Assembly (NCBI GenBank): GCA_902595555.1
Contig: CACJQM010000001.1
Span: 270,001 to 334,000 of the forward strand
Length of the DNA stretch: 64,000 nt
Direction: 5' to 3'
DNA from: an uncultured Bacteroidota bacterium
GTDB lineage: Bacteria > Bacteroidota > Bacteroidia > Flavobacteriales > Flavobacteriaceae
Shown here piece by piece: positions 1 through 64,000 of the stretch. Within the stretch, counting starts at the first letter, position 1; each line of letters opens with the position of its first letter. Made by a program: the position numbers and the translations under genes. The notes beneath the pieces are model-generated. The model searched no databases. It saw only the letters and a list, made by a program, of their open reading frames with translations, and was not told the DNA's origin.

Positions 1-2990
1 ACTCTGGAACAACATGGAAAGCCATTACGGATGATCAAGATTTTTATTCTACAGGTTGTATTACCATAGATCCTCATAATTCATCAAAAATATGGCTTGG
101 AACTGGAGAAAATGTTGGAGGTAGACATGTTGGTATTGGACATGGTGTTTTTGTAAGTGATAACGGAGGAAAGAGTTGGAAATCTATGGGATTAAAATCC
201 TCCGAACACATATCTAAAATTATTGTTAATCCAAAAGATCCAAATATTGTATTTGTAGCTTCACAGGGTCCTCTTTGGTCCTCCGGTGGTGAAAGAGGGT
301 TATACAGAACTGATAATGGAGGAAAAACATGGAAAAACGTTCTAAGTGTTAATGAGTGGACAGGTGTTACTGATATAGCCATTGATCATAATAATCCAAA
401 TATTTTATATGCTGCAACATGGCAAAGACATAGAAATGTGGCTTCATATATGGGAGGTGGACCAGGAACCTCTATATATAAGTCAACAGATCATGGAATT
501 ACATGGACAGAAATTAAAAATGGTTTACCAAGCTCTAATCTTGGAAAAATTGGTTTAGCGATATCTCCTTTTGATAGTTCTATACTATATGCTGCTGTCG
601 AAACTGACAGAAGAAATGGGGCTGTCTATAAGACAACTAATTCTGGTGGAAATTGGAAAAAAATGTCCGATACTGTTTCTGGAGCAACAGGACCTCACTA
701 TTATCAGGAGCTTGTTGCGTCTCCTCATGTATTTGATAAAATATACTTGATGGATACAAAAGTTCAAGTATCAGAGAATGGGGGAGAAGATTTTTATATT
801 ATGAATGAAAGTGATAAACATGTAGACAATCATTCATTGACTTTCAAACTTAGTGATCCAAACTATTTGTTGATTGGAACTGATGGAGGTGTTTATGAAT
901 CTTTTGATGATACTAAATCATGGAAATTTGTTGCAAACCTTCCACTCACACAGTTTTATAAACTTGCTGTTGATGATGCATATCCATTTTACAATATTTT
1001 TGGTGGAACGCAAGACAATAATACACAGGGAGGTCCAAGTAGAACATTTAAAACATCTGGTATTACAAATTCTGATTGGTTTGTACTTCTTGGTGGAGAT
1101 GGTCATCAACCTGCTACTGAGCCAGGTAATCCTGACATTGTTTATGCTCAGTCTCAACAGGGAAATATTCATCGTATTGACAGAACTAATGGAGAAGCTA
1201 CATTTATTAAACCGCAAAATGATTTAAATGAAGACTATGAAAGATTTAATTGGGATTCACCAATATTAGTTAGTTCACATGACCCTAAAACAATATTTTT
1301 TGGATCTCAACGAGTTTGGGTTTCAAATAACAGGGGAGATGATTGGAGGGCAATTTCTGGAGATCTAACTCTTAATCAAGAAAGATTCTCACTACCAATA
1401 ATGGGTAAAGTCCAAAGTTGGGATAATCCTTGGGATGTTTATGCTATGTCCACATATAATACAATAACATCTTTATCTCAATCACCTATTGATGAAAATA
1501 TCATTTACGCAGGAACTGATGATGGTATCATCCAGTATACACAAGACTATGGTCAGACTTGGACTAAAGTTAACGTTGAAAAATTACCAGGTGTTCCAAA
1601 AGGATCTTTCGTAAATGATATAAAGGCAGATTTATTTGATGCAAACACTGTTTATGTATTATTGGATAACCACAAGTTTGGAGATTATAAGCCCTATGTA
1701 TATAAATCTACTGATGGGGGTAAATCATGGAAAGATATTGGGGAGGGAATACCAGATGGTTTTTTATGCTGGAGATTAGTTCAAGATCATGTTGATAGGA
1801 ATTTAATGTTTTTAGGAACAGAATATGGAATATATGTTTCTGTTAATGGTGGTAATAAATGGGTTAAGTTTTCATCTGGTTTACCCACAATTTCGATAAG
1901 AGATTTAGCTATACAAAAAAGAGAAAATGATTTGGTTGCTGCAACATTTGGTAGAGGGTTTTATGTTCTTGATGATTATTCGTCTTTAAGATTTTTATCA
2001 TCAAATTCATTAAAAAGTAATCTAGTGTTTACACCCAGAAAAGCACTTCAATACAGCCCAATAAGATCAGGATCGTCTTCTCAGGGTAGTGATACTTATT
2101 ATGCTAAAAATCCTGACTATGGTGCAATTTTTACTTTTTATTTAAGTGATGAAGTATCAACAAAAAAACAAAAAAGAAAAAAAAGAGAAAAAGAACTTGA
2201 AAAATCTGATTCTGACATACCGTTTCCAGGATGGGATGAGTTAGATGCTGAGCTGAATCAAGACTCACCTCAAATAGTAATTGAAATTTATGACACTAAT
2301 AATGAATTTGTTGATAGATTTTCTAGACCATATAAAAAGGGATTTAATAGGGTTTCATGGGATTTAACTAAAAACTTAAATTCAAATGTTAACTCAGGAT
2401 CATCAAGATCTTATTCACGAAGTATTAGGGTTAATCCAGGAAAATATTCTTTTAACGTATATACAAGTTTTAATGGTCAAGTTAACAAAATTGGAAGTAA
2501 ATTCTTTGAAGTTGAAAGGATAAGATCAGGTGTTTTAGAAAATCCAAATTCCAATTCATTTGAAGACTATGTTATAGAAATTGAAAATACCTATAAAATT
2601 TTCTCTGTAATTAACAATAAATTCAATAAAATTAAAGACAATAATAAATCTCTAATGTCTTTAATATCAAGATCTACAAATTATAGCAACAATGTAAAGT
2701 TGTATAATGAATTAAATAATAGTATTAATGAAATTGATGTTTTTGTCTCTGGAAATAAATCAAAAAAAGATGTTAGAGAAAAGGATATCGAATCAATCTC
2801 AGATAGGCTAGGTGTGGCATCTAGAGGATTAAATTCATCATATGGTCCTACTGGTATGCAGATTTCAAGTTTAGATAAAGCTAAATCCTTAATTAATAAA
2901 TTTGAGGAAATGGTGGATGCTTTAAGTTTAGAATTTACAAAGCTTAAAAATCAAGTAGAATCAGAATTAGATTCTTATATTTTAGATTGA
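1..2990 (+). CDS. Secreted VPS10/sortilin-like BNR-repeat protein, 5' partial
   Basis: The reading frame is already open at base 3 and runs to a TGA at 2988-2990, so the N terminus lies upstream of the window; the ATG at 186 is internal. The visible 995 or so residues carry repeated Asp-box/BNR motifs of the type S/T-x-D-x-G-x-x-W (for example SDNGGKSW, RTDNGGKTW, KSTDHGITW, STDGGKSW), each forming the turn of a beta-propeller blade. After the propeller comes a Lys/Glu-rich linker, a beta-rich segment and a helical C-terminal tail. Families with this layout are annotated as VPS10 or glycosyl-hydrolase BNR proteins; most have no demonstrated enzymatic activity, and I see no sialidase active-site signature. 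Probably exported, but the signal peptide is off the window. Its last 16 bases overlap the convergent DUF3810 gene. Confidence 0.85.
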   Translation, partial: SGTTWKAITDDQDFYSTGCITIDPHNSSKIWLGTGENVGGRHVGIGHGVFVSDNGGKSWKSMGLKSSEHISKIIVNPKDPNIVFVASQGPLWSSGGERGLYRTDNGGKTWKNVLSVNEWTGVTDIAIDHNNPNILYAATWQRHRNVASYMGGGPGTSIYKSTDHGITWTEIKNGLPSSNLGKIGLAISPFDSSILYAAVETDRRNGAVYKTTNSGGNWKKMSDTVSGATGPHYYQELVASPHVFDKIYLMDTKVQVSENGGEDFYIMNESDKHVDNHSLTFKLSDPNYLLIGTDGGVYESFDDTKSWKFVANLPLTQFYKLAVDDAYPFYNIFGGTQDNNTQGGPSRTFKTSGITNSDWFVLLGGDGHQPATEPGNPDIVYAQSQQGNIHRIDRTNGEATFIKPQNDLNEDYERFNWDSPILVSSHDPKTIFFGSQRVWVSNNRGDDWRAISGDLTLNQERFSLPIMGKVQSWDNPWDVYAMSTYNTITSLSQSPIDENIIYAGTDDGIIQYTQDYGQTWTKVNVEKLPGVPKGSFVNDIKADLFDANTVYVLLDNHKFGDYKPYVYKSTDGGKSWKDIGEGIPDGFLCWRLVQDHVDRNLMFLGTEYGIYVSVNGGNKWVKFSSGLPTISIRDLAIQKRENDLVAATFGRGFYVLDDYSSLRFLSSNSLKSNLVFTPRKALQYSPIRSGSSSQGSDTYYAKNPDYGAIFTFYLSDEVSTKKQKRKKREKELEKSDSDIPFPGWDELDAELNQDSPQIVIEIYDTNNEFVDRFSRPYKKGFNRVSWDLTKNLNSNVNSGSSRSYSRSIRVNPGKYSFNVYTSFNGQVNKIGSKFFEVERIRSGVLENPNSNSFEDYVIEIENTYKIFSVINNKFNKIKDNNKSLMSLISRSTNYSNNVKLYNELNNSINEIDVFVSGNKSKKDVREKDIESISDRLGVASRGLNSSYGPTGMQISSLDKAKSLINKFEEMVDALSLEFTKLKNQVESELDSYILD

Positions 2991-4018
2991 TAATTGTTAA
3001 TTAACAAGTCAACAACCAAACTGTATGTTTTTATACCCGCTTTTTGGTTGTTGATTTTTAAGAAAATATCATAATTTTTTTTGAAAAAACTTTCGTATTT
3101 ATTTTGGTATTTTAAATAGTATTCATTTTTCTGCTGTATGTTTTTAATTACACCAACATTTAAATTTTTGATGTATAGTTTGTGTAATTCAGGGTCTATC
3201 TTTCTTATTTCAGCTAGCAAATACTGGACAGCCATTAAATGTCCAGAATATCTTAAATAATTATTTTCGCTTTTTGATAGAGTTTCTATAGCTATGTAGT
3301 TTGCTTCATCTTCAAATGCATATCCTATTTGATGTGCGATTTCGTGTGAAATAGTAACTGGAATTGAAATATCAGGAATATTATAATTGATATTTGCCTC
3401 AAGTGTAAATGGATTAATATATCCAGAGAAGCCCATGTATGAAAGTGGAGTTGAAAAGAGTGATTTTTTTACAGGAAAACTATGTATCTGCTTATTTTCA
3501 AACATCCAATTACTTTTTTTAATTGACTTGATACATTCATTCTTAACTTGAAAAAAACTAAGTTTTGATTCTACTTTTTCCTGACTGGTTTTAGATAATG
3601 CAATTTGTAAATCATTTGTTTTTTTAATGTAATATTGAGTTGTTGAATAGAGTTCTTCTTTAGAGTAATCATTAGTTTTTAATGATTCAAATTCTGATTT
3701 TAGATTATAATTAAAACCCCATGACCAGTAAAAAAAACAATAAATTATAATTGGAATTTTAATAATAAAATAAAGCTTATCTCTTCTTCTTTCAATTCTA
3801 AAAAAATAAATGATTACAAATAATGGAAATACAAAATAGATTATATCTCCAATAGCGATACTTGAATATATAAATACAAAAGATAAAATACTAAACCATT
3901 CGGTATAAATCGGGTAGTAAAAATTCTCAATATTAATTATTGAAGTTTTGTTAATTGTTAATGTAAGTAAGAAAATAGTTAAAAAAACAAGAGATGATGT
4001 TTTTAAAATACTATTCAT
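2975..4018 (-). CDS. DUF3810 family membrane protein with HExxH motif
   Basis: A 347-residue protein with an N-terminal hydrophobic segment (about 8-22), two further membrane segments (about 43-73 and 85-101) and a soluble C-terminal half. Residues 225-229 read HEIAH, followed by an EDEAN segment near 236-240. This is the HExxH zinc-protease-like signature typical of the Bacteroidota DUF3810 family. The substrate is unknown, and metalloprotease activity is inferred from the motif only. It is the last gene of a leftward operon (nrnA, peptidyl-prolyl isomerase, DUF3810), starting 2 bases after the isomerase gene. Its 3' end overlaps the convergent BNR-repeat gene by 16 bases. Confidence 0.85.
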   Translation of the reverse strand: MNSILKTSSLVFLTIFLLTLTINKTSIINIENFYYPIYTEWFSILSFVFIYSSIAIGDIIYFVFPLFVIIYFFRIERRRDKLYFIIKIPIIIYCFFYWSWGFNYNLKSEFESLKTNDYSKEELYSTTQYYIKKTNDLQIALSKTSQEKVESKLSFFQVKNECIKSIKKSNWMFENKQIHSFPVKKSLFSTPLSYMGFSGYINPFTLEANINYNIPDISIPVTISHEIAHQIGYAFEDEANYIAIETLSKSENNYLRYSGHLMAVQYLLAEIRKIDPELHKLYIKNLNVGVIKNIQQKNEYYLKYQNKYESFFKKNYDIFLKINNQKAGIKTYSLVVDLLINNYQSKI

Positions 4019-4020
4019 TT

Positions 4021-5100
4021 CTACTTTTGATCAACTATTTCAACTTCAAAAATTAAATTTGATTTTGCAGGGATTCCTCTAGATTCAGTTTCTCCGTAAG
4101 CTAAATAGTATGGCAAGAATAGTGTTGCCTTGTCTCCAACATTTAACAGTTTTAAACCTTCCTTGAAACCCTGAATCATCATATCTTTTGGACCTACTTT
4201 TGCTTCAATAGGTGAATATCCACCAGCTTGAGCCCTTCTCTTGTCAACCATATTGTACTTTTCAGCTACCTTTAGAATGGAAGTGTCTAAAAGGTTCCCG
4301 TCTTCGAAATAAACTGCATAGTGAGTTAATACAACTTTATTTTCGTCAACCTTATCTCCTTCACCATTTTCATTTATAAAATATTTAAGTCCTGTTTCAG
4401 TTTCAGTTGCATCATTTTTTAGTTTAGAATGTATAGTTGAAACATCCTCCTTTAATTTTAACAACTGTTTTTCAGCTTCTTTTTTTCTTTTTTCTTCTTC
4501 TTTAAAATGATTAGTAAAAACTTTAGTAGCATTAAATTTTTTTGCGCCGCTACCATCTCTGATTATTTCAACGGTTAAAATTGAATCACCTTGTTCTATT
4601 TTATCCACAATATCTTGCCCCTCTAACACTTTTCCAAATACAGTGTGAGCACCATCAAGCCATGGAGTTTCTTTGTGAGTTATGAAAAACTGACTTCCAT
4701 TTGTTCCAGGACCTGCATTTGCCATGGAAAGAATACCAGCTGAATCATGCTTAAGTTCATCAACAAATTCATCTTTAAAATTATATCCAGGAGATCCGGA
4801 ACCACTTCCTGTTGGATCTCCACCTTGAATCATAAAATCTGGAATAACCCTATGAAAAGTCAAACCGTCATAATATTTTTTTCCTTTATACTGATCACTT
4901 ACTTCCTTGTTTTTGCCTTCGGCAAGTGATATGAAATTTGCTACTGTTACAGGCGTTTGATTGTAAAACAATTCTGTTTTAATAATTCCTTTATTAGTTT
5001 CTATTGATGCATAAATTACACCGTCGTTATTTTTTTGTGACATATTACATGAAAAATTAATAGTTAATAATAGTATTAAAATGTATTTTTTTGAATTCAT
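4021..5100 (-). CDS. Peptidyl-prolyl isomerase lipoprotein, cyclophilin-FKBP fusion
   Basis: A 359-residue protein with a lipoprotein signal (hydrophobic stretch ending in NFSCN, acylated Cys at about 18), so it should be an envelope lipoprotein. Residues about 28-195 form a cyclophilin-type isomerase domain ([51 protein letters not shown]). After a charged helical linker at about 200-230, residues about 235-358 match an FKBP-type domain ([14 protein letters not shown], then [20 protein letters not shown] and YGE). Two unrelated isomerase folds are thus joined. The gene lies 9 bases after nrnA and 2 bases before DUF3810, in one operon. In gliding flavobacteria the FKBP lipoprotein GldI is often coded nearby; no separate gldI is seen here. 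Likely role: proline isomerisation and folding of exported proteins. Confidence 0.88.
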
Positions 5101-5109
5101 AATTTAATT

Positions 5110-6114
5110 TTAAAAATTAAAGTCTGTTAGTGATTTTTTAAACTTTTCAACTGCATCATCAATTGTGCCTGTATATTTACCTCCAGCAGCGTTTTTGTGA
5201 CCACCACCATTAAAGAACTTTTTTGCAAATTTATCGCAAGGAAAGATATTTTTAGATCTAAAAGATATTTTTACATTATCCATTTCCTCAATATCCTCAA
5301 TAAAAATTGCTGTAAAGTCAATATTTTTTAGGGATAGGCCATAATTTACAAGACCTTCTGTATCACCTTTTTTATAGTTATTTTCAATTAGTTGATTCTT
5401 TGAAAGTCTCATGTATGTTGTTTTCTTTTCTTTAATTTGATTTAAGCTATTTAGTGCAGACCCTAATATCCTTAGTTTACTGAGATTATTGCTATTGTAA
5501 ATATTGTTATAAATTTTCGAATGATCTATCCCTTTTTTCATTAAAGATGATAAAATTGAGTGAGTTTCACTATTAACACCATTATACTGAAATGATCCTG
5601 TGTCAGTCATCATCCCTAGATAAATACATGTAGATATGTCTCTGTCAATTAAATCAGTATCACTAATCTGTGTGATTATTTTAAAGATTAATTCACAAGT
5701 TGAGGATATATCAGGATAGGAAAATGTAATATTGGAGTAGTCTGAGGGTGATTGATGGTGATCAATCATAATAATTTCATGTTTTTTCAAATTGATTGCT
5801 TCACCTACCAAACCACATCTATTTAGGTCATTAAAATCAAGAGTAAATACAATATCAGAGTTAGCAATCAGTTTATTAGCTCTCTCAACATTCTCATCAA
5901 AGATTATAATGTCATTGCACCCTGGAATCCAGTTTAAAAAATCTGGATGTTTATTAGGAGTAATAACATTAACATTATGATTCATTTTTTTAAGAAAATG
6001 ATATAATGCTAAACTACTTCCGACAGCATCACCGTCCGGATTGGTATGCGTTGTAATAATAATTTTCTTTTCTTTGGAAAGTATCTTTTTGAGTTCTTTT
6101 ATTTTTCCTAGCAT
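5110..6114 (-). CDS. nrnA: DHH-DHHA1 phosphoesterase, NrnA-type oligoribonuclease/pAp phosphatase
   Basis: A 334-residue protein with the complete RecJ-like DHH signature: HTNPDGDAVGSS at 23-34, DFND at 93-96, the DHH triad at 118-120, and the C-terminal DHHA1 motif GGGHKNAAGG near 305. Length and motif order fit NrnA proteins, which hydrolyse short RNA oligonucleotides and 3'-phosphoadenosine-5'-phosphate using Mn2+. It is the first gene of a leftward three-gene operon with the isomerase lipoprotein and DUF3810. A TAnnTTTG box lies 8 bases before the start codon. It runs divergently from the small membrane-protein/mutL operon across an 84-base gap. Confidence 0.88.
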   Translation of the reverse strand: MLGKIKELKKILSKEKKIIITTHTNPDGDAVGSSLALYHFLKKMNHNVNVITPNKHPDFLNWIPGCNDIIIFDENVERANKLIANSDIVFTLDFNDLNRCGLVGEAINLKKHEIIMIDHHQSPSDYSNITFSYPDISSTCELIFKIITQISDTDLIDRDISTCIYLGMMTDTGSFQYNGVNSETHSILSSLMKKGIDHSKIYNNIYNSNNLSKLRILGSALNSLNQIKEKKTTYMRLSKNQLIENNYKKGDTEGLVNYGLSLKNIDFTAIFIEDIEEMDNVKISFRSKNIFPCDKFAKKFFNGGGHKNAAGGKYTGTIDDAVEKFKKSLTDFNF

Positions 6115-6122
6115 AATTTTTT

Positions 6123-6130
6123 CAAAGATA
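6123..6130 (-). promoter_or_regulatory. Candidate -7 promoter box for nrnA
   Basis: The minus strand reads TATCTTTG, matching the Bacteroidota -7 consensus TAnnTTTG, and ends 8 bases before the nrnA start codon, which would give an almost leaderless mRNA. No clear TTTG at -33 is visible. A chance match is possible in such AT-rich sequence. Confidence 0.4.
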
Positions 6131-6198
6131 AGGATTACTTTAGGAATTTTTAAAGTATACTTGGAGGCATTTTTTGTAAATTTATTTAAAATTAAAAA

Positions 6199-6486
6199 TT
6201 GAGTTTAATAAATATTTTTAGAAGGCCAAGGAATAAAAAGTTTAGGTATTCACCTAGATATTCAAAATCAAATAAAACTAATTTATATGGTTTTGATTCA
6301 GCCTATTCAAAACACAGAGAATCGAACAGTGTTTTTGACAAATCAAATGCATGGGATGAGGCTAGATTAAGGTCAAGAAATCGCTCAAATAGTTTGTTCT
6401 CAAAAACCATACTTTTTATTATAATACTTCTTACCCTAATTTTTCTCTATATAATTGACTTTGATTTATCAATTTTTTTTAAATGA
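6199..6486 (+). CDS. Small conserved membrane protein upstream of mutL
   Basis: A 95-residue protein with a TTG start; no ATG is available in frame near the beginning. The N-terminal two thirds are basic and polar (FRRPRNKKFRYSPRYSK), followed by a C-terminal hydrophobic helix at about 71-90 ending IDFDLSIFF. This is the small protein that precedes mutL in many flavobacteria; from memory it often carries the label 'riboflavin synthase subunit beta', for which nothing in this sequence gives support. It looks like a tail-anchored inner-membrane protein of unknown role. Its stop overlaps the mutL start by 4 bases (ATGA), indicating translational coupling. Confidence 0.75.
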   Translation: MSLINIFRRPRNKKFRYSPRYSKSNKTNLYGFDSAYSKHRESNSVFDKSNAWDEARLRSRNRSNSLFSKTILFIIILLTLIFLYIIDFDLSIFFK

Positions 6487-8261
6487 AAGCAACTATTAAT
6501 AAATTATCAATTGATTTAATCAATAAAATTGCAGCTGGGGAAGTTATTCAAAGACCATCTTCAGTAATTAAAGAGCTTGTTGAAAATTCAATTGATGCAG
6601 AATCAACTGATATTAAATTATTGATCAAGGATTATGGTAAAACCTTAATTGAGATAAGTGACAATGGGGTTGGTATGAATGAAAAAGATTTGAGATTATG
6701 TTTTTTAAAGCACACAACGTCTAAAATTTCAAAATCTAGTGACCTTTTCTCTTTGACTACCAATGGTTTTAGAGGTGAAGCAATCTCAAGTATTTCCTCT
6801 GTTGCTAAAATTAAAATCTCATCATCTAATAATAATGATGGAGTTAGAAATGTTTTATTTATAGAAAACGGAGAAATCACTAAATTTAATCAAGAAGGTG
6901 GTTTAAGGGGAACTACAATTAGTGTAAGTAGTCTTTTTTATAATGTTCCTGCAAGACGAAAGTTTTTAAAGTCAGACAATGTAGAGCTCAGACATATAAT
7001 TAGTGAGTTTTCACGACAATCCCTTTGTAATCCTGGCTTATCTTTTTCTCTAAAACATAATGCTAAAGATTTATATGTTTTAAATAAATCAAATTTGAAA
7101 GAAAGAATTACTCGTTTATTTTCTAAGAATATTGATAAGAAGTTGGTGCCAATAGATGAGATAACTGATATAGCATCAATTAATGGCTACGTTTTCAAAC
7201 CTGAATTCCTGAACAAAACCAATTCTCTTCAGTTTTTTTTTGTTAATGGTAGATTTATAAGAAATAGTTATTTAAGTCATTCTATAGCTACTGCATACGA
7301 AGGTTTGATTAAGCCTGAGCTTCGACCATCATATATTTTATTTATTGAAACACCTGCTAATCAAATTGATGTTAATGTTCATCCTAATAAAATTGAAGTT
7401 AAGTTTGAAAATGAAAGTTCATTGTATTCAATTATTCGATCCAGTGTAAGACATGCTCTTGGAAAATTTAATATATCTCCAAATATTGATTTCAGTGACA
7501 ATGTTAATATATCTATGCCAAACATGCATACTTCTAAAATATCTACACCATCAATAGATTTTAATAATGATTTTAATCCTTTTAAAAATCCAGGAGGAAA
7601 TGTTAATGATGAAATAAATGAAATAAATACAGGTTCTATAGATCAAAAGCTATCTTCATCAATGGACATATTTAGCGAACATGATTTAACAGCCTCATCA
7701 ACATATTCAAGTTTTAATTTTTTAAACAAGTTTATTGTTACAAAAACAAAGTCTGAGCTATTGATAATTAACATAAGAAAAGCATATCAAAGAATATTAT
7801 ATGAGAGAATTTTGTCTGAAATGAATAATAAAACGAATGTATCTCAGACCCTTCTCTTCCCTGTAAAATTCAGTTTTAGCGAATCTGATTTTAGCATATT
7901 AATTAAATTAAAAAAGGCTCTGATTCATCTTGGCTTCATTTTTGAAAAATTTTCAAATAATGAAATAGAAGTTTCTGGAATTCATCCTGTATTTAAGCAT
8001 GATGGGTTAGAGGAGTTCTTTAATGAACTCATTGAAAATGAAATTTTAAATTATAAAGAGCATTCCTCAAGTATGAATGATTATTTAGCCAAATTAATTT
8101 GTTTATCTAAATCTATAAATATTAGTCATTTAGTTAATGAACAAGAACAAATTTTACTTTTAAATCAGCTTTTTGCTTGTAAAGACTCAAAATTTACACC
8201 TGAGAATAAAAAAATTTATATTGCAATTGAGGATAAAGAAATTAATACAAAGTTTAAATAA
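6483..8261 (+). CDS. mutL: DNA mismatch repair protein MutL
   Basis: A 592-residue protein with a GHKL ATPase N-terminal domain: NKIAAGEVIQRPSSVIKELV with catalytic Glu31 and Asn35, DNGVGM, TTSKI, and GFRGEAISSISSV. The transducer domain follows to about 330, then a low-complexity linker (about 340-415) and a dimerisation domain. MutL couples MutS mismatch recognition to strand excision. Where endonuclease-type MutL has the metal-binding DQHAxxER motif, this protein reads NIRKAYQR (430-437), and no C-terminal Cys-Pro-His zinc motif is visible, so nicking activity is doubtful. It overlaps the upstream small ORF by 4 bases and the downstream rhomboid by 1 base. Confidence 0.93.
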   Translation: MKATINKLSIDLINKIAAGEVIQRPSSVIKELVENSIDAESTDIKLLIKDYGKTLIEISDNGVGMNEKDLRLCFLKHTTSKISKSSDLFSLTTNGFRGEAISSISSVAKIKISSSNNNDGVRNVLFIENGEITKFNQEGGLRGTTISVSSLFYNVPARRKFLKSDNVELRHIISEFSRQSLCNPGLSFSLKHNAKDLYVLNKSNLKERITRLFSKNIDKKLVPIDEITDIASINGYVFKPEFLNKTNSLQFFFVNGRFIRNSYLSHSIATAYEGLIKPELRPSYILFIETPANQIDVNVHPNKIEVKFENESSLYSIIRSSVRHALGKFNISPNIDFSDNVNISMPNMHTSKISTPSIDFNNDFNPFKNPGGNVNDEINEINTGSIDQKLSSSMDIFSEHDLTASSTYSSFNFLNKFIVTKTKSELLIINIRKAYQRILYERILSEMNNKTNVSQTLLFPVKFSFSESDFSILIKLKKALIHLGFIFEKFSNNEIEVSGIHPVFKHDGLEEFFNELIENEILNYKEHSSSMNDYLAKLICLSKSINISHLVNEQEQILLLNQLFACKDSKFTPENKKIYIAIEDKEINTKFK

Positions 8262-8998
8262 TGGGAAATACTCCAAGAGTTATTATACATCTGTTGATAA
8301 TCAATGTCATTTTTTTCTTTGGCTCTAAAGTATCAGGTGCAATAAGTAATGATTTTTTAGCTCTTCATTACTTTGAAAACGATAAGTTTATTATATCTCA
8401 ATTATTTACACACCTTTTTATGCATGGTAATGAAGCTCATCTATTTTTTAACATGTTTGGCTTATGGATGTTTGGTTCAACTTTGGCAAATATATGGGGA
8501 ACTAATAAGTTTTTATTCTTCTATATATCCTCAGGGTTAGGGGCTGCAATAGTACAAATGATAATGTATTATTTAAATATTGATTCAGTAACATCTACAT
8601 TGTTAGAATACGGCGTTTCTAATGAAATAATTTTAAATATACTTAAAACAGGATCTGCTAATCCCATGATTTTTGAATATGTTCCCCAGTCAAAACTCGC
8701 AAGTATGGTTGGAGATTATAATGCAGTTATGGTTGGAGCCTCTGGAGCAATTTATGGTGTTTTAGTTGCATTCACATTTATGTTTCCAAATTCTAAATTG
8801 ATGTTGTTGTTTCCTCCAATTCCAGTAAAAGCTAAGTACTTAATTCCTTTAATAATTTTAGGAGATTTTTTCTTTGGATTTACATCTGCTTCCATTGGAC
8901 CAATTGCGCACTTTGCTCATATTGGTGGTGCATTTACTGGCTTTGTTATGATGTGGTATTGGAAAAATAATCAGTTTAATAAAAACAGATGGAATTAA
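8261..8998 (+). CDS. Rhomboid family intramembrane serine protease (1)
   Basis: A 245-residue polytopic protein with the rhomboid hallmarks: HLFMHGNEAHLFFNMFGLW in the L1/TM2 region (51-69), the catalytic serine in GASG (Ser161), and the catalytic histidine in AHIGG (His220). Rhomboids cleave transmembrane segments of membrane proteins within the bilayer. The insertion between TM3 and TM4 (about 105-150) is typical of the longer Bacteroidota members. It overlaps mutL by 1 base and the second rhomboid gene by 10 bases, so the four genes from 6199 to 9822 form one operon. Confidence 0.9.
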   Translation: MGNTPRVIIHLLIINVIFFFGSKVSGAISNDFLALHYFENDKFIISQLFTHLFMHGNEAHLFFNMFGLWMFGSTLANIWGTNKFLFFYISSGLGAAIVQMIMYYLNIDSVTSTLLEYGVSNEIILNILKTGSANPMIFEYVPQSKLASMVGDYNAVMVGASGAIYGVLVAFTFMFPNSKLMLLFPPIPVKAKYLIPLIILGDFFFGFTSASIGPIAHFAHIGGAFTGFVMMWYWKNNQFNKNRWN

Positions 8999-9822
8999 AG
9001 AATAAAATTAACCTTTACATCTCGGGGCTGAATATTGTAGAAAAAATTATTCTCTTCAATATTACACTCTATTTACTTCCATTTGTTTTAAAAACAGTAT
9101 TATTTCTTTTCAATATAAAAGGATTATCTATTGTTAATTGGTTTACTATAGACGCAACTCTCTCAGAATTCATATTAAAGCCATGGTCTATTCTTACATA
9201 TGGATTTATTCACGGTAGTTTTAGTCATATTTTTTGGAACATGTTAATACTATATTATTTTGGAAACATTTTAAAAAATATTTTTGGAGAAAAACTAATA
9301 TTGAATTTGTTCTTAAGTGGAATTGTTGCAGGTGGATTAACATATTTAATCAGTTATAATCTTTTTCCTGTTTTTAAGGGTGTTAACTCAGTGATGATCG
9401 GTGCTTCCGCTGGTGTGATGAGTGTTTTGTTCTTTCTTGCTGCATATGATCCACAGTATAGAATTAGAATCATATTTTTTGATATCAAGATTCTCTATAT
9501 AGCTCTTTTTCTATTTTTTTATGATATCATACAAATTCCATTGAATAATTCAGGAGGACATATTGCTCACATTGGTGGTGCTCTGTGGGGATATTACTAT
9601 TCTGTCAAATACAATAATGGTAGTGATTTAGTAAATTCAATTCTTTCTTACTTTAAAAAAAATACAAACAACAAATCATCTGTTAAATCTAAGAAAGACA
9701 ATAAAAACTTTGACCAAAATAAGATTGATGAAATTTTAGATAAAATATCAGATTCAGGCTACGATTCTTTAACAAAATCTGAAAAAGAATATCTTTTTAA
9801 AGTAGGAAAAGATGATGATTAG
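8989..9822 (+). CDS. Rhomboid family intramembrane serine protease (2)
   Basis: A 277-residue rhomboid paralogue with HGSFSHIFWNM (75-85), a catalytic serine in GASA (Ser140) rather than the usual GxSG, and catalytic His194 in AHIGG. Six membrane helices are followed by a soluble tail (about 212-277) whose end, NKIDEILDKISDSGYDSLTK then EKEYL, is a conserved C-terminal extension seen in Bacteroidota rhomboids. Both catalytic residues are present, so it is probably active. It overlaps the first rhomboid by 10 bases. Beyond it lies a 46-base AT-only gap to the convergent rsmD. Confidence 0.88.
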   Translation: MELKNKINLYISGLNIVEKIILFNITLYLLPFVLKTVLFLFNIKGLSIVNWFTIDATLSEFILKPWSILTYGFIHGSFSHIFWNMLILYYFGNILKNIFGEKLILNLFLSGIVAGGLTYLISYNLFPVFKGVNSVMIGASAGVMSVLFFLAAYDPQYRIRIIFFDIKILYIALFLFFYDIIQIPLNNSGGHIAHIGGALWGYYYSVKYNNGSDLVNSILSYFKKNTNNKSSVKSKKDNKNFDQNKIDEILDKISDSGYDSLTKSEKEYLFKVGKDDD

Positions 9823-9868
9823 AAATTTAATCCATCAATTCAAATATATATAAAGAAAATACTGAAAA

Positions 9869-10414
9869 TCAATTATTTATATATCTATAAAAACTAAAGT
9901 TTGAATCACCGTATTTACGATTTTCAAAGAAGAAATCATGTTGGTTTATTTGTGTTTTTGATGAATGTTCAATTATTAAAAAACCATCATTTTTAAGTAT
10001 TTTATTTTTAAAAATTATATTAATTATTTCGTAATATTTTTCATCCTTTATATTATAAGGAGGATCAGCAAAGATTACATCAAACTTTTTGTCTGTTAAT
10101 TTTAAAAAACTTAAGACATCTATTTTGATTGTTTCAATATTGAAATCATTTATTTTACTAAAGTTTTTTATAAATTCTATTGATTTTTTATTTATTTCTA
10201 CTGCACATACATATTTAACTCCTCTAGAGGAAAATTCATAGCTAATATTTCCAGTCCCGCTAAATAAATCTAATGCAGTAATTAGAGTATAATCTAATTT
10301 ATTATTTAAAATATTAAATAAAGCTTCTTTAGATCTGTCAGTAGTGGGTCTTAGCTTTAATTTCTTTGGTGGAGAAATCCTTAAACCTCCCTTATTTCCT
10401 CCAATAATTCTCAT
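9869..10414 (-). CDS. rsmD: 16S rRNA (guanine-N2)-methyltransferase RsmD
   Basis: A 181-residue Rossmann methyltransferase that begins MRIIGGNKGG, the usual RsmD N terminus. That is why I chose the ATG at 10414 over the in-frame TTG two codons upstream. Motif I is LDLFSGTGNISYE and the catalytic motif IV is FADPPYN, which positions the guanine N2 amino group. RsmD methylates G966 (E. coli numbering) of 16S rRNA in the assembled 30S subunit. Start and upstream stop overlap as TAATG, so it is translationally coupled to the DUF3822 gene. Confidence 0.93.
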   Translation of the reverse strand: MRIIGGNKGGLRISPPKKLKLRPTTDRSKEALFNILNNKLDYTLITALDLFSGTGNISYEFSSRGVKYVCAVEINKKSIEFIKNFSKINDFNIETIKIDVLSFLKLTDKKFDVIFADPPYNIKDEKYYEIINIIFKNKILKNDGFLIIEHSSKTQINQHDFFFENRKYGDSNFSFYRYINN

Positions 10415-11193
10415 TAACAATGTAAAAAATCAGCCTTGTATTTTTTATTTAATATTTTGTGATTATCAAAGAAATTATTTGAAATATCATTTAATTCTTC
10501 GTAATTATAATCTATGATATAATTTATTATTGTTTTTTCTATTTCAAGTTTCTGTTCTTTTAGAGTTAGTAGAATATAATATACAATATCAGAGGAATTT
10601 TCGATTTCAAATGAATTAAAAAATTTAAATCCATCTTTTTTAAATACAACAATTTTTATTTTCCCTTTTTCTATATGAACAAAATACTCTTCATTTACCC
10701 TAAATTCATCAATCCTCTTTAGTAACTCAGTGTTAAAATGATAATATTCAATATTCTTAAATATATCTACCAAGAAGTTATTGACATTAATATATGGTAT
10801 GTAAACATTTTTAATTCTAAGTCTATCAATATCATCAACAGCCAAGTAGTCATTTTCTTGAATCTTAGTGTTAAATTTTAAATAATTTTTTTTCTCTTTT
10901 GAGCTGTAAAGTTCGTCAGGTACAAAAACAAATAAATCATTTTCCTGAATTAATTTTATTTTATTAAAATTCTCATTTTTAATATTATTCTTATCTAACA
11001 TTGTTCCTAGCTCATCAGTTATATTTTCAACAGATATAGGATTATCAAAACTTTTCTTTTTAAAAGTTATTAAACTATTTGTTGAAAAGTCACTTTCTGT
11101 GAGTGAGATAAAATTGGTACTTACTGAAATGGTAAGATTTTTTTGATTGTAGTTATTTTCTTTCAAAATCAAATGTTGTAGGCCAATTACCAT
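10414..11193 (-). CDS. DUF3822 family protein
   Basis: A 259-residue soluble protein that matches the DUF3822 family by its position directly upstream of rsmD and by its layout (NLTISVSTNFISLTE near the start, DDIDRLRIKNVYIPYINVNN in the middle, a FKKDGFKFFNSFE strand pair). No catalytic motif is recognisable. The family resembles an actin-like ATPase fold, but the function is unknown. The annotated ATG at 11193 lies 40 bases inside the upstream gene; a TTG about 8 codons further in could be the real start. It forms an operon with the upstream hypothetical gene and rsmD. Confidence 0.75.
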   Translation of the reverse strand: MVIGLQHLILKENNYNQKNLTISVSTNFISLTESDFSTNSLITFKKKSFDNPISVENITDELGTMLDKNNIKNENFNKIKLIQENDLFVFVPDELYSSKEKKNYLKFNTKIQENDYLAVDDIDRLRIKNVYIPYINVNNFLVDIFKNIEYYHFNTELLKRIDEFRVNEEYFVHIEKGKIKIVVFKKDGFKFFNSFEIENSSDIVYYILLTLKEQKLEIEKTIINYIIDYNYEELNDISNNFFDNHKILNKKYKADFLHC

Positions 11194-11842
11194 TGGTACT
11201 AACGTCTGAAAGAGAGCCTAAAACAATGTCTGGACCATTAACTCCATCTACTGATACTGTTTGCTTTTCTTGAGTGATTAAATCTCTACTCTGATCAAAA
11301 AGAATTAGATCTTTTGAAACTCTAACTTCAAAAACAGGGACATTGTAGCCATTTTTATCAATTATATCAGCCTTTAATTTAAATTGTTCATCAACTCCAT
11401 CAATTGGCACATATGCCATTTTCTTGTAGGAATCATTGCTTGAGAATAGAGAGTCTTTCACAGAGACATAGCCTAGAGTATCAATAACTATAACTTCTCT
11501 TAGCATATCGATCCTGTACACCCTATCATATTGCATGTAACTTGAATCTCTTTTTTGAACTATAGTAAATTGAGCTGAATCAACAAATTTGATTAATTCA
11601 TCAAAACTACTTGAGTAAATACCATTAACGCTTTTAAAAGCAACTTGAGCATTACGTATGTCTTTAAGTCTATCAATAACTTTTAGATATCTCTCGTTTT
11701 TTACCTGATTAAATTTGATAGGTGAGTTAATTGATTGATATATTTGATATACTAAAACAAGAGAAAAGAAGAAAAGTGCATATGTAATATGTTTTCTATA
11801 TTTTTCTGTAAAATCTGCTAGTTCTGAGAGTAATTTTTTCAT
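11153..11842 (-). CDS. Conserved hypothetical single-pass membrane protein
   Basis: A 229-residue protein with a short basic cytoplasmic start, one membrane helix at about 20-36 (ALFFFSLVLVYQIYQSI), and a large non-cytoplasmic domain. Just after the membrane helix comes NERYLKVIDRLKDIRNAQVA, which resembles the N-terminal helix of type II pseudopilins and suggests a pilin-like arrangement without the processing site. I do not recognise a named function. It is the first gene of the leftward cluster with DUF3822 and rsmD; a TAGTTTTG box (11852-11859, minus strand) sits 9 bases before the start. Confidence 0.65.
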   Translation of the reverse strand: MKKLLSELADFTEKYRKHITYALFFFSLVLVYQIYQSINSPIKFNQVKNERYLKVIDRLKDIRNAQVAFKSVNGIYSSSFDELIKFVDSAQFTIVQKRDSSYMQYDRVYRIDMLREVIVIDTLGYVSVKDSLFSSNDSYKKMAYVPIDGVDEQFKLKADIIDKNGYNVPVFEVRVSKDLILFDQSRDLITQEKQTVSVDGVNGPDIVLGSLSDVSTNGNWPTTFDFERK

Positions 11843-11937
11843 AGGTCAAAACAAAACTACAATTTTTTTTAATTTATGAAAATAATTTATCTGAATCATA
11901 TTTTATATGTTTTTATTATCTTTCGTCAAATTAATAA

Positions 11938-12669
11938 ATGACAGTCTCTGCCTTAATTCCTGCAAGATTAAATTCCTCTAGACTTGAAAAAAAATTGATT
12001 AAAGATTTGGATGGAATTCCGGTAATTGTGAGGACATATAAAAATATAGTTTCTACAAATCTATTTAAAGAAGTAATTGTTGTGACTGACGCTGATGAAA
12101 TTGTAGAAATTTTGAAAAAACATAATATAAAGTTCTTAAAAAGCTTGAAATCACATAATACTGGAACAGATAGGATTGCGGAATTTGCTGATAAATTTAA
12201 TTCTGATATTATAGTTAATGTTCAAGGAGATGAGCCATTTATTAGTAAAGATGATCTAATCAAAATAATCAACGAATTTAAGTGTGATTCAAATAATCTT
12301 GTTAATGTAGTTTCATTAATGATCAAACTATCCAATATTGATGAAATAAATAACCCAAATAATGTCAAAGTAGTAGTTGATAATAATAATGACTCTATTT
12401 TATTTTCAAGAAGTATCATCCCATTTGATAGAGATGATTTAAAACCTAATTATTATAAACATATAGGAGTATATGCATTTAGAACATTATACTTAAAAAA
12501 ATTTGCAAAATATGATCAAACACCATTAGAAAAAGCTGAAATGATCGAAGCTTTAAGAATAGTCGAACATGGTGAGAAGATTAGAATGATTGAGATCTTT
12601 AAAGAGCATGTATCAATTGACACTATTGATGATCTAAAGATGGCTGAATCAATTCTAAAACAAAAATGA
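11938..12669 (+). CDS. kdsB: 3-deoxy-manno-octulosonate cytidylyltransferase
   Basis: A 243-residue nucleotidyltransferase with the CMP-KDO synthetase signatures: ALIPARLNSSRLEKKLI (5-21), HNTGTDRIAE (73-82) and VNVQGDEPF (93-101). It activates KDO with CTP to CMP-KDO for lipopolysaccharide inner-core synthesis in the cytoplasm, implying an outer membrane with KDO-containing LPS. It overlaps the downstream acyltransferase by 4 bases (ATGA). It diverges from the leftward rsmD cluster across a 95-base gap. Confidence 0.95.
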   Translation: MTVSALIPARLNSSRLEKKLIKDLDGIPVIVRTYKNIVSTNLFKEVIVVTDADEIVEILKKHNIKFLKSLKSHNTGTDRIAEFADKFNSDIIVNVQGDEPFISKDDLIKIINEFKCDSNNLVNVVSLMIKLSNIDEINNPNNVKVVVDNNNDSILFSRSIIPFDRDDLKPNYYKHIGVYAFRTLYLKKFAKYDQTPLEKAEMIEALRIVEHGEKIRMIEIFKEHVSIDTIDDLKMAESILKQK

Positions 12670-13193
12670 TAAAATTTATATTTCACAAGATTTTAGGATG
12701 GAAAATTAATGGATACTCAAAATTACCTGTCAAGTGCGTTTTGATTGCTGGTCCTCATACTCATTGGATAGATTTGTTTTTAGGTTTTGCAATAAGAAAT
12801 TCGATAGGGGAGGATATCAAGTTTATCGGCAAAAAGGAGCTTTTTATCTTTCCACTAAACATCTTGTTAAAATATCTTGGTGGTATTCCTGTTGTCAGAA
12901 ATAGTAAAACAAACACAGTTGATCAAATTTCAAATCTAATTAAAAGTAAAAAGGAGTTTAAATTAGCTATTTCACCTGAGGGTACTAGAAAAAAAGTATA
13001 TAAATGGAAATCAGGCTTCTACTACATTGCAAAAAAATCCAATATTCCAGTTATATGTATTTCTTTAAATTTTAAAAAAAGGATAGTCACATTCTCTAAA
13101 CCCTATTTCCTAACTGCCAATATAAATAAGGATATGGAAAAATTGAAAATTAACTTTAAAGATTCGATTGGAAAAATACCAGAGTACTCTTAG
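12666..13193 (+). CDS. PlsC-like 1-acyl-glycerol-3-phosphate acyltransferase family protein
   Basis: A short (175-residue) glycerolipid acyltransferase-like protein with the HxxxxD catalytic motif HTHWID (His31, Asp36) and the substrate-binding EGTR motif at 105-108. It lacks the N-terminal membrane helix of many PlsC proteins and is shorter than the typical 230-250 residues. Translational coupling to kdsB suggests a job in envelope lipid or lipid-A related acylation, but the acceptor cannot be told from sequence. Its stop abuts the convergent yebC gene. Confidence 0.8.
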   Translation: MIKFIFHKILGWKINGYSKLPVKCVLIAGPHTHWIDLFLGFAIRNSIGEDIKFIGKKELFIFPLNILLKYLGGIPVVRNSKTNTVDQISNLIKSKKEFKLAISPEGTRKKVYKWKSGFYYIAKKSNIPVICISLNFKKRIVTFSKPYFLTANINKDMEKLKINFKDSIGKIPEYS

Positions 13194-13907
13194 TTATTTC
13201 ATGTTGTGATGGACCTTTTGAACATCATCATCATTCTCACAAGTTTCTAAAAACTTTTCAACATCATTTTTTTGATCATCATTTAGATCTTTATAATTGT
13301 TTGGAATTCTTTCAAACTCAGAATTGATGATTTGAATATCTCTATTTTCTAGTTCTTTTTGAATTAATCCAAAAGAATCATAATTGCCATATAATAACAA
13401 TTCATTATTAACTTCATCTTTTATAATTTCCTCTAAACCATAATCAATTAATTCAAGTTCTAAACTATCTAAATCAAGATTATTATTTGATATTTTAAAT
13501 GAACAACATCTTATAAACATAAATTCAACTGACCCATTAGTTCCAAGGTTTCCACCTGCTTTATTAAAATAACTTCTAATATTCCCAACAGTTCTATTAT
13601 TATTATCAGTAGTACAGTCAATTATTACGGCAACGCCATGAGGTCCATATCCCTCCAAAGTAATTTCCTTATAATTTTCAGTACTTTTTTCAGATGCATT
13701 TTTAATAGCCCTTAGAATATTATCCTTTGGCATGTTTGCTGCCTTTGCATTTTGTATTATTGCTCTTAGTCTTGAGTTGGATTCTGGATTGGGTCCGCCT
13801 TCTTTAACAGAAACAGAAATATCTTTACCTATTCTGGTAAAGGTTTTTGCCATTGTTGACCATCTCTTTAGCTTTCGGGCCTTTCTAAATTCAAAAGCTC
13901 TACCCAT
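13194..13907 (-). CDS. YebC/PmpR (TACO1) family protein
   Basis: A 237-residue protein starting MGRAFEFRKARKLKRWSTMA, followed by KTFTRIGKDISVSVKEGGPN and NMPKDNILRAIKNA, the highly conserved N-terminal domain of the YebC family. The end is acidic. These proteins were long annotated as transcriptional regulators; family work on TACO1 and YebC points to ribosome-associated help with translating proline-rich stretches. It overlaps the end of its operon partner gcvT by 8 bases. Confidence 0.93.
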   Translation of the reverse strand: MGRAFEFRKARKLKRWSTMAKTFTRIGKDISVSVKEGGPNPESNSRLRAIIQNAKAANMPKDNILRAIKNASEKSTENYKEITLEGYGPHGVAVIIDCTTDNNNRTVGNIRSYFNKAGGNLGTNGSVEFMFIRCCSFKISNNNLDLDSLELELIDYGLEEIIKDEVNNELLLYGNYDSFGLIQKELENRDIQIINSEFERIPNNYKDLNDDQKNDVEKFLETCENDDDVQKVHHNMK

Positions 13908-14976
13908 TTTTTAGTGGAAGTTTAGTGATTTCGGCTTTAACCAATTTATCTCTTATTAAAAGATAAATTTCATCACCCAATGAATGTTTGATATTTATAT
14001 AACCAATTCCTATACCTACTTTATTAGTTGGTGAAAATGTTCCTGATGTAACATTACCGATTTTATCCCCTTCTTTATTACATATGTCATATCCATTTCT
14101 TGGAATTCCTCTGTCAATCATTTTAAAATTTATCATCTTTTTGGTTGATGAATTTATTGAAATCAGTAATTCTTCTTTACCTATAAAATCTTTTTCAATA
14201 TTTGTGACCCACATTAAGTTAGCCTCAAATGGAGTAGTGGTATCATCAATATCATTTCCATATAAACAATAACCCATTTCCATTCTTAAAGTATCACGAG
14301 CTCCTAGTCCAATAGCTTGTATTTGATATTCCTCACCCTTTAAAAATAATTGATTCCAAATATCACTTAATATATTCACATCAATGTATAATTCATAGCC
14401 TTTTGATCCAGTATAACCTGTGTTTGAAACTATAATTGATTTATTATTTATTTTAATATTATTGAAAGAAAACTTCTTTAATTGACTAAAATCAGAATTA
14501 AATACTTCATTAATTAGATTTAATGAATTAGGTCCTTGTACTGAGATAAGACCAATTTCATCGGATAAATTTTTAATAGTACAATCATACTTTTTTAAAT
14601 TCTTTTGAACCCATTCCCAATCTTTTTCAATATTAGCTGCATTGACAACTAACATATATTTTTTCTCCTCAATTCTATAAACGATTAAATCATCGACTAT
14701 ACCTCCGTTATTATTAATAAAACAATTGTATTGGGCTCTATTAACTTCAATTTTTAAAATATCATTAGAGCAAATGTAATTTAGAAAATCTTTAGCCTCA
14801 TTTCCCTCAACATAAAACTCACCCATATGTGATACATCAAATATTCCAACATTATTACGAACACATTGATGCTCAATAGAAATTCCTTTATATTGAATAG
14901 GCATGTTGAATCCGCCAAAATTTACCATTTTGGCACCATGTGCAACATGTTGATTGAATAGGGGTGTTTTTTTCAT
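13900..14976 (-). CDS. gcvT: Glycine cleavage system aminomethyltransferase (T protein)
   Basis: A 358-residue T protein starting MKKTPLFNQHVAHGAKMV; I chose the ATG at 14976 because this is the standard GcvT N terminus, although the frame stays open to 15000. Signatures include IQYKGISIEHQCVRNNVGIF, DVSHMGEF, GLGARDTLRMEMGYCLYG and GNVTSGTFSPT. It transfers the methylene carbon from the aminomethyl-lipoyl H protein to tetrahydrofolate, releasing ammonia, in cytoplasmic glycine catabolism and one-carbon supply. It is the first gene of a two-gene operon with yebC. The other glycine cleavage genes are not in the window. Confidence 0.95.
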   Translation of the reverse strand: MKKTPLFNQHVAHGAKMVNFGGFNMPIQYKGISIEHQCVRNNVGIFDVSHMGEFYVEGNEAKDFLNYICSNDILKIEVNRAQYNCFINNNGGIVDDLIVYRIEEKKYMLVVNAANIEKDWEWVQKNLKKYDCTIKNLSDEIGLISVQGPNSLNLINEVFNSDFSQLKKFSFNNIKINNKSIIVSNTGYTGSKGYELYIDVNILSDIWNQLFLKGEEYQIQAIGLGARDTLRMEMGYCLYGNDIDDTTTPFEANLMWVTNIEKDFIGKEELLISINSSTKKMINFKMIDRGIPRNGYDICNKEGDKIGNVTSGTFSPTNKVGIGIGYINIKHSLGDEIYLLIRDKLVKAEITKLPLKNG

Positions 14977-15019
14977 TATATTAATACAAATTAATGGCAA
15001 ATTTTATTACTTTACAAAA

Positions 15020-15469
15020 ATGAATTTAACAATGAAATTTATAATTTTTACTGTTTTAATGTTAACTTCATCAATTACATTTTCTCAATTGTCAATTGAC
15101 CAAGAACTTAAAGGTAGGGTAGCAGGTTTAACTGTTTTTTCCCAGGGAGGAACGCCTGGAACACCCAGTTATATTAGAATACGAGGAAATGGATCGTTAT
15201 TAGGTGGAAATAGACCTTTATTTGTTTTAGATGGGGTTCCACTTGAAGATCATTTTGTAGGAGCTAATGCAAGATTTCCTGGATTAGATTTATTATCATT
15301 AATAAATACACTTGATATTGAAAGTGTTAGTGTTCTTAAAAATGCTAAAGATGTTGCACCTTATGGTGTTAGAGGCACAAACGGAGTTATAGTTATTATT
15401 ACTAAAAAGGGCGTTAAAAAAGGCCCAACTTTACGTGACTTATTAGTTGATATGGAAATTTTAAAATAA
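15020..15469 (+). CDS. Stand-alone TonB-dependent receptor plug-domain protein (SusC type)
   Basis: A 149-residue exported protein with a signal peptide (MKFIIFTVLMLTSSITFSQ after an alternative upstream ATG) and then only a SusC-type plug domain: LKGRVAGLTVFSQGGTPGTP, YIRIRGNGSL, RPLFVLDGVPL, INTLDIESVSVLKNAKD, APYGVRGTNGVIVIITKKG. A complete TonB-dependent receptor would continue with a 22-strand barrel of 700 or more residues, but the frame ends at a TAA soon after the plug. There is no barrel-coding sequence downstream; instead an M1 peptidase starts 5 bases later. It is therefore a free-standing plug, probably periplasmic, with unknown role. The intact reading frame argues against a recent truncation. 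Confidence 0.8.
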   Translation: MNLTMKFIIFTVLMLTSSITFSQLSIDQELKGRVAGLTVFSQGGTPGTPSYIRIRGNGSLLGGNRPLFVLDGVPLEDHFVGANARFPGLDLLSLINTLDIESVSVLKNAKDVAPYGVRGTNGVIVIITKKGVKKGPTLRDLLVDMEILK

Positions 15470-15474
15470 CTAAT

Positions 15475-17085
15475 ATGAATAGATTATTAATTTCTTTTTT
15501 TTTAATATTATCGCCCCTGTTAATTTTCTCGCAAAATTTTACTCGCCAAGATTCTCTAAGAGGCTCCATAACTCCTCAAAGAGCTTGGTGGGATTTAACA
15601 TATTATCACTTAGATATTTCAGTTGATCCAGACAATAGGTTTATAAAAGGAAGTAATACTGTACAATATAAAGTCTTAGAAGTCAATGATGAGATGCAAA
15701 TTGACCTTCAAGAACCATTAAAAATCACGAAAATAACACAGGACGGGAATGAGTTAAATTTCAGATCTGAGGGATATTCTCATTTTATAAAATTGAAGAA
15801 AAAACAAAAAAAGGATAAAATCAAATCCATTAAAATTCATTATGAAGGAAATCCAAAAATTGCAGTTAATCCACCATGGGATGGCGGTTTAACATGGACA
15901 AGAGATTTTAATGGTAAACATTTTGTTGCAAATAGCAATCAAGGAATAGGGGCAAGCATATGGTGGCCCAACAAAGATCATATGTATGATGAAGTTGATA
16001 GTATGCTTATAAGTGTAAATGTTCCCAAAGATTTAGTTAATGTCTCAAATGGAAGATTAAGATCTATTGAAGATTTTGGTGATACCAAAACATATCATTG
16101 GTTTGTTTCCAATCCTATTAATAATTATGGTGTTAATATTAATATAGGTGATTATTTAATGTTCTCCGAAGTATATGATGGTGAAAAAGGTGACTTAGAT
16201 ATGATTTATTATGTGTTAAGAGATAATATTTTAAGAGCTAAATCGCATTTTAAAGATGCGATTAAAATGATGGAAGCTTTTGAACATTGGTTCGGACCAT
16301 ATCCATTCTATGAAGACAGCTTTAAGATTGTTGAAGTACCATATTTGGGAATGGAACATCAAAGTTCAATAACATATGGAAACAAATATATGAAAGGCTA
16401 TAAGGGAATGGATTTGTCTAGAACCGGTTGGGGATTAAAGTTTGATTACATAATTATTCATGAAGCTGGTCATGAATGGTTTGCAAATAATATTACATAT
16501 AAGGACATAGCTGATATGTGGGTCCATGAATCATTTACTACCTATTCTGAAAATCTTTTTCTAGATTATCATTATGGAAAAGAAGCAGCCTCTGAATATG
16601 TAATCGGTACACGAGCATCTATTAGAAACAAATCTCCAATTATTGGAAAGTATGGTGTAAATCAAAGAGGAAGCGATTTATATTCAAAAGGTGCTAATAT
16701 TTTACACACACTTAGACAGATTAGTAAAGATGATGAGAAATGGAGAAAAATACTTAGAGGATTAAATGAGGAGTTTTATCACAAAACTGTTACAACAAAA
16801 GAAATTGAGGATTATATTTCTGAAAAAATGAATTATAATTTAGCTCCATTCTTTGACCAATATCTAAGAGACTTTAGGATACCTACTCTTGAGTATTCTA
16901 TCAATGATGGTTATTTAAATCTAAGATGGATTAATGTAATTGATGATTTCAAAATGCCAATTGAAATCGAAATTGACAACAAAAAATTGTTTATTGAATG
17001 TGAAACATCTTATAAGAGAATACCTATAAAATCAGATAAAATTAAAATAGATAATAACTACTATGTCTTTTCGAAAAAAATCTAA
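15475..17085 (+). CDS. M1 family metallopeptidase (aminopeptidase N-like), exported
   Basis: A 536-residue protein with signal peptide (1-20, ending FSQ). The gluzincin site is HEAGHEW (His329, Glu330, His333) with the third zinc ligand Glu352 in WVHESF, 18 residues after the second histidine. The exopeptidase motif is GMEHQS (292-297) in place of GAMEN. It carries the N-terminal beta-saddle and catalytic domain but is short for M1 and lacks the C-terminal ARM-like domain. It should release N-terminal residues from peptides in the periplasm or outside the cell. It lies 5 bases after the orphan plug gene and is likely co-transcribed with it. Confidence 0.92.
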   Translation: MNRLLISFFLILSPLLIFSQNFTRQDSLRGSITPQRAWWDLTYYHLDISVDPDNRFIKGSNTVQYKVLEVNDEMQIDLQEPLKITKITQDGNELNFRSEGYSHFIKLKKKQKKDKIKSIKIHYEGNPKIAVNPPWDGGLTWTRDFNGKHFVANSNQGIGASIWWPNKDHMYDEVDSMLISVNVPKDLVNVSNGRLRSIEDFGDTKTYHWFVSNPINNYGVNINIGDYLMFSEVYDGEKGDLDMIYYVLRDNILRAKSHFKDAIKMMEAFEHWFGPYPFYEDSFKIVEVPYLGMEHQSSITYGNKYMKGYKGMDLSRTGWGLKFDYIIIHEAGHEWFANNITYKDIADMWVHESFTTYSENLFLDYHYGKEAASEYVIGTRASIRNKSPIIGKYGVNQRGSDLYSKGANILHTLRQISKDDEKWRKILRGLNEEFYHKTVTTKEIEDYISEKMNYNLAPFFDQYLRDFRIPTLEYSINDGYLNLRWINVIDDFKMPIEIEIDNKKLFIECETSYKRIPIKSDKIKIDNNYYVFSKKI

Positions 17086-17091
17086 AAGTAT

Positions 17092-17244
17092 CTATGAGGA
17101 TATTTTAGCACTTCCACATCTGATTACGTTAGGCATCTCAGCATCAAATATAGCATTAGCCTCATGTTGATAAACAGCATTTACATTACGAAAAAAATAT
17201 TTTCCACTTTTTTCTAGTTTGTATCTAACAACCCAAGTCTTCAT
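17092..17244 (-). CDS. Small hypothetical protein (50 residues) downstream of clpC
   Basis: An ATG-to-TAG frame on the minus strand fills the gap between the M1 peptidase and clpC. It begins 22 bases after the clpC stop and would be read with clpC. The product starts MKTWVVRYKLEKSGKYFFRN and ends PNVIRCGSAKISS. Its composition (strand-rich start, a central AVYQHEANAIFDAEMP helix, then a final strand) looks like a tiny folded beta-alpha-beta domain rather than a random frame. I do not know a function. Confidence 0.55.
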   Translation of the reverse strand: MKTWVVRYKLEKSGKYFFRNVNAVYQHEANAIFDAEMPNVIRCGSAKISS

Positions 17245-17266
17245 TTGGTTTTCTCTGCAAAATTCT

Positions 17267-19798
17267 TTAGCTAATCTTTATATCAAGAGATTCTGAATCT
17301 TTGATATGTGAAATTTCGATTTTATCACCTTTTTTAATTTCACCAGAAACAATTTTCTTTGCTAGTGGATCCTCTAGGTATTTTTGAATAGCTCTTTTTA
17401 TTGGTCTTGCTCCAAATTCTTTATCGAAACCTTTTACAGAGATAAATTTAAGAACCTTGCTATCAATTTTTATATCATAATCAATTTCTTTTAACCTTTG
17501 AACAAAGTTGTTTATTTCAATTTTGGCAATTTTCTCAATTTCTTTGGTTGTAAGTTGATTAAAGACAACTATTTCATCAATTCTATTTAAAAATTCGGGT
17601 GAGAATTTTTTACTTAAACTTTTCTTTAAAACTTCTGATGATAATTTATTCACATCTTTCTTCTTATAATCAGTATCAAAACCAACGCCAGTTCCAAATT
17701 CTTTTAACTTTCTTGTGCCTATATTGGAGGTCATTATTATAACCGTGTTTTTAAAATCTACTTTTCTTCCAACACTATCAGTTAAGTAACCATCATCCAA
17801 TACTTGTAATAACATATTGAAAACATCTGGGTGCGCCTTCTCAATTTCGTCTAACAAGACAACTGAATATGGTTTTCTTCTTACCCTTTCACTTAGTTGA
17901 CCACCTTCTTCATAACCTACATAGCCTGGAGGCGCTCCTATGAGTCTACTAACTGAAAATTTCTCCATATACTCACTCATATCTATTCTAATGAGTGAAT
18001 CTTTATTATTGAATAATTCTTCTCCAAGAGATTTAGCAAGTTGAGTTTTACCTATACCAGTTTGTCCAAGGAAAATGAATGATCCTATCGGTTTGTTAGG
18101 ATCTTTTAATCCGGTCTTATTTCTTTGAATTGCATTAACAACAGCATCAACTGCAGTATCTTGACCAATGATTTTATCCTTTATGCTCTTTTCTAAATTA
18201 AATTCTACAACATTTTCAGTCTGATCAATTTTTCTCAAGGGAACTCCAGATATTAAGGAAACAACTTCAATAATATTATCTTCAGAAACAACTTCTCTTC
18301 TTTTCTTTAATTCATCGTCCCACATTTTTTGTTGATCAAGTAATTCTTTTTCTATTTTCTTTTCATCGTCTCTAAGCCTAGCAGCTTCCTCATATTTTTG
18401 ATTTTTAACTACAGTATTCTTTTTATTTCTTACAGATTCCAACTTATTTTCAAGATCAACTATTTCTTGAGGCACATCCATATTAGTTATGTGAACTCTA
18501 GATCCTGCTTCATCCATTGCATCAATTGCTTTATCTGGAAGATTTCTGTCGTTTATGTATCTATCAGTTAGTTTTACACAAGCTTCAATTGCCTCATCAG
18601 TATATTTAACGTTATGATGGTCTTCATACTTATGTTTTATATCGTTCAATATTTCAACTGTTTCGGAAATTGATGTTGGTTCAACAATTATTTTTTGAAA
18701 CCTTCTCTCTAGTGCTCCGTCCTTTTCTATATATTTTCTATATTCATCCAAAGTTGTTGCACCAATACATTGAATTTCACCTCTAGCAAGAGCAGGCTTA
18801 AACATATTTGAAGCATCTAAGCTTCCCATTGCTCCACCTGCACCAACAATAGTGTGTATTTCATCAATAAATAGTATAATATCTTTGTTCTTTTCAATTT
18901 CATTCATCACTGCTTTCATTCTTTCTTCAAACTGTCCTCTATATTTTGTACCCGCTACAACACTTGCTAAGTCAAGCGATATTACACGTTTGTTATATAA
19001 AAGTCTTGAGACTTTTCTCTCTACAATCCTAAGTGCTAAACCTTCAGCAATTGCTGATTTACCAACCCCTGGTTCACCTATCAGAAGAGGGTTATTCTTC
19101 TTTCTTCTACTTAAAATTTGAGAAACTCTCTCAATTTCTTTATGTCTTCCTATGATGGGGTCAAGTTTACCTTCGCTGGCGAAATGTGTTAGATCTCTTC
19201 CAAAATTATCTAAAACAGGTGTTTTTGATTTCTTTGATTTATTTGATGTGGATTTAACATTAAATGGGTTTTCTTCAATTGGACTTTCTTCTTGTTCAGA
19301 ATCATCATCAAAGGTTTGCGATGATGTTATTTCATCAATATCATCTTTAGTTTCAGAGATTTGTTCTTTGAATTGATCTTTAACTATATCATAGCTCAAG
19401 TTTAATTTTTCTAAAAGCTTTGTGGTAGGATCATTTTCATTTCTTAATATACATAGTAATAAGTGAGCTGTATTTATGGAGTTTCCTTGGAATAACTTCG
19501 CCTCTAAAAAAGTTGTTTTCAAAGCTCTTTCAGCTTGTCTAGTAAGGTGTAAATTTTTTCTCAAGTTTTCCTCATAGTTCATTATTGGATTTGGAGGGCT
19601 AAGTATTTCAATCTTTTTTCTTAAAAAATCAAGATCTATATCTAATGAATTTAGAATTTTAATAGCTTTTCCACCTCCGTCTCTTAGTATTCCTAAAAGA
19701 AGGTGTTCAGTTCCAATAAAATCGTGTCCTAGTCTTATAGCTTCTTCTTTACTGTATGTTATAACATCCTTAACTCTTGATGAAAAATTATCGTCCAT
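17267..19798 (-). CDS. clpC: ATP-dependent Clp protease ATP-binding subunit ClpC
   Basis: An 843-residue class I Clp/Hsp100 unfoldase. Two Clp-N repeats (about 4-145) precede a first AAA+ domain with Walker A GEPGVGKS at 241-248. A UVR-like coiled motif (near 435-470, YEEAARLRDDEKKIEKEL) is the mark that separates ClpC from ClpA/ClpB. The second AAA+ domain has Walker A GQTGIGKT near 570 and DSVGRKVDFKNTVIIMTSN. It feeds unfolded substrates to ClpP in the cytoplasm. The gene diverges from gyrA, with a TAGGTTTG box 41 bases before the start codon. Confidence 0.93.
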   Translation of the reverse strand: MDDNFSSRVKDVITYSKEEAIRLGHDFIGTEHLLLGILRDGGGKAIKILNSLDIDLDFLRKKIEILSPPNPIMNYEENLRKNLHLTRQAERALKTTFLEAKLFQGNSINTAHLLLCILRNENDPTTKLLEKLNLSYDIVKDQFKEQISETKDDIDEITSSQTFDDDSEQEESPIEENPFNVKSTSNKSKKSKTPVLDNFGRDLTHFASEGKLDPIIGRHKEIERVSQILSRRKKNNPLLIGEPGVGKSAIAEGLALRIVERKVSRLLYNKRVISLDLASVVAGTKYRGQFEERMKAVMNEIEKNKDIILFIDEIHTIVGAGGAMGSLDASNMFKPALARGEIQCIGATTLDEYRKYIEKDGALERRFQKIIVEPTSISETVEILNDIKHKYEDHHNVKYTDEAIEACVKLTDRYINDRNLPDKAIDAMDEAGSRVHITNMDVPQEIVDLENKLESVRNKKNTVVKNQKYEEAARLRDDEKKIEKELLDQQKMWDDELKKRREVVSEDNIIEVVSLISGVPLRKIDQTENVVEFNLEKSIKDKIIGQDTAVDAVVNAIQRNKTGLKDPNKPIGSFIFLGQTGIGKTQLAKSLGEELFNNKDSLIRIDMSEYMEKFSVSRLIGAPPGYVGYEEGGQLSERVRRKPYSVVLLDEIEKAHPDVFNMLLQVLDDGYLTDSVGRKVDFKNTVIIMTSNIGTRKLKEFGTGVGFDTDYKKKDVNKLSSEVLKKSLSKKFSPEFLNRIDEIVVFNQLTTKEIEKIAKIEINNFVQRLKEIDYDIKIDSKVLKFISVKGFDKEFGARPIKRAIQKYLEDPLAKKIVSGEIKKGDKIEISHIKDSESLDIKIS

Positions 19799-19838
19799 AT
19801 CGTAAAAATAATAATTAAAATATTAAACCAACAAAAAT

Positions 19839-19846
19839 CAAACCTA
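19839..19846 (-). promoter_or_regulatory. Candidate -7 promoter box for clpC
   Basis: The minus strand reads TAGGTTTG, matching TAnnTTTG, and ends 40 bases before the clpC start. It lies in the 154-base divergent region shared with gyrA. No obvious TTTG is seen at -33. Confidence 0.35.
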
Positions 19847-19952
19847 TTCTTAAAAACATCATGAAAATGTTAATAAGTTTATAAAAATCTAGACCATTTA
19901 AATTTAATCTTTTTTCTCATATGAGTATCTTTATAAACTAGAAAAAATTACT

Positions 19953-22448
19953 ATGGCAGAAGGTGAAAAATTAATTCCAATAAATATTGAAGAAGCTATG
20001 AAATCCGCTTACATTGATTATTCAATGTCAGTGATAGTTTCAAGAGCACTTCCTGACGTTAGAGACGGTTTAAAACCAGTTCACAGAAGAGTTCTTTTTG
20101 GAATGAGTGAGTTAGGTTTGAGATCAAATAGTAAGTATAAAAAATCAGCCTTCATTGTTGGTGAGGTTTTAGGAAAATATCACCCTCATGGTGATAGCTC
20201 TGTCTATGATACAATGGTTAGAATGGCCCAAGAGTGGAGTCTAAGATATATGTTAGTCGATGGTCAAGGTAATTTTGGATCAATTGATGGTGATAGCCCA
20301 GCTGCAATGAGATACACAGAGGCCAGACTTAAGAAGATTTCTGAGGAGATGGTTGAGGATCTTGATAAAGATACTGTTGATTTTCAACTGAATTATGATG
20401 ATTCCATAAAGGAACCTACCGTTCTGCCAACTAAAATTCCTAGCTTACTTGTCAATGGTGCTTCAGGGATTGCAGTTGGTATGGCTACTAATATGCCTCC
20501 ACATAACTTATCCGAAGTAATTGATGGTACAGTTGCTTATATCGATGATAATAATATTGAAATAGATGAGCTTATAAAGCATGTTAAAGCTCCTGATTTT
20601 CCAACGGGTGGTGTTATTTATGGTTATGATGGTGTAAAAAATGCCTTTGAGACTGGAAGAGGTAAAGTTGTTATGAGAGGTAAAGCATCATTTGAAGAAG
20701 TAAATGGTCGTGAATGTATAATAGTTAGTGAAATTCCTTACCAGGTCAACAAAGCAGATATGATTCAAAGAACTGCTGAGCTTATAAATGATAAAAAAAT
20801 TGAAGGTATTTCAAATATTAGAGATGAATCCGACAGGAAGGGAATGAGAATAGTTTATATCCTTAAAAGAGATGCTATCCCAAACATTGTATTAAATACA
20901 CTCTACAAATATACAGCTCTTCAATCATCATTCAGTGTAAATAATATTGCTTTAGTAAAAGGTAGACCAAAGCTTCTTAACCTAAAGGAGATGATTAAAT
21001 ACTTCGTTGAACATAGACATGATGTTGTAGTACGAAGAACAAAATATGATTTAAAAAAGGCAGAAGAAAGAGCTCATATCCTTGATGGATTGATAGTAGC
21101 ATCTGATAATATTGATAAAGTTATCGAAATAATAAAAAAATCTTCCAATGCAGATGATGCCAGAAAAAATTTAATAAAAGAATATGATTTATCAGAAGTT
21201 CAAGCGAAGGCAATTGTTGAAATGAGATTAAGACAATTAACTGGATTAGAACAGGATAAATTAAGAGATGAATACAATGGATTACTAGAACTCATTAAAG
21301 ATTTAAAAAATATTCTTGAGGATAAAGACCGAAGAATGTCGATTATTAAAGATGAGCTTATTGAAATTAAAGAAAAACATGGTGATGAAAGAAGATCTGT
21401 TATTGAGTTTTCTGGTGGAGAGCTTAGTATTGAAGATATGATTCCAGATGAGAAAGTGGTGTTGACTATATCACATGCTGGATATATTAAAAGAACTCCT
21501 TTAGCAGAATACAAAACACAACATAGAGGTGGCGTTGGCCAAAAAGGCTCAACGACTAGGAGTGAGGACTTCTTGGAGTATTTATTTGTTGGAACAAATC
21601 ATCAGTATATGCTTTTCTTTACCCAAAAAGGTAAATGCTTTTGGATGAGGGTTTTTGAAATCCCTGAAGGCAGTAAGCTTTCTAAAGGAAGAGCAATTCA
21701 AAACTTAATTAATATTGAACCTGATGACAAGGTAAAAGCATTTATATGTACTCAAGATCTTAAAGATGAGGATTACATTAATAATCATTTTGTGATAATG
21801 TGTACTAAGAAAGGTCAAGTTAAAAAAACATCACTGGAACAATATTCTAGACCTAGATCTAATGGTATTAATGCTATTACGATAAAGGAAGGGGATGAGC
21901 TATTAGAAGCCAAATTAACAACCGGAAATTCACAAATTTTAATGTCTGTCAAATCTGGTAAGTGTATTAGGTTCGAGGAAAGTAAAACAAGACCCATGGG
22001 TAGGAATGCATCTGGTGTAAGAGGTGTAAGGCTCAAAGATGATAATGATGAGGTTGTTGGAATGCTATCTGTTAATGATATGGATAGTGATATTTTAGTT
22101 GTTTCAGAAAATGGGTACGGAAAAAGATCAAAACTAGATGACTATAGAATCACAAATAGAGGAGGAAAGGGAGTTAAAACAATTTCTATAACTGATAAAA
22201 CTGGAAATCTAGTTTCTATTAAAAATGTTGCTGATGGAGATGATTTAATGATTATTAACAAATCAGGAATTGCAATCAGAATGGAAGTCAATTCTCTAAG
22301 AGTTATGGGTAGGGCAACTCAAGGTGTGAAATTAATTAATTTAAAAGATGGTGATTCAATTGCTGCAGTAGCAAAAGTTGTACTTGATGATGAAGAAGTT
22401 CAAGATATTGATGATATTGAAGTTGTTGATGATGATCAAATAAATTAA
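19953..22448 (+). CDS. gyrA: DNA gyrase subunit A
   Basis: An 831-residue GyrA. The catalytic tyrosine is Tyr121 in AMRYTEARL, and the quinolone-determining region reads [10 protein letters not shown] with Ser82 and Asp86 at the positions equivalent to E. coli Ser83 and Asp87, so it is of the quinolone-sensitive type. The C-terminal beta-pinwheel (from about 500) has the repeated strands typical of GyrA, including a GyrA-box-like HRGGVGQKG, and an acidic tail ([18 protein letters not shown]). With GyrB it introduces negative supercoils using ATP. A TATCTTTA sequence lies 19 bases upstream of the start. Confidence 0.96.
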
Positions 22449-22468
22449 TACATTTAGAAAAAAAAATT

Positions 22469-23755
22469 ATGAGAAATATTGTTTGTATTGCATTAACTGC
22501 TTTATGTTTTAATGTTCATGCTCAAAAAAAGGAACTCAGAAAAATCGATAAGCTTGTATTAGAATCTTTTTGGGAAGAAGCTAAAGATGAATTGGAGACT
22601 TCTAAATCTTTAATCCTATCATCAGAAGACAAGTATAAGGCTCAATTTTATTTTTACGATGCAAAAGTAAGTAACGAGCTTAAGGATTTTAAAAATGCAA
22701 TCAACTCATTAAATAACCTAAATAAACTTAATCCTAATTCAAATCTTCCTACAAAATTAGAACTTGAATACTCAAATTTAGGTATTGTAATATCCAATTC
22801 CGTAGTTAATTCTGCCGTAACAGATAATCAAAACAGTAATTTTTTAGATGCTGCAGAAAAACTTATAATGGCTTATGAAATGGATATGGACAAAAATATT
22901 GATTATTTATATTTTGCTGCCGGAAGTGCAGTCAACGGAAAAGATTATGATTTGTCTCTTGAATATTATGTGAAATTAAAAAATATGGGCTATACAGGAA
23001 TAGTTGATGAGTATTTTGTTACAAATAATGAGACAGGAGTAGAGGAAAAGGTTTCTCAAACAGAATATGATTTATTGAAAAGCTCAAAGGATTATTCAAA
23101 TCCAAGAATTGGACAAACAGAATCTAGATTTCCTGAAATTGTAAAAAATATTGCATTGATTTATGTACAACAAGGTAAAAATGATTTAGCTGAAGCTGCA
23201 ATTAAAGAAGCAAGAGAAATTCAACCTGATGATGTAAGTTTATTACTAAACGAGGCTGATTTATACATTAGAATCAGTAATAACTCTGATAATGATGAAG
23301 ATAGACTTCTTTACAGAAATAAATTTAAAACTTTGATGGAAAAAGCCATAGAACTCGACCCTGATAACGGTATTTTGTATTATAATCTTGGTGTTATATA
23401 TGCAGAGCAAGGTGAGTTAGCTCTTGCTAAAGAAAAATATTTTCAAGCCATAAAGCTTATTCCAGACTATGTAGATGCATATTTAAATTTAGTATCAGTC
23501 ATTCTTGAAGATGAAGTTTCCATTGTCGACGAAATGAATAGTTTAGGAACTTCCAAAAAAGATAATTTAAGATATGATGAGCTCAAGGTTAAGCGTGAGG
23601 ATTTATACAGGGAATGTGTGCCCCTTCTAGAGGAACTATTAAATGTTTCACCAACTAATATAGATGCTCTAAATACTCTTAAAAATATATATGGAGTTCT
23701 AGGCAATAATGAAGCTTTTATGAAGATAAAAGCTAAAATTGAAGAATTACAATAA
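22469..23755 (+). CDS. Exported tetratricopeptide-repeat protein
   Basis: A 428-residue protein with a signal peptide (1-18, ending VHAQ) and several TPR motifs. The best are around 227-250 (ALIYVQQGKNDLAEAAIKEA), 290-330 (GILYYNLGVIYAEQGELALA) and near the C terminus. TPRs make protein-protein contacts; no enzyme domain is visible. It starts 20 bases after gyrA and is probably co-transcribed; a TPR protein after gyrA is a recurrent flavobacterial arrangement. Likely periplasmic, partner unknown. The convergent NlpC/P60 gene ends 4 bases away. Confidence 0.8.
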   Translation: MRNIVCIALTALCFNVHAQKKELRKIDKLVLESFWEEAKDELETSKSLILSSEDKYKAQFYFYDAKVSNELKDFKNAINSLNNLNKLNPNSNLPTKLELEYSNLGIVISNSVVNSAVTDNQNSNFLDAAEKLIMAYEMDMDKNIDYLYFAAGSAVNGKDYDLSLEYYVKLKNMGYTGIVDEYFVTNNETGVEEKVSQTEYDLLKSSKDYSNPRIGQTESRFPEIVKNIALIYVQQGKNDLAEAAIKEAREIQPDDVSLLLNEADLYIRISNNSDNDEDRLLYRNKFKTLMEKAIELDPDNGILYYNLGVIYAEQGELALAKEKYFQAIKLIPDYVDAYLNLVSVILEDEVSIVDEMNSLGTSKKDNLRYDELKVKREDLYRECVPLLEELLNVSPTNIDALNTLKNIYGVLGNNEAFMKIKAKIEELQ

Positions 23756-23759
23756 TTTT

Positions 23760-24482
23760 TTAGTTAACTCTTTTTACTTTCTGAAGAATATGAGTTATTC
23801 TTTTTTCTTCGTTGTTATAAATTCCTTCGGAAGTCAATTTATCTATCCTAACAACACCATAAGCATGAACAATTTTTGTATTGTCAATTAATATCCCTAC
23901 ATGAGTTATTTTTTTAGGACTTTTTCCAAAAAATGCTAAGTCACCAAGTTTAAAATCTGAATCAATTTCTTTTCCATATTTATATTGATCGCAAGCGTCA
24001 CGTGGTAATATTATATTAATTGTTTTGAATACGGATTGTACAAGACCGGAACAATCGGCACCAAATTTAGTTTTGCCACCCCATAGGTATGGTGTATTTA
24101 AAAATGATTTTATAACTTTTATTATAGATCTAGATGTATTAGTTTTTTTATAACTGTATTTGAGAAATTTTGCCGTACTAATTAAGCTTCCGGTTGGAAC
24201 AGTAATTTTAAAATTAGAATTTACTAATACCATTTCACCGGTAGCAAATTCATTCTGTTTTTTTGATAATAGATTATAATCCTTTTTTTGAATCTTTTGG
24301 AAGTGTAAATTTCTAATCCAACCTTTATAATCATCAAGATTACTTCTTATTAAACTCCAATTATCTTTTACTTCTATTATTGAAATGATTTCACCAAAAA
24401 ACAATTGATTTATCATTTCAGATTTTGCATTATTTTTCTTTCTAACAGGAACAATATTTATACTTACTAAACCATATTCCAT
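23760..24482 (-). CDS. C40 family (NlpC/P60) peptidoglycan endopeptidase
   Basis: A 240-residue protein with two SH3-like domains (about 1-60 and 75-110) and a C-terminal NlpC/P60 domain with Cys144 in FGADCSG, His194 in THVGI and His206 in IVHAYG as catalytic triad members. Such enzymes cut the gamma-D-Glu to diamino acid bond of peptidoglycan stems. I chose the ATG at 24482 (MEYGLVSINIVPVR) because the family begins this way; the longer frame from 24524 adds a spurious hydrophobic stretch. With this start no signal peptide is evident, a common feature of these bacteroidotal enzymes that may act on imported muropeptides. A TAATTTTG box lies 6 bases before the start. Confidence 0.87.
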   Translation of the reverse strand: MEYGLVSINIVPVRKKNNAKSEMINQLFFGEIISIIEVKDNWSLIRSNLDDYKGWIRNLHFQKIQKKDYNLLSKKQNEFATGEMVLVNSNFKITVPTGSLISTAKFLKYSYKKTNTSRSIIKVIKSFLNTPYLWGGKTKFGADCSGLVQSVFKTINIILPRDACDQYKYGKEIDSDFKLGDLAFFGKSPKKITHVGILIDNTKIVHAYGVVRIDKLTSEGIYNNEEKRITHILQKVKRVN

Positions 24483-24546
24483 AATCCTCAAAATTAATTT
24501 AAAAAAAATAAAAAACTTATTCAAGCATATTTTTTAAATTTAACCT

Positions 24547-25917
24547 GTGATTGTTGAACAATTTTACACTTCCTGTTTATCTCAAGCTTCATACTACATT
24601 GAATGTTCAGGAGAGGTCGCTATTATTGATCCAAGCAGAGAAGTTGATCATTTTATTGAAAAAGCTAGTTCAACAAATTCTAAAATAAAATATATTTTTC
24701 AAACCCATTTTCATGCAGATTTTGTTAGTGGTCACCTTACACTATCAAAGCTTACTGACGCTCCCATTGTATATGGTCCAAACGCTGATCCATCATATGA
24801 ATGTATAATTTCCAAAGACGGTGATAATTTTAGATTAGGTGATTGCAATATAAAGGTGATTCACACTCCGGGACATACATTAGAAAGTACATCATATTTA
24901 CTTATTGATAAATACAATAAACAACATTCAATTTTTACAGGTGACACATTGTTTCTAGGTGATGTAGGTATACCAGACGTTGCCCAGAGATATAAAGGAA
25001 TGAGTAAAGAAGATTTAGCAGGAGTTTTATATGATTCTATAAATAATAAAATAAAACCTTTAAATGATGATATTACAGTATATCCTGGACATGGAGCTGG
25101 ATCTGCATGTGGAAAAAGTATGATGAAGGAAACTGTAGATTCATTATCAAATCAAAAAATAATCAACTATTCACTTAATGGGACTTTTACAAAAACCGAA
25201 TTTATAAGAGAGTTAACTAATGATCTTCCTGAACCACCAGCTTATTTTCCTGCAAATGTTAAATTAAACCAGGAAGGGTATGATGATTTAAGTGTTGTAA
25301 TGAATAATTCATTAAATCTTATCTCGCCCGATGAATATAAAGAGTTTATCAAAAGTGATGATATTACTATTCTGGATACCAGAGATTCTGATGATTTTGT
25401 GAAATATCATTTACCAAATTCAATTTTTATTGGTTTAAATGGGCGTTTTGCTCCATGGGTAGGTGAAATTTTGAAAGATGTAAACACACAAATAATATTT
25501 GTATGTAGTAGTGGTAAAGAAAAAGAAGTTGTTATGAGATTAGCTAGAATTGGTTTTGATAAGTGTATGGGGTATATCAATATTGATAATGAGGATCAAA
25601 TTTTATCATTCTCAGAACCTAACTCTCTTAAATGTGTTAATCCATCTGATTTTATAAAATCAGATGAAAATTCTAATGTTATAGATGTGAGAACCAAAAA
25701 TGAATTTAATAATGGCACTTATAAGGCGTCTCAAAACATACCATTAAGTACAATTGGGCAAGAAATAGATAATATTTCTGATAATTCATATGTTTTTTGT
25801 GCTGGTGGATACAGAAGTGTAATTGCTTGCTCTATTCTTATGAAGAATGGGAAAAAAGATTTAATTAATGTTCTTGAGGGTTACTCAGGAATTAATAAAC
25901 AAATTGAATCACAATAA
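24547..25917 (+). CDS. MBL-fold persulfide dioxygenase-like protein with two rhodanese domains
   Basis: A 456-residue protein with GTG start. The first 245 or so residues are an ETHE1-like metallo-beta-lactamase domain with THFHADFVSGH (53-63), HTPGHT and TGDTLFLGDVG metal-binding motifs. Two rhodanese domains follow: the first with Cys in FVCSSGKEKE, the second with Cys in VFCAGGYRS. ETHE1-type enzymes oxidise glutathione or other low-molecular persulfides to sulfite using iron and oxygen, and rhodaneses move sulfane sulfur; the fusion suggests sulfide detoxification in the cytoplasm. It overlaps the downstream exported rhodanese by 1 base. Confidence 0.88.
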   Translation: MIVEQFYTSCLSQASYYIECSGEVAIIDPSREVDHFIEKASSTNSKIKYIFQTHFHADFVSGHLTLSKLTDAPIVYGPNADPSYECIISKDGDNFRLGDCNIKVIHTPGHTLESTSYLLIDKYNKQHSIFTGDTLFLGDVGIPDVAQRYKGMSKEDLAGVLYDSINNKIKPLNDDITVYPGHGAGSACGKSMMKETVDSLSNQKIINYSLNGTFTKTEFIRELTNDLPEPPAYFPANVKLNQEGYDDLSVVMNNSLNLISPDEYKEFIKSDDITILDTRDSDDFVKYHLPNSIFIGLNGRFAPWVGEILKDVNTQIIFVCSSGKEKEVVMRLARIGFDKCMGYINIDNEDQILSFSEPNSLKCVNPSDFIKSDENSNVIDVRTKNEFNNGTYKASQNIPLSTIGQEIDNISDNSYVFCAGGYRSVIACSILMKNGKKDLINVLEGYSGINKQIESQ

Positions 25918-26297
25918 TGAGATTAATTTATTTCATAATTATAATTTCACTTTCACTACATTCTCAAAATGAAATCAAATCTATCGATTTTGATGAGTTC
26001 TCATTTTTATCAAAATCTAAAGACTTTTTAATTGTTGATGTTAGAACACCGGAGGAACATAAAATTAGTAGAATCAACAATTCTATTAATATTAATTTTT
26101 ATGATGAAAAATTTATCAATATGTTCAAAAAGATAGATTATGATAAACATGTACTAATTTATTGTAGATCGGGAAGAAGAAGTCTTGAAGCAGTCAAAAT
26201 ATTGACTGATGAAGGATTTAGTAAATTATATGACTTAAAAGGAGGTATTTTGGCTTTGGATAAATTAAATATTGATTTTGGTTCCCTCGATGACTAA
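25917..26297 (+). CDS. Exported single-domain rhodanese
   Basis: A 126-residue protein with a signal peptide (1-17, ending LHSQN) and one rhodanese domain with active-site Cys83 in IYCRSGRRS and the entry motif LIVDVRTPEEH. It could transfer sulfane sulfur in the periplasm. Stop and start overlap (TAATGA) with the persulfide dioxygenase gene, so the two form a sulfur-handling operon acting on either side of the inner membrane. Its 3' end overlaps the convergent methyltransferase by 33 bases. Confidence 0.88.
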   Translation: MRLIYFIIIISLSLHSQNEIKSIDFDEFSFLSKSKDFLIVDVRTPEEHKISRINNSININFYDEKFINMFKKIDYDKHVLIYCRSGRRSLEAVKILTDEGFSKLYDLKGGILALDKLNIDFGSLDD

Positions 26298-26882
26298 AGT
26301 TCCTTTCCAACTTCCAGAGCTACAAAACTGATATTTTTTTACATCACTAAAACCAGATTCTGTAAAAAGTTTTTCCCATTCATTTATTTTCATGAGATTC
26401 ATTATTGAAACACCAGTTTTTTCTTGCCAGTCGTGACAATCAGGATTTTCGTAATAAAAATCAATTCCCATCACAAATTTCCCATTTTTTTTTAACCAAT
26501 TATTAAAAATATTTCTAAGAACATTTAGTGGATTTTCAAAATAATATAAAACCTCCATTGATATCACGGCATCTACTTTATTTACAGGTTTCCATTTCAA
26601 CAAATCACCATGAAAATATTGATTATTTGAATCCAGTTTTTTTGCTTTTTTAATCATCAAATTAGATCCATCTATTCCTGTAGAACTTTTGCAATTAGGG
26701 TGTTTCCCTATATATCTAACAGCCCATCCATTCCCACAACCAGCGTCAATAATCGAAAATTTTCCTTTTGAGTTGACTATAATATCAAACATTTTTGAGA
26801 CAGATTCAAAGTGATTCTTTTCCATACCATCATCCTTCCCATTCCTAACCCAATTAGAGAAGGTTTCTATAGGTGTCTTCAT
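26265..26882 (-). CDS. Class I SAM-dependent methyltransferase
   Basis: A 205-residue methyltransferase with motif I IIDAGCGNGWAVRYIG, acidic motif II TGIDGSN, and the post-motif DAVISMEVLYYFENP characteristic of small-molecule methyltransferases. I chose the ATG at 26882 because the longer frame from 26936 lies inside the upstream membrane gene and reads as that gene's hydrophobic tail. The substrate cannot be named. It starts 1 base after the YwaF-like gene stop, at the end of a leftward unit headed by the sulfatase and GH2 genes. Confidence 0.82.
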   Translation of the reverse strand: MKTPIETFSNWVRNGKDDGMEKNHFESVSKMFDIIVNSKGKFSIIDAGCGNGWAVRYIGKHPNCKSSTGIDGSNLMIKKAKKLDSNNQYFHGDLLKWKPVNKVDAVISMEVLYYFENPLNVLRNIFNNWLKKNGKFVMGIDFYYENPDCHDWQEKTGVSIMNLMKINEWEKLFTESGFSDVKKYQFCSSGSWKGTLVIEGTKINI

Positions 26883-26883
26883 A

Positions 26884-27576
26884 TCAGGCTTTCTTTCTTG
26901 TTGTAATAACGTAAGTAGTGTAAGTAAAAATAACAATTATAAACTCCCAGTAAATAACATAATATGGCCATTCTCCAATAATAAGTGGATTATTAACATT
27001 AGGAGGGTAGGCTAAATACATGTAATTAGAATCAATTTGAAAATTCAATGGCATAACAATCATAAGCACAACATTCAAATATAAAACTACTCTAAGCCAT
27101 GAAAACTTAGTTATTTCATAATTTAAATAATTATACATGAATATCGGAAGTAAAATAATACCAGCATGGCTAAAATGATATTCAATGTACTCATAATTAG
27201 ATCCGTCAAAATTATTTATTTGTGGAGTTAAAAAAGCTTGAATTCCACCAATGATTCCCGCATAAAATAAGAATTCAAACAAAACTTTATTCTTTTTAGT
27301 AAATAGAATAAAACAAGCAATAAGATTTGAAATTCCACATAAGTGCAAGGGTAAATTCTCTGAAATATTCCAATATCCATTAGCAATATTTCTAGCATGA
27401 CCAGTAACTGTGGTTATTATTAATAAAATTGCAATTGATTTAGCTAGATAAAGTCTCTGTTTATATGATAACTGTCGTCCAATGAATAGGACCAGTAAAA
27501 TATATAATAATGAAACTATAGTGTTTCTAACCCATTCATTGGAAAGAAAATCAATTACATAGTTTTCCGTATTCAC
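26884..27576 (-). CDS. TIGR02206 (YwaF) family membrane protein
   Basis: A 230-residue integral membrane protein with about six to seven helices. The conserved family segment is NLPLHLCGISNLIACFILF (after helix 3), with HFSHAGIILLPIF later; these match the YwaF/TIGR02206 group, whose function is unknown. It begins 1 base after the GH2 gene stop and ends 1 base before the methyltransferase start, so all are likely co-transcribed with the sulfatase and GH2. Confidence 0.8.
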   Translation of the reverse strand: MNTENYVIDFLSNEWVRNTIVSLLYILLVLFIGRQLSYKQRLYLAKSIAILLIITTVTGHARNIANGYWNISENLPLHLCGISNLIACFILFTKKNKVLFEFLFYAGIIGGIQAFLTPQINNFDGSNYEYIEYHFSHAGIILLPIFMYNYLNYEITKFSWLRVVLYLNVVLMIVMPLNFQIDSNYMYLAYPPNVNNPLIIGEWPYYVIYWEFIIVIFTYTTYVITTRKKA

Positions 27577-27577
27577 T

Positions 27578-30550
27578 CTATCTAAAGTAATTAATAATAT
27601 TCAATAAAACTATTTCTGAGACAGGATCATAATTTAAGTTTTCAACTAGTTTTAATGTAGATAAAACCATTTTCCCTTTATCATGTTTTACAATAGAAAG
27701 ATCAGATCCAGACCAAACTTCACCTGAGCCAATATAGTTCCTTTTTAATATGTTTCCATCTGGTATTCTGTCAAAGGCTATTGTTTGAACAATATTTTCA
27801 CCTTTAAAATTTCTTAAACTAATGGTTGGGGCAATATTTTCATAAACACCACTCATATTAACATTTACTGGAAGGTTTTTAAAAAATTTATGATTAGAAT
27901 TAATATGTAAGATACCATCCCATAAACCTTGTGATATATTTTTTATAGGTTTTTGTGGTAAATAATCAATACCATCTGGCACAAATGTTAAATTTGGTCC
28001 GATTCTTTTTCTAGTTTTTCCAGGAATTTTTAAAAAAATTGCATTACCACCACTAGCCACAAAAACATTAATATTATCAATTAGCTTCTTAAAATTATTT
28101 TTAATGTTAGTGTTGCCTTTTTCAACTATATTTCCATCTTTAGAACTAAAAAATTCACTATCTGATTGATTAATGATTACTGTTGTGTTTTTATCAGTTT
28201 TTTCATTAAAAATCTCATAACTGACATTATATTTTTTTAAAAAATCAGTTAATTTTCTATCTTCTTTAATTAAAGCAACTTTCAGGTTTTTATTGATTCT
28301 ATCAACAAAAAAAACATCAAAATTTATTGTTGTTGAATAGTCAACATTTCCGTTATTAATTAATGAAACTTTAATTACATATTCTCCATTATCTAAACTA
28401 TTTCCTAATTGAATTTTTTCAAGCTCTGTAATTCCGTTTTTTACATCAACTAAAAACTCATTGCTATAAATCATTTTTTCTGTGTTATTTCCTGATATTT
28501 TGTTAACACTAAACTTGACTTTATTTGTTTCATTTTCATTTTCATTAATTATAATAGTTGAAAATTCAACATTTTCACCAGAGTAATAATTTCTTTTTCC
28601 TGTTCTAATGACAGCAATTTTAGACATGTTGCCTTCCTTAGTTTTTTCATAAGCTAAACCCTTAGGATTTCTCCATAAGTCTAATAATCCAGCACCAATA
28701 ATCCAATCTCCAGCTGTTAAAGCATGAACACAGTAACCTATAACGTTACTATTTGATCTTATTGCTTCTAACATTCTCTTATTAGCTATACCATGTATTT
28801 CTTGCTGCTTTTTGTAAAAATTAGATGCAGATTTGAAAACTTTGATTAAACCTGTTTCCTTTAGCTTTTTCTTAATTTCTCTGTTAAATCTAAGGTGATA
28901 TAAATATGGGTATGTAATTGGATTACCATCTTTTAAAAATCTCAATTCATTATCTTCCATATCAGGAAGACTTCCATAACCTATTTCGGAAACATATGAG
29001 GGTATGTTTGGAACAACATTCCTTCCAGGGGTTCTAGCCTTAAGACCAAGTTTTTTATTCTCCTCAGCTGTCTTTCCAATCGTTAAGAAACCATCAAATT
29101 TGTTATTGTTTATGTTTGGTCCAGGATAATTATGAATATCGTTGAATTTAAATGCTTTAGTGCTGTAGGGGAGATATAAATTAGCTCCTTCTGCCCATCC
29201 ACCAGATTCATCTAGTATTAGTCTTGTTGGATCAAGCTCTCGTGCTTTTAATGACATTGGTTTTAACATGTTTGCTAGTACAGGTCTTCTAATTTCATTA
29301 AATAACTCCCATTGTACAATAGAAGGATGGTTCCTGTCCCTAAGAATTGCTTCAGTAATTTCACTTTCAACTCTTTGAGGTAAATATGGTGTTTCAATAG
29401 GCATATCCATACATTCAATTGCCATACTTCCAACAGTTAATACACCAATTGAATCTGCCAAGTGTAACCATTCTTTTGGTGGAGGTTTTCTCCAAGGTCT
29501 AATCATGTTGAATCCTGCCTTTTTTGCTAATAAAATTTCTTTTATCATCATTTCTTTTGAATCAGGATATGAAAGTTTCACTGGATATAATCCTTCAAAA
29601 AAAGCAGCTTTTAAATATAATGGCTTATCATTTAGGTAAAATTTATTGTTTTTTACTGTAAATTCTCTGAAACCAAATGTTTCTTTAATATTATCTAGTT
29701 CGATAAAAACCGTATCATTATCAGTGATATTAACTTTTTCTAATTTGATGTCAAATTCATACAAAAAAGGATTATCGGGTGACCAAGTTTTATGATTTTT
29801 AATTCTATTTTTTACTTTTTTGAGTACATTCAGATTTGAATTTTCAAGTTTTAAAAATTCTTCAAACTTTTGATTTTGGTTAACATTATATTTCAATTTA
29901 TATAATCCATCTCCTAAACCATTAGTTATTTCATTTACAACCTCTATCTCTCCATTTTTAAAGTTTCCTGTAATAAAGATGTCTTTTATGTGTGTCTGTG
30001 CTGTGTATGAGAGAAATACATCCTGCCAAATTCCTCCAGTGTACGAACCTCTCCATTGTGGAGTCTCCATCTGCCCAATTCCATCAATAACTTTGTCTTG
30101 AATTGTTATTGGTCCCATAACCTTTACTATTAATATGTTATCTGTATCAAAATCAATTATATGTTCAATGTTGAAACTAAAAGGACTAAACCCTCCTTCA
30201 TGAAAACCAACTGAATTATCATTTAAAAAAACTTCAGTTATATAGTTTGAGGCATTAAAATTTAAATGAATTTTACTACCCATTTTATCTTTGTTTACTT
30301 TAAAACTTGTTCTGTAGTAAACAACTCCTTCATAATCCTTTTTAAACCTCTCCCATACACTTGGAACAGCAATATTTTCAATTTTTCCTTTTGAAAACCC
30401 CTCATTAGTATTATAGGATTCTGATTTACCAATATTGTTATAATCATATATTATTTCCCATTCTCCATTCAAATAGGTGATATCATCTCGGATTTGTGAG
30501 TAGTTAATTAGAAATAAAAAAATAAAAATTACTGATGAAATCTTTTTCAT
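27578..30550 (-). CDS. Glycoside hydrolase family 2 protein, exported
   Basis: A 990-residue protein with signal peptide (1-18, ending NYSQ), an N-terminal sugar-binding jelly roll (about 25-185, with VPSVWE and YYRTSF), an immunoglobulin-like domain (about 190-300), and a TIM barrel from about 300. The proposed acid/base is Glu419 in QWELFNEI and the nucleophile Glu522 in VSEIGYG. A long C-terminal part follows (about 640-990) with beta-sandwich character and a flavodoxin/glutamine-amidotransferase-like region. GH2 covers beta-galactosidases, glucuronidases and mannosidases. The segment NMIRPWRKPPP replaces the usual N-x-x-R-x-S-H-x-P, so the substrate pocket is unusual. It abuts the sulfatase gene upstream. 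Confidence 0.87.
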   Translation of the reverse strand: MKKISSVIFIFLFLINYSQIRDDITYLNGEWEIIYDYNNIGKSESYNTNEGFSKGKIENIAVPSVWERFKKDYEGVVYYRTSFKVNKDKMGSKIHLNFNASNYITEVFLNDNSVGFHEGGFSPFSFNIEHIIDFDTDNILIVKVMGPITIQDKVIDGIGQMETPQWRGSYTGGIWQDVFLSYTAQTHIKDIFITGNFKNGEIEVVNEITNGLGDGLYKLKYNVNQNQKFEEFLKLENSNLNVLKKVKNRIKNHKTWSPDNPFLYEFDIKLEKVNITDNDTVFIELDNIKETFGFREFTVKNNKFYLNDKPLYLKAAFFEGLYPVKLSYPDSKEMMIKEILLAKKAGFNMIRPWRKPPPKEWLHLADSIGVLTVGSMAIECMDMPIETPYLPQRVESEITEAILRDRNHPSIVQWELFNEIRRPVLANMLKPMSLKARELDPTRLILDESGGWAEGANLYLPYSTKAFKFNDIHNYPGPNINNNKFDGFLTIGKTAEENKKLGLKARTPGRNVVPNIPSYVSEIGYGSLPDMEDNELRFLKDGNPITYPYLYHLRFNREIKKKLKETGLIKVFKSASNFYKKQQEIHGIANKRMLEAIRSNSNVIGYCVHALTAGDWIIGAGLLDLWRNPKGLAYEKTKEGNMSKIAVIRTGKRNYYSGENVEFSTIIINENENETNKVKFSVNKISGNNTEKMIYSNEFLVDVKNGITELEKIQLGNSLDNGEYVIKVSLINNGNVDYSTTINFDVFFVDRINKNLKVALIKEDRKLTDFLKKYNVSYEIFNEKTDKNTTVIINQSDSEFFSSKDGNIVEKGNTNIKNNFKKLIDNINVFVASGGNAIFLKIPGKTRKRIGPNLTFVPDGIDYLPQKPIKNISQGLWDGILHINSNHKFFKNLPVNVNMSGVYENIAPTISLRNFKGENIVQTIAFDRIPDGNILKRNYIGSGEVWSGSDLSIVKHDKGKMVLSTLKLVENLNYDPVSEIVLLNIINYFR

Positions 30551-32200
30551 TTATTTGATATTTGAGAACCCCTCTGGAACCACAGGATAGGTCATTTCTT
30601 TTAAAAGATTCCTTAGTTCTTGTGTTTTTGGGTGAGTTTTGTTAAATATTAAATTATTCCATTCTTTGGGATCGTTGGAATTATTGTATAGTTCTTCTTC
30701 ACCAGTATTGTACAATATATATCTCCAATCTCTTGTTCTAACTGAATAGTGATGATTAGATGGTATATCAGCATTTTTATCAGATGTATAGACTACACTT
30801 AAAGCTCCATCTGGGCCTTCCCATTCATTTAAATTGGGAGTTTTTAAAAATGGTTTTAAACTAAATCCATCTAGAGGTCTTCCTTGATCATTTTTGGTAG
30901 TTTCAAAGTCAAGCCCTGCTAAATCCAATAACGTTGGGTAAACATCTATTAATGATACTGGATGATATACTTTAGAATCAGCTTTAGATATTCCAGGAGC
31001 TCTAATGAGCATTGGAACTCTTGTGCTTTCTTCCCATAGAGAATTTTTATATACATGTTCTTTTTCACCCATTGTCCATCCATGATCACTTACAATAACA
31101 ACTATAGTATTGTCTTTCAATTTGGAATTGTCCACAGCATTAAGAACCTGTCCTATATTTTCATCTACTGCTGTTACACATGCCAAGTATGCTTGTGTGA
31201 ATCTTTTTAAACCTTCCTTGTCATCTGCGTATGATGCAACCAAGTTTTTATACATTTGAATTGATCGAACTCTTCTTCCAGGTGTTTCAAATTGACTGAC
31301 AGTATGTAAATAAGTATCATCTTTGTCATTCTCTAAAATATTTGCAAGTTCAATATCCTCTAGAGGATACATGTCAAAGTATTTTTGAGGTACGATTAAG
31401 GGTGTATGAGGTCTTAAAAAACCAACAGCTAGAAAAAAAGGTTTTTCACTATCAGAGTTTGCTAATTCTAATAATCTATTTTCCGCCCATTGGGCATTAA
31501 TTTCATCAGGCGTTAGATCTCTATTGTTTTCATCTATGTATTTAAATGTTTTACCTTTTCTTGATGGACCATATGCCCATCTAACTTCCTCACCATTAAC
31601 TTTGATGCCATCTAAATTTTTAAGAGGACCGTAAGACCCATCAATAGCACCTCCTGCCATATTAAAACCATCAAGGTCTTTTACTGTTCTATATGGTTTA
31701 GGAACATCTGGATGGGCAATCCCTTTTTTACCTCTTTTCCATTCACCTTGATATGCAATTGGACTGTAATCAGCTTGATGTTCAAATTCAGTCCACAATT
31801 CATTTTTATTATGATGTAATATCTTACCACTTCCGATAACATCATAATTATTTTCTTTAAATTTTTCCATTATGGTTTTTGTGTTCGACAAAACATTGTT
31901 TTGTAACCATGATCTTTGCCAAAAGTTAGAGGAGTTATGAGGGTAAACTCCAAGTAACATGCTAGATCTGGACGGACCACACATTGGATCGTTTGAATAA
32001 GCATTCTTAAATGATACAGCTGATTTAGCAAAATTTTTGATATTTGGAGTAATGACTTGTGGATGTCCATTAAGGTCTTCATTATAATCATTTAAGTCAT
32101 CAATCATTATTAAAAGAATATTTGGTGATTTTTTTTCATGACTAATACAACTATTTAATAAAAAAAATGAAAGGAATAAAAGAGGTAAGTGTTTTATCAT
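30551..32200 (-). CDS. Formylglycine-dependent sulfatase lipoprotein (S1, iduronate-2-sulfatase-like)
   Basis: A 549-residue sulfatase starting at MIKHLPLLFL (an upstream in-frame ATG at 32230 is less likely because it shifts the signal peptide). A lipobox ends at Cys18 (LLNSC). Metal ligands lie in MIDDLNDY, and the residue converted to formylglycine is Cys74 in CGPSR. ANNs like VSDHGWTMGEKEHVYKNSLW and FLRPHTPLIVP resemble iduronate-2-sulfatase-type S1 enzymes (SulfAtlas S1_7 would be my guess). It probably removes sulfate esters from an algal glycan at the cell surface or periplasm. It heads the leftward unit with the GH2 gene and diverges from the beta-helix genes. Confidence 0.9.
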   Translation of the reverse strand: MIKHLPLLFLSFFLLNSCISHEKKSPNILLIMIDDLNDYNEDLNGHPQVITPNIKNFAKSAVSFKNAYSNDPMCGPSRSSMLLGVYPHNSSNFWQRSWLQNNVLSNTKTIMEKFKENNYDVIGSGKILHHNKNELWTEFEHQADYSPIAYQGEWKRGKKGIAHPDVPKPYRTVKDLDGFNMAGGAIDGSYGPLKNLDGIKVNGEEVRWAYGPSRKGKTFKYIDENNRDLTPDEINAQWAENRLLELANSDSEKPFFLAVGFLRPHTPLIVPQKYFDMYPLEDIELANILENDKDDTYLHTVSQFETPGRRVRSIQMYKNLVASYADDKEGLKRFTQAYLACVTAVDENIGQVLNAVDNSKLKDNTIVVIVSDHGWTMGEKEHVYKNSLWEESTRVPMLIRAPGISKADSKVYHPVSLIDVYPTLLDLAGLDFETTKNDQGRPLDGFSLKPFLKTPNLNEWEGPDGALSVVYTSDKNADIPSNHHYSVRTRDWRYILYNTGEEELYNNSNDPKEWNNLIFNKTHPKTQELRNLLKEMTYPVVPEGFSNIK

Positions 32201-32253
32201 AATATTTATTTTTATATTTATTATTCTCATATAAATATCATTATTACTAATCT

Positions 32254-34029
32254 ATGAAAAAGAAAATTTTTTTACTAATTATATCGTTTTTTGTTATTGC
32301 ATGTTCATCTGATTCGGGAGGTGATGGTGGAGGCTCTGATAACGGAGGTGGAAACAATAACGGTGGGGGCAACAATAACGGTGGAGGAAATAATTCAGGA
32401 ACTACTGACACTACAGACCCAAATGATTTTGATTCGACAACATCTCCTGGTGATACAACTTACTATATAAGTTATAATTCTGGAAATGATAACAATGATG
32501 GTAAAAGTGAAGATAAGCCCTTTAAAAATTTAGGAAAAATTAATAGTATAACCTTTAACCCTGGTGATAAAATTAAATTTAAATCAGGTGAAACATGGAA
32601 AGGTTATTTTAAGCTTAGAGGATCTGGTTCTGAAAACAAACCAATTGTGATTGAAAACTATGCTAGTGGTAACAAGCCTGTTATTGATGGTGATGGATAT
32701 CAAGCAGCTGTGTTCATTGAAAATAGAGAATATGTTACTGTTTCGGGTTTAGAATTAACAAATCAAGCATCTCATAAAAATAGTAATGGATCAGTTAAAC
32801 TCATGAACCAATCAAGTAGATCAGGTTTAAATGAAAGATATGGACTACTAGTTTTAAGAAGTGGATCTAATAACGTTAAAAATATAAGCTTAAGTGACTT
32901 AAAAATAAATAATATATATCCTTCACCAACAGATTCTGATAATAATCATCAAGGTTATGGTATTAGATTTGAATCAATCAATGACGATAATGTATTAAAT
33001 TATTATGATGGTATTACTGCTGAAAACTTAGATATTTCAAATACTGGACATTATGGTTTACATATAGTAAATAGAATGACGGGTGCCCAAGCAGATTATT
33101 ATCACAGAAATATTTCGATTAAAAACTCAAAGTTTACAGATACTGGTGGCTCAGGTATTGTTTTAGCCAGATGTAAGGATGTTGTTGTTGAAAATTCTGA
33201 ATTTAAGGGATCAGGTTCAGGAAAAGATAGCAGAATGTGGAATAGGGGAAGCAGCTTGTGGACATACACTTGTAATGATACTGTAATTCAAAATAATCTA
33301 TTTGAGGATGTATATGGTCCTGCTGATTCATATGGTGCACACATAGACTGGGGATGTGAAAGAGTTGTGATACAATATAACTTGAGTAAAAATAATTATG
33401 GTGGTTTTGCTGAGATTTTAGGTGAAAATATTATGTGTGGATATAGGTACAACATCAGTATAGGTGATGGAGGAAGAACAAACACTAATGTTGGTAAGAC
33501 ATTTTGGGTTTCTGATTATGCCGGAAGCAACACTAGAAGAATTGGATCTGAAGATAATTTTATATACAACAATACAGTTTTTATCCCCAGCCAAAATCCA
33601 GCTAATAATAATGCTCCATTCGATCATTTAGAGATATTTATTAGACCAAATACTAAAGAAACATATATATACAATAATCTAATTTATATAAGCGATAAAG
33701 CTAAATTGAAAATTGATACAAGAAATGATGGAACTATGAATGATTGGAAAAATAATCTGTTTTATGGGAATTTAGTTATTGATGGAGGATCTGATTATGA
33801 GCATAATGGTACTGAAATTTTTACAAATCCACTTCTAGCTAATCCAGGTGGTTCAACTGCTAATGATTATAAATTACAGTCCTCTAGTCCTGCAATTGGA
33901 TCAGGTTATGTTATTAATGGTAGTGACGATGTCAAAAACTATATTCAGAATAATGGGGGAAGAGATTACTTTGGAAATTCTGTAAGTTCTAATTCAAAAC
34001 CTAATATTGGTGCATATAATGGAAATTAG
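32254..34029 (+). CDS. Right-handed parallel beta-helix lipoprotein (1)
   Basis: A 591-residue protein with lipobox at Cys17 (FFVIACSS), a Gly/Asn-rich flexible linker at about 22-48 and then a parallel beta-helix from about 70 to 560. The helix starts with YYISYNSGNDNNDGKSEDKP, the entry used by pectate-lyase-like and DUF1565 proteins. Conserved core segments are RMWNRGSSLWTY, GPADSYGAHIDWGCERVVIQ and NNYGGFAEILGEN, which recur in the next gene. This fold hosts polysaccharide lyases and several glycosidase families (for example GH28, GH82, GH110, PL6), but I cannot assign one. The lipid anchor plus spacer suggests surface display. It is the first gene of the seven-gene rightward unit. Confidence 0.83.
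   Translation: MKKKIFLLIISFFVIACSSDSGGDGGGSDNGGGNNNGGGNNNGGGNNSGTTDTTDPNDFDSTTSPGDTTYYISYNSGNDNNDGKSEDKPFKNLGKINSITFNPGDKIKFKSGETWKGYFKLRGSGSENKPIVIENYASGNKPVIDGDGYQAAVFIENREYVTVSGLELTNQASHKNSNGSVKLMNQSSRSGLNERYGLLVLRSGSNNVKNISLSDLKINNIYPSPTDSDNNHQGYGIRFESINDDNVLNYYDGITAENLDISNTGHYGLHIVNRMTGAQADYYHRNISIKNSKFTDTGGSGIVLARCKDVVVENSEFKGSGSGKDSRMWNRGSSLWTYTCNDTVIQNNLFEDVYGPADSYGAHIDWGCERVVIQYNLSKNNYGGFAEILGENIMCGYRYNISIGDGGRTNTNVGKTFWVSDYAGSNTRRIGSEDNFIYNNTVFIPSQNPANNNAPFDHLEIFIRPNTKETYIYNNLIYISDKAKLKIDTRNDGTMNDWKNNLFYGNLVIDGGSDYEHNGTEIFTNPLLANPGGSTANDYKLQSSSPAIGSGYVINGSDDVKNYIQNNGGRDYFGNSVSSNSKPNIGAYNGN
32341..32394 (+). repeat. Three 18-base tandem units coding a Gly/Asn linker
   Basis: Three near-identical 18-base units (AACGGAGGTGGAAACAAT type) encode NGGGNN three times. 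They form the flexible spacer between the lipid anchor and the beta-helix of the host protein. Such repeats can change copy number by slippage, which would alter spacer length without breaking the frame. Confidence 0.85.
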
Positions 34030-35628
34030 ATGAAAAAAATATTTGTACTTATATTATTTGTTTTTATATCATGTGATGGGGTACAATATGGAGAGAGTAA
34101 TAATCTTGGCAAGACGTATTATTTTAACTCAAAATCTGCTGATAATTCAAATATAGGAACAAAAGAAAAACCTTTCAAAAGTCTTGATTATTTAGAAGAG
34201 ATTGAACTATATAACGGAGATAAGATATTGCTTTCAAACGGTTCTACTTTTTTAAATACAATTGAATTATTAAACGTAAATGGCATTGAAATCTCAAACT
34301 ATCAAGCTGATAGTATTGTTAAGCTTCCAACAATCAACTCTAGAGGTAAAATAGCATCTATTTTAATTGAAAATTCATCGAATATTAACATTAACAATAT
34401 TGAAATTACAGCTGACGGTGGTGGTCCTAATGAATTTTTACATAAAAAACTAAAATCTGATTTAAGATCTGGAATTTTATACTTAGTAACTGATAAAAAA
34501 GAACATAATAATTTAGAAATAACTAACGTTTCAATAAAAGATGTTTTTTACGAAAATCAAGGTTTTATTAGAGATAAAAAAGAGGTTAAAACTCCTAATG
34601 GAACACAAAGTTATGGTTGGGGTATTAGAATTCTGAATCTATCTGAAAGTGGAAATCTTGAAAATATTACTATTCAAGATTCTGAATTTATAAATATTTC
34701 ACATACTGCTATTAGACTTATTGGTAAAAGGAACAATCAATTTAAAAACATAAATATTTTAAATAATAAAGTATTTAAGACTGGTGGTCCAGGGATGGTT
34801 TTTAATAGCACTACAAATCTATTAGCTAAAAATAATGATATTAATTATACAGGATCTAATGATGACCCCCGAAAGTGGGGAAGAGGAAGTGGTTTATGGA
34901 CATGGGGAAGTTCCTATGCTTTAATCACAAACAATAGTTTTCAAAATGCTAATGGACCAGCCGACTCAGCAGGATGTCATATTGACTTTAATTGTAACGA
35001 TATCATAGTTGAAAATAATTTAAGTAGAAATAATGCTGGTGGTTTTATTGAAATTTTAGGAACCAACTTTAATTGCTCATACAGAAACAACGTAAGTATA
35101 AATGATGGGCACAGGATTAAAGGAAAGGAAAATGCATTTCAAGAGGGTAAAACTTTTTGGTTAAGCGGATATTCAGGAAAAGGAAATGAGAGAAAAGGTC
35201 CATACAATTCATATGTTTATGGTAATTATGTTTATGTTGGAAAAGAAATAATACCAAAGATTGCTGTAGATAAAAAAGCAAAAGGTGTATTTGTAGCAAA
35301 TAATATATTTTATTTTGAAAATGATCCAGTTATGGTATTAGGAGATCAATATAAACCAGATCCTGGTGGAAAATTAGAAATTGAAAATGTATTTTTTGAA
35401 AATAATCTGTTTTTAAAAAATCATTGGCCAAAAAATGTATTAATTCAACCTACTAATAACATTTATACAAATAGTTATTTCCAGGTATTTCTTGATGATG
35501 CAGGATTATTAGACGATAATGGATTTAGTGTAAATCATACTTATGATTACCCTTATCCAAAGTTTTTTAGCAATATTAAAATTGATTATATAAATGGAGA
35601 TTCAAATGGTCTCTGGAAAGGTTTTTAA
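34030..35628 (+). CDS. Right-handed parallel beta-helix lipoprotein (2), paralogue of the preceding gene
   Basis: A 532-residue lipoprotein (lipobox FISCD, Cys15) starting immediately after the first beta-helix gene. It lacks the Gly/Asn spacer. The core repeats the same landmark segments in altered form: RKWGRGSGLWTW, GPADSAGCHIDFNCNDIIVE, RNNAGGFIEILGTNFNCSYR and DGHR. The two proteins are therefore diverged duplicates with the same presumed active-site face. The start of the helix, YYFNSKSADNSNIGTKEKPF, is again DUF1565-like. Likely role is cleavage or binding of the glycan used by this locus; the activity is unknown. Confidence 0.82.
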   Translation: MKKIFVLILFVFISCDGVQYGESNNLGKTYYFNSKSADNSNIGTKEKPFKSLDYLEEIELYNGDKILLSNGSTFLNTIELLNVNGIEISNYQADSIVKLPTINSRGKIASILIENSSNININNIEITADGGGPNEFLHKKLKSDLRSGILYLVTDKKEHNNLEITNVSIKDVFYENQGFIRDKKEVKTPNGTQSYGWGIRILNLSESGNLENITIQDSEFINISHTAIRLIGKRNNQFKNINILNNKVFKTGGPGMVFNSTTNLLAKNNDINYTGSNDDPRKWGRGSGLWTWGSSYALITNNSFQNANGPADSAGCHIDFNCNDIIVENNLSRNNAGGFIEILGTNFNCSYRNNVSINDGHRIKGKENAFQEGKTFWLSGYSGKGNERKGPYNSYVYGNYVYVGKEIIPKIAVDKKAKGVFVANNIFYFENDPVMVLGDQYKPDPGGKLEIENVFFENNLFLKNHWPKNVLIQPTNNIYTNSYFQVFLDDAGLLDDNGFSVNHTYDYPYPKFFSNIKIDYINGDSNGLWKGF

Positions 35629-35631
35629 AAA

Positions 35632-36759
35632 ATGAAAATATCTAAAATAATTCCTTACGTATTAAATGAAGATCTTGAAAAAGAGTTCTTCTTTTCCCAA
35701 TGGGAATATAGTAATCGAAAAATTTGTATTGTAAAGATAATCTGTGATGATGGAATGGTTGGATGGGGTGAAGCTTATGGACCAGCTCCAGTCGTCAAAG
35801 AAAGTATTAATTATATCAAACAAAATATAATTGGTATGAATCCACTTGAGTCTGATGTTATTTGGTCAACATTATTTAGAAGAGTTCATGATTATGGTAG
35901 ATCAGGTGTTTTTGTTTCCGCAATAAGCGCTATAGACATTGCTTTGTGGGATATTAAAGGGAAATATTATAAACTACCTGTGTCTACTTTATTAGGTGGT
36001 TCATATATAGAAAAAATAAGGCCATATGCAACTGGACTTTATTTTTCTGATTCAAAGACATTAACTGACGATTTATGTAATGAAGCTTTGGAATATGTAA
36101 ATGAGGGCTTTAAATCAATTAAAATGAAGGTTGGTTTAAATTTAAAGGATGATATTTCTAATGTTAAAGCAGTTAGAAATGCCATTGGTCCTGATATTGA
36201 GTTAATGATAGACTCAAACCACGCTTACTCATATGATGAGGCTCTAAAATTATCCAAGAAATTAGAAGACCAAGATATTAAATGGTTTGAAGAACCATTG
36301 TCGCCTGAGTTTTATGATCAATATTCAGATTTTAAATCAAAATCCTTAATCCCAGTTGCAGCTGGTGAGTGTGAGTATCTCAGATACGGTTTTCAAAAAC
36401 TTTTGGACAAAAACTGTGTTGATTTTTTACAGATGGATATATGTTCATGCGGAGGTTTGACCGAGGCCAAAAGGATATCAGCATTATCCTCGACAAAAGG
36501 AGTAAAAGTTATTCCTCACACTTGGGGTTCGGGCATTGCCTTTTATACAGCAATTAATTTTATTTCCAATCTTGAACCAATTCCAGGGAGGTTATATATG
36601 GATGATGCATATATTGAATATGATAGAACAGAAAATAAAATTCGAGAAAATATTATAAAAGATAATATTATAATGAAGGATGGCTATATTTCTGTCAATG
36701 ATAAACCTGGTCTGGGTGTTGATGTTGATGAAACTTATTTAAATGAAATAAAGATTTAG
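35632..36759 (+). CDS. Enolase-superfamily (mandelate racemase/muconate lactonizing) sugar-acid enzyme
   Basis: A 375-residue protein with the complete mandelate-racemase-subgroup active site: K164-x-K166 in SIKMKVG, metal ligands Asp194 (IDSNH), Glu220 (FEEPL) and Glu246 (AAGECE), and His296 in PHTWGSG. Such enzymes abstract the proton alpha to a carboxylate. In sugar catabolism they dehydrate aldonic acids to 2-keto-3-deoxy acids, or open anhydro-aldonates (3,6-anhydrogalactonate cycloisomerase). Given the aldehyde dehydrogenase, KDG-type kinase and KDPG-type aldolase that follow, its product is probably a 2-keto-3-deoxyhexonate. It lies 3 bases after the second beta-helix gene and 2 bases before the dehydrogenase. 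Confidence 0.88.
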   Translation: MKISKIIPYVLNEDLEKEFFFSQWEYSNRKICIVKIICDDGMVGWGEAYGPAPVVKESINYIKQNIIGMNPLESDVIWSTLFRRVHDYGRSGVFVSAISAIDIALWDIKGKYYKLPVSTLLGGSYIEKIRPYATGLYFSDSKTLTDDLCNEALEYVNEGFKSIKMKVGLNLKDDISNVKAVRNAIGPDIELMIDSNHAYSYDEALKLSKKLEDQDIKWFEEPLSPEFYDQYSDFKSKSLIPVAAGECEYLRYGFQKLLDKNCVDFLQMDICSCGGLTEAKRISALSSTKGVKVIPHTWGSGIAFYTAINFISNLEPIPGRLYMDDAYIEYDRTENKIRENIIKDNIIMKDGYISVNDKPGLGVDVDETYLNEIKI

Positions 36760-36761
36760 TT

Positions 36762-38204
36762 ATGAACTTTGGTAACCTTAAAATGTATATTAATGGAGAG
36801 TTAACCTCCTCACACCAAAATATTACTAAGGATATTATTAGCCCATTAAATGATGAAAAAATAGCAACTCTTGCCTGGGGATCAAGCAATGACTCTTTAA
36901 GTGCTCTTGATTCGGCAAAAGAGGGATTTAAAGTTTGGTCAAATACTCCTATTAAAAAGAGGAAAGAGTGGATGCTTCTTTTAAGAGAAAAAATATTGGA
37001 AAATGAAGAAATATTAAGAAGGTCTATCTCTTATGAAATGGGAAAACCATACCTAGCAACAGCTGAAGACATTGAATCAATAACCAACAGTTTAAAATAT
37101 TACTCTGATATTATTGAAGATTATCAATCAGACAAAGAAATTGTAGATAATGAAAATACTCATAAACACTATTTGATTTCAAAACCTATTGGTGTGGTGG
37201 TAGCATATTTAGCTTGGAATTTCCCATTGTTAAATGCTGGTTTTAAATTAGGTCCTGCTCTTGCTTCAGGATGTAGTATTATTCTAAAGCCCTCAGAATT
37301 ATCACCATTATCCTTATACATTATTGGTCAAATTCTTGATGAAATTGATTTTCCTAAGGGTGTGGTGAATATTATTTGTGGAGAACCCAATCAGGTTGCA
37401 ACAACTTTGTCAAAAAGTACCATTCCAAATTTAATTACGATGATTGGTTCAACTGAAACTGCAAAAAAAGTAATATCCGATTCATCTACATCAATTAAAA
37501 AATATAGTATGGAGCTTGGTGGAAATGCACCTTTCATTGTATTTGATGATGCTGATATTGATCTTGCAGCCGATATAGGTGCTGCTATTAAATTTGGAAA
37601 TTGTGGACAAATATGTGTTGCTGCTAATAGATTTTATATTCATCAAAATATTTTTGATTCATTTCTAAATAAACTAATCTCAAAAGCCAAAAATCTTAAG
37701 ATTGGTTATAACAAAGAACTTGACTATGACATTGGACCATTAATTACAAATAAATCTAAAGACAGAGTATTAGGATTAATTAAAAACACTGTAGATAGTG
37801 GTGGTTCTTTAGAATATGGAGGTAAAACACCCGAAAACTTAGACAAAGGAAATTGGATATATCCAACAATTATCTCTGGTGTAAATGATAAAATGAAGAT
37901 TTTTCATGAGGAGATTTTTGGTCCTGTAGCAACATTAATACCATTTAAATCTGATGATGATGTTCTATTATCTGCAAACAATACAAAATATGGACTCGCA
38001 TCATATATATTTACTAATGATAAAAGTAGAATTAATCGTTTTATTGATGAACTTGACTTTGGGGAGATCCACGTAAATGGGATTAAGTATGATATTTATC
38101 TTCCACATGGTGGAATTAAGGAGAGTGGTGTGGGTCATGATTGCTCAGAACTAGCATTGGAGGATTATCTCATTAAAAAAAGAATAACTATTACAAAACA
38201 ATAA
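36762..38204 (+). CDS. NAD(P)-dependent aldehyde dehydrogenase of the sugar locus
   Basis: A 480-residue aldehyde dehydrogenase with catalytic Cys285 in CGQICVAANR, general base Glu251 in MELGGNAPF, the oxyanion/cofactor segment AYLAWNFPLLN and the Rossmann contact IGSTETAKK. It belongs to the succinate-semialdehyde/lactaldehyde-like group. In this operon it would oxidise a free sugar aldehyde to the aldonate used by the enolase-family enzyme. 3,6-anhydrogalactose dehydrogenases are of this fold, whereas ordinary galactose dehydrogenases are not. Alternative: oxidation of a downstream semialdehyde or lactaldehyde. Confidence 0.9.
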   Translation: MNFGNLKMYINGELTSSHQNITKDIISPLNDEKIATLAWGSSNDSLSALDSAKEGFKVWSNTPIKKRKEWMLLLREKILENEEILRRSISYEMGKPYLATAEDIESITNSLKYYSDIIEDYQSDKEIVDNENTHKHYLISKPIGVVVAYLAWNFPLLNAGFKLGPALASGCSIILKPSELSPLSLYIIGQILDEIDFPKGVVNIICGEPNQVATTLSKSTIPNLITMIGSTETAKKVISDSSTSIKKYSMELGGNAPFIVFDDADIDLAADIGAAIKFGNCGQICVAANRFYIHQNIFDSFLNKLISKAKNLKIGYNKELDYDIGPLITNKSKDRVLGLIKNTVDSGGSLEYGGKTPENLDKGNWIYPTIISGVNDKMKIFHEEIFGPVATLIPFKSDDDVLLSANNTKYGLASYIFTNDKSRINRFIDELDFGEIHVNGIKYDIYLPHGGIKESGVGHDCSELALEDYLIKKRITITKQ

Positions 38205-38206
38205 CT

Positions 38207-39208
38207 ATGGAACTATTTTTACCTTTTTTACTACTAATTTTTGCAAGTTTTTTTCAAGGAACGTTCGGTTTAGGAATGAAATATATGAATCCAATGTCAT
38301 GGGAATCATGGTGGGTGATTCACGTTTTAGTCGCTATGATTTTATTCCCAATGATTTGGGCATATATTGTAATTCCAGATTTGTTTGACATTATAGCTAG
38401 TTCTCCAAAAGATGCTATTTATTCTGCAATGCTATATGGTTTTTTGTGGGGAATTGGAGGTATAATGTTTGGTGTTAGTGTTCCTTACATTGGCTTATCT
38501 CTCACAATGGGAATTGTCATGGGTCTTGCAGGATCTGCTGGTAGCTTGATTCCACTCTTTCAGATTGAGAATGCTACTTCTCAACCATCATTTCCTTACA
38601 TAATAGGAGGTTTAATAATATCACTAATAGGAGTTGCCATTACAGCAAAAGCAGGAATTGATAGAGACAAATTAATTAATTCCTCAAGTAAATCTAAAAA
38701 TATATTAAAAGGATTGTTGATTGCTGTAACATGTGGATTGCTATCATCCTTATTGAATGTTGGTTTTGCAAATGCTGCTCCAATTGCAGAAAAAGCCCAA
38801 GAATTTGGAGTTATTACTAGAAATTCAAGTCTTGCTGCATGGGTCGTTGTTTTGTGGGGTGCTTTTATTATGAATTTCTCATACGCTGTTCTACTTTTAT
38901 TTAAAAATAATTCATGGACTACTTTTAGTTTGAAAAATTCACTGAATGCCTATAAATGGTCATTAATTGCAGGTTTTTGTTGGTTTGCAGCCTTAGGTGT
39001 TTACGGTCAAGGAGCTGCTTTACTAGGTGAAATTGGTCCAGTTATCGGTTGGCCGATATTATTAGGTTTATCTCTAATTATCAGTAATTATTGGGCATAT
39101 AATGCTGGTGAATGGGATAATGCACAAAAACCTTTTAATAAATTATTGATTGGTTTATTCGTATTAATCATTTCTGCAGTTGTTTTAGGCTTAGGTAATT
39201 CTGTATAA
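38207..39208 (+). CDS. RhaT-like sugar/proton symporter (DMT superfamily)
   Basis: A 333-residue inner-membrane protein with about ten hydrophobic helices, resembling the L-rhamnose/H+ symporter RhaT. Features include an early FFQGTFGLGMKYMNPMSWES segment, LWGIGGIMFGVSVPYIGLS, and the internal repeat with LSSLLNVGFANAAPIAEKAQ. It probably imports the monosaccharide handled by the surrounding enzymes. No rhamnose-specific enzyme (RhaA, RhaB, RhaD) is nearby, so its substrate need not be rhamnose. It sits 2 bases after the aldehyde dehydrogenase. Confidence 0.82.
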   Translation: MELFLPFLLLIFASFFQGTFGLGMKYMNPMSWESWWVIHVLVAMILFPMIWAYIVIPDLFDIIASSPKDAIYSAMLYGFLWGIGGIMFGVSVPYIGLSLTMGIVMGLAGSAGSLIPLFQIENATSQPSFPYIIGGLIISLIGVAITAKAGIDRDKLINSSSKSKNILKGLLIAVTCGLLSSLLNVGFANAAPIAEKAQEFGVITRNSSLAAWVVVLWGAFIMNFSYAVLLLFKNNSWTTFSLKNSLNAYKWSLIAGFCWFAALGVYGQGAALLGEIGPVIGWPILLGLSLIISNYWAYNAGEWDNAQKPFNKLLIGLFVLIISAVVLGLGNSV

Positions 39209-39209
39209 A

Positions 39210-40199
39210 ATGGATAAAATTGTTGGATATGGTGAATTAATGCTTAGGTTGACACCTGAAAATGATGATTTTCTTTCAACTTATAGTGAAAAATTACTTA
39301 GTACTTATGGTGGTTCTGAAGCCAACTCATTGTCTTTTTTAGGAAGACGGGGGTACAATTGTGAATTTTTATCATCATTTCCAAATAATGAACTAGGTAA
39401 TAAAGCAACATTATTCTTAAACTCACACGGAGTAAAGGTCAACGCTAATATTGATCATAATAGACTTGGAAAATATCTCGCAATACCCGGATCAAAAAAT
39501 AAACCATCTAAAATTATTTACGATAGAAAAAACAGTAGTTTTTCTAAATTTAAATTAAATGATAAACTCATAAATAAAACCCTAAAGGATTGTTCTTATA
39601 TAATTATCTCAGGGATAACACCACCACTATCAAATGTTTGCTACGATAATATTTTTAAACTAATAGAGAATGCCAAGAATAACGACATAAAGATTGTTTA
39701 TGATATTAATTACAGAAAAGATCTTTGGTCTAGGAACGAAAGTAAAAATTTTAACCTGAAAATTTTAAAATATATAGATGTTCTTTTTACTAATTCAAAT
39801 ACATTTAATCATGTTTTTGATTTAAAATCAAAATTAAAATTTAATGGTTTTTATAATGAATCTGAGGAAACTTTAAAAAATATATTAAGTGTGAATAATA
39901 TACCAACTATATGTATGACAGTTAGAAATAAAGATGAAATCGGAGGATTAATATTTCAAAAAAGTAAAATATATAAAAGTAATATATACAATTTTGAACA
40001 TGTTGATAGAGTAGGTGCAGGAGATTCATTTACAGGAGCTACCTTACATGGATTTTTAAAGAGCTGGTCGATGGAAAAAGTAGTTTCTTTTGCAACAGCT
40101 TCATTTGCAATATCACACACAAAATTTGGGGATGTAAACTGCTTTGACGATAAAGAAATAGAAGCTTTTAGAATAAATAATTCAATTAATTATGCTTAA
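39210..40199 (+). CDS. PfkB-family sugar kinase, 2-keto-3-deoxygluconate/galactonate kinase-like
   Basis: A 329-residue ribokinase-fold kinase that opens with GYGELMLRLTPENDDF and STYGGSEANSLSFLGRRGY, the N-terminal pattern of KDG kinases. The C-terminal ATP-binding motif is RVGAGDSFTGA with catalytic Asp272. It should phosphorylate a 2-keto-3-deoxyhexonate at O6 with ATP. It overlaps the following aldolase gene by 8 bases, which fits direct coupling of kinase and aldolase. The epimer (gluconate or galactonate form) cannot be decided from the sequence. Confidence 0.87.
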   Translation: MDKIVGYGELMLRLTPENDDFLSTYSEKLLSTYGGSEANSLSFLGRRGYNCEFLSSFPNNELGNKATLFLNSHGVKVNANIDHNRLGKYLAIPGSKNKPSKIIYDRKNSSFSKFKLNDKLINKTLKDCSYIIISGITPPLSNVCYDNIFKLIENAKNNDIKIVYDINYRKDLWSRNESKNFNLKILKYIDVLFTNSNTFNHVFDLKSKLKFNGFYNESEETLKNILSVNNIPTICMTVRNKDEIGGLIFQKSKIYKSNIYNFEHVDRVGAGDSFTGATLHGFLKSWSMEKVVSFATASFAISHTKFGDVNCFDDKEIEAFRINNSINYA

Positions 40200-40800
40200 G
40201 GAAAATAAAATTATTTCAGTCCTAACAATTGAGAATTCCTCCTTAGCTATTGATCTTGCTAAATGTCTTTCTGATTCAGGAATTAGAAATTTAGAAATTA
40301 CTTTAAGAACCAAAGAAGCTAAAAAGGCAATTGAGCTCATACTCGGTACTAACCTTGATTTTAATATCGGAATTGGAACTGTTTTAACTTTAGATGATTT
40401 GAAGTTTGCCAAGGACATTGGTGCAGACTTTGCTCTTTCACCATGCACTGACATTGAATTGATTAAAGAATCATTTAAGATTGATTTTAATTTTATTCCT
40501 GGAGTATCTACCTCATCAGATATTAATACTGCAATAAAATTAGGTTGTAAGGTTCTAAAGTTGTTTCCAACCATACAATTAGGAGGGTTGAGCTACTTTA
40601 AATCAATTTATTCTCCTTATAAATCTTCAGAATTAAATTTTATAGCTCTTGGCGGAATCAATGATAAGAATGCCAACGATTTTATAAAAAATGAACATTT
40701 TATTGGAGTTGGAGCAAGTTGGATTGCATCAAAAAAACTAATAAAGAATAAAGATTGGAAGGAAATTTCTAGAAGAGCTAAGTTGATTCTCGAATTATAA
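40192..40800 (+). CDS. 2-dehydro-3-deoxy-6-phospho-hexonate aldolase (KDPG/KDPGal type)
   Basis: A 202-residue class I aldolase with the KDPG-aldolase signature: NLEITLRT with Glu35 as proton-transfer residue, NIGIGTVL, FIPGVST, and the Schiff-base lysine Lys123 in VLKLFP. It splits 2-keto-3-deoxy-6-phosphogluconate or galactonate to pyruvate and glyceraldehyde-3-phosphate. It is the last gene of the rightward sugar operon, overlapping the kinase gene by 8 bases and the convergent hypothetical gene by 6 bases. Confidence 0.9.
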   Translation: MLKENKIISVLTIENSSLAIDLAKCLSDSGIRNLEITLRTKEAKKAIELILGTNLDFNIGIGTVLTLDDLKFAKDIGADFALSPCTDIELIKESFKIDFNFIPGVSTSSDINTAIKLGCKVLKLFPTIQLGGLSYFKSIYSPYKSSELNFIALGGINDKNANDFIKNEHFIGVGASWIASKKLIKNKDWKEISRRAKLILEL

Positions 40801-41460
40801 GCTTAGAAAATCAAAAAAAGTAATGAAAAGGTCTTTAAGCTCTTCATTATCCCTTGGTGATATTTTATTTTTCTTATAAAATGTGTTTATTTCCTTGGAT
40901 TTGGATTTGTTAAACATTGAAATCAAAAAGTTTTTTCTTCTTTCTATGTATGTAAATCTATTATTGTAAAATAAAAAAACGGAATTATTTCTCCTATATC
41001 TTGGATCTGGTTTTTCCTGAATTCCTGGTTGATATTCAGGAATATAGGCTTCAAGAAAAGTGTCAGCTAGTAATGAAAAATTAGAATTTTCCTCTATAGA
41101 TTCATAAAACTTACCATTTTTAGAGACAAAAACTCTATCACTGAATGTAACTTTTAAAACTTTATTTGGCTCTAATTTCAATATGTTGTCTTCCCCTTCA
41201 ATGTCAAAAGTTTGGTCAAGTAAATTATAATTAGTTTTAACTTTTATTGGTTCTTCACCATCAAATAAAACAAGAACTGCTTCTTGAGGTTTTTTGTAAA
41301 AATACTTGTTACCAGTAAAAGTTGTGGTTTTTGGATTATATACAGAGGCTATTTCTCTTTGAACCAATTGAAAATTTGATTCATACATATCAGAGGAAAT
41401 AAAATTCGTCTGTGCCAATGTAGCGATAGGAAAAAATATAAAGAAAACAATTGCTCTCAC
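40795..41460 (-). CDS. Hypothetical exported protein
   Basis: A 221-residue protein with a clear signal peptide (1-16, ending TLAQ). The mature part is beta-rich up to about residue 150 and basic/helical at the C terminus. I recognise no family or motif. It is transcribed alone, converging on the sugar operon. The minus strand has a TAAATTTG box (41465-41472) 4 bases before the start codon, which would give a leaderless mRNA. Confidence 0.6.
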   Translation of the reverse strand: MRAIVFFIFFPIATLAQTNFISSDMYESNFQLVQREIASVYNPKTTTFTGNKYFYKKPQEAVLVLFDGEEPIKVKTNYNLLDQTFDIEGEDNILKLEPNKVLKVTFSDRVFVSKNGKFYESIEENSNFSLLADTFLEAYIPEYQPGIQEKPDPRYRRNNSVFLFYNNRFTYIERRKNFLISMFNKSKSKEINTFYKKNKISPRDNEELKDLFITFFDFLSL

Positions 41461-41543
41461 TTTACAAATTTATATATAAATAACATATTCTAAAAAATGT
41501 ATTATCAATTGTACATCAATAAATAGACCATTTTATTATTATT

Positions 41544-42452
41544 TCAATCTTTTTTTCTAATTAAGGGTAGAGTAGAGCACCTAAATAAGCCACCAAGTTT
41601 GGAAACTTCAGAATAATTTACTTTTTCCACTTTAACACCTACTGAACTTAGCCATTTATTAAGTCTATGAAATCTTTTATCTGAAATAACTATATTTTTC
41701 TCTATTGAAAAGAAATTTGAATATAATTTTGACATTTCCTTTAGTGAAATTTCAAAAATATTTTTAGCTCCGTAATGAGAAATTAAAAGGTCTAATTCAA
41801 ATGGATTTTTAAAAGCTTCTTTACATATAACAGCTTTATTTTCAGAAACTGGTTGAAAACAACAATCTAAATGTAAAGCATTAGAGCTAGGTAAATGTGG
41901 GGATTTAATTAATTCAAGTGGTATAACATTCTTACTTGAAAAATGATTTTTAATCAATTTAATAGCCTTTTTATTTGTCCTGGCAGTAATTTGTTTTTTA
42001 TAGTCTTTTTGACCATAATATCCAATAAAAATATTATCATCATCTAAAACTACGTCACCACCTTCAATATGAGCATCTTTTGGTAGTTTAATAACGTTTT
42101 TGATTCTTTTTAAGATATTCTTCAATCCTTTAATTTCATTTTCTCTGTCCGGTAAAATAGATGATATGAAAAATTTATTTTCTATTATAAATCCGAGATC
42201 TCTAGCAAAAATTTGATTAGTATTGATGATATCTAAGTCATGTATTTTAACCCCATATTTGAGTAATACTTTTTTGAAATTTGAAATTTGATTTTGTAGT
42301 TTATACTTGTTAGGGAATTTACCTCTTAAATAATAAAATAATGATATTGGATCATATAAATCTCTAAAATTTATATTTGATTTAAAACTAAATGAGTTAC
42401 CAACAATTACATCTGTAAGTCGATGATTTTCATTGGTAATATGAATGTTCAT
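41544..42452 (-). CDS. Arginine deiminase/amidinotransferase-fold hydrolase
   Basis: A 302-residue protein of the guanidino-group modifying superfamily: ARDLGFIIENKF near 70, the metal-free active-site HIEGGDVVLDDD with His, Glu and Asp around residue 132, a second histidine in ALHLDCCFQPV, and the nucleophile Cys near residue 294 in LFRCSTLPL. Members hydrolyse arginine, citrulline-type or dimethylarginine guanidino/ureido groups. Coding 5 bases after the ornithine aminotransferase suggests it makes ornithine or citrulline for that enzyme; bacteroidotal CtlX citrulline hydrolases occur in this setting, but the precise substrate is not certain. Confidence 0.8.
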   Translation of the reverse strand: MNIHITNENHRLTDVIVGNSFSFKSNINFRDLYDPISLFYYLRGKFPNKYKLQNQISNFKKVLLKYGVKIHDLDIINTNQIFARDLGFIIENKFFISSILPDRENEIKGLKNILKRIKNVIKLPKDAHIEGGDVVLDDDNIFIGYYGQKDYKKQITARTNKKAIKLIKNHFSSKNVIPLELIKSPHLPSSNALHLDCCFQPVSENKAVICKEAFKNPFELDLLISHYGAKNIFEISLKEMSKLYSNFFSIEKNIVISDKRFHRLNKWLSSVGVKVEKVNYSEVSKLGGLFRCSTLPLIRKKD

Positions 42453-42457
42453 TTAAT

Positions 42458-43687
42458 TTAAAATTTGCGAAGACTGTTTTCTATAATTAATAAAGCTTTT
42501 TTTAATTGCTTTTCAGATATAACTAGAGGAGGAGCAAATCTAATTTTATTTCCTTGTGTAGGTTTTGCAATTAACCCATTATCCCTCATGTCAAGACATA
42601 TATTCCATGGAATCTCTGAATTTTCATCACAATCTAAAACTATTGCATTTAATAAACCTTTTCCTCTAACAGATTTCATTATTGGTATATCATCTTTTAT
42701 TTCATCCAAATAATTTCTAAACATAAACCCAAGTTTATGCGCTTTTTCAGACAGATTATTGTCTACAGAAAACTTTATAGCTTCTTTAGCTACAACACAT
42801 GCAAGTGGGTTTCCTCCAAAGGTAGAACCATGTTGTCCAACTTTCATAACACTCATGATTTCTTTACTAGTTAAGACTCCTGAAACAGGATAGAATCCAC
42901 CAGAAAGTGCTTTACCAAGAATAACAATATCTGGTTGTATATTTTCATGATGACTAGCTAACAGCTTTCCTGTTCGACATACACCCGTCTGAATTTCATC
43001 AGCAATTAGGAGAACATTGTGTTTTTCACACAGTTTTTTACATTTTTTTAAATAACCATCATCAGGAACAACTACACCACCTTCTCCTTGAATTGGTTCT
43101 ACTAAAAAACCTACAATATTTTTATCATTTATTAACCTTGATTCAAGCTCATTAATGTTATTATACTCAATTATTTCAAAACCAGTTGTTAAAGGACCAA
43201 AATGTTCTTTACTGCCGTGGTGGGAAGAAAATGAAACAACCGTAGTTGTTCTGCCGTGAAAGTTTCCGTTACATACAAGTATTTTAGCCTTGTTATTTTC
43301 AACATTCTTAATTTCATAGCCCCATTTTCTGCAAATTTTAATTGCTGCTTCAACAGCTTCTGCACCTGAATTCATTGGGAGCATCTTATCATATCCAAAA
43401 ACGTCAGTAATATACTCCAGACTTGATCCTAATTCACTGTTATAAAAAGCTCTAGATGTTAACGTTAGCTTTTTTGCTTGTTTAATAAAAGTTTCTAAAA
43501 TCTTTTCGTTACAATGACCTTGATTAACGGCAGAGTATGCTGAAAGAAAATCATAATATTTTTTATTATGAATATCCCAAACAAAAACACCCTTACCTTT
43601 TTTTAAAACTACAGGGAGTGGATGATATGTGTTAGAGCAGAAAGTTTCCTCTTTTTGTATTAGTGATTTTTCAAGGTCAGTTAACAT
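42458..43687 (-). CDS. rocD: Ornithine-oxo-acid aminotransferase
   Basis: A 409-residue class III PLP aminotransferase. Characteristic segments are YDFLSAYSAVNQGHCN, NSGAEAVEAAIK, VEPIQGEGGVVVPDDG, DEIQTGVCRTGK and the PLP-lysine in ILGKALSGGFYPVSG, all in the form typical of RocD rather than acetylornithine aminotransferase. It converts ornithine and 2-oxoglutarate to glutamate semialdehyde and glutamate in the cytoplasm, linking arginine breakdown to proline and glutamate. It is followed 5 bases later by the arginine-deiminase-fold gene. A short asparaginase gene lies 57 bases upstream on the same strand. Confidence 0.94.
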   Translation of the reverse strand: MLTDLEKSLIQKEETFCSNTYHPLPVVLKKGKGVFVWDIHNKKYYDFLSAYSAVNQGHCNEKILETFIKQAKKLTLTSRAFYNSELGSSLEYITDVFGYDKMLPMNSGAEAVEAAIKICRKWGYEIKNVENNKAKILVCNGNFHGRTTTVVSFSSHHGSKEHFGPLTTGFEIIEYNNINELESRLINDKNIVGFLVEPIQGEGGVVVPDDGYLKKCKKLCEKHNVLLIADEIQTGVCRTGKLLASHHENIQPDIVILGKALSGGFYPVSGVLTSKEIMSVMKVGQHGSTFGGNPLACVVAKEAIKFSVDNNLSEKAHKLGFMFRNYLDEIKDDIPIMKSVRGKGLLNAIVLDCDENSEIPWNICLDMRDNGLIAKPTQGNKIRFAPPLVISEKQLKKALLIIENSLRKF

Positions 43688-43744
43688 TTAATAAAATTAA
43701 CTATTTAACCTGCTATATTATTATTAAAATTTAAAAAGTTATCA

Positions 43745-44236
43745 TCATTTTTTTCTTTCAAATACACCAATTTCATTATTCTTTTCAACTTCATTCCATT
43801 TGAAATATTCTCCTTGCATGGTAATATATACTCCTGGGGTTAATGTTTGAACAAAAGAAAGAGCACATCCTAAGTTAAAAAAACCGTCAGATGAACTTCC
43901 AAAAGCATATGGAATCATAGCTCCAGTAAGTATAATAGTTTTATTAATAAGTTTTTGATTTGATATTAACTTCGCTGTGTTAGTAATAGTGTCAGTTCCA
44001 TGTGTAATTATTATTCTGTTGCTTTTTTCATTTTTACATGAATCTACTATCATTGATACATCTTTAGTTGTTAGATCTAGGCTATCTTTCATTACAATGG
44101 TTTCAATTTCAATATCTAAACGACACTTACTTCTTTTTATCATTTCTGGTAAATGAGTCTTTTCAAAAAAAAGCTTTCCATTTATATAATCATAACTTTT
44201 GTCAAAAGTTCCACCTGTAATAAATATTTTGATCAT
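43745..44236 (-). CDS. Short asparaginase-domain protein
   Basis: A 163-residue protein equal to the N-terminal half of type I/II L-asparaginases. It has the first catalytic motif FITGGTFD and the second [14 protein letters not shown], with the catalytic threonines, plus TGAMIP. The C-terminal half, which completes the dimer interface and substrate pocket, is missing, yet the frame is intact and ends normally. Stand-alone domains of this size are known as 'asparaginase domain-containing proteins'. It lies upstream of rocD on the same strand, hinting at nitrogen or amino-acid catabolism. Activity is unproven. Confidence 0.78.
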
Positions 44237-44249
44237 TTAACATTAAAGA

Positions 44250-44284
44250 TAAAAAAAGCCTTGCAAAAAATAAATTACAAGGCT
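44250..44284 (-). terminator. Rho-independent terminator after tRNA-Ser
   Basis: On the minus strand a 7-base-pair stem AGCCTTG/CAAGGCT with a 14-base loop is followed by seven T residues. It begins 4 bases after the tRNA end and lies before the asparaginase start, so it should end tRNA transcription. Confidence 0.75.
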
Positions 44285-44288
44285 AGTG

Positions 44289-44373
44289 CGGAGAAAGAGG
44301 GATTCGAACCCCCGGTACCTTTCGGTACGCTGGTTTTCAAGACCAGTGCATTCGACCACTCTGCCATTTCTCC
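44289..44373 (-). tRNA. tRNA-Ser (anticodon TGA)
   Basis: The minus strand folds as a class II tRNA: acceptor stem GGAGAAA/TTTCTCC, anticodon arm CTGGT-CTTGAAA-ACCAG with anticodon TGA, a long variable arm around CGTACCGAAAGGTACC, and a T arm with GGTTCGAATCC. The discriminator is G, as usual for serine. The terminal CCA is not encoded (the DNA continues CAC). It reads UCA and related serine codons. A TATATTTG box lies 7 bases upstream and a terminator just downstream, so it is a single-gene unit. Confidence 0.96.
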
Positions 44374-44380
44374 AGTGGTG

Positions 44381-44388
44381 CAAATATA
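44381..44388 (-). promoter_or_regulatory. -7 promoter box of tRNA-Ser
   Basis: The minus strand reads TATATTTG, an exact TAnnTTTG match, ending 7 bases before the tRNA 5' end, as expected if transcription starts at the mature end. No TTTG is obvious at -33. Confidence 0.6.
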
Positions 44389-44448
44389 AAAAGTAATTTT
44401 CTTTAATAAATAAAATATAAACGAATAATATGCATAATTTCGTTATTG

Positions 44449-45213
44449 ATGTATTTATTGTTTGAAATACCTTGGGAATACCCATTTTTAATACTACTTG
44501 GATTTTTCGTTTCAATTATTAATACTATGGCTGGTGGAGCCTCTATAATTACTCTACCAGTTTTAATTTTTTTAGGTCTACCTTCTAATGTTGCCAATGG
44601 AACAAATAGAATAGCATTAATGATGACAGCATTCTCTGCAAACATGGGCTTTAAAAGCAAGGGTATATCTACTTTTCCATTTAGCGCATATACAGGAGCA
44701 GCTGCCTTGATTGGATCTGTTATAGGTGCTCACATTGCTGTTGAAATAAATGATGCATTATTCAATAAAATTTTATCAATTATAATGATTTTAGTAATCA
44801 CTATAATTATTTTCAAACCTAGAATTGTTAATAAAAACTTATCGGTAAGACTGAAAGGAAAGCACTTAAAAATTTCATGCTTAGTTTTTTTCTTTATTGG
44901 TTTATATGGAGGTTTTATAAATGCAGGAATTGGTTTTATAATTATGCTATTTCTTCATTTTTATAATAGATTAAATTTAATACGTGTAAATGCAACTAAA
45001 GTTGTAATTGTTCTAGTATATACAATTGGAGCTTTTTTAACTTTCCTCTTTAACGGTTTAGTAGATTTACCATATGGGTTATGTCTTGGAATTGGCACTA
45101 TGATTGGTGGTTGGAATGCTAGTAGATTTTCCGTCGAAAAAGGAGAGGGTGTAGTTAAAGTATTTTTGGTTATATCAGCAGTTATAATTGCTGTTAAACT
45201 CTGGTTTTTCTAA
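44449..45213 (+). CDS. TauE/SafE family (sulfite/organosulfur exporter-like) permease
   Basis: A 254-residue membrane protein of about eight helices with the TauE/SafE signature: a first half-repeat with SIINTMAGGASIITLPVLIF and NGTNRIALM, and a second with GFINAGIGFIIMLFLHF and VNATKVVIVLVYT. I chose the ATG at 44449 over the adjacent in-frame TTG at 44446. The family moves sulfite, sulfoacetate or other small anions; the substrate is not clear here. It is a single gene whose end overlaps the convergent ribB by 4 bases. Confidence 0.87.
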   Translation: MYLLFEIPWEYPFLILLGFFVSIINTMAGGASIITLPVLIFLGLPSNVANGTNRIALMMTAFSANMGFKSKGISTFPFSAYTGAAALIGSVIGAHIAVEINDALFNKILSIIMILVITIIIFKPRIVNKNLSVRLKGKHLKISCLVFFFIGLYGGFINAGIGFIIMLFLHFYNRLNLIRVNATKVVIVLVYTIGAFLTFLFNGLVDLPYGLCLGIGTMIGGWNASRFSVEKGEGVVKVFLVISAVIIAVKLWFF

Positions 45214-46331
45214 AAATTTACCGTTTCTGTTATTTTTAGACCATAACCAGCCATCCCAACTCTTTTAATTTTTCTATCCTTAGTAGTTAACAGTCTGATA
45301 TTTGAAACATTTAATTTGTGTAAAATTTGAGCACCAATTCCAAAATCTTTAGCATCCATCTTTTTATAAGGCTTGAAATCTTTTCCAGACTTCTGAAGTG
45401 TTTTTAAATGATTTATATTGTTAAGTATTGGTTTAGCCTCAGAATCTTGATTCACAAAGACTATAACACCCTTGCCTTCTTTGTTTATTTTTTTGGTAAT
45501 TTTTTTAATTATTGGATCCTCATTAATTACTAAATCATCAATACTATTGTTAATTGAACCAAAGGAATTTACTCTACACAAAACTGGTTCATCTTTAAGC
45601 CAATTGCCCTTTGATAGAGCAAGATGAATCTGATCATTATTTTTTTGCTTGAATGTGTTTAAATTAAACTCACCATATATGGTCTTTAGATTAAATTCAT
45701 CGATAAGATCAATTAGACTATCGTTTTTCATTCTATATGAAACTAAATCTTCGATTGAAATAATCTTTAAATCAAATTTATTAGCAACTTTAAATAAATC
45801 GGGAAGTCTTGCCATTGTTCCATCTTCATTCATTATTTCACATAATACACCAGCAGGTTTAAATCCAGCTAATCTTGACAAATCAACAGCAGCTTCAGTA
45901 TGACCTGTCCTTCTTAATACTCCACCATCTTTAGCAGATAAAGGAAAAATATGTCCAGGTCTTGCAAGATTAGAGGGTTTGGTTTTTTCATTTACCAGGG
46001 CATTAATAGTTTTTGATCTATCACTTGCAGAAATCCCTGAGGTAACTCCGTCGCCAATTAAATCAACTGAAATTGTAAAAGCTGTTTGCATTAGTTCAGT
46101 ATTATTTGAAACCATTGGGTCAAGTTTTAAATGTTTGCATCTTTTAGATGTTAGTGGTACGCAAATTAAACCCCTTCCATGTGTAGCCATAAAGTTTACA
46201 ACATCAGGTGATATGATCTCTGCTGGATATATAAAGTCACCTTCATTTTCTCTATTTTCATCATCAACAACAATTATTACTTTGTTGTTTTTTAAATCTT
46301 CAATGGCTTCTTTAATTGTATTTAATTTCAT
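45210..46331 (-). CDS. ribB: 3,4-dihydroxy-2-butanone-4-phosphate synthase with degenerate GTP cyclohydrolase II domain
   Basis: A 373-residue RibBA-type protein. The N-terminal RibB domain (about 1-205) is complete, with VVDDENRENEGDFIYPAEI, ATHGRGLICVPL, GVTSGISASDRSKTI, RPGHIFPL and GHTEAAVDL, so it should make dihydroxybutanone phosphate from ribulose-5-phosphate. The C-terminal part keeps the GTP cyclohydrolase II fold landmarks (GIGAQILHKLNVSNIRLLTT, GMAGYGLKI) but lacks the three-cysteine zinc site: the region that should read RVHSECLTGD then CDCG reads CRVNSFGSINNSIDD. It probably has only RibB activity, with GTP cyclohydrolase II supplied elsewhere. It overlaps lptF/G by 4 bases. Confidence 0.9.
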   Translation of the reverse strand: MKLNTIKEAIEDLKNNKVIIVVDDENRENEGDFIYPAEIISPDVVNFMATHGRGLICVPLTSKRCKHLKLDPMVSNNTELMQTAFTISVDLIGDGVTSGISASDRSKTINALVNEKTKPSNLARPGHIFPLSAKDGGVLRRTGHTEAAVDLSRLAGFKPAGVLCEIMNEDGTMARLPDLFKVANKFDLKIISIEDLVSYRMKNDSLIDLIDEFNLKTIYGEFNLNTFKQKNNDQIHLALSKGNWLKDEPVLCRVNSFGSINNSIDDLVINEDPIIKKITKKINKEGKGVIVFVNQDSEAKPILNNINHLKTLQKSGKDFKPYKKMDAKDFGIGAQILHKLNVSNIRLLTTKDRKIKRVGMAGYGLKITETVNF

Positions 46332-47761
46332 TTAAACTTAATTAACTTATTTTTTAGTTCTTCAAATATATTATCAATATTTAATAGAGACTTATCTGAT
46401 GATGCTCGTTTAAGAAGATAGATGCCTAAGGGAAGCATAACAATATTTGAAATCCAACTTCCTATAAAAGGACTTATACTTCCATCTTCTGCTGCATTCT
46501 TAGCAAAGGTTCCAAGAAAATGATAGAATAGAAACATAATTAATGCTGTAACCACTGGAAATCCAAAACCTCCTTTTCTTATAATAGCTCCAAGAGGTGC
46601 ACCCAAAAGAAACAATATTAATGTTGATATTGGTATTGCATATTTATCATGGTAGCTTGTCTTGTGAAGGTTAATTATTTTTTCTCTAATAAAAAAGTTA
46701 GCTTTTTGTGTATCAAGATTAGCAATCTGATTATTAATATTATTCTCAACTGAATTGATAATTGATTTTTGTGATTGTAAATCAAAATCTACTAAAATTG
46801 TATTGTAGTTAGTAATATCAATAGTGTTTTTTTCAAATGGTCTATTATATCTTGTTTGAAAATTAAATACGCCTGTTCTTCTGTAGAAATTTTCCCCAAA
46901 ATTAGCATATTCCTTAACCAATTTATTTTCTAAGGAATCAATGCTATAGTCAAGTTGTTTCAAATTTTGCATCCTAAAAGTATTGTTATACCTCTCTTCA
47001 GAGAAATCAACATTGTAAATTTGCTTTAAGTCAATAAATATTTCGTGTTCTTCAAAATATATTTGAGTATGGGGCTTGTATTGTTTTGAATTTGGGTTTT
47101 CAGCTAAGATTTCTTCATATCTATATCCGTCAATTAATTGAATTCGTAAAATATCATTTTCTTCATCAGATATTAACTTTCCATTTTTTGCTTTAATAAC
47201 TATTGTATTGTCGTTATTTCTGTTTGTTTTGTGTATTATAACATCTTCTAAATTGGAATTATCAATTCCTGATTTATTAGAAACCTTAATATTCATTAAA
47301 CCTAGATCGTTAAATATTCCCTCAGTAATAGCAAGTGATGGTTTAACTTTTGCTAAATTTTTTCTGAGATTATATGATTTGAACTCAGAATAGGGAATTA
47401 GATTATTTGATACAAAATAAACAACAACACAAAGTAAAATATTGAAGTACATTAAACTTTTCATCGATCTAAATAATGATATGCCTGATGACTTAATTGC
47501 TGCAAACTCATAATTTTCAGCAAGATCTCCAAAAGTCATAATAGATGCTAAAAGAACTGTGAGGGGGAGAACAAGTGGAATTAGTTTTGGACAATAGAAA
47601 ATTAAAAACTTAAAAATTATTTCAAAATCAATTTCTTTTCCAGCTAAATCATCTATAAACATCCATATTGTTTGAAAAATAAAGACAAACATTATTAAAA
47701 AAAAGAAACTAAAGAATTTAGTCAAATAGGATCTTAATATGTATTTATCTAAAATTTTCAT
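46328..47761 (-). CDS. LptF/LptG family lipopolysaccharide export permease
   Basis: A 477-residue YjgP/YjgQ-family protein. It has three N-terminal membrane helices (about 12-110), a large periplasmic beta-jellyroll domain (about 120-375), and three C-terminal helices (about 380-455) including YAIPISTLILFLLGAPLGAI. It forms, with LptB and a partner, the ABC transporter that extracts LPS from the inner membrane. It overlaps ribB by 4 bases downstream and lolA by 4 bases upstream, consistent with a conserved envelope operon. Whether it corresponds to LptF or LptG cannot be decided here. Confidence 0.88.
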   Translation of the reverse strand: MKILDKYILRSYLTKFFSFFFLIMFVFIFQTIWMFIDDLAGKEIDFEIIFKFLIFYCPKLIPLVLPLTVLLASIMTFGDLAENYEFAAIKSSGISLFRSMKSLMYFNILLCVVVYFVSNNLIPYSEFKSYNLRKNLAKVKPSLAITEGIFNDLGLMNIKVSNKSGIDNSNLEDVIIHKTNRNNDNTIVIKAKNGKLISDEENDILRIQLIDGYRYEEILAENPNSKQYKPHTQIYFEEHEIFIDLKQIYNVDFSEERYNNTFRMQNLKQLDYSIDSLENKLVKEYANFGENFYRRTGVFNFQTRYNRPFEKNTIDITNYNTILVDFDLQSQKSIINSVENNINNQIANLDTQKANFFIREKIINLHKTSYHDKYAIPISTLILFLLGAPLGAIIRKGGFGFPVVTALIMFLFYHFLGTFAKNAAEDGSISPFIGSWISNIVMLPLGIYLLKRASSDKSLLNIDNIFEELKNKLIKFK

Positions 47762-48354
47762 AATTCATTAATGTAATAACCATCATAATCAGATTTATTA
47801 AAAATAAATAAGTTAATATCCAAATCTTGATTAAATAATGTTTTATTAAAAAAAATAGAATTGGAGTAGGTATTTGATAATTCTTGATCTATCCGCACAA
47901 TGTTGTAGTTCTTGTCTATTTCAATTTTATACTCATAATCATTATTGTCAACATATGATATTATAACTATCTCATTTAATGATACTTTAAGATTGTTTTT
48001 GTTCCTTTCAATGACCTTAGACAAATTTGATGGAATAAGATAGTTGGATAGTTCATTTGATTTTAAAACATTTACCTCCATATTTTCCTTGATAATATTG
48101 TAATGTTTATTACCATCAAAAATAAAAACTACGTCATCAATTGTTATCCTGTATTTGTTATTTGAATAGATTAATTCACCTTTATTTTTAAAAATAATTT
48201 CATTGTTATTTTTACTAACGTATTCAAATTCAATAAAATAATTGTCGGTTTTTTCATAATGATTTATGAATGAATCAACAAAATTTTGTGAAAAAATAAT
48301 ACAGTAGAAAAATATAAGGTATGATAGATAATTAATCAAAATTTTAAGTGTCAA
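47758..48354 (-). CDS. LolA-like outer-membrane lipoprotein carrier protein
   Basis: A 198-residue periplasmic protein with a signal peptide (about 1-22, ending IIFSQ) and a LolA/LolB-type half-barrel: alternating strands such as NYFIEFEYVSK, KGELIYSNNKYRITIDD and VFIFDGNKHYNII. LolA shuttles lipoproteins from LolCDE to the outer membrane. Divergence from proteobacterial LolA is strong, but position between ftsK and lptF/G matches the bacteroidotal order. It overlaps ftsK by 11 bases and lptF/G by 4 bases. Confidence 0.8.
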   Translation of the reverse strand: MTLKILINYLSYLIFFYCIIFSQNFVDSFINHYEKTDNYFIEFEYVSKNNNEIIFKNKGELIYSNNKYRITIDDVVFIFDGNKHYNIIKENMEVNVLKSNELSNYLIPSNLSKVIERNKNNLKVSLNEIVIISYVDNNDYEYKIEIDKNYNIVRIDQELSNTYSNSIFFNKTLFNQDLDINLFIFNKSDYDGYYINEL

Positions 48355-50680
48355 GTAGTTCTTTCAGGTCTATTAAATCCTTAACTAAAACAGCCCTAGC
48401 TTTACTTCCTTCAAAAGGACCAACTATTCCAGCTGCTTCAAGTTGATCAATAATTCTGCCAGCTCTATTATAGCCAAGTTTCATTTTTCTTTGCAATAAT
48501 GATGCAGATCCTTGTTGTGCAGTCACTACAATTTCCGCTGCATCATTAAACAGAGGATCTCTATCCTCAATATTGTCATCTATTGTTGAAATTGAATCAT
48601 CTTCACATTCTGGCAAAATATAAGCTTCTGAATAACCTCTCTGGGATCCTATAATATCAGTTATTTTTTCTATTTCTTCAGTATCTATAAAACCACACTG
48701 CAACCTAATCAAATCATTACCTTGAGTAAACAACATATCTCCATTTCCAATTAACTGATCAGCACCACCAGAGTCAAGAATTGTTCTTGAATCAACCTTA
48801 GCTGTTACTTTAAATGCGATTCTTGCAGGAAAATTAGCTTTGATTAAACCAGTAATTACATTAACTGAAGGTCTTTGGGTAGCAATTATTAAATGAATAC
48901 CAACTGCTCTAGCTAGTTGTGCTAATCTTCCAATTGGTGTTTCAACTTCTTTACCTGCGGTCATTATAATATCAGCAAATTCATCTACAACTAAAACTAA
49001 GTAAGGAAGGAATTTATGACCATGATTTGGATTGAGTTTTCGCTTTTTAAATTTTTGATTATACTCCTTTATATTTCTGCACATAGCATCTTTCAAAAGT
49101 TCATACCTTTTTTCCATTTCAATACACAAAGACTTTAGTGTTTTAACCACCTTTTTTGTATCTGTTATTATAGATTCTTCTGATTCAGGGAGTTTAGCTA
49201 GAAAATGCCTTTCAATCTTATTAAATAATGTTAATTCAACTTTTTTAGGGTCAACTAAGATAAATTTAACCTCAGCAGGATGTTTTTTATATAAAATAGA
49301 AGTAATAATGGCATTGATTCCAACTGATTTACCTTGTCCTGTAGCACCAGCAACTAGCAAATGGGGCATTTTTGTTAAATCAACAACTAAAGTCTCATTA
49401 CTTATTGTTTTTCCTAAAGCTAGAGGAAGCTCCATTTCAGCATCTTGATATTTTTTTGAGCTGATCAATGATTTCATTGATACAATCTTTCTGTTTTTAT
49501 TGGGCACCTCTATACCAATTGTGCCTTTTCCTGGAATAGGTGCAATTATTCTAATTCCCAAGGCTGATAACGATAGAGCAATATCATCTTCAAGACTTTT
49601 GATTTTAGATATTCTTATTCCAGCTTCAGGAACTATTTCATATAATGTGACAGTGGGACCTATAGTAGCTTTTATCTTTTCAATTCCAATTTTGTAATTT
49701 TTTAATGTATCAATAATTTTTTCTTTATTTTCTTCTAATTCCTCTTGATTTATAGTGATTGCTCCATCTTTATCATGTTCATTTAAAAGTTTTAAATCTG
49801 GTTGCTTATATGATTTAAGTTCTAGTGTGTGATCAAATTCACCAAACTTCTTTAATAAATCAGTCGAAGTCTTTTCAACAGTCTCTTCATCTTTAATTTT
49901 CTCAACATCAATTTTTATGTCATCTATTAATCCATCTCCATCTAAGTCAGAACCATCAGCAACTCCATCTCCATCAATATCAATTTCATTAACTGAATCA
50001 CTCTCTATTTTTGAAAAATTTTGAATCGTTGGTTTAATTTCGTTTTCTGTTGTTTCAATTTCCTTATCAATTACTTCATTCTCATATTGATCTTCGTCTT
50101 CATTGATATTTAAATCAGATTTTTTTATTGGGTTATTGAATTTGATATTATTTACCCTAGATTTTATTAATTCAAATAAATAAACTGGAGTTATTTTTAG
50201 CTTGACAATTAAAAAAGTTAAAAAACCAAAGAGAAGAAGAAATATAAATCCAATATCTCCAACATATTCGATTATTTTTAATTTCATTTCAAAGCCAAAC
50301 ACACCACCATAAATTTGATTTTTAAAGAAATATGAAGCAAGTAATGAAAACCAAAACATACATAGAATGAATAAAATCACCCTATCTAAAATTTTATTAA
50401 TTCCACTATTAAAAGTAAGTGAAAGTCCAATTATAAATGTCAGAACAGGTATAAATAAAGCTCCTATACCAAAACCTTTATAGATTAGGTAAAAAGATAT
50501 ACTTAAACCAAATTTTTTCCCAATGTTTTCAATTTCAATAGATTCGTCTAAAAGTGCAGTTATTGATGACTGATCTGTTGTCCAAGAAAAAAAGAATGAA
50601 ATCATGGAGATAAAAACCACAATAGACAATAATGTTAAAAAAACACCAGTTACGTATTTTAAATTAGTATTCTCTTTCAA
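48344..50680 (-). CDS. ftsK: FtsK/SpoIIIE family DNA translocase
   Basis: A 778-residue translocase with four membrane helices (about 9-34, 60-92, 99-119, 142-162), an acidic linker, an ATPase core with Walker A GATGQGKSVG and FILVDPKKVEL plus LVLVVDEFAD, and the C-terminal gamma winged-helix (LLQRKMKLGYNRAGRIIDQL, with EAAGIVGP) that reads polar DNA motifs. It pumps DNA through the division septum and activates XerCD at dif. The linker at about 233-257 contains two DxDGDG-type calcium-loop repeats, unusual for FtsK. Its start overlaps nhaC by 4 bases; lolA follows with an 11-base overlap. Confidence 0.93.
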   Translation of the reverse strand: MKENTNLKYVTGVFLTLLSIVVFISMISFFFSWTTDQSSITALLDESIEIENIGKKFGLSISFYLIYKGFGIGALFIPVLTFIIGLSLTFNSGINKILDRVILFILCMFWFSLLASYFFKNQIYGGVFGFEMKLKIIEYVGDIGFIFLLLFGFLTFLIVKLKITPVYLFELIKSRVNNIKFNNPIKKSDLNINEDEDQYENEVIDKEIETTENEIKPTIQNFSKIESDSVNEIDIDGDGVADGSDLDGDGLIDDIKIDVEKIKDEETVEKTSTDLLKKFGEFDHTLELKSYKQPDLKLLNEHDKDGAITINQEELEENKEKIIDTLKNYKIGIEKIKATIGPTVTLYEIVPEAGIRISKIKSLEDDIALSLSALGIRIIAPIPGKGTIGIEVPNKNRKIVSMKSLISSKKYQDAEMELPLALGKTISNETLVVDLTKMPHLLVAGATGQGKSVGINAIITSILYKKHPAEVKFILVDPKKVELTLFNKIERHFLAKLPESEESIITDTKKVVKTLKSLCIEMEKRYELLKDAMCRNIKEYNQKFKKRKLNPNHGHKFLPYLVLVVDEFADIIMTAGKEVETPIGRLAQLARAVGIHLIIATQRPSVNVITGLIKANFPARIAFKVTAKVDSRTILDSGGADQLIGNGDMLFTQGNDLIRLQCGFIDTEEIEKITDIIGSQRGYSEAYILPECEDDSISTIDDNIEDRDPLFNDAAEIVVTAQQGSASLLQRKMKLGYNRAGRIIDQLEAAGIVGPFEGSKARAVLVKDLIDLKELLDT

Positions 50681-52131
50681 TTCAACACTTTTTTAATTTT
50701 ATAATTAATTGCCGCAATAAATAATGTCATAAACGGACTAAGCCAATTAAAAATTGCAAAGACAAAATAGTCAAAAACACTAACATTCAGAACACTGGAT
50801 TGGTAAGCACCGCATGTGTTCCATGGAATCAATACAGAAGTTACTGTCCCTGAATCTTCAATTGTTCTACTTAAGTTAACGTTAGAAAGTTTTCTATCTC
50901 TGAAAGCTTCTGAAAACATTTTTCCGGGTATTACTATTGATAGGTATTGATCAGATGCTGTAATATTCACTGTTATGCAACTTAATATCGTACTAGCAAA
51001 TAAATTAAGGGTAGATTTTGCAATATTTAACAATGATAAACTTATAGTCTTTAGAGCCCCTATCGCTTCCATAACACCTCCAAAAATCATTGCACATATT
51101 ACAAGCCATATTGTATCTAACATGCCGCTCATTCCACCTGATGTTAATAATTCATTCAAAAACAAAGTATTTGTTTCGATGGTGGTTTTGGAAACTATAG
51201 AATCCATAATAATTGTGTAAGTAGAAACTCCAATGTTAGCATTTTGATTGATAATATTGTCAATTAATTCTGATTGAAATATTAAGGTAAATAAAGCCGC
51301 AGCACAAGTCCCTACAAATAATGAGATAATTGGATTTATTTTCTTAATAATCATTAAAACAACAATTAGGGGGACTATAAATAATACAGGGGATATGTAG
51401 AAAAAGTCTTTAATTGATTCTATATAGTCCACAGTATTTAAATTTTCAGAGGGAAGATTAAATAAATTATAAAAAACAAAAAAAATAAGAGCAATACATA
51501 TGGTTGGTACAGTTGTTATCATCATATATTTTATATGATCAAATAAATTTGACCCTGCAACTGCTGCAGCTAAATTTGTTGTATCGCTCAGAGGAGACAT
51601 TTTATCACCAAAATATGCACCAGATATTACAGCCCCAGCAACAACACCAACATCAAAACCAAGTGCTTTGCCAATTCCAATCAATGCAATTCCTATTGTT
51701 GCAGATGTTGACCAACTACTTCCTGTAGCAATGGCAACTATAGCACTTATTATAACACATGCAGGAAGAAAAAAAGATGCATTTATTATATTAAAACCAT
51801 AGTATATCATAGATGGAATAATACCACTCAATAACCAAGTTCCTGAAAGAGCTCCTACAAGTAATAAGATTATTATAGGATTACTTATTGATTTAATGTT
51901 TTTTGATATTGTATTGAATATGAAATCTACTTGTATTTTATTTTTGAGTCCAACTAAAAATGCTATTGCAGCTCCAATAAGTAGAATAAATTGATTTGAT
52001 CCCTCTAAAGATGAATCTCCATAAATATTAACATTAATATACAATAATCCAACTAAAAGAAATATAGGTGTTAGTGAATCAAAAAGACTAATATTAGTGT
52101 TTTTGTTAATAGTAGTTTTTTGTTTTGACAT
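50677..52131 (-). CDS. nhaC: NhaC family Na+/H+ antiporter
   Basis: A 484-residue transporter with about 11-12 helices. Family signatures include IIPSMIYYGFNIINASFFLP, ATGSSWSTSATIGIALIGIG, GAVISGAYFGDKMSPLSDTT, SDQYLSIVIPGKMFSEAF and LIPWNTCGAYQSSVL. NhaC-type antiporters exchange protons for cytoplasmic Na+, useful in a marine cell. It is the first gene of the leftward unit nhaC-ftsK-lolA-lptF/G-ribB, overlapping ftsK by 4 bases. It diverges from lpd across about 100 bases. Confidence 0.9.
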   Translation of the reverse strand: MSKQKTTINKNTNISLFDSLTPIFLLVGLLYINVNIYGDSSLEGSNQFILLIGAAIAFLVGLKNKIQVDFIFNTISKNIKSISNPIIILLLVGALSGTWLLSGIIPSMIYYGFNIINASFFLPACVIISAIVAIATGSSWSTSATIGIALIGIGKALGFDVGVVAGAVISGAYFGDKMSPLSDTTNLAAAVAGSNLFDHIKYMMITTVPTICIALIFFVFYNLFNLPSENLNTVDYIESIKDFFYISPVLFIVPLIVVLMIIKKINPIISLFVGTCAAALFTLIFQSELIDNIINQNANIGVSTYTIIMDSIVSKTTIETNTLFLNELLTSGGMSGMLDTIWLVICAMIFGGVMEAIGALKTISLSLLNIAKSTLNLFASTILSCITVNITASDQYLSIVIPGKMFSEAFRDRKLSNVNLSRTIEDSGTVTSVLIPWNTCGAYQSSVLNVSVFDYFVFAIFNWLSPFMTLFIAAINYKIKKVLN

Positions 52132-52152
52132 TATGATAGGCTAATATATTTG
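52124..52152 (+). promoter_or_regulatory. Candidate promoter for lpd (TTTG-17-TATATTTG)
   Basis: The plus strand has TTTG at 52124-52127 and TATATTTG at 52145-52152, separated by 17 bases, fitting the Bacteroidota -33/-7 pattern. A second TATTTTTG (52218-52225) lies only 5 bases before the lpd ATG, so a near-leaderless start is an alternative. Confidence 0.5.
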
Positions 52153-52230
52153 TAAAAATGGTGAATTTTCATCTTAAAATAAAGTAATAAAGGATTAAAT
52201 AATAATTTGAACATTTGTATTTTTGTATTA

Positions 52231-53634
52231 ATGTCAGAAAATAAGTTTGATGTTGTTGTTATCGGCTCAGGGCCTGGAGGATACGTATGTGCGATAAGAT
52301 TAGCACAATTAGGATTCAAGACAGCAATAATAGAAAAATATAAATCACTTGGTGGTACGTGCCTAAATGTCGGTTGTATTCCATCAAAATCACTTTTAGA
52401 TTCATCTCATCATTATGAAGATATTATAAAACATGCAGAAAATCATGGTATAGAAATTTCAGGAAAAATTAACCTTAACTTTAAAAAGATGATTGAAAGG
52501 AAAGACGGGGTAGTTCAGCAAACCGTTAAAGGGATTGATTATTTAATGAATAAAAACAAAATCACTGTATTTGAAGGTAAAGCATCTTTTGTTAATAATA
52601 ATACATTAAAAATTGCAGAAAAGAATGCCAATGTAATGTTCGATAAATGTATTATTGCAACAGGGTCTAAGCCAATATCTTTACCATTTATAAATATTGA
52701 CAAAAAAAGAGTTATCACTTCAACAGAAGCACTTTCTTTGAATGAAATACCAAATCACTTAGTTATTATTGGTGGGGGTGTGATTGGTTTAGAGCTTGGA
52801 CAGGTGTATAAAAGATTAGGTTCTGAGGTTAGTGTAATAGAATATTCTGATAAAATCACACCTTTTATGGATAATGATATTTCTAAGGAACTACTAAAAA
52901 TTTTAAAGAAACAAAAAATAAATTTTTACTTATCTCACGAGGTTTTTGAAGTTGAAAATAAAAAAAACATCATCTCTGTTAAAGCAAAAAATAAAAATGA
53001 TGAAATAAAAACTTTTGAATGTGACTATTGTTTAGTTTCGGTGGGTAGAAAAGCATATACAGAAGGTTTAGGTTTGGAAAATGTTGGAATTGAGATAGAT
53101 TCTGCTGGAAAAATTGTGACGGATTCAAAATTTAAGACAAATGCCGAAAACATATATGCAATTGGAGATGTTATTAATGGCCCAATGTTAGCTCACAAAG
53201 CAGAGGAGGAAGGCATAGCAGTAGCTGAAATTTTAAAAGGCGAAAAGCCTCATATTGATTATAACTTAGTACCTAATGTTATCTATACATGGCCTGAGGT
53301 TTCCTCTGTTGGTAGAACAGAGCAACAGCTAATTGATGATAATGTAGACTATAAAGTTGGAAAATTTCCAATGAGAGCTTTAGGAAGGTCAAGAGCTAGT
53401 TCAGATCTGGATGGTTTTGTTAAGATCATTGCAGATAAAAAATCTGATGAGATTCTTGGTGTACACATTATTGGAGCAAGAGCAGCTGATTTAATTGTAG
53501 AAGGCGTTACTGCTATGGAATTTAGAGCCTCTTGCGAAGATATTTCAATTATGAGTCACCCACATCCAACATACTCAGAAGCAATGAAGGAAGCTGCTTT
53601 AGCTGCATTAGATAATAGGCCATTACATATTTAG
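52231..53634 (+). CDS. lpdA: Dihydrolipoyl dehydrogenase
   Basis: A 467-residue flavoprotein disulfide reductase. FAD-binding VVVIGSGPGGYVCAI, redox-active cysteines in GGTCLNVGCIPSK, NAD-binding IIGGGVIGLELGQV, IYAIGDVINGPMLAHKA, and the catalytic His-Glu in SHPHPTYSEAMKEAA are all present. I chose the ATG at 52231 (MSENKFDVVVIG); the longer frame from a TTG at 52207 adds eight unconserved residues. It reoxidises lipoyl groups of the 2-oxoacid dehydrogenases and the glycine cleavage system, so it works with GcvT coded at 14 kb. It is monocistronic and convergent with a sulfatase gene 1 base away. Confidence 0.96.
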   Translation: MSENKFDVVVIGSGPGGYVCAIRLAQLGFKTAIIEKYKSLGGTCLNVGCIPSKSLLDSSHHYEDIIKHAENHGIEISGKINLNFKKMIERKDGVVQQTVKGIDYLMNKNKITVFEGKASFVNNNTLKIAEKNANVMFDKCIIATGSKPISLPFINIDKKRVITSTEALSLNEIPNHLVIIGGGVIGLELGQVYKRLGSEVSVIEYSDKITPFMDNDISKELLKILKKQKINFYLSHEVFEVENKKNIISVKAKNKNDEIKTFECDYCLVSVGRKAYTEGLGLENVGIEIDSAGKIVTDSKFKTNAENIYAIGDVINGPMLAHKAEEEGIAVAEILKGEKPHIDYNLVPNVIYTWPEVSSVGRTEQQLIDDNVDYKVGKFPMRALGRSRASSDLDGFVKIIADKKSDEILGVHIIGARAADLIVEGVTAMEFRASCEDISIMSHPHPTYSEAMKEAALAALDNRPLHI

Positions 53635-53635
53635 A

Positions 53636-55105
53636 TTAAAAAGGACCCTTATTATTGTTTTTGACTGCATTTGTTGAATTTCCAGGCATTTCTTCTCTAA
53701 TTCCATGGAATTCAGTCTTAAGTAATGATGATTCGTTAAATGGCTCTTGTTCCCTAAGATACCAATCTTTGGTTATCTGTATTGGTTTTGAGTCTCCAGT
53801 TTCAGTTATCCAACTATTTAAAATATTTTTTAGTAATAAATATTCATCTTTTATTTTTTCACTAGATATAAGATTATTAAACTGATATGGGTCATTACTT
53901 AAATCATATAATTCCTCTGCTTGTCTAGGTTGAATAAAGATTTCGGCTTGAATCTTAGTAATAGTATTGTTCTTTTGTGCTGTTTTAAGATCTATGTAAG
54001 TAGGACTATTTATAGCATCCAAAGGGCCTTCTTGTGGAAACTCAGGTCTAGAATTTACAATATATAAATACCTATCGTTTCTAACCATTCTTTGGTAAGA
54101 CTCGTAATCATGCCAATTATGTTCAGCAAATACATAGTTTCTAAATTTTTGATTTGGATTTTTAATAAGGTTATAGAAGCTTTTACCTTGAAAATTATCT
54201 TTTATTTCAATTTTAGCAATATCGAGTAGAGTTGGAGCAATATCGATAGAGCTAATCAAACTATTCACAACATTATTTTCTTTTAGTAATTCGGGGTAAT
54301 GGATGATAAATGGTGTTTTAACACCTTGATCATTCAACCTTGTTTTACTGTGAGGAAAAGGTCTACCATTATCAGCCATGACTATAATTAAAGTGTTTTC
54401 ATATTCGCCTTGAGCTTTTAACTCAGATATAACTTTTCCAATATGGAAATCAAATCTTGTTATTTCATCATAATAATCAGCTAAATCCAAACGAGTTAAA
54501 TCTGCGTCAACAAGATATTCTGGAACTTTTATTAGATCTGGATTGTGAGTTCCTGAAAATTCGTTATCTCCCCAAACTCGATGAGCATCATATGAAGCAA
54601 ACCACATAAAGAAAGGTTTTGATTTTGGTCTATTTTTAACGGATTCTACCCATAACTTTTCACCGCCTAGTCCATTTGCTTTTTTATTTTCATTTACCTG
54701 ATCAAACCCTCTTTTTGCATATTCACCCATATGAAATTTTCCTGCTTGTAAAGTATAATATCCATCATCTTTTAATAATTCAGCAAATGATATCATTTCA
54801 ACTGGTGGTTCTGTGTGTAATTCAGCTGCGCCAGTGTTGTGAGGATATCTTCCAGTAAGGATAGAATTTCTACTTGGACTACATGAGCTAGTGGTCAAGT
54901 AGGCATTTTTAAATATTAATCCATTTTTTGCTAGCGCATCAATATTAGGAGTTACAACATCATTATTTCCATAACATCCAATATCGTCCCAACTAACATC
55001 ATCAGCAATAAATATTATAATATTTGGTTTTTTATCTGAAAAATTAGCACATGATATTATAATAAATAAAATTAATAGGAGTTTAAAAATGTTTCTAGTT
55101 TTCAT
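53636..55105 (-). CDS. Formylglycine-dependent sulfatase lipoprotein (S1, heparan-N-sulfatase-like)
   Basis: A 489-residue sulfatase with lipobox at Cys19 (FIIISCA), metal ligands Asp35 and Asp36 (IADDVSWDDIGCYG), and the formylglycine cysteine Cys75 in CSPSR. Further family segments are GRYPHNTGAAELH, DDGYYTLQAGKFHMGEY and VMADNGRPFPHSKT, which resemble the N-sulfoglucosamine sulfohydrolase-like S1 group. It is about 60 residues shorter than the sulfatase at 31 kb and of a different subfamily. It stands alone between lpd and argE, about 13 kb from the glycan locus, with no carbohydrate genes beside it. Confidence 0.9.
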   Translation of the reverse strand: MKTRNIFKLLLILFIIISCANFSDKKPNIIIFIADDVSWDDIGCYGNNDVVTPNIDALAKNGLIFKNAYLTTSSCSPSRNSILTGRYPHNTGAAELHTEPPVEMISFAELLKDDGYYTLQAGKFHMGEYAKRGFDQVNENKKANGLGGEKLWVESVKNRPKSKPFFMWFASYDAHRVWGDNEFSGTHNPDLIKVPEYLVDADLTRLDLADYYDEITRFDFHIGKVISELKAQGEYENTLIIVMADNGRPFPHSKTRLNDQGVKTPFIIHYPELLKENNVVNSLISSIDIAPTLLDIAKIEIKDNFQGKSFYNLIKNPNQKFRNYVFAEHNWHDYESYQRMVRNDRYLYIVNSRPEFPQEGPLDAINSPTYIDLKTAQKNNTITKIQAEIFIQPRQAEELYDLSNDPYQFNNLISSEKIKDEYLLLKNILNSWITETGDSKPIQITKDWYLREQEPFNESSLLKTEFHGIREEMPGNSTNAVKNNNKGPF

Positions 55106-55110
55106 GGTGT

Positions 55111-56175
55111 TTATATTAGTGAATTATATTCTTCAATTAGTAAAATGTATTTATTTATGCCGTCTTTTATTTCATCAACATAAACAAATTCATTTGCAGT
55201 ATGTGATCTTAAAGAATCGCCAGGACCTAATTTAATAGATTTACAATCAATTTTTGCTTGATCTGATAGAGTGGGTGATCCATATTTTTTAAAATTTAGG
55301 TTTTCAGCAGCCAAAATAATTTTATGATTTCTGGAAATTGATGAAGAGTTTAAATCTAAACTTCTTGGTTTAACCTCACAATCAAGATTTTGTTTTAAAT
55401 AATTAAAAATCTCATTATTTGAATATTTATCATTAATTCTAGCATCTAAAACAATTTTGACATCGGATGGAATTACATTGTGTTGAACTCCAGCATTTAT
55501 TTGAGTTACAGTTAATTTAACATCACCAAGTAAGTCTGAAGACTTGGAAAAGTTCATATTTGAAATTTGTCTTATAATTTCGCTTGATTTGACTATTGGG
55601 TTTTTATCATTTTCGTGAGCGGCATGAGATGATTTACCTTTGACAATCAAATCAAAAACAATTAACCCTTTCTCAGCAATTGCTACATCCATTTTTGTCG
55701 GTTCTCCAATAATCGCTAAATCAATTTTTGGCAGAAGAGGAATAACACTTTTTATTCCATTCTCACCGGACCTTTCCTCCTCAGCTGATGCTAAGATAAT
55801 TATATTGAAATTTAAGTCCTCTCTCTCATAAAAATGAATAAAAACCATAATCAAACAAACTAATGAAATTCCCGCATCATTACTGCCTAATCCATATATT
55901 TTACCATCCTTTGTGATTGGATCATAAGGGTCATTAGTGTATCCATCATTAGGTTCAACAGTATCATGATGAGAATTTAATAATAAGGTAGGTTTGTTTT
56001 GTTGAAAATTCTTGTTATAAGCATAAACATTATTGACTGATCTACACGTTTTAATATCATTTTCTTTAAACCAATTTTCTAAATATTCGGCAGTTTTATC
56101 CTCTTTGAAGGAAAAAGATTTAATTGAAATTAATTTTTTTAATAATTTCTCTGCTTTCTTATTAAGATCTTGCAT
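55111..56175 (-). CDS. argE: M20 family N-acyl-ornithine/citrulline deacetylase
   Basis: A 354-residue M20 metalloamidase with SHHDTVEPNDGYTNDP (first metal His and catalytic Asp), YGLGSNDAGISLV (bridging Asp) and SAEEERSGENG (catalytic Glu and metal Glu), then a typical dimerisation domain and LGPGDSLRSHTANEFV with the last metal histidine. The wording of these motifs matches the bacteroidotal arginine-pathway enzyme, which works on N-acetyl- or N-succinyl-citrulline/ornithine. Other arginine genes are not in the window, so the substrate is inferred. A TATATTTG box lies 10 bases before the start. Confidence 0.82.
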   Translation of the reverse strand: MQDLNKKAEKLLKKLISIKSFSFKEDKTAEYLENWFKENDIKTCRSVNNVYAYNKNFQQNKPTLLLNSHHDTVEPNDGYTNDPYDPITKDGKIYGLGSNDAGISLVCLIMVFIHFYEREDLNFNIIILASAEEERSGENGIKSVIPLLPKIDLAIIGEPTKMDVAIAEKGLIVFDLIVKGKSSHAAHENDKNPIVKSSEIIRQISNMNFSKSSDLLGDVKLTVTQINAGVQHNVIPSDVKIVLDARINDKYSNNEIFNYLKQNLDCEVKPRSLDLNSSSISRNHKIILAAENLNFKKYGSPTLSDQAKIDCKSIKLGPGDSLRSHTANEFVYVDEIKDGINKYILLIEEYNSLI

Positions 56176-56185
56176 ATAGGCTATT

Positions 56186-56193
56186 CAAATATA
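56186..56193 (-). promoter_or_regulatory. Candidate -7 promoter box for argE
   Basis: The minus strand reads TATATTTG, identical to the box before tRNA-Ser, ending 10 bases before the argE ATG. The -33 element is not evident. Confidence 0.45.
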
Positions 56194-56260
56194 ATACATG
56201 TTTAATATTTAATTAATTTAAAAAATTTATAAAAAAGTTAATAATAACTAAATTTAAATA

Positions 56261-57532
56261 TTGAAAAGATTTTCAAAATCATACAGTCTTAAAAACAAGG
56301 ATTTATTTGTAAAAAAAATTGTTAATTTTTCATCTGACCAAAGTCATTTTACCCTTTTAAATTCAAATGATAGTTTTGATGATTATGAATTAATTATTGC
56401 TTACGGGGCTGAGTCATTTTTACAATCATCTAAAAATTCATTAAAAAAAATTGACAAATACATTGATAAAGTTAACGATTGGATATTTGGATATCTTTCA
56501 TATGATTTAAAAAATGAAATTGAAAATTTAACTGACCTGAACAAAGATGTATTCAATTTGCCAAATTTATATTTTTATCAGCCAAAGGTCATTTGGTTAA
56601 TTAAAGAAGAAAAAGCAGAAATATATTCACTAGATAAAAAAAACCTAAATGAAGATTGGGATCATATAAATTCAATTGATTACAAAGATTGTACAGAGAA
56701 ATCTTCAGTGGATTTGATTACAAGAACATCAAAAGAGGAATATGTAAGAAAGATAAAAAATATAAAACAGAGAATTTTGCAAGGTGATTGTTATGAAATG
56801 AATTATTGTTTTGATATGTATAGTAAAAACAAAACAATTAATCCTTATAAAACATATATAAAACTTAATGATTATACCAGGTCGCCAATGAGTACTTTTT
56901 TTAAATTAAATCAACTATACTTATTGTCATCCTCACCTGAAAGATTTATAAAAAGAATCAATAGAAAAATCATAAGCCAACCCATAAAAGGAACAGCAAA
57001 AAGAGGTCTAGATTCAAAAGAAGATGAGAAAATAAAATATACATTATTGTCCAGTCCTAAAGAATTATCAGAAAATCATATGATCGTAGATCTAGTTAGA
57101 AATGATTTATCTAGAGTCGCTGAAAAGGGTTCAGTTAAAGTAAAGAATCTTAATAAATTAAACACGTTCAAAAGAGTTCATCAATTAATTTCAACTATTG
57201 AAGCTGAAATTGCTGTTAAAACCAAATTTTCTAAAATAATTACTGGAATGTTTCCAATGGGAAGTATGACTGGTGCTCCCAAGATTGAATCAATGAATAT
57301 AATTGATGAATACGAATCAACAAAAAGAGGTTTATATAGTGGTTCAATTGGCTATATAAAACCCAATAAAGATTTTGACTTTAATGTAGTTATAAGATCA
57401 ATTATTTATGACAAGTTACTGAAAGAAATCAATGTGAGTGTTGGAAGTGCAATAACTTTTAAATCTGATCCAGAAAGTGAATTTGAAGAATGTCTCCTTA
57501 AAGCTGAGCCTATGATTAAATCACTTAAGTAG
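56261..57532 (+). CDS. pabB: Aminodeoxychorismate synthase component I (chorismate-binding)
   Basis: A 423-residue chorismate-utilising enzyme beginning with TTG; no in-frame ATG precedes it. Signatures are GDCYEMNYCFDMY, SSPERFIK, QPIKGTAKRG, ELSENHMIVDLVRNDLSRVA and GMFPMGSMTGAPKIESM followed by RGLYSGSIGYI. PabB makes 4-amino-4-deoxychorismate for folate synthesis. It lacks the tryptophan-binding segment expected in TrpE and precedes tilS and dsbD as in other flavobacteria, which favours PabB. A glutaminase partner is not in the window. Confidence 0.9.
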   Translation: MKRFSKSYSLKNKDLFVKKIVNFSSDQSHFTLLNSNDSFDDYELIIAYGAESFLQSSKNSLKKIDKYIDKVNDWIFGYLSYDLKNEIENLTDLNKDVFNLPNLYFYQPKVIWLIKEEKAEIYSLDKKNLNEDWDHINSIDYKDCTEKSSVDLITRTSKEEYVRKIKNIKQRILQGDCYEMNYCFDMYSKNKTINPYKTYIKLNDYTRSPMSTFFKLNQLYLLSSSPERFIKRINRKIISQPIKGTAKRGLDSKEDEKIKYTLLSSPKELSENHMIVDLVRNDLSRVAEKGSVKVKNLNKLNTFKRVHQLISTIEAEIAVKTKFSKIITGMFPMGSMTGAPKIESMNIIDEYESTKRGLYSGSIGYIKPNKDFDFNVVIRSIIYDKLLKEINVSVGSAITFKSDPESEFEECLLKAEPMIKSLK

Positions 57533-57544
57533 TATATTTGAAAT

Positions 57545-58816
57545 ATGCTTGATCAATTCAAACAGCATATTAAAAAAATAGTTCCATCGGGAAGCAAATT
57601 GCTTGTAGCAGTCAGTGGAGGAGTTGATAGCATTGTTTTATGTGAGCTTCTAAAAAAAACAAAAATTCATTTTTCAATTGCTCATGTAAACTATGAATTG
57701 AGGGGAGATCAAAGTGAAAAAGATGAATTATTCTTAGATAAGTATTGTCTTGATAATAAAATTAAATTTTATTTAAAAAAACATAACCTATCTAATCAAA
57801 AAAAATCAATTCAAGAGAAAGCAAGAAAAATTCGATATAAATTCTTTGATAATTTATGTAAACAAAACAAATACGACTATATATTAACTGCTCACCATAT
57901 AGATGACAACATTGAAACCTTACTAATAAATGTTTATAGAGGAAAAAAAATAAATGTTTTCAGTGGTATCAAAGAGATTAACGATAATATTATCAGACCA
58001 ATGTTGATTTTTTCAAAAGATGATATAATTAAATTTGCCTCCGAAAATAAATTAAAATGGAGAGAGGATATGTCTAATCTTGAAAATAAATATTTGAGAA
58101 ATAAAATAAGAAATATTCTTATTCCTAAAATAAAATCAATTGACCCATCATATCGAAAAAACTTCCTACAATTAATTGAAAAGTCAAAAATTGAAAAGAA
58201 AAACACCAACAATTATCTACTTAAAATTGAAAAAATATTTTTTGAGACAACTGAAAATGGAATAATTCAAACAGACAAAAAAAAATGGAAAGATTTAAAC
58301 AGTAAATGCGTTGAGTTTATACTATTTAGAAAATATGGTTTTTTTAAAAACTCAGAAATTATTAAAATATTACGGGCACCAACTGGCAAAAGGATTTTTT
58401 CTCAATCACATGAAATTATTTCAAACAGAAAAAAACTTTTAATAAAAAAGATTTCTGATACAACTTATGAGAATTTTGAAATCAATTTGGGTAAAAATAA
58501 AAATCCAATAAATATAATTGTAGAGATATCAAAGAAATCAAAGAAACCTTTAAAAAATGAAATATATATAAGTAATGAAGTGAAAATGCCACTGAAAGTA
58601 AGAAAATTTGAAACCGGTGATTTTTTTTATCCTTATGGAATGATAGGTAAAAAAAAGGTAAGTAAATTTTTTAAAGATGAAAAATTGTCGATTTTTGACA
58701 AGCAAAATAAATGGATTCTAACTGATGCTAACAATCAAATTATATGGATTATTGGTATGAGAGTTGATAGAAGACTAGTTAAAACTGATGGTGAATGTTT
58801 AAAAATTTCTATTTAA
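57545..58816 (+). CDS. tilS: tRNA(Ile)-lysidine synthase
   Basis: A 423-residue N-type ATP pyrophosphatase with the P-loop VAVSGGVDSIV (SGGVDS at 24-29), IAHVNYELRGDQSEKDE, KARKIRYKFF and TAHHIDDNIETLLINVYRG, then a C-terminal TilS domain with MPLKVRKFETGDFFYPYGM and KKVSKFFKDEKLS. It modifies C34 of the AUA-reading tRNA-Ile to lysidine. ATA codons are frequent in this AT-rich genome, so the enzyme should be essential. It starts 12 bases after pabB and overlaps dsbD by 22 bases. Confidence 0.95.
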   Translation: MLDQFKQHIKKIVPSGSKLLVAVSGGVDSIVLCELLKKTKIHFSIAHVNYELRGDQSEKDELFLDKYCLDNKIKFYLKKHNLSNQKKSIQEKARKIRYKFFDNLCKQNKYDYILTAHHIDDNIETLLINVYRGKKINVFSGIKEINDNIIRPMLIFSKDDIIKFASENKLKWREDMSNLENKYLRNKIRNILIPKIKSIDPSYRKNFLQLIEKSKIEKKNTNNYLLKIEKIFFETTENGIIQTDKKKWKDLNSKCVEFILFRKYGFFKNSEIIKILRAPTGKRIFSQSHEIISNRKKLLIKKISDTTYENFEINLGKNKNPINIIVEISKKSKKPLKNEIYISNEVKMPLKVRKFETGDFFYPYGMIGKKKVSKFFKDEKLSIFDKQNKWILTDANNQIIWIIGMRVDRRLVKTDGECLKISI

Positions 58817-60732
58817 AAATATTATTTGTTTTATTTTCCATTTTATCTTTTTCACAAGACCCTGTCAAATGGTCAACTTCAGTCGAAAAGATTACTGAGA
58901 ATAAATTTAAACTTAACACCACTGCAATTATTCAAGAAAATTGGAGATTATATTCTCAAAATTTAGAAGAGGGTGGTGCACTTCCAACTGAATTCGTATT
59001 TGAGGACGAATCTATTTTTGAGTCAGTTTCGGATGTTATTGAACTAGATGCAATAACAAAGTATGATCCAATATTTAAAATGGATCAATCATATTTTATA
59101 AATGAAACAGTATTTACCCAAGAGATTACGCTAAATGAAAATTATGATCAAAATTCTATTATTCAAGACTTATATTATCAAGTTTGTGATGATAGGGTTT
59201 GTATATTTCAAGATGTAAAACTTGTTTTCAATCTGAATTCAGAATACTCTGCTTCAGTAACTTCATTTGACTATTCTGCAGTTGTTAGTGATCTAAAACT
59301 TGATTTAGGAAATTCTGAACTTTTAGAAAACGAATATGTTGCAGAAATAGATAATAATTTCACTCGAAGACTTAATATTTTAATACTAGGTCTATTGGGG
59401 GGGTTTTTGGCATTACTTACCCCTTGTGTTTTTCCAATGATTCCACTCACAGTATCATTCTTTTCAACTAAGAACGAAAAAGCTAAGCTATATTCCATGT
59501 CATATGGACTATTCATAATACTAATCTACGTTTCATTAAGTATTCCTTTCTATTTTTTGGAAAATATCAATCCTGAAATATTAAATCAGATTTCAACTAG
59601 CCCTATTTTAAATTTTATATTTTTCGCAATCTTTATAGCATTTGCACTTTCATTATTTGGGCTCTTTGAAATCACATTACCTTCTTCATGGTCAAATACT
59701 GTTGATTCAAAATCAAATATGTATAAAGGTTTAATCTCTACTTTTTTTATGTCTTTGACATTATGTTTGGTATCATTTTCTTGTACGGGGCCAATTCTAG
59801 GAACACTTTTAGTTGGAACTTTGACATCTGATGGAGGAGCAATTGATTTAACCTACGGTATGTTAGGTTTTGGAGTTGCATTGGCAATTCCATTCACATT
59901 GCTAGCATTTTTTCCAAATATCATTAATAAACTACCCAAATCAGGTTCTTGGACAAATTCAATAAAAGTTATTTTAGGTTTTGTTGAATTAGCATTAGCA
60001 TTTAAATTTTTATCTAATGTTGACCTCATTCAAGAATGGGGTATATTAAAAAGAGAGGTATTTATAGCAATTTGGGTATTAATTTCGATAGCATGTGGTA
60101 TTTACTTAATAATAACATCAAGAAAAACATCTTATATAATTTCATCTTTAGGATTTATTTTGATCGGATTATATATGGGTAGTTCATTATTTACAAAGTC
60201 TACAAATATGTCTTTATTAAGTGGATTATTACCGCCTGAGTTTTACTCAATTTATAATGATTCAAATAATTGCCCGCTTGGACTTGATTGCATTAAAGAT
60301 TTTGATGATGGATTAGATGAATCTATATTAACAAATAAACCAATTTTATTAGACTTTACAGGCTGGGCTTGTGCAAACTGTCGAAGAGTTGAAGAAAATA
60401 CATGGTCAGTTCCGAAAGTTTATGATTTAATAAATAATCAATTTATTCTAATATCATTATATGTAGATGATAGATCTGATTTGTCAGATGAAGAAATAAT
60501 TGTATTAAAAGATAAAAATGGAAATCAAAAGATTTTAGACAAAGTAGGAGAGAAGTGGTCTGCATTTCAAACCATAAATTTTAAAAATAATTCCCAGCCG
60601 TACTATGTTCTTTTATCACCAGAACTAGAGCTTTTAAACAAACCATTACAATATACAGATACTGAAACTTATTACACTTGGCTAGCTGAAGGATTAAAAA
60701 ACTTTAATAATAAATCCTATTTTTTAAAATAA
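58795..60732 (+). CDS. dsbD: Thiol:disulfide interchange protein DsbD
   Basis: A 645-residue membrane protein with signal peptide (ending SFSQD) and three modules. The first is a periplasmic N-terminal domain (about 20-165) with Cys pair in VCDDRVC. The second is an eight-helix CcdA-like core with LTPCVFPMIPLTVSFF and SFSCTGPILGTLL, which carries the membrane cysteine pair. The third is a C-terminal thioredoxin-like domain with CANC in FTGWACANCRR. It transfers reducing power from cytoplasmic thioredoxin to periplasmic proteins such as cytochrome c maturation factors and DsbC-type isomerases. It overlaps tilS by 22 bases and the convergent nitroreductase by 16 bases. Confidence 0.93.
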   Translation: MFKNFYLKILFVLFSILSFSQDPVKWSTSVEKITENKFKLNTTAIIQENWRLYSQNLEEGGALPTEFVFEDESIFESVSDVIELDAITKYDPIFKMDQSYFINETVFTQEITLNENYDQNSIIQDLYYQVCDDRVCIFQDVKLVFNLNSEYSASVTSFDYSAVVSDLKLDLGNSELLENEYVAEIDNNFTRRLNILILGLLGGFLALLTPCVFPMIPLTVSFFSTKNEKAKLYSMSYGLFIILIYVSLSIPFYFLENINPEILNQISTSPILNFIFFAIFIAFALSLFGLFEITLPSSWSNTVDSKSNMYKGLISTFFMSLTLCLVSFSCTGPILGTLLVGTLTSDGGAIDLTYGMLGFGVALAIPFTLLAFFPNIINKLPKSGSWTNSIKVILGFVELALAFKFLSNVDLIQEWGILKREVFIAIWVLISIACGIYLIITSRKTSYIISSLGFILIGLYMGSSLFTKSTNMSLLSGLLPPEFYSIYNDSNNCPLGLDCIKDFDDGLDESILTNKPILLDFTGWACANCRRVEENTWSVPKVYDLINNQFILISLYVDDRSDLSDEEIIVLKDKNGNQKILDKVGEKWSAFQTINFKNNSQPYYVLLSPELELLNKPLQYTDTETYYTWLAEGLKNFNNKSYFLK

Positions 60733-61439
60733 ACTTCATCAAAAGGGACTCTGATTTGTTCTCCGTAAACGCCTTGTTCATCTTTAACTCCGCAACTAAT
60801 TATCATATTAATCTCTGAACTACTAGCTAATGACAATATTTTTTTTACTCTCAATGAATCAAAACCTTCCATAGGACATGTATCATAGCCTTTTGAGGTC
60901 ATACTCAACATAAAATTTTGAGCAGCTAATGCACTGCTTTTATGTGCGACGATTCTCATATCTGAATTCCTAACTTGTCTGTAAATGGGTCTAAACAATC
61001 CAATTAATAATGCGTTTACATATCTAAAGTAGCCAAGTAAACCAAAGAACTCTCTATAGACAGTTGGAATTAAATATTTATAATATTTAATTGCTATAGA
61101 TCTTTTTTTAAGACCTTTTCCGCTAGAGGATTCAGGTCTGTTTTTTATGTAGTTCATATTAAATTTTCTTCTTGACTTCCATAAATCTTTTCTAGTAACA
61201 ATTACTACAAATTGATTTGCAGTTCTAGCTGCAGGTTGATCAAAACAAGCTCTAGAAATTTTTTTCATTAAATCACCTTGTGTAACATGATAAAATTGCC
61301 AAAGTTGTAAATTACTACTGTTTGGAGCTAATGATGCATGTAGTATAGAATCTTTAACATCATCATGAGGAATATTTGTCTTTTTATATTTTCTAACAGA
61401 ACGTCTAGTTCTTACTATTTTATCGAATTCATCTTTCAT
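60717..61439 (-). CDS. Nitroreductase family protein
   Basis: A 240-residue FMN-dependent oxidoreductase with the N-terminal RTRRSVRKYKKTNIP and HASLAPNSSNLQLWQFYHV segments that bind FMN phosphate, then ALAAQNFMLSMTSKGYDTCP in the dimer core. Substrates of this family are quinones, nitroaromatics and flavins; none can be specified. An insertion around 105-165 (basic, with hydrophobic EFFGLLGYFRYVNALLIGLF) is longer than usual and may associate with the membrane. It is coded directly after the ALDH gene at 61440, without a gap, and is likely co-transcribed with it. Confidence 0.86.
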   Translation of the reverse strand: MKDEFDKIVRTRRSVRKYKKTNIPHDDVKDSILHASLAPNSSNLQLWQFYHVTQGDLMKKISRACFDQPAARTANQFVVIVTRKDLWKSRRKFNMNYIKNRPESSSGKGLKKRSIAIKYYKYLIPTVYREFFGLLGYFRYVNALLIGLFRPIYRQVRNSDMRIVAHKSSALAAQNFMLSMTSKGYDTCPMEGFDSLRVKKILSLASSSEINMIISCGVKDEQGVYGEQIRVPFDEVYFKK

Positions 61440-62834
61440 TTACACAGAAATATATTTTAAAAATCTTCTAGTTAATCTAAATAATAAGGAATTTTCACTT
61501 AGCTTATATTTAAAGGAAAGATCAAAATAGTTAGACTTAATTATAAATGGTTTAAAATGACTAAACGTTTTAAAAGATTCATGTCCATGATATTTTCCAA
61601 TTCCTGAATTTCCAACTCCACCAAAAGGAAGCTTCTTATTTACAATTTGACCAATTGTGTCATTAATTGCACCTCCACCAAATGAATTGGTTGAAATTAA
61701 ATCCTCAGCAAATGAAATATTATTTGAAAACACATAAAATGCTAAAGGATTATTATATTCATTAAGAATATTTTTCAAATCATCAACAGATTGGTAAGTT
61801 AAAACCGGAAGTATTGGTCCAAAAATCTCATCTTTTAATATTTTGTCTTTTATTGATTTAACCTCCAGTATAGTTGGTTCAAAAAAGTTGTTTTTCATAT
61901 TATAATTACCACCGTGTAATAATTTATAACCTTTAATTAATTTTGATAATCTCTCAACATGTTTTTTGTTTATAATTCTTGAATAATAAGGACTATTGTA
62001 AACGTCATCTCCAAAAGTATCCTTAATATCAGAGATAAGTTGATTCAATAATGAATCTTTAATTTTTACATCAACCGCCAGAAAGTTTGGTGCTATACAT
62101 GTTTGACCACAATTTAAAAACTTCCCCCATATGACTCTCTTTGAAGTTGTTTTAAGAGATATGTTTTTATCGATTACACACGGATTATTTCCACCAAGCT
62201 CCAAAGTCACAGGTGTGAGTGTTTTTGCCGCTTCTTTTGCTACAATTTTTCCTATTTCTGTACTTCCAGTAAAAAATATGTAATCCCAATTTAACTCCAA
62301 AAGTTTTTGACCAATATCTGGACCTCCTGTTACGATATCAACATGACCTCTTTCAAAAGATTTTTCAATGACAAGCTTTAAGATATTTGTTGTATTTGGA
62401 GAATGTTCAGAGGGCTTTAATACAACAGTGTTACCAGCCGATATTGCACCAATTATCGGAGAGATAGATAGTTGAAATGGGTAATTCCATGGGGAAATAT
62501 TTAAAGTAACACCATATGGGCAAGGCAGGATATAGTCAGTTGATAAAAAATTAAAAAGAGAGGAAGATACTTTTCTTTTTTTTGACCATTTTTTAATTTT
62601 TTTTAACACATAATTAATTTCATTATAAATAATACCAATTTCAGACATGTAGGACTCAGCTAAACTTTTTCCAAGGTCCTTGTTTAAGGCTTTAATAATT
62701 TCATTCTCATGAAGTTGAATTTGCTTCTTTAACTTCTTTATGGAATTAATTCTGTAGGAAATATCAAGTGTGGCTTTAGATTCAAAAAATTTTTTTTGAC
62801 TTTCAAAAACAAGAGAATATTTTTTACTTGACAT
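61440..62834 (-). CDS. Aldehyde dehydrogenase, class 3-like
   Basis: A 464-residue aldehyde dehydrogenase with catalytic Cys246 in NCGQTCIAPN, general base Glu212 in LELGGNNPCV, ISPWNYPFQLSISP and FTGSTEIGK. It is short at the N terminus and has a basic, hydrophobic C-terminal extension (about 435-464) after the GIGKYHGHESFKTFSHFKP block. This pattern is typical of the ALDH3-type enzymes for fatty or aromatic aldehydes, some of which are membrane-bound. It heads a two-gene unit with the nitroreductase and diverges from ilvD across 106 bases. Confidence 0.92.
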   Translation of the reverse strand: MSSKKYSLVFESQKKFFESKATLDISYRINSIKKLKKQIQLHENEIIKALNKDLGKSLAESYMSEIGIIYNEINYVLKKIKKWSKKRKVSSSLFNFLSTDYILPCPYGVTLNISPWNYPFQLSISPIIGAISAGNTVVLKPSEHSPNTTNILKLVIEKSFERGHVDIVTGGPDIGQKLLELNWDYIFFTGSTEIGKIVAKEAAKTLTPVTLELGGNNPCVIDKNISLKTTSKRVIWGKFLNCGQTCIAPNFLAVDVKIKDSLLNQLISDIKDTFGDDVYNSPYYSRIINKKHVERLSKLIKGYKLLHGGNYNMKNNFFEPTILEVKSIKDKILKDEIFGPILPVLTYQSVDDLKNILNEYNNPLAFYVFSNNISFAEDLISTNSFGGGAINDTIGQIVNKKLPFGGVGNSGIGKYHGHESFKTFSHFKPFIIKSNYFDLSFKYKLSENSLLFRLTRRFLKYISV

Positions 62835-62883
62835 TTTAAAAAATTAATTTTTCCAATATAATAAGATAATTTCTACTTTTTAT

Positions 62884-62940
62884 ATGATAAACACTATATT
62901 TACAATTCACTCCATGTTATATGGAGTTTTTTTTTATTAG
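62884..62940 (+). other. Possible leader peptide ORF upstream of ilvD
   Basis: An 18-codon frame, MINTIFTIHSMLYGVFFY, ends in TAG immediately before the ilvD ATG. It contains three Ile, one Leu and one Val codon and overlaps a terminator-like hairpin. It could be an attenuation leader for a branched-chain amino-acid gene, but in AT-rich DNA such a frame may arise by chance. Confidence 0.35.
62909..62935 (+). terminator. Terminator-like hairpin just upstream of ilvD
   Basis: A 7-base-pair inverted repeat ACTCCAT/ATGGAGT with a 5-base loop (GTTAT) is followed by an uninterrupted run of nine T (the first pairs in the stem). It ends 5 bases before the ilvD start codon and no rightward gene precedes it, so it is better explained as a leader attenuator than as an ordinary terminator. 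Alternatively it is a 5' stabilising stem. A TATATTTA sequence at 62895-62902 could be the -7 box. Confidence 0.6.
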
Positions 62941-64000
62941 ATGGATTACAACAGATATAGTAAAGTAATTACTAAAAAAGGATCTCAACCAGCTGCCCAA
63001 GCAATGTTACATGCAATAGGCTTAACTAAAAAAGATTTTAATAAACCGTTTATTGGAATTGCTAGTACTGGATATGAAGGTAATCCGTGTAATATGCATT
63101 TAAACGAATTATCAATTCAAATAAAAAATAAAATTGATAGAGATGAGGCTGTTCCATTAATTTTTAACACAATTGGTATAAGTGATGGAATATCTATGGG
63201 AACTAGTGGTATGAAATATTCATTACCTTCGAGAGATATTATTGCTGACTCAATTGAATCCGTTGTTAACGGAATGTCATATGATTCACTTATTACCGTA
63301 GTAGGATGTGATAAGAATATGCCTGGTGCACTTATGGCAATGATTAGATTAAACAGACCATCAATACTTGTTTATGGTGGAACTATTTCTGCTGGCTGTT
63401 ATAAAGGAAAGAAACTTGATGTTGTTTCAGCTTTTGAAGCTTGGGGTGAAAAAGTTGCAGGAAAATTATCTGATGATGACTATGACAATATTATAAGTAA
63501 AGCATGTCCTGGCCCAGGTGCTTGTGGGGGAATGTATACTGCAAATACAATGTCGTCAGCTATTGAAGCAATGGGTATGTCACTTCCATACAATTCATCA
63601 AACCCTGCAACTAGTCAGAACAAATTAAACGAAAAAACTAAAATTTCTAAATCAATAATAAATTTAATTAAACAAGATATTAAACCAAGTGATATTCTAT
63701 CAAAGAAGTCAATTGAAAATGCGGTACGTTTAATAACAATTCTTGGTGGATCAACTAATGCTGTATTACATATACTTGCAATTTGTAAAACAGCTAATAT
63801 TGATTTTAAGATTGATGATTTTCAAAGAATATCTGATGAAACTCCTTTTTTGGCAAATCTAAAACCAAGTGGAAAATATTTAATGGAAGATCTTCATGAA
63901 ATTGGTGGAGTCCCAGCTGTTATGAAGTTTATGATGGATAATGGTTTACTACATGAAGACTGTTTAACTGTAACTGGAAAAACTATTAAAGAAAATTTAA
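62941..64000 (+). CDS. ilvD: Dihydroxy-acid dehydratase, 3' partial
   Basis: The open frame begins [20 protein letters not shown] and continues to the window end (about 353 of the expected 560 residues). Fe-S cluster and metal-site motifs are present: [22 protein letters not shown] and [19 protein letters not shown], followed by [13 protein letters not shown]. The enzyme dehydrates dihydroxy-isovalerate and dihydroxy-methylvalerate in valine, leucine and isoleucine synthesis. The rest of the gene, and probably further ilv/leu genes, lie beyond base 64000. The upstream hairpin suggests regulated transcription. Confidence 0.95.

Follow-up and report, generated by a model that had tools for sequence, protein, structure and literature searches.

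Within the window, the 64,000-nucleotide stretch of DNA that was analysed, two directly abutting open reading frames (0-base gap) encode the proteins here called A and B (Table 1). Each begins with a lipoprotein-type signal running to a cysteine (...FFVIAC in A, ...VFISC in B; called by eye from what we take to be a lipobox-type motif), and in A a Gly/Asn-rich linker lies downstream of it. BLASTP aligned the two proteins over 432 amino acids at 30% identity (E 1e-48), well past chance. Besides the motifs in Table 1, both carry a GPADS motif, which is GPADSYGAHIDWGC in A (from residue 355) and GPADSAGCHIDFNC in B (from residue 309). A first-pass annotation of this DNA had described two adjacent lipoproteins with these motifs, coupled to a sugar pathway with a sulfatase and a GH2 enzyme next door; the reading frames, signals, motifs and neighbouring genes all agree with that description.

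Table 1. Genes and features of the A/B locus (window coordinates)
Feature	Position	Strand	Remarks
GH2 glycoside hydrolase	27578-30550	-	Pfam GH2_C, GH2_N, GH2; downstream of sulfatase
S1-type sulfatase lipoprotein with CGPSR	30551-32230	-	Pfam Sulfatase 4.5e-48
Protein A, beta-helix lipoprotein, GH136-related	32254-34029	+	591 aa
A motif RMWNRGSSLWT	33232-33264	+	residues 327-337
A D358, predicted acid/base	33325-33327	+	aligns with ErLnb136 D568
A D365, predicted nucleophile	33346-33348	+	aligns with ErLnb136 D575
A motif GGFAEILG with clade-marking Glu387	33400-33423	+	starts at residue 383
Protein B, beta-helix lipoprotein, GH136-related	34030-35628	+	532 aa
B motif RKWGRGSGLWT	34870-34902	+	residues 281-291
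B D312, predicted acid/base	34963-34965	+	alignment to GH136
B D319, predicted nucleophile	34984-34986	+	alignment to GH136
B motif GGFIEILG with clade-marking Glu341	35038-35061	+	starts at residue 337
DauB-like 3,6-anhydro-D-galactonate cycloisomerase (ENO; enolase superfamily)	35632-36759	+	best PDB 5olc
DauA-like 3,6-anhydro-D-galactose dehydrogenase (ALDH)	36762-38204	+	best PDB 6pnu/6pop
RhaT/DMT-family sugar-proton symporter	38207-39208	+	Pfam RhaT 5.5e-31
PfkB-family sugar kinase, proposed KDGal kinase (DauC role)	39210-40199	+	Pfam
KDPG-type aldolase, proposed DauD role	40192-40800	+	Pfam Aldolase 2.3e-48; TIGR01182 above cut-off

The only Pfam family matched by A and B was Beta_helix (PF13229); GH127 (PF07944) gave no Pfam match, and DUF1565, a family suggested earlier as a check, was not matched in Pfam at E of 1 or below. 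AlphaFold predicts a right-handed beta-helix for both A (pLDDT 83.5, pTM 0.85) and B (pLDDT 82.9, pTM 0.87), the fold that had been proposed from the sequence.

A and B are a distant branch of GH136, the lacto-N-biosidase family, in clades separate from true GH136. A profile built from 29 homologues gave five matches in the PDB at E up to 1, all of them lacto-N-biosidases (6kqs, the best at 1.6e-36, 7v6m, 5gqc, 24mr and 7v6i; 7v6m is the TnX lacto-N-biosidase by its PDB title). The best Foldseek matches were also lacto-N-biosidases, 7v6m for the A model (8.7e-21) and 6kqt for the B model (1.3e-14). By VIA, A aligned to 7v6m with Z 33.5 and rmsd 2.7 over 462 residues, against Z 29.0 for the best row from another family, whereas for B the AlgE epimerases outranked GH136 (Z 31.2 for 5lw3, 29.2 for GH136). 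Identity to the GH136 structures was 25-27% over 363-462 residues for A and 23% over ~430 for B. The NCBIfam lacto-N-biosidase model NF047897 scored 39 bits with A and 21 with B, against a cut-off of 2500 and over the N-terminal part only. The earlier statement that these proteins match no named CAZy family was therefore rejected, GH136 being a clear relative in the profile search, although A and B form clades apart from it. No structure of a GH82 iota-carrageenase or a kappa-carrageenase was present among the profile, Foldseek and VIA matches listed, which leaves such kinship possible.

The 158 profile matches were reduced by length and containment to 78, and then to 56 representatives at 80% identity, in which A and B are stood for by the identical loci L001 and L158. 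In the tree of these sequences, the two GH136 rows, which are partial sequences, group with six other rows (support 100/100), and A, B and a third clade fall outside this group, under a midpoint root and with one very long branch. The likeness to GH136 extends over most of the chain as a beta-helix with alignable sequence and includes the catalytic residues. In ErLnb136, D568 is described as the acid/base and D575 as the nucleophile (PMC7335108), and each equivalent position is Asp in 55/56 representatives, A and B included. The stacking W548 of GH136 remains aromatic, as Trp in B and Tyr in A (hand count; chain numbering +2). Other positions differ: two residues before the nucleophile the A/B family has His (49/56) where GH136 has Asp; the position of B Glu341 is Glu in 49/56 and Met in both GH136 rows; and that of B Arg285 is Arg in 50/56 and Val in the Er sequence. 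Each position of the Asp pair and the Arg/His/Glu set is kept in 48-55 of the 56 representatives. An active-site set preserved in both copies, as had been suggested, is supported by the alignment. Among the residues claimed to be invariant, Asp, His, Arg and Trp (and likewise a Glu) are so in the core of the 29 aligned homologues, but the GPADS-motif Cys is not, being Cys in 38/56 and Asn in 15/56 of the wider family. The surroundings of A and B also differ from those of GH136 in their sulfatase and dau genes. No GH136-I helical domain was seen N-terminal in the A and B models, and the seven other genes of the cluster belong to other Pfam families.

The sulfatase carries CGPSR, which we take to be the S1 sulfatase motif, and its PDB matches were mixed S1 enzymes, including the iota-carrageenan sulfatase 6b0k at 6.3e-31. 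In the PDB the GH2 protein was closest to the beta-glucuronidase 7xyr (E 3.9e-35, region 26-450); its gene is syntenic in several loci of the genus and in genome G026, and locus L075 has an orthologue at 41%. From A through B, ENO, ALDH, symporter and kinase to the aldolase, successive genes are separated by 0, 3, 2, 2, 1 and -8 bases, and a promoter/terminator scan of 32100-41000 returned a number of sites no higher than in shuffles. ENO scored 447 bits against 5olc, the Zobellia DauB as described in PMC5698469, 310 against AtGCI (4ggb) and 152 against the L-sugar enzyme 5xd7. By hand count it holds K166, D194, E220, E246, H296, D87 and W298, to which PMC5698469 assigns catalytic or pocket roles in DauB; all seven are common to AtGCI, so the distinction between DauB and AtGCI rests on the scores. 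ALDH scored 482 bits against 6pnu/6pop and 305 against the next structure. Both entries are among the depositions of PMC6923384, which reports a DauA structure, and are presumably the DauA entries themselves. For the kinase, NCBIfam KDG/KDGal kinase matches fell under their cut-off. An agar (L-AHG) pathway was ruled out because 5xd7 (152 bits) and 5xd9 (150 bits) score far under DauB. Judged by these similarities, the operon downstream of A and B looks like one for catabolism of 3,6-anhydro-D-galactose (D-AHG).

The corresponding Zobellia carrageenan cluster (ZGAL_3145-3159), as described in PMC5698469, likewise holds DauA and DauB, a kinase, an aldolase, a sulfatase and a DMT-type sugar/H+ symporter (ZGAL_3157). 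The account there gives it no susCD pair, and no SusD was found among the nine scanned genes here. The two clusters differ in that GH127 and DagB are missing here, A and B stand in the operon instead, and GH2 is in the cluster. In Zobellia, alpha-1,3-linked D-AHG is reported to be released by GH127 (DagA) or by DagB (PMC5698469). A and B would share the role and the pathway position of these enzymes (DagA1-3, DagB), but the DagB core is described as a TIM barrel (PMC5698469), as against the predicted beta-helix, lacking a GH127 Pfam match, of A and B.

Co-occurrence across genomes was examined by counting members of the beta-helix family (BH) at E up to 1e-50 and DauB matches at 1e-100. Within the genus, GH127 was found in 0/23 genomes and DagB in 0/5 (those searched); A is present in 17/23 and DauB in 16/23, all 16 within the 17 (p 7e-5). 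For 35 other genomes that match DauB, BH occurs in 7/8 lacking a full GH127 and in 3/27 having GH127 (G237, G314 and G103), giving a Fisher p of 1.3e-4; this and the other Fisher tests take no account of phylogeny, and since many of the genomes are incomplete, 'absent' may mean missing data. Four weak BH matches, all in GH127 genomes, were left out (G391 3.1e-19, G437 1.5e-16, G023 1.2e-16, G141 4.2e-16). In all four the match covers an N-terminal stretch; taken whole, the G391 and G023 frames show a remote alignment to most of the profile (89 and 59 bits), and the G391 frame falls in the GH136-side clade of the tree. Counting them gave 7/8 versus 7/27 (p 0.003); dropping G102, where DauB is matched by a stop-containing fragment of 95 residues (43%), gave 6/7 versus 3/27 (p 4.0e-4); and both changes together gave p 0.007. 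Fragmentary GH127 matches in G119, G456 and G100 were left uncounted. The G119 fragment clears the cut-off when taken together with its neighbours; scoring it as GH127 gave 7/7 versus 3/28 (p 1.8e-5). In a survey of 397 Flavobacteriaceae, at least 10 genomes had DauB and BH, 25 DauB only, 10 BH only and 352 neither (p 7.7e-7; 1.3e-4 minus three genus rows), these counts being lower bounds, with 3 or 4 candidates scored per genome. Because BH and GH127 nearly exclude each other in DauB genomes, we tentatively tie A and B to the exo-anhydrogalactosidase step. The earlier expectation that they are the endo-depolymerases found no support, as this pattern favours an exo step and the GH136 enzyme LnbX is described as having a pocket, as against the long cleft of polymer-acting beta-helix endo-enzymes (PMC8106489).

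The wider family has more varied surroundings. In two further genera, DauB has as neighbours a GH2 gene, a GH16 gene and a BH gene of more distant kinship (L131 of G428, L142 of G136); GH127 and DagB were not found in these incomplete genomes (G136 87%, G428 78%). Among the 10 genomes outside the genus with both DauB and BH, the genes are clustered only in G026, G136 and G428 (stretches of ~20 kb examined), and 10/20 BH genomes in the 397-genome survey have no DauB match. Relatives of B in five loci (L024, L175, L176, L178, L180) have SusCD-like, Glyco_hydro_cc (which we take to be GH128-type), GH16 and sulfatase genes as neighbours. Since these are glucanase-type loci without DauB, the BH family is, as gene context suggests, bound to no single substrate. 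GH16 occurs in 22/23 genus genomes. No kappa- or iota-carrageenase was identified; the two GH16 proteins compared with the PDB, one beside a third-clade gene in L025 and one in L024, were closest to laminarinases, so endo-carrageenase is not proven, and the L024 protein also matches the endo-beta-galactosidase 1ups (4.5e-9). The relatives come mostly from uncultured Bacteroidetes, presumably of the open ocean, where carrageenan does not suggest itself as a food source.

The predicted fold and homology, the conserved dyad, the operon with its pathway similarity, and the co-occurrence, all computed, lead us tentatively to propose that A and B are exo-glycosidases acting on a carrageenan-type galactan containing D-AHG, at least one of them filling the anhydrogalactosidase role. 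They would be surface lipoproteins, in clades beside GH136, and retaining enzymes with an Asp acid/base, an Asp nucleophile and an Arg-rich site that would fit a sulfated substrate. With the divergent sulfatase and GH2 they may take apart oligosaccharides of the sulfated galactan; at least one would cut the alpha-1,3 bond to free D-AHG, while its partner might split off units in beta-1,4 linkage. The sugar so released would enter through the RhaT-family symporter and pass to DauA, DauB, the kinase and the aldolase. GH136 cuts a beta bond and the proposed D-AHG bond is formally alpha, which weakens the proposal; a possible answer is that the 1C4 ring of D-AHG would make this formally alpha bond equatorial. 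A further weakening comes from G119, which has DauB and a GH2-sulfatase-dau operon and in which none of BH, full GH127 and DagB was found. The endo-enzyme that the scheme needs was also not among the genes identified.

A and B thus probably help to degrade a red-algal-type sulfated chain to 3,6-anhydrogalactose, and possibly do so in place of the known enzymes. The anhydrogalactosidase families named in PMC10958521 and PMC5698469 are GH127 and DagB (GH129-like), and PMC6923384 describes the Pseudoalteromonas enzyme as of a different family, unidentified as of 2019. A beta-helix anhydrogalactosidase would be a third solution to that step. It is conceivable, at a lower confidence than the proposal itself, that A, B and the third sister clade constitute a new GH family off GH136 holding a third, unrelated alpha-1,3-(3,6-anhydro)-D-galactosidase, with which streamlined pelagic Flavobacteriaceae would feed on a carrageenan-like galactan whose presence in the open sea is unexpected. 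If true, the proposal suggests that small-genome pelagic bacteria consume an anhydrogalactose polymer, and offers a way into the marine Bacteroidota loci of the 'enigmatic' kind, with GH136 and sulfatase genes (PMC9723794).

Of the alternatives, the one that survives best, though we consider it unlikely, is that A and B both cut beta-1,4 bonds as neocarrabiose-releasing exo-carrageenases, biosidases like GH136, leaving the alpha-1,3 step to another, unrecognised enzyme. The bond cut by GH136 in disaccharide release is a beta bond. Release of a disaccharide is described for GH136 enzymes in PMC7335108, and the G119 operon fits this alternative; against it, the near-exclusion of BH is with GH127, the anhydrogalactosidase, and G136 and G428 have GH16 and GH2 beside BH, yet no GH127 or DagB was found in them.

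Less probable still is that the operon serves a different glycan, sulfated or containing D-AHG, or that the dau-like genes serve a related anhydro- or lactone sugar, A and B then cutting a linkage absent from carrageenan. The five glucanase-type loci, the laminarinase-like GH16 proteins and an 'enigmatic' locus with GH136 and sulfatase genes and without obvious substrate, as described for the marine flavobacterium Winogradskyella forsetii (PMC9723794) and likened here by that description, are in keeping with this reading. It is opposed by the wide margins at which DauB and the ALDH of the DauA paper lead among relatives of solved structure, by the seven DauB positions in ENO (PMC5698469) and by the B subclades, which track DauB status with 4 changes versus 10.2 when shuffled, a contrast inflated by genus near-copies, at forks with weak support (72/93).

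That A and B are non-catalytic surface proteins binding a glycan is very improbable: tandem lipoproteins could capture one where the scanned cluster genes include no SusD, but conservation of the Asp pair with the Arg/His/Glu set would be unusual for binding proteins. A polysaccharide lyase or epimerase reading was rejected as the least credible, since, well as AlgE and PL6 structures (5lw3, 7o7a) align, the profile matches lacto-N-biosidases only and the adjoining pathway is for an anhydro sugar, not a uronate.

In the literature joining carrageenan and beta-helix proteins, lacto-N-biosidase was not met among the matches listed, which cover few subscription papers and preprints. GH110 gave no match in the profile search of the PDB; the Foldseek matches listed for B include the GH110 rows 9beu and 7jw4, weakly (TMq 0.27-0.36). 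The GH110 alpha-1,3-galactosidase of lambda-carrageenan is, according to PMC7939477, also a beta-helix that acts on an alpha-1,3 carrageenan bond.

The genome from which the window derives is flavobacterial, 1.41 Mb in size and 83% complete. Because the beta-helix lipoprotein genes A and B and the genes downstream of them abut or nearly abut, A and B through the aldolase gene are likely to form one transcript. The sulfatase and GH2 genes run divergently from A, with 23 bases separating the sulfatase from A.

Coordinates and spacing of the features discussed (window positions, or positions in the compared locus)
Feature	Locus	Position	Length (aa)	Gap upstream (bases)	Remark
A	window	32254-34029	591		beta-helix lipoprotein
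B	window	34030-35628	532	0	beta-helix lipoprotein; ORF junction at 34029/34030
ENO, enolase-superfamily	window	35632-36759		3	DauB-like
ALDH	window	36762-38204		2	DauA-like
RhaT-family	window			2	
PfkB	window			1	
KDPG aldolase	window			-8	
B relative	L032	10001-10945	314		shortened by a stop; possible pseudogene or sequencing error
Third-clade beta-helix gene	L025 (G020)	4548-7531	~670		adjoins laminarinase-like GH16

Compared with the PDB, ENO matched 5olc at 447 bits, 4ggb (a galactarolactone cycloisomerase) at 310 and 5xd7 (an L-AHG enzyme) at 152. The entry 5olc is DauB of Zobellia galactanivorans, a 3,6-anhydro-D-galactonate cycloisomerase (PMC5698469), and the seven positions named in that paper (K166, D194, E220, E246, H296, D87 and W298) are all present in ENO by hand count on the alignment. 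Since these positions are also common to AtGCI, the distinction between DauB and AtGCI rests on the scores and on stretches of ENO such as FSQW, GLYF and GECEYL, which in the alignment match DauB and not AtGCI. For ALDH the best PDB matches were 6pnu/6pop (482 bits; next 305), entries that belong to the paper reporting the DauA structure (PMC6923384). The Zobellia cluster also holds a DMT-type sugar/H+ symporter, a kinase and an aldolase (PMC5698469). Judged by the DauB and DauA similarities and by this cluster content, the operon most likely takes 3,6-anhydro-D-galactose (D-AHG) to pyruvate and triose phosphate.

Pfam recognized only Beta_helix in A and B. In a PDB search with a profile of 29 homologues, the matches at E up to 1 were five sequences, every one a lacto-N-biosidase (7v6m by title), the enzyme of family GH136; these also ranked first in Foldseek for both predicted models. 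With VIA, lacto-N-biosidases were first for the A model (Z 33.5, 462 residues, 2.7 A; next other family Z 29.0), while for the B model AlgE epimerases (31.2) came ahead of GH136 (29.2, 429 residues). The acid/base D568 and nucleophile D575 of ErLnb136 (PMC7335108) align with D312/D319 of B and D358/D365 of A (hand count; alignment numbering two higher). Each of the two positions holds Asp in 55 of 56 representatives, A and B included. W290, N302, R352 and N354 are among the positions common to both GH136 rows; H317 (49/56), E341 (49/56) and R285 (50/56) mark the new clades, and R362, present in 52/56, lies outside the alignable GH136 pieces. We infer that the Arg-rich site of A and B fits an anionic substrate.

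A midpoint-rooted tree of 58 rows was built, in which both GH136 rows are partial and L156 is one very long branch. One clade (100/99) unites the A genes of the window's genus with those of G026, and another (100/99) their B genes, the latter within a 30-row B group (97/91); a third beta-helix clade has 13 rows (100/100). At 100/100 the two GH136 rows group with six others, of which four come from genomes of Flavobacteriaceae and two from Pontiellaceae, and this group stands apart from A, B and the third clade. For this reason A and B are better described as GH136-related than as plain GH136. The 58-row midpoint-rooted tree gave no branching order among A, B and the third clade. In Pontiellaceae bacterium B1224 (Kiritimatiellota; L054), two large GH136-like proteins lie near a sulfatase-like gene.

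Within the genus (23 genomes), A-type genes at 60% identity or more occur in 17 genomes, and also in G026. The sulfatase adjoins the A and B homologues in all of L001-L017, and larger portions of the cluster are present in L031-L045 and L049, within reach of the stretches compared. DauB was found in 16 genus genomes, all among the 17 with A (p 7e-5, shared descent ignored), and GH127 in 0 of the 23. B and ALDH have no DauB gene between them in L028, L030, L043, L044 and L049, a set in which some entries represent a single contig twice. One genus branch (L028, L030, L049) has a different DauB copy, 58-60% identical, away from the B-ALDH junction, and A and B are still in the operon. The genus member G019 (71% complete; L018/L029) carries an A-type gene in a 790-aa frame and no DauB was found in it; as in L032, the B gene of G002 has an internal stop, a TGA.

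Outside the genus, 35 genomes with a DauB match were compared, namely 32 of the 35 Flavobacteriaceae DauB genomes (three genus members left out) plus G100, G102 and G103, with cut-offs of E < 1e-80 for full-length GH127 and E < 1e-50 for the beta-helix family. Full-length GH127 was present in 27, the exceptions being G026, G119, G136, G306, G428, G456, G100 and G102, and the beta-helix family in ten (G026, G136, G237, G306, G314, G428, G456, G100, G102, G103). Thus 7/8 genomes lacking full GH127 had the beta-helix family versus 3/27 with it (Fisher p 1.3e-4, a test that ignores shared descent; sensitivity checks gave 1.8e-5 to 0.007). Of 40 genomes tested for DagB, 8 had it, each of them together with GH127. 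Among 397 family members, ten had both DauB and the beta-helix family, 25 DauB only, ten the beta-helix family only and 352 neither (p 7.7e-7, shared descent ignored).

The sulfatase would strip sulfate, GH2 would trim beta-galactose, lipid-anchored A and B would cleave the desulfated oligomers as retaining Asp/Asp enzymes, and the symporter would import free D-AHG. In the bridged 1C4 ring the alpha bond of D-AHG lies equatorially, and a GH136-type site could therefore accommodate this linkage. In Zobellia, the alpha-1,3 step belongs to GH127 and DagB (PMC5698469). Because searches of genus genomes turned up neither of them, and because the beta-helix family accompanies DauB in 7 of the 8 other DauB genomes without full GH127, at least one of A and B most likely performs this step. 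That two 30%-identical copies are kept together suggests two different bonds or subsites.

A serious alternative is that A and B act as exo-beta-carrageenases. Several observations count against the scheme set out above. Half of the beta-helix genomes in the 397-member survey have no DauB match, and a beta-helix relative, strong in three cases and weak in four, also occurs in seven GH127-bearing DauB genomes. In genomes without a DauB match, B relatives lie with SusCD-like, Glyco_hydro_cc, GH16 and sulfatase genes (L024, L175, L176, L178, L180); the substrate there may be a sulfated beta-1,3-glucan or some other glycan. Finally, G119 (99% complete) has the same dau operon and no beta-helix match, full GH127 or DagB; a further anhydrogalactosidase may act there, or the step may have been lost. 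In the B group, the DauB label requires 4 changes versus 10.2 when shuffled, with 9 of the 16 plus-rows from the genus or G026 and a weak deepest fork; this split fits a role for B in the dau setting. Substrate seems to differ from one B subclade to the next, which means that carrageenan specificity does not hold for the family as a whole.

In other genera, a third-clade-like gene with GH2 and GH16 lies beside DauB in L131 (G428) and L142 (G136). G456 has a GH2 relative (42%) with two third-clade genes and GH16 (L173) on the dau cluster's own 3.7 Mb contig, but not beside that cluster; the contig of G314 that carries one of its DauB copies also has several beta-helix genes, at a distance of ~40-80 kb. 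UBA4439 (G100) has, on one contig (L075), a dau operon together with relatives of the sulfatase (50%) and the GH2 (41%); a different contig (L046) carries B and a SusCD pair. Window-type GH2 and sulfatase relatives accompany the dau operon in L114 (G119) as in L075. SusD genes are present in 23/23 genus genomes, near the cluster on the same contig in two (G016, G022).

Keyword searches of open-licence papers found none linking GH136-like proteins with anhydrogalactose. A Winogradskyella forsetii PUL with GH136 and sulfatase is described as having no identifiable substrate (PMC9723794), and GH136 is among the families enriched on a second chromosome in Flammeovirga, as are GH82, GH127 and GH167 (PMC8653839). 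The search of genus genomes found no full-length third beta-helix copy in the window's own genome; in some genus members a third-clade gene with GH16, of the L025 type, lies away from the dau operon.
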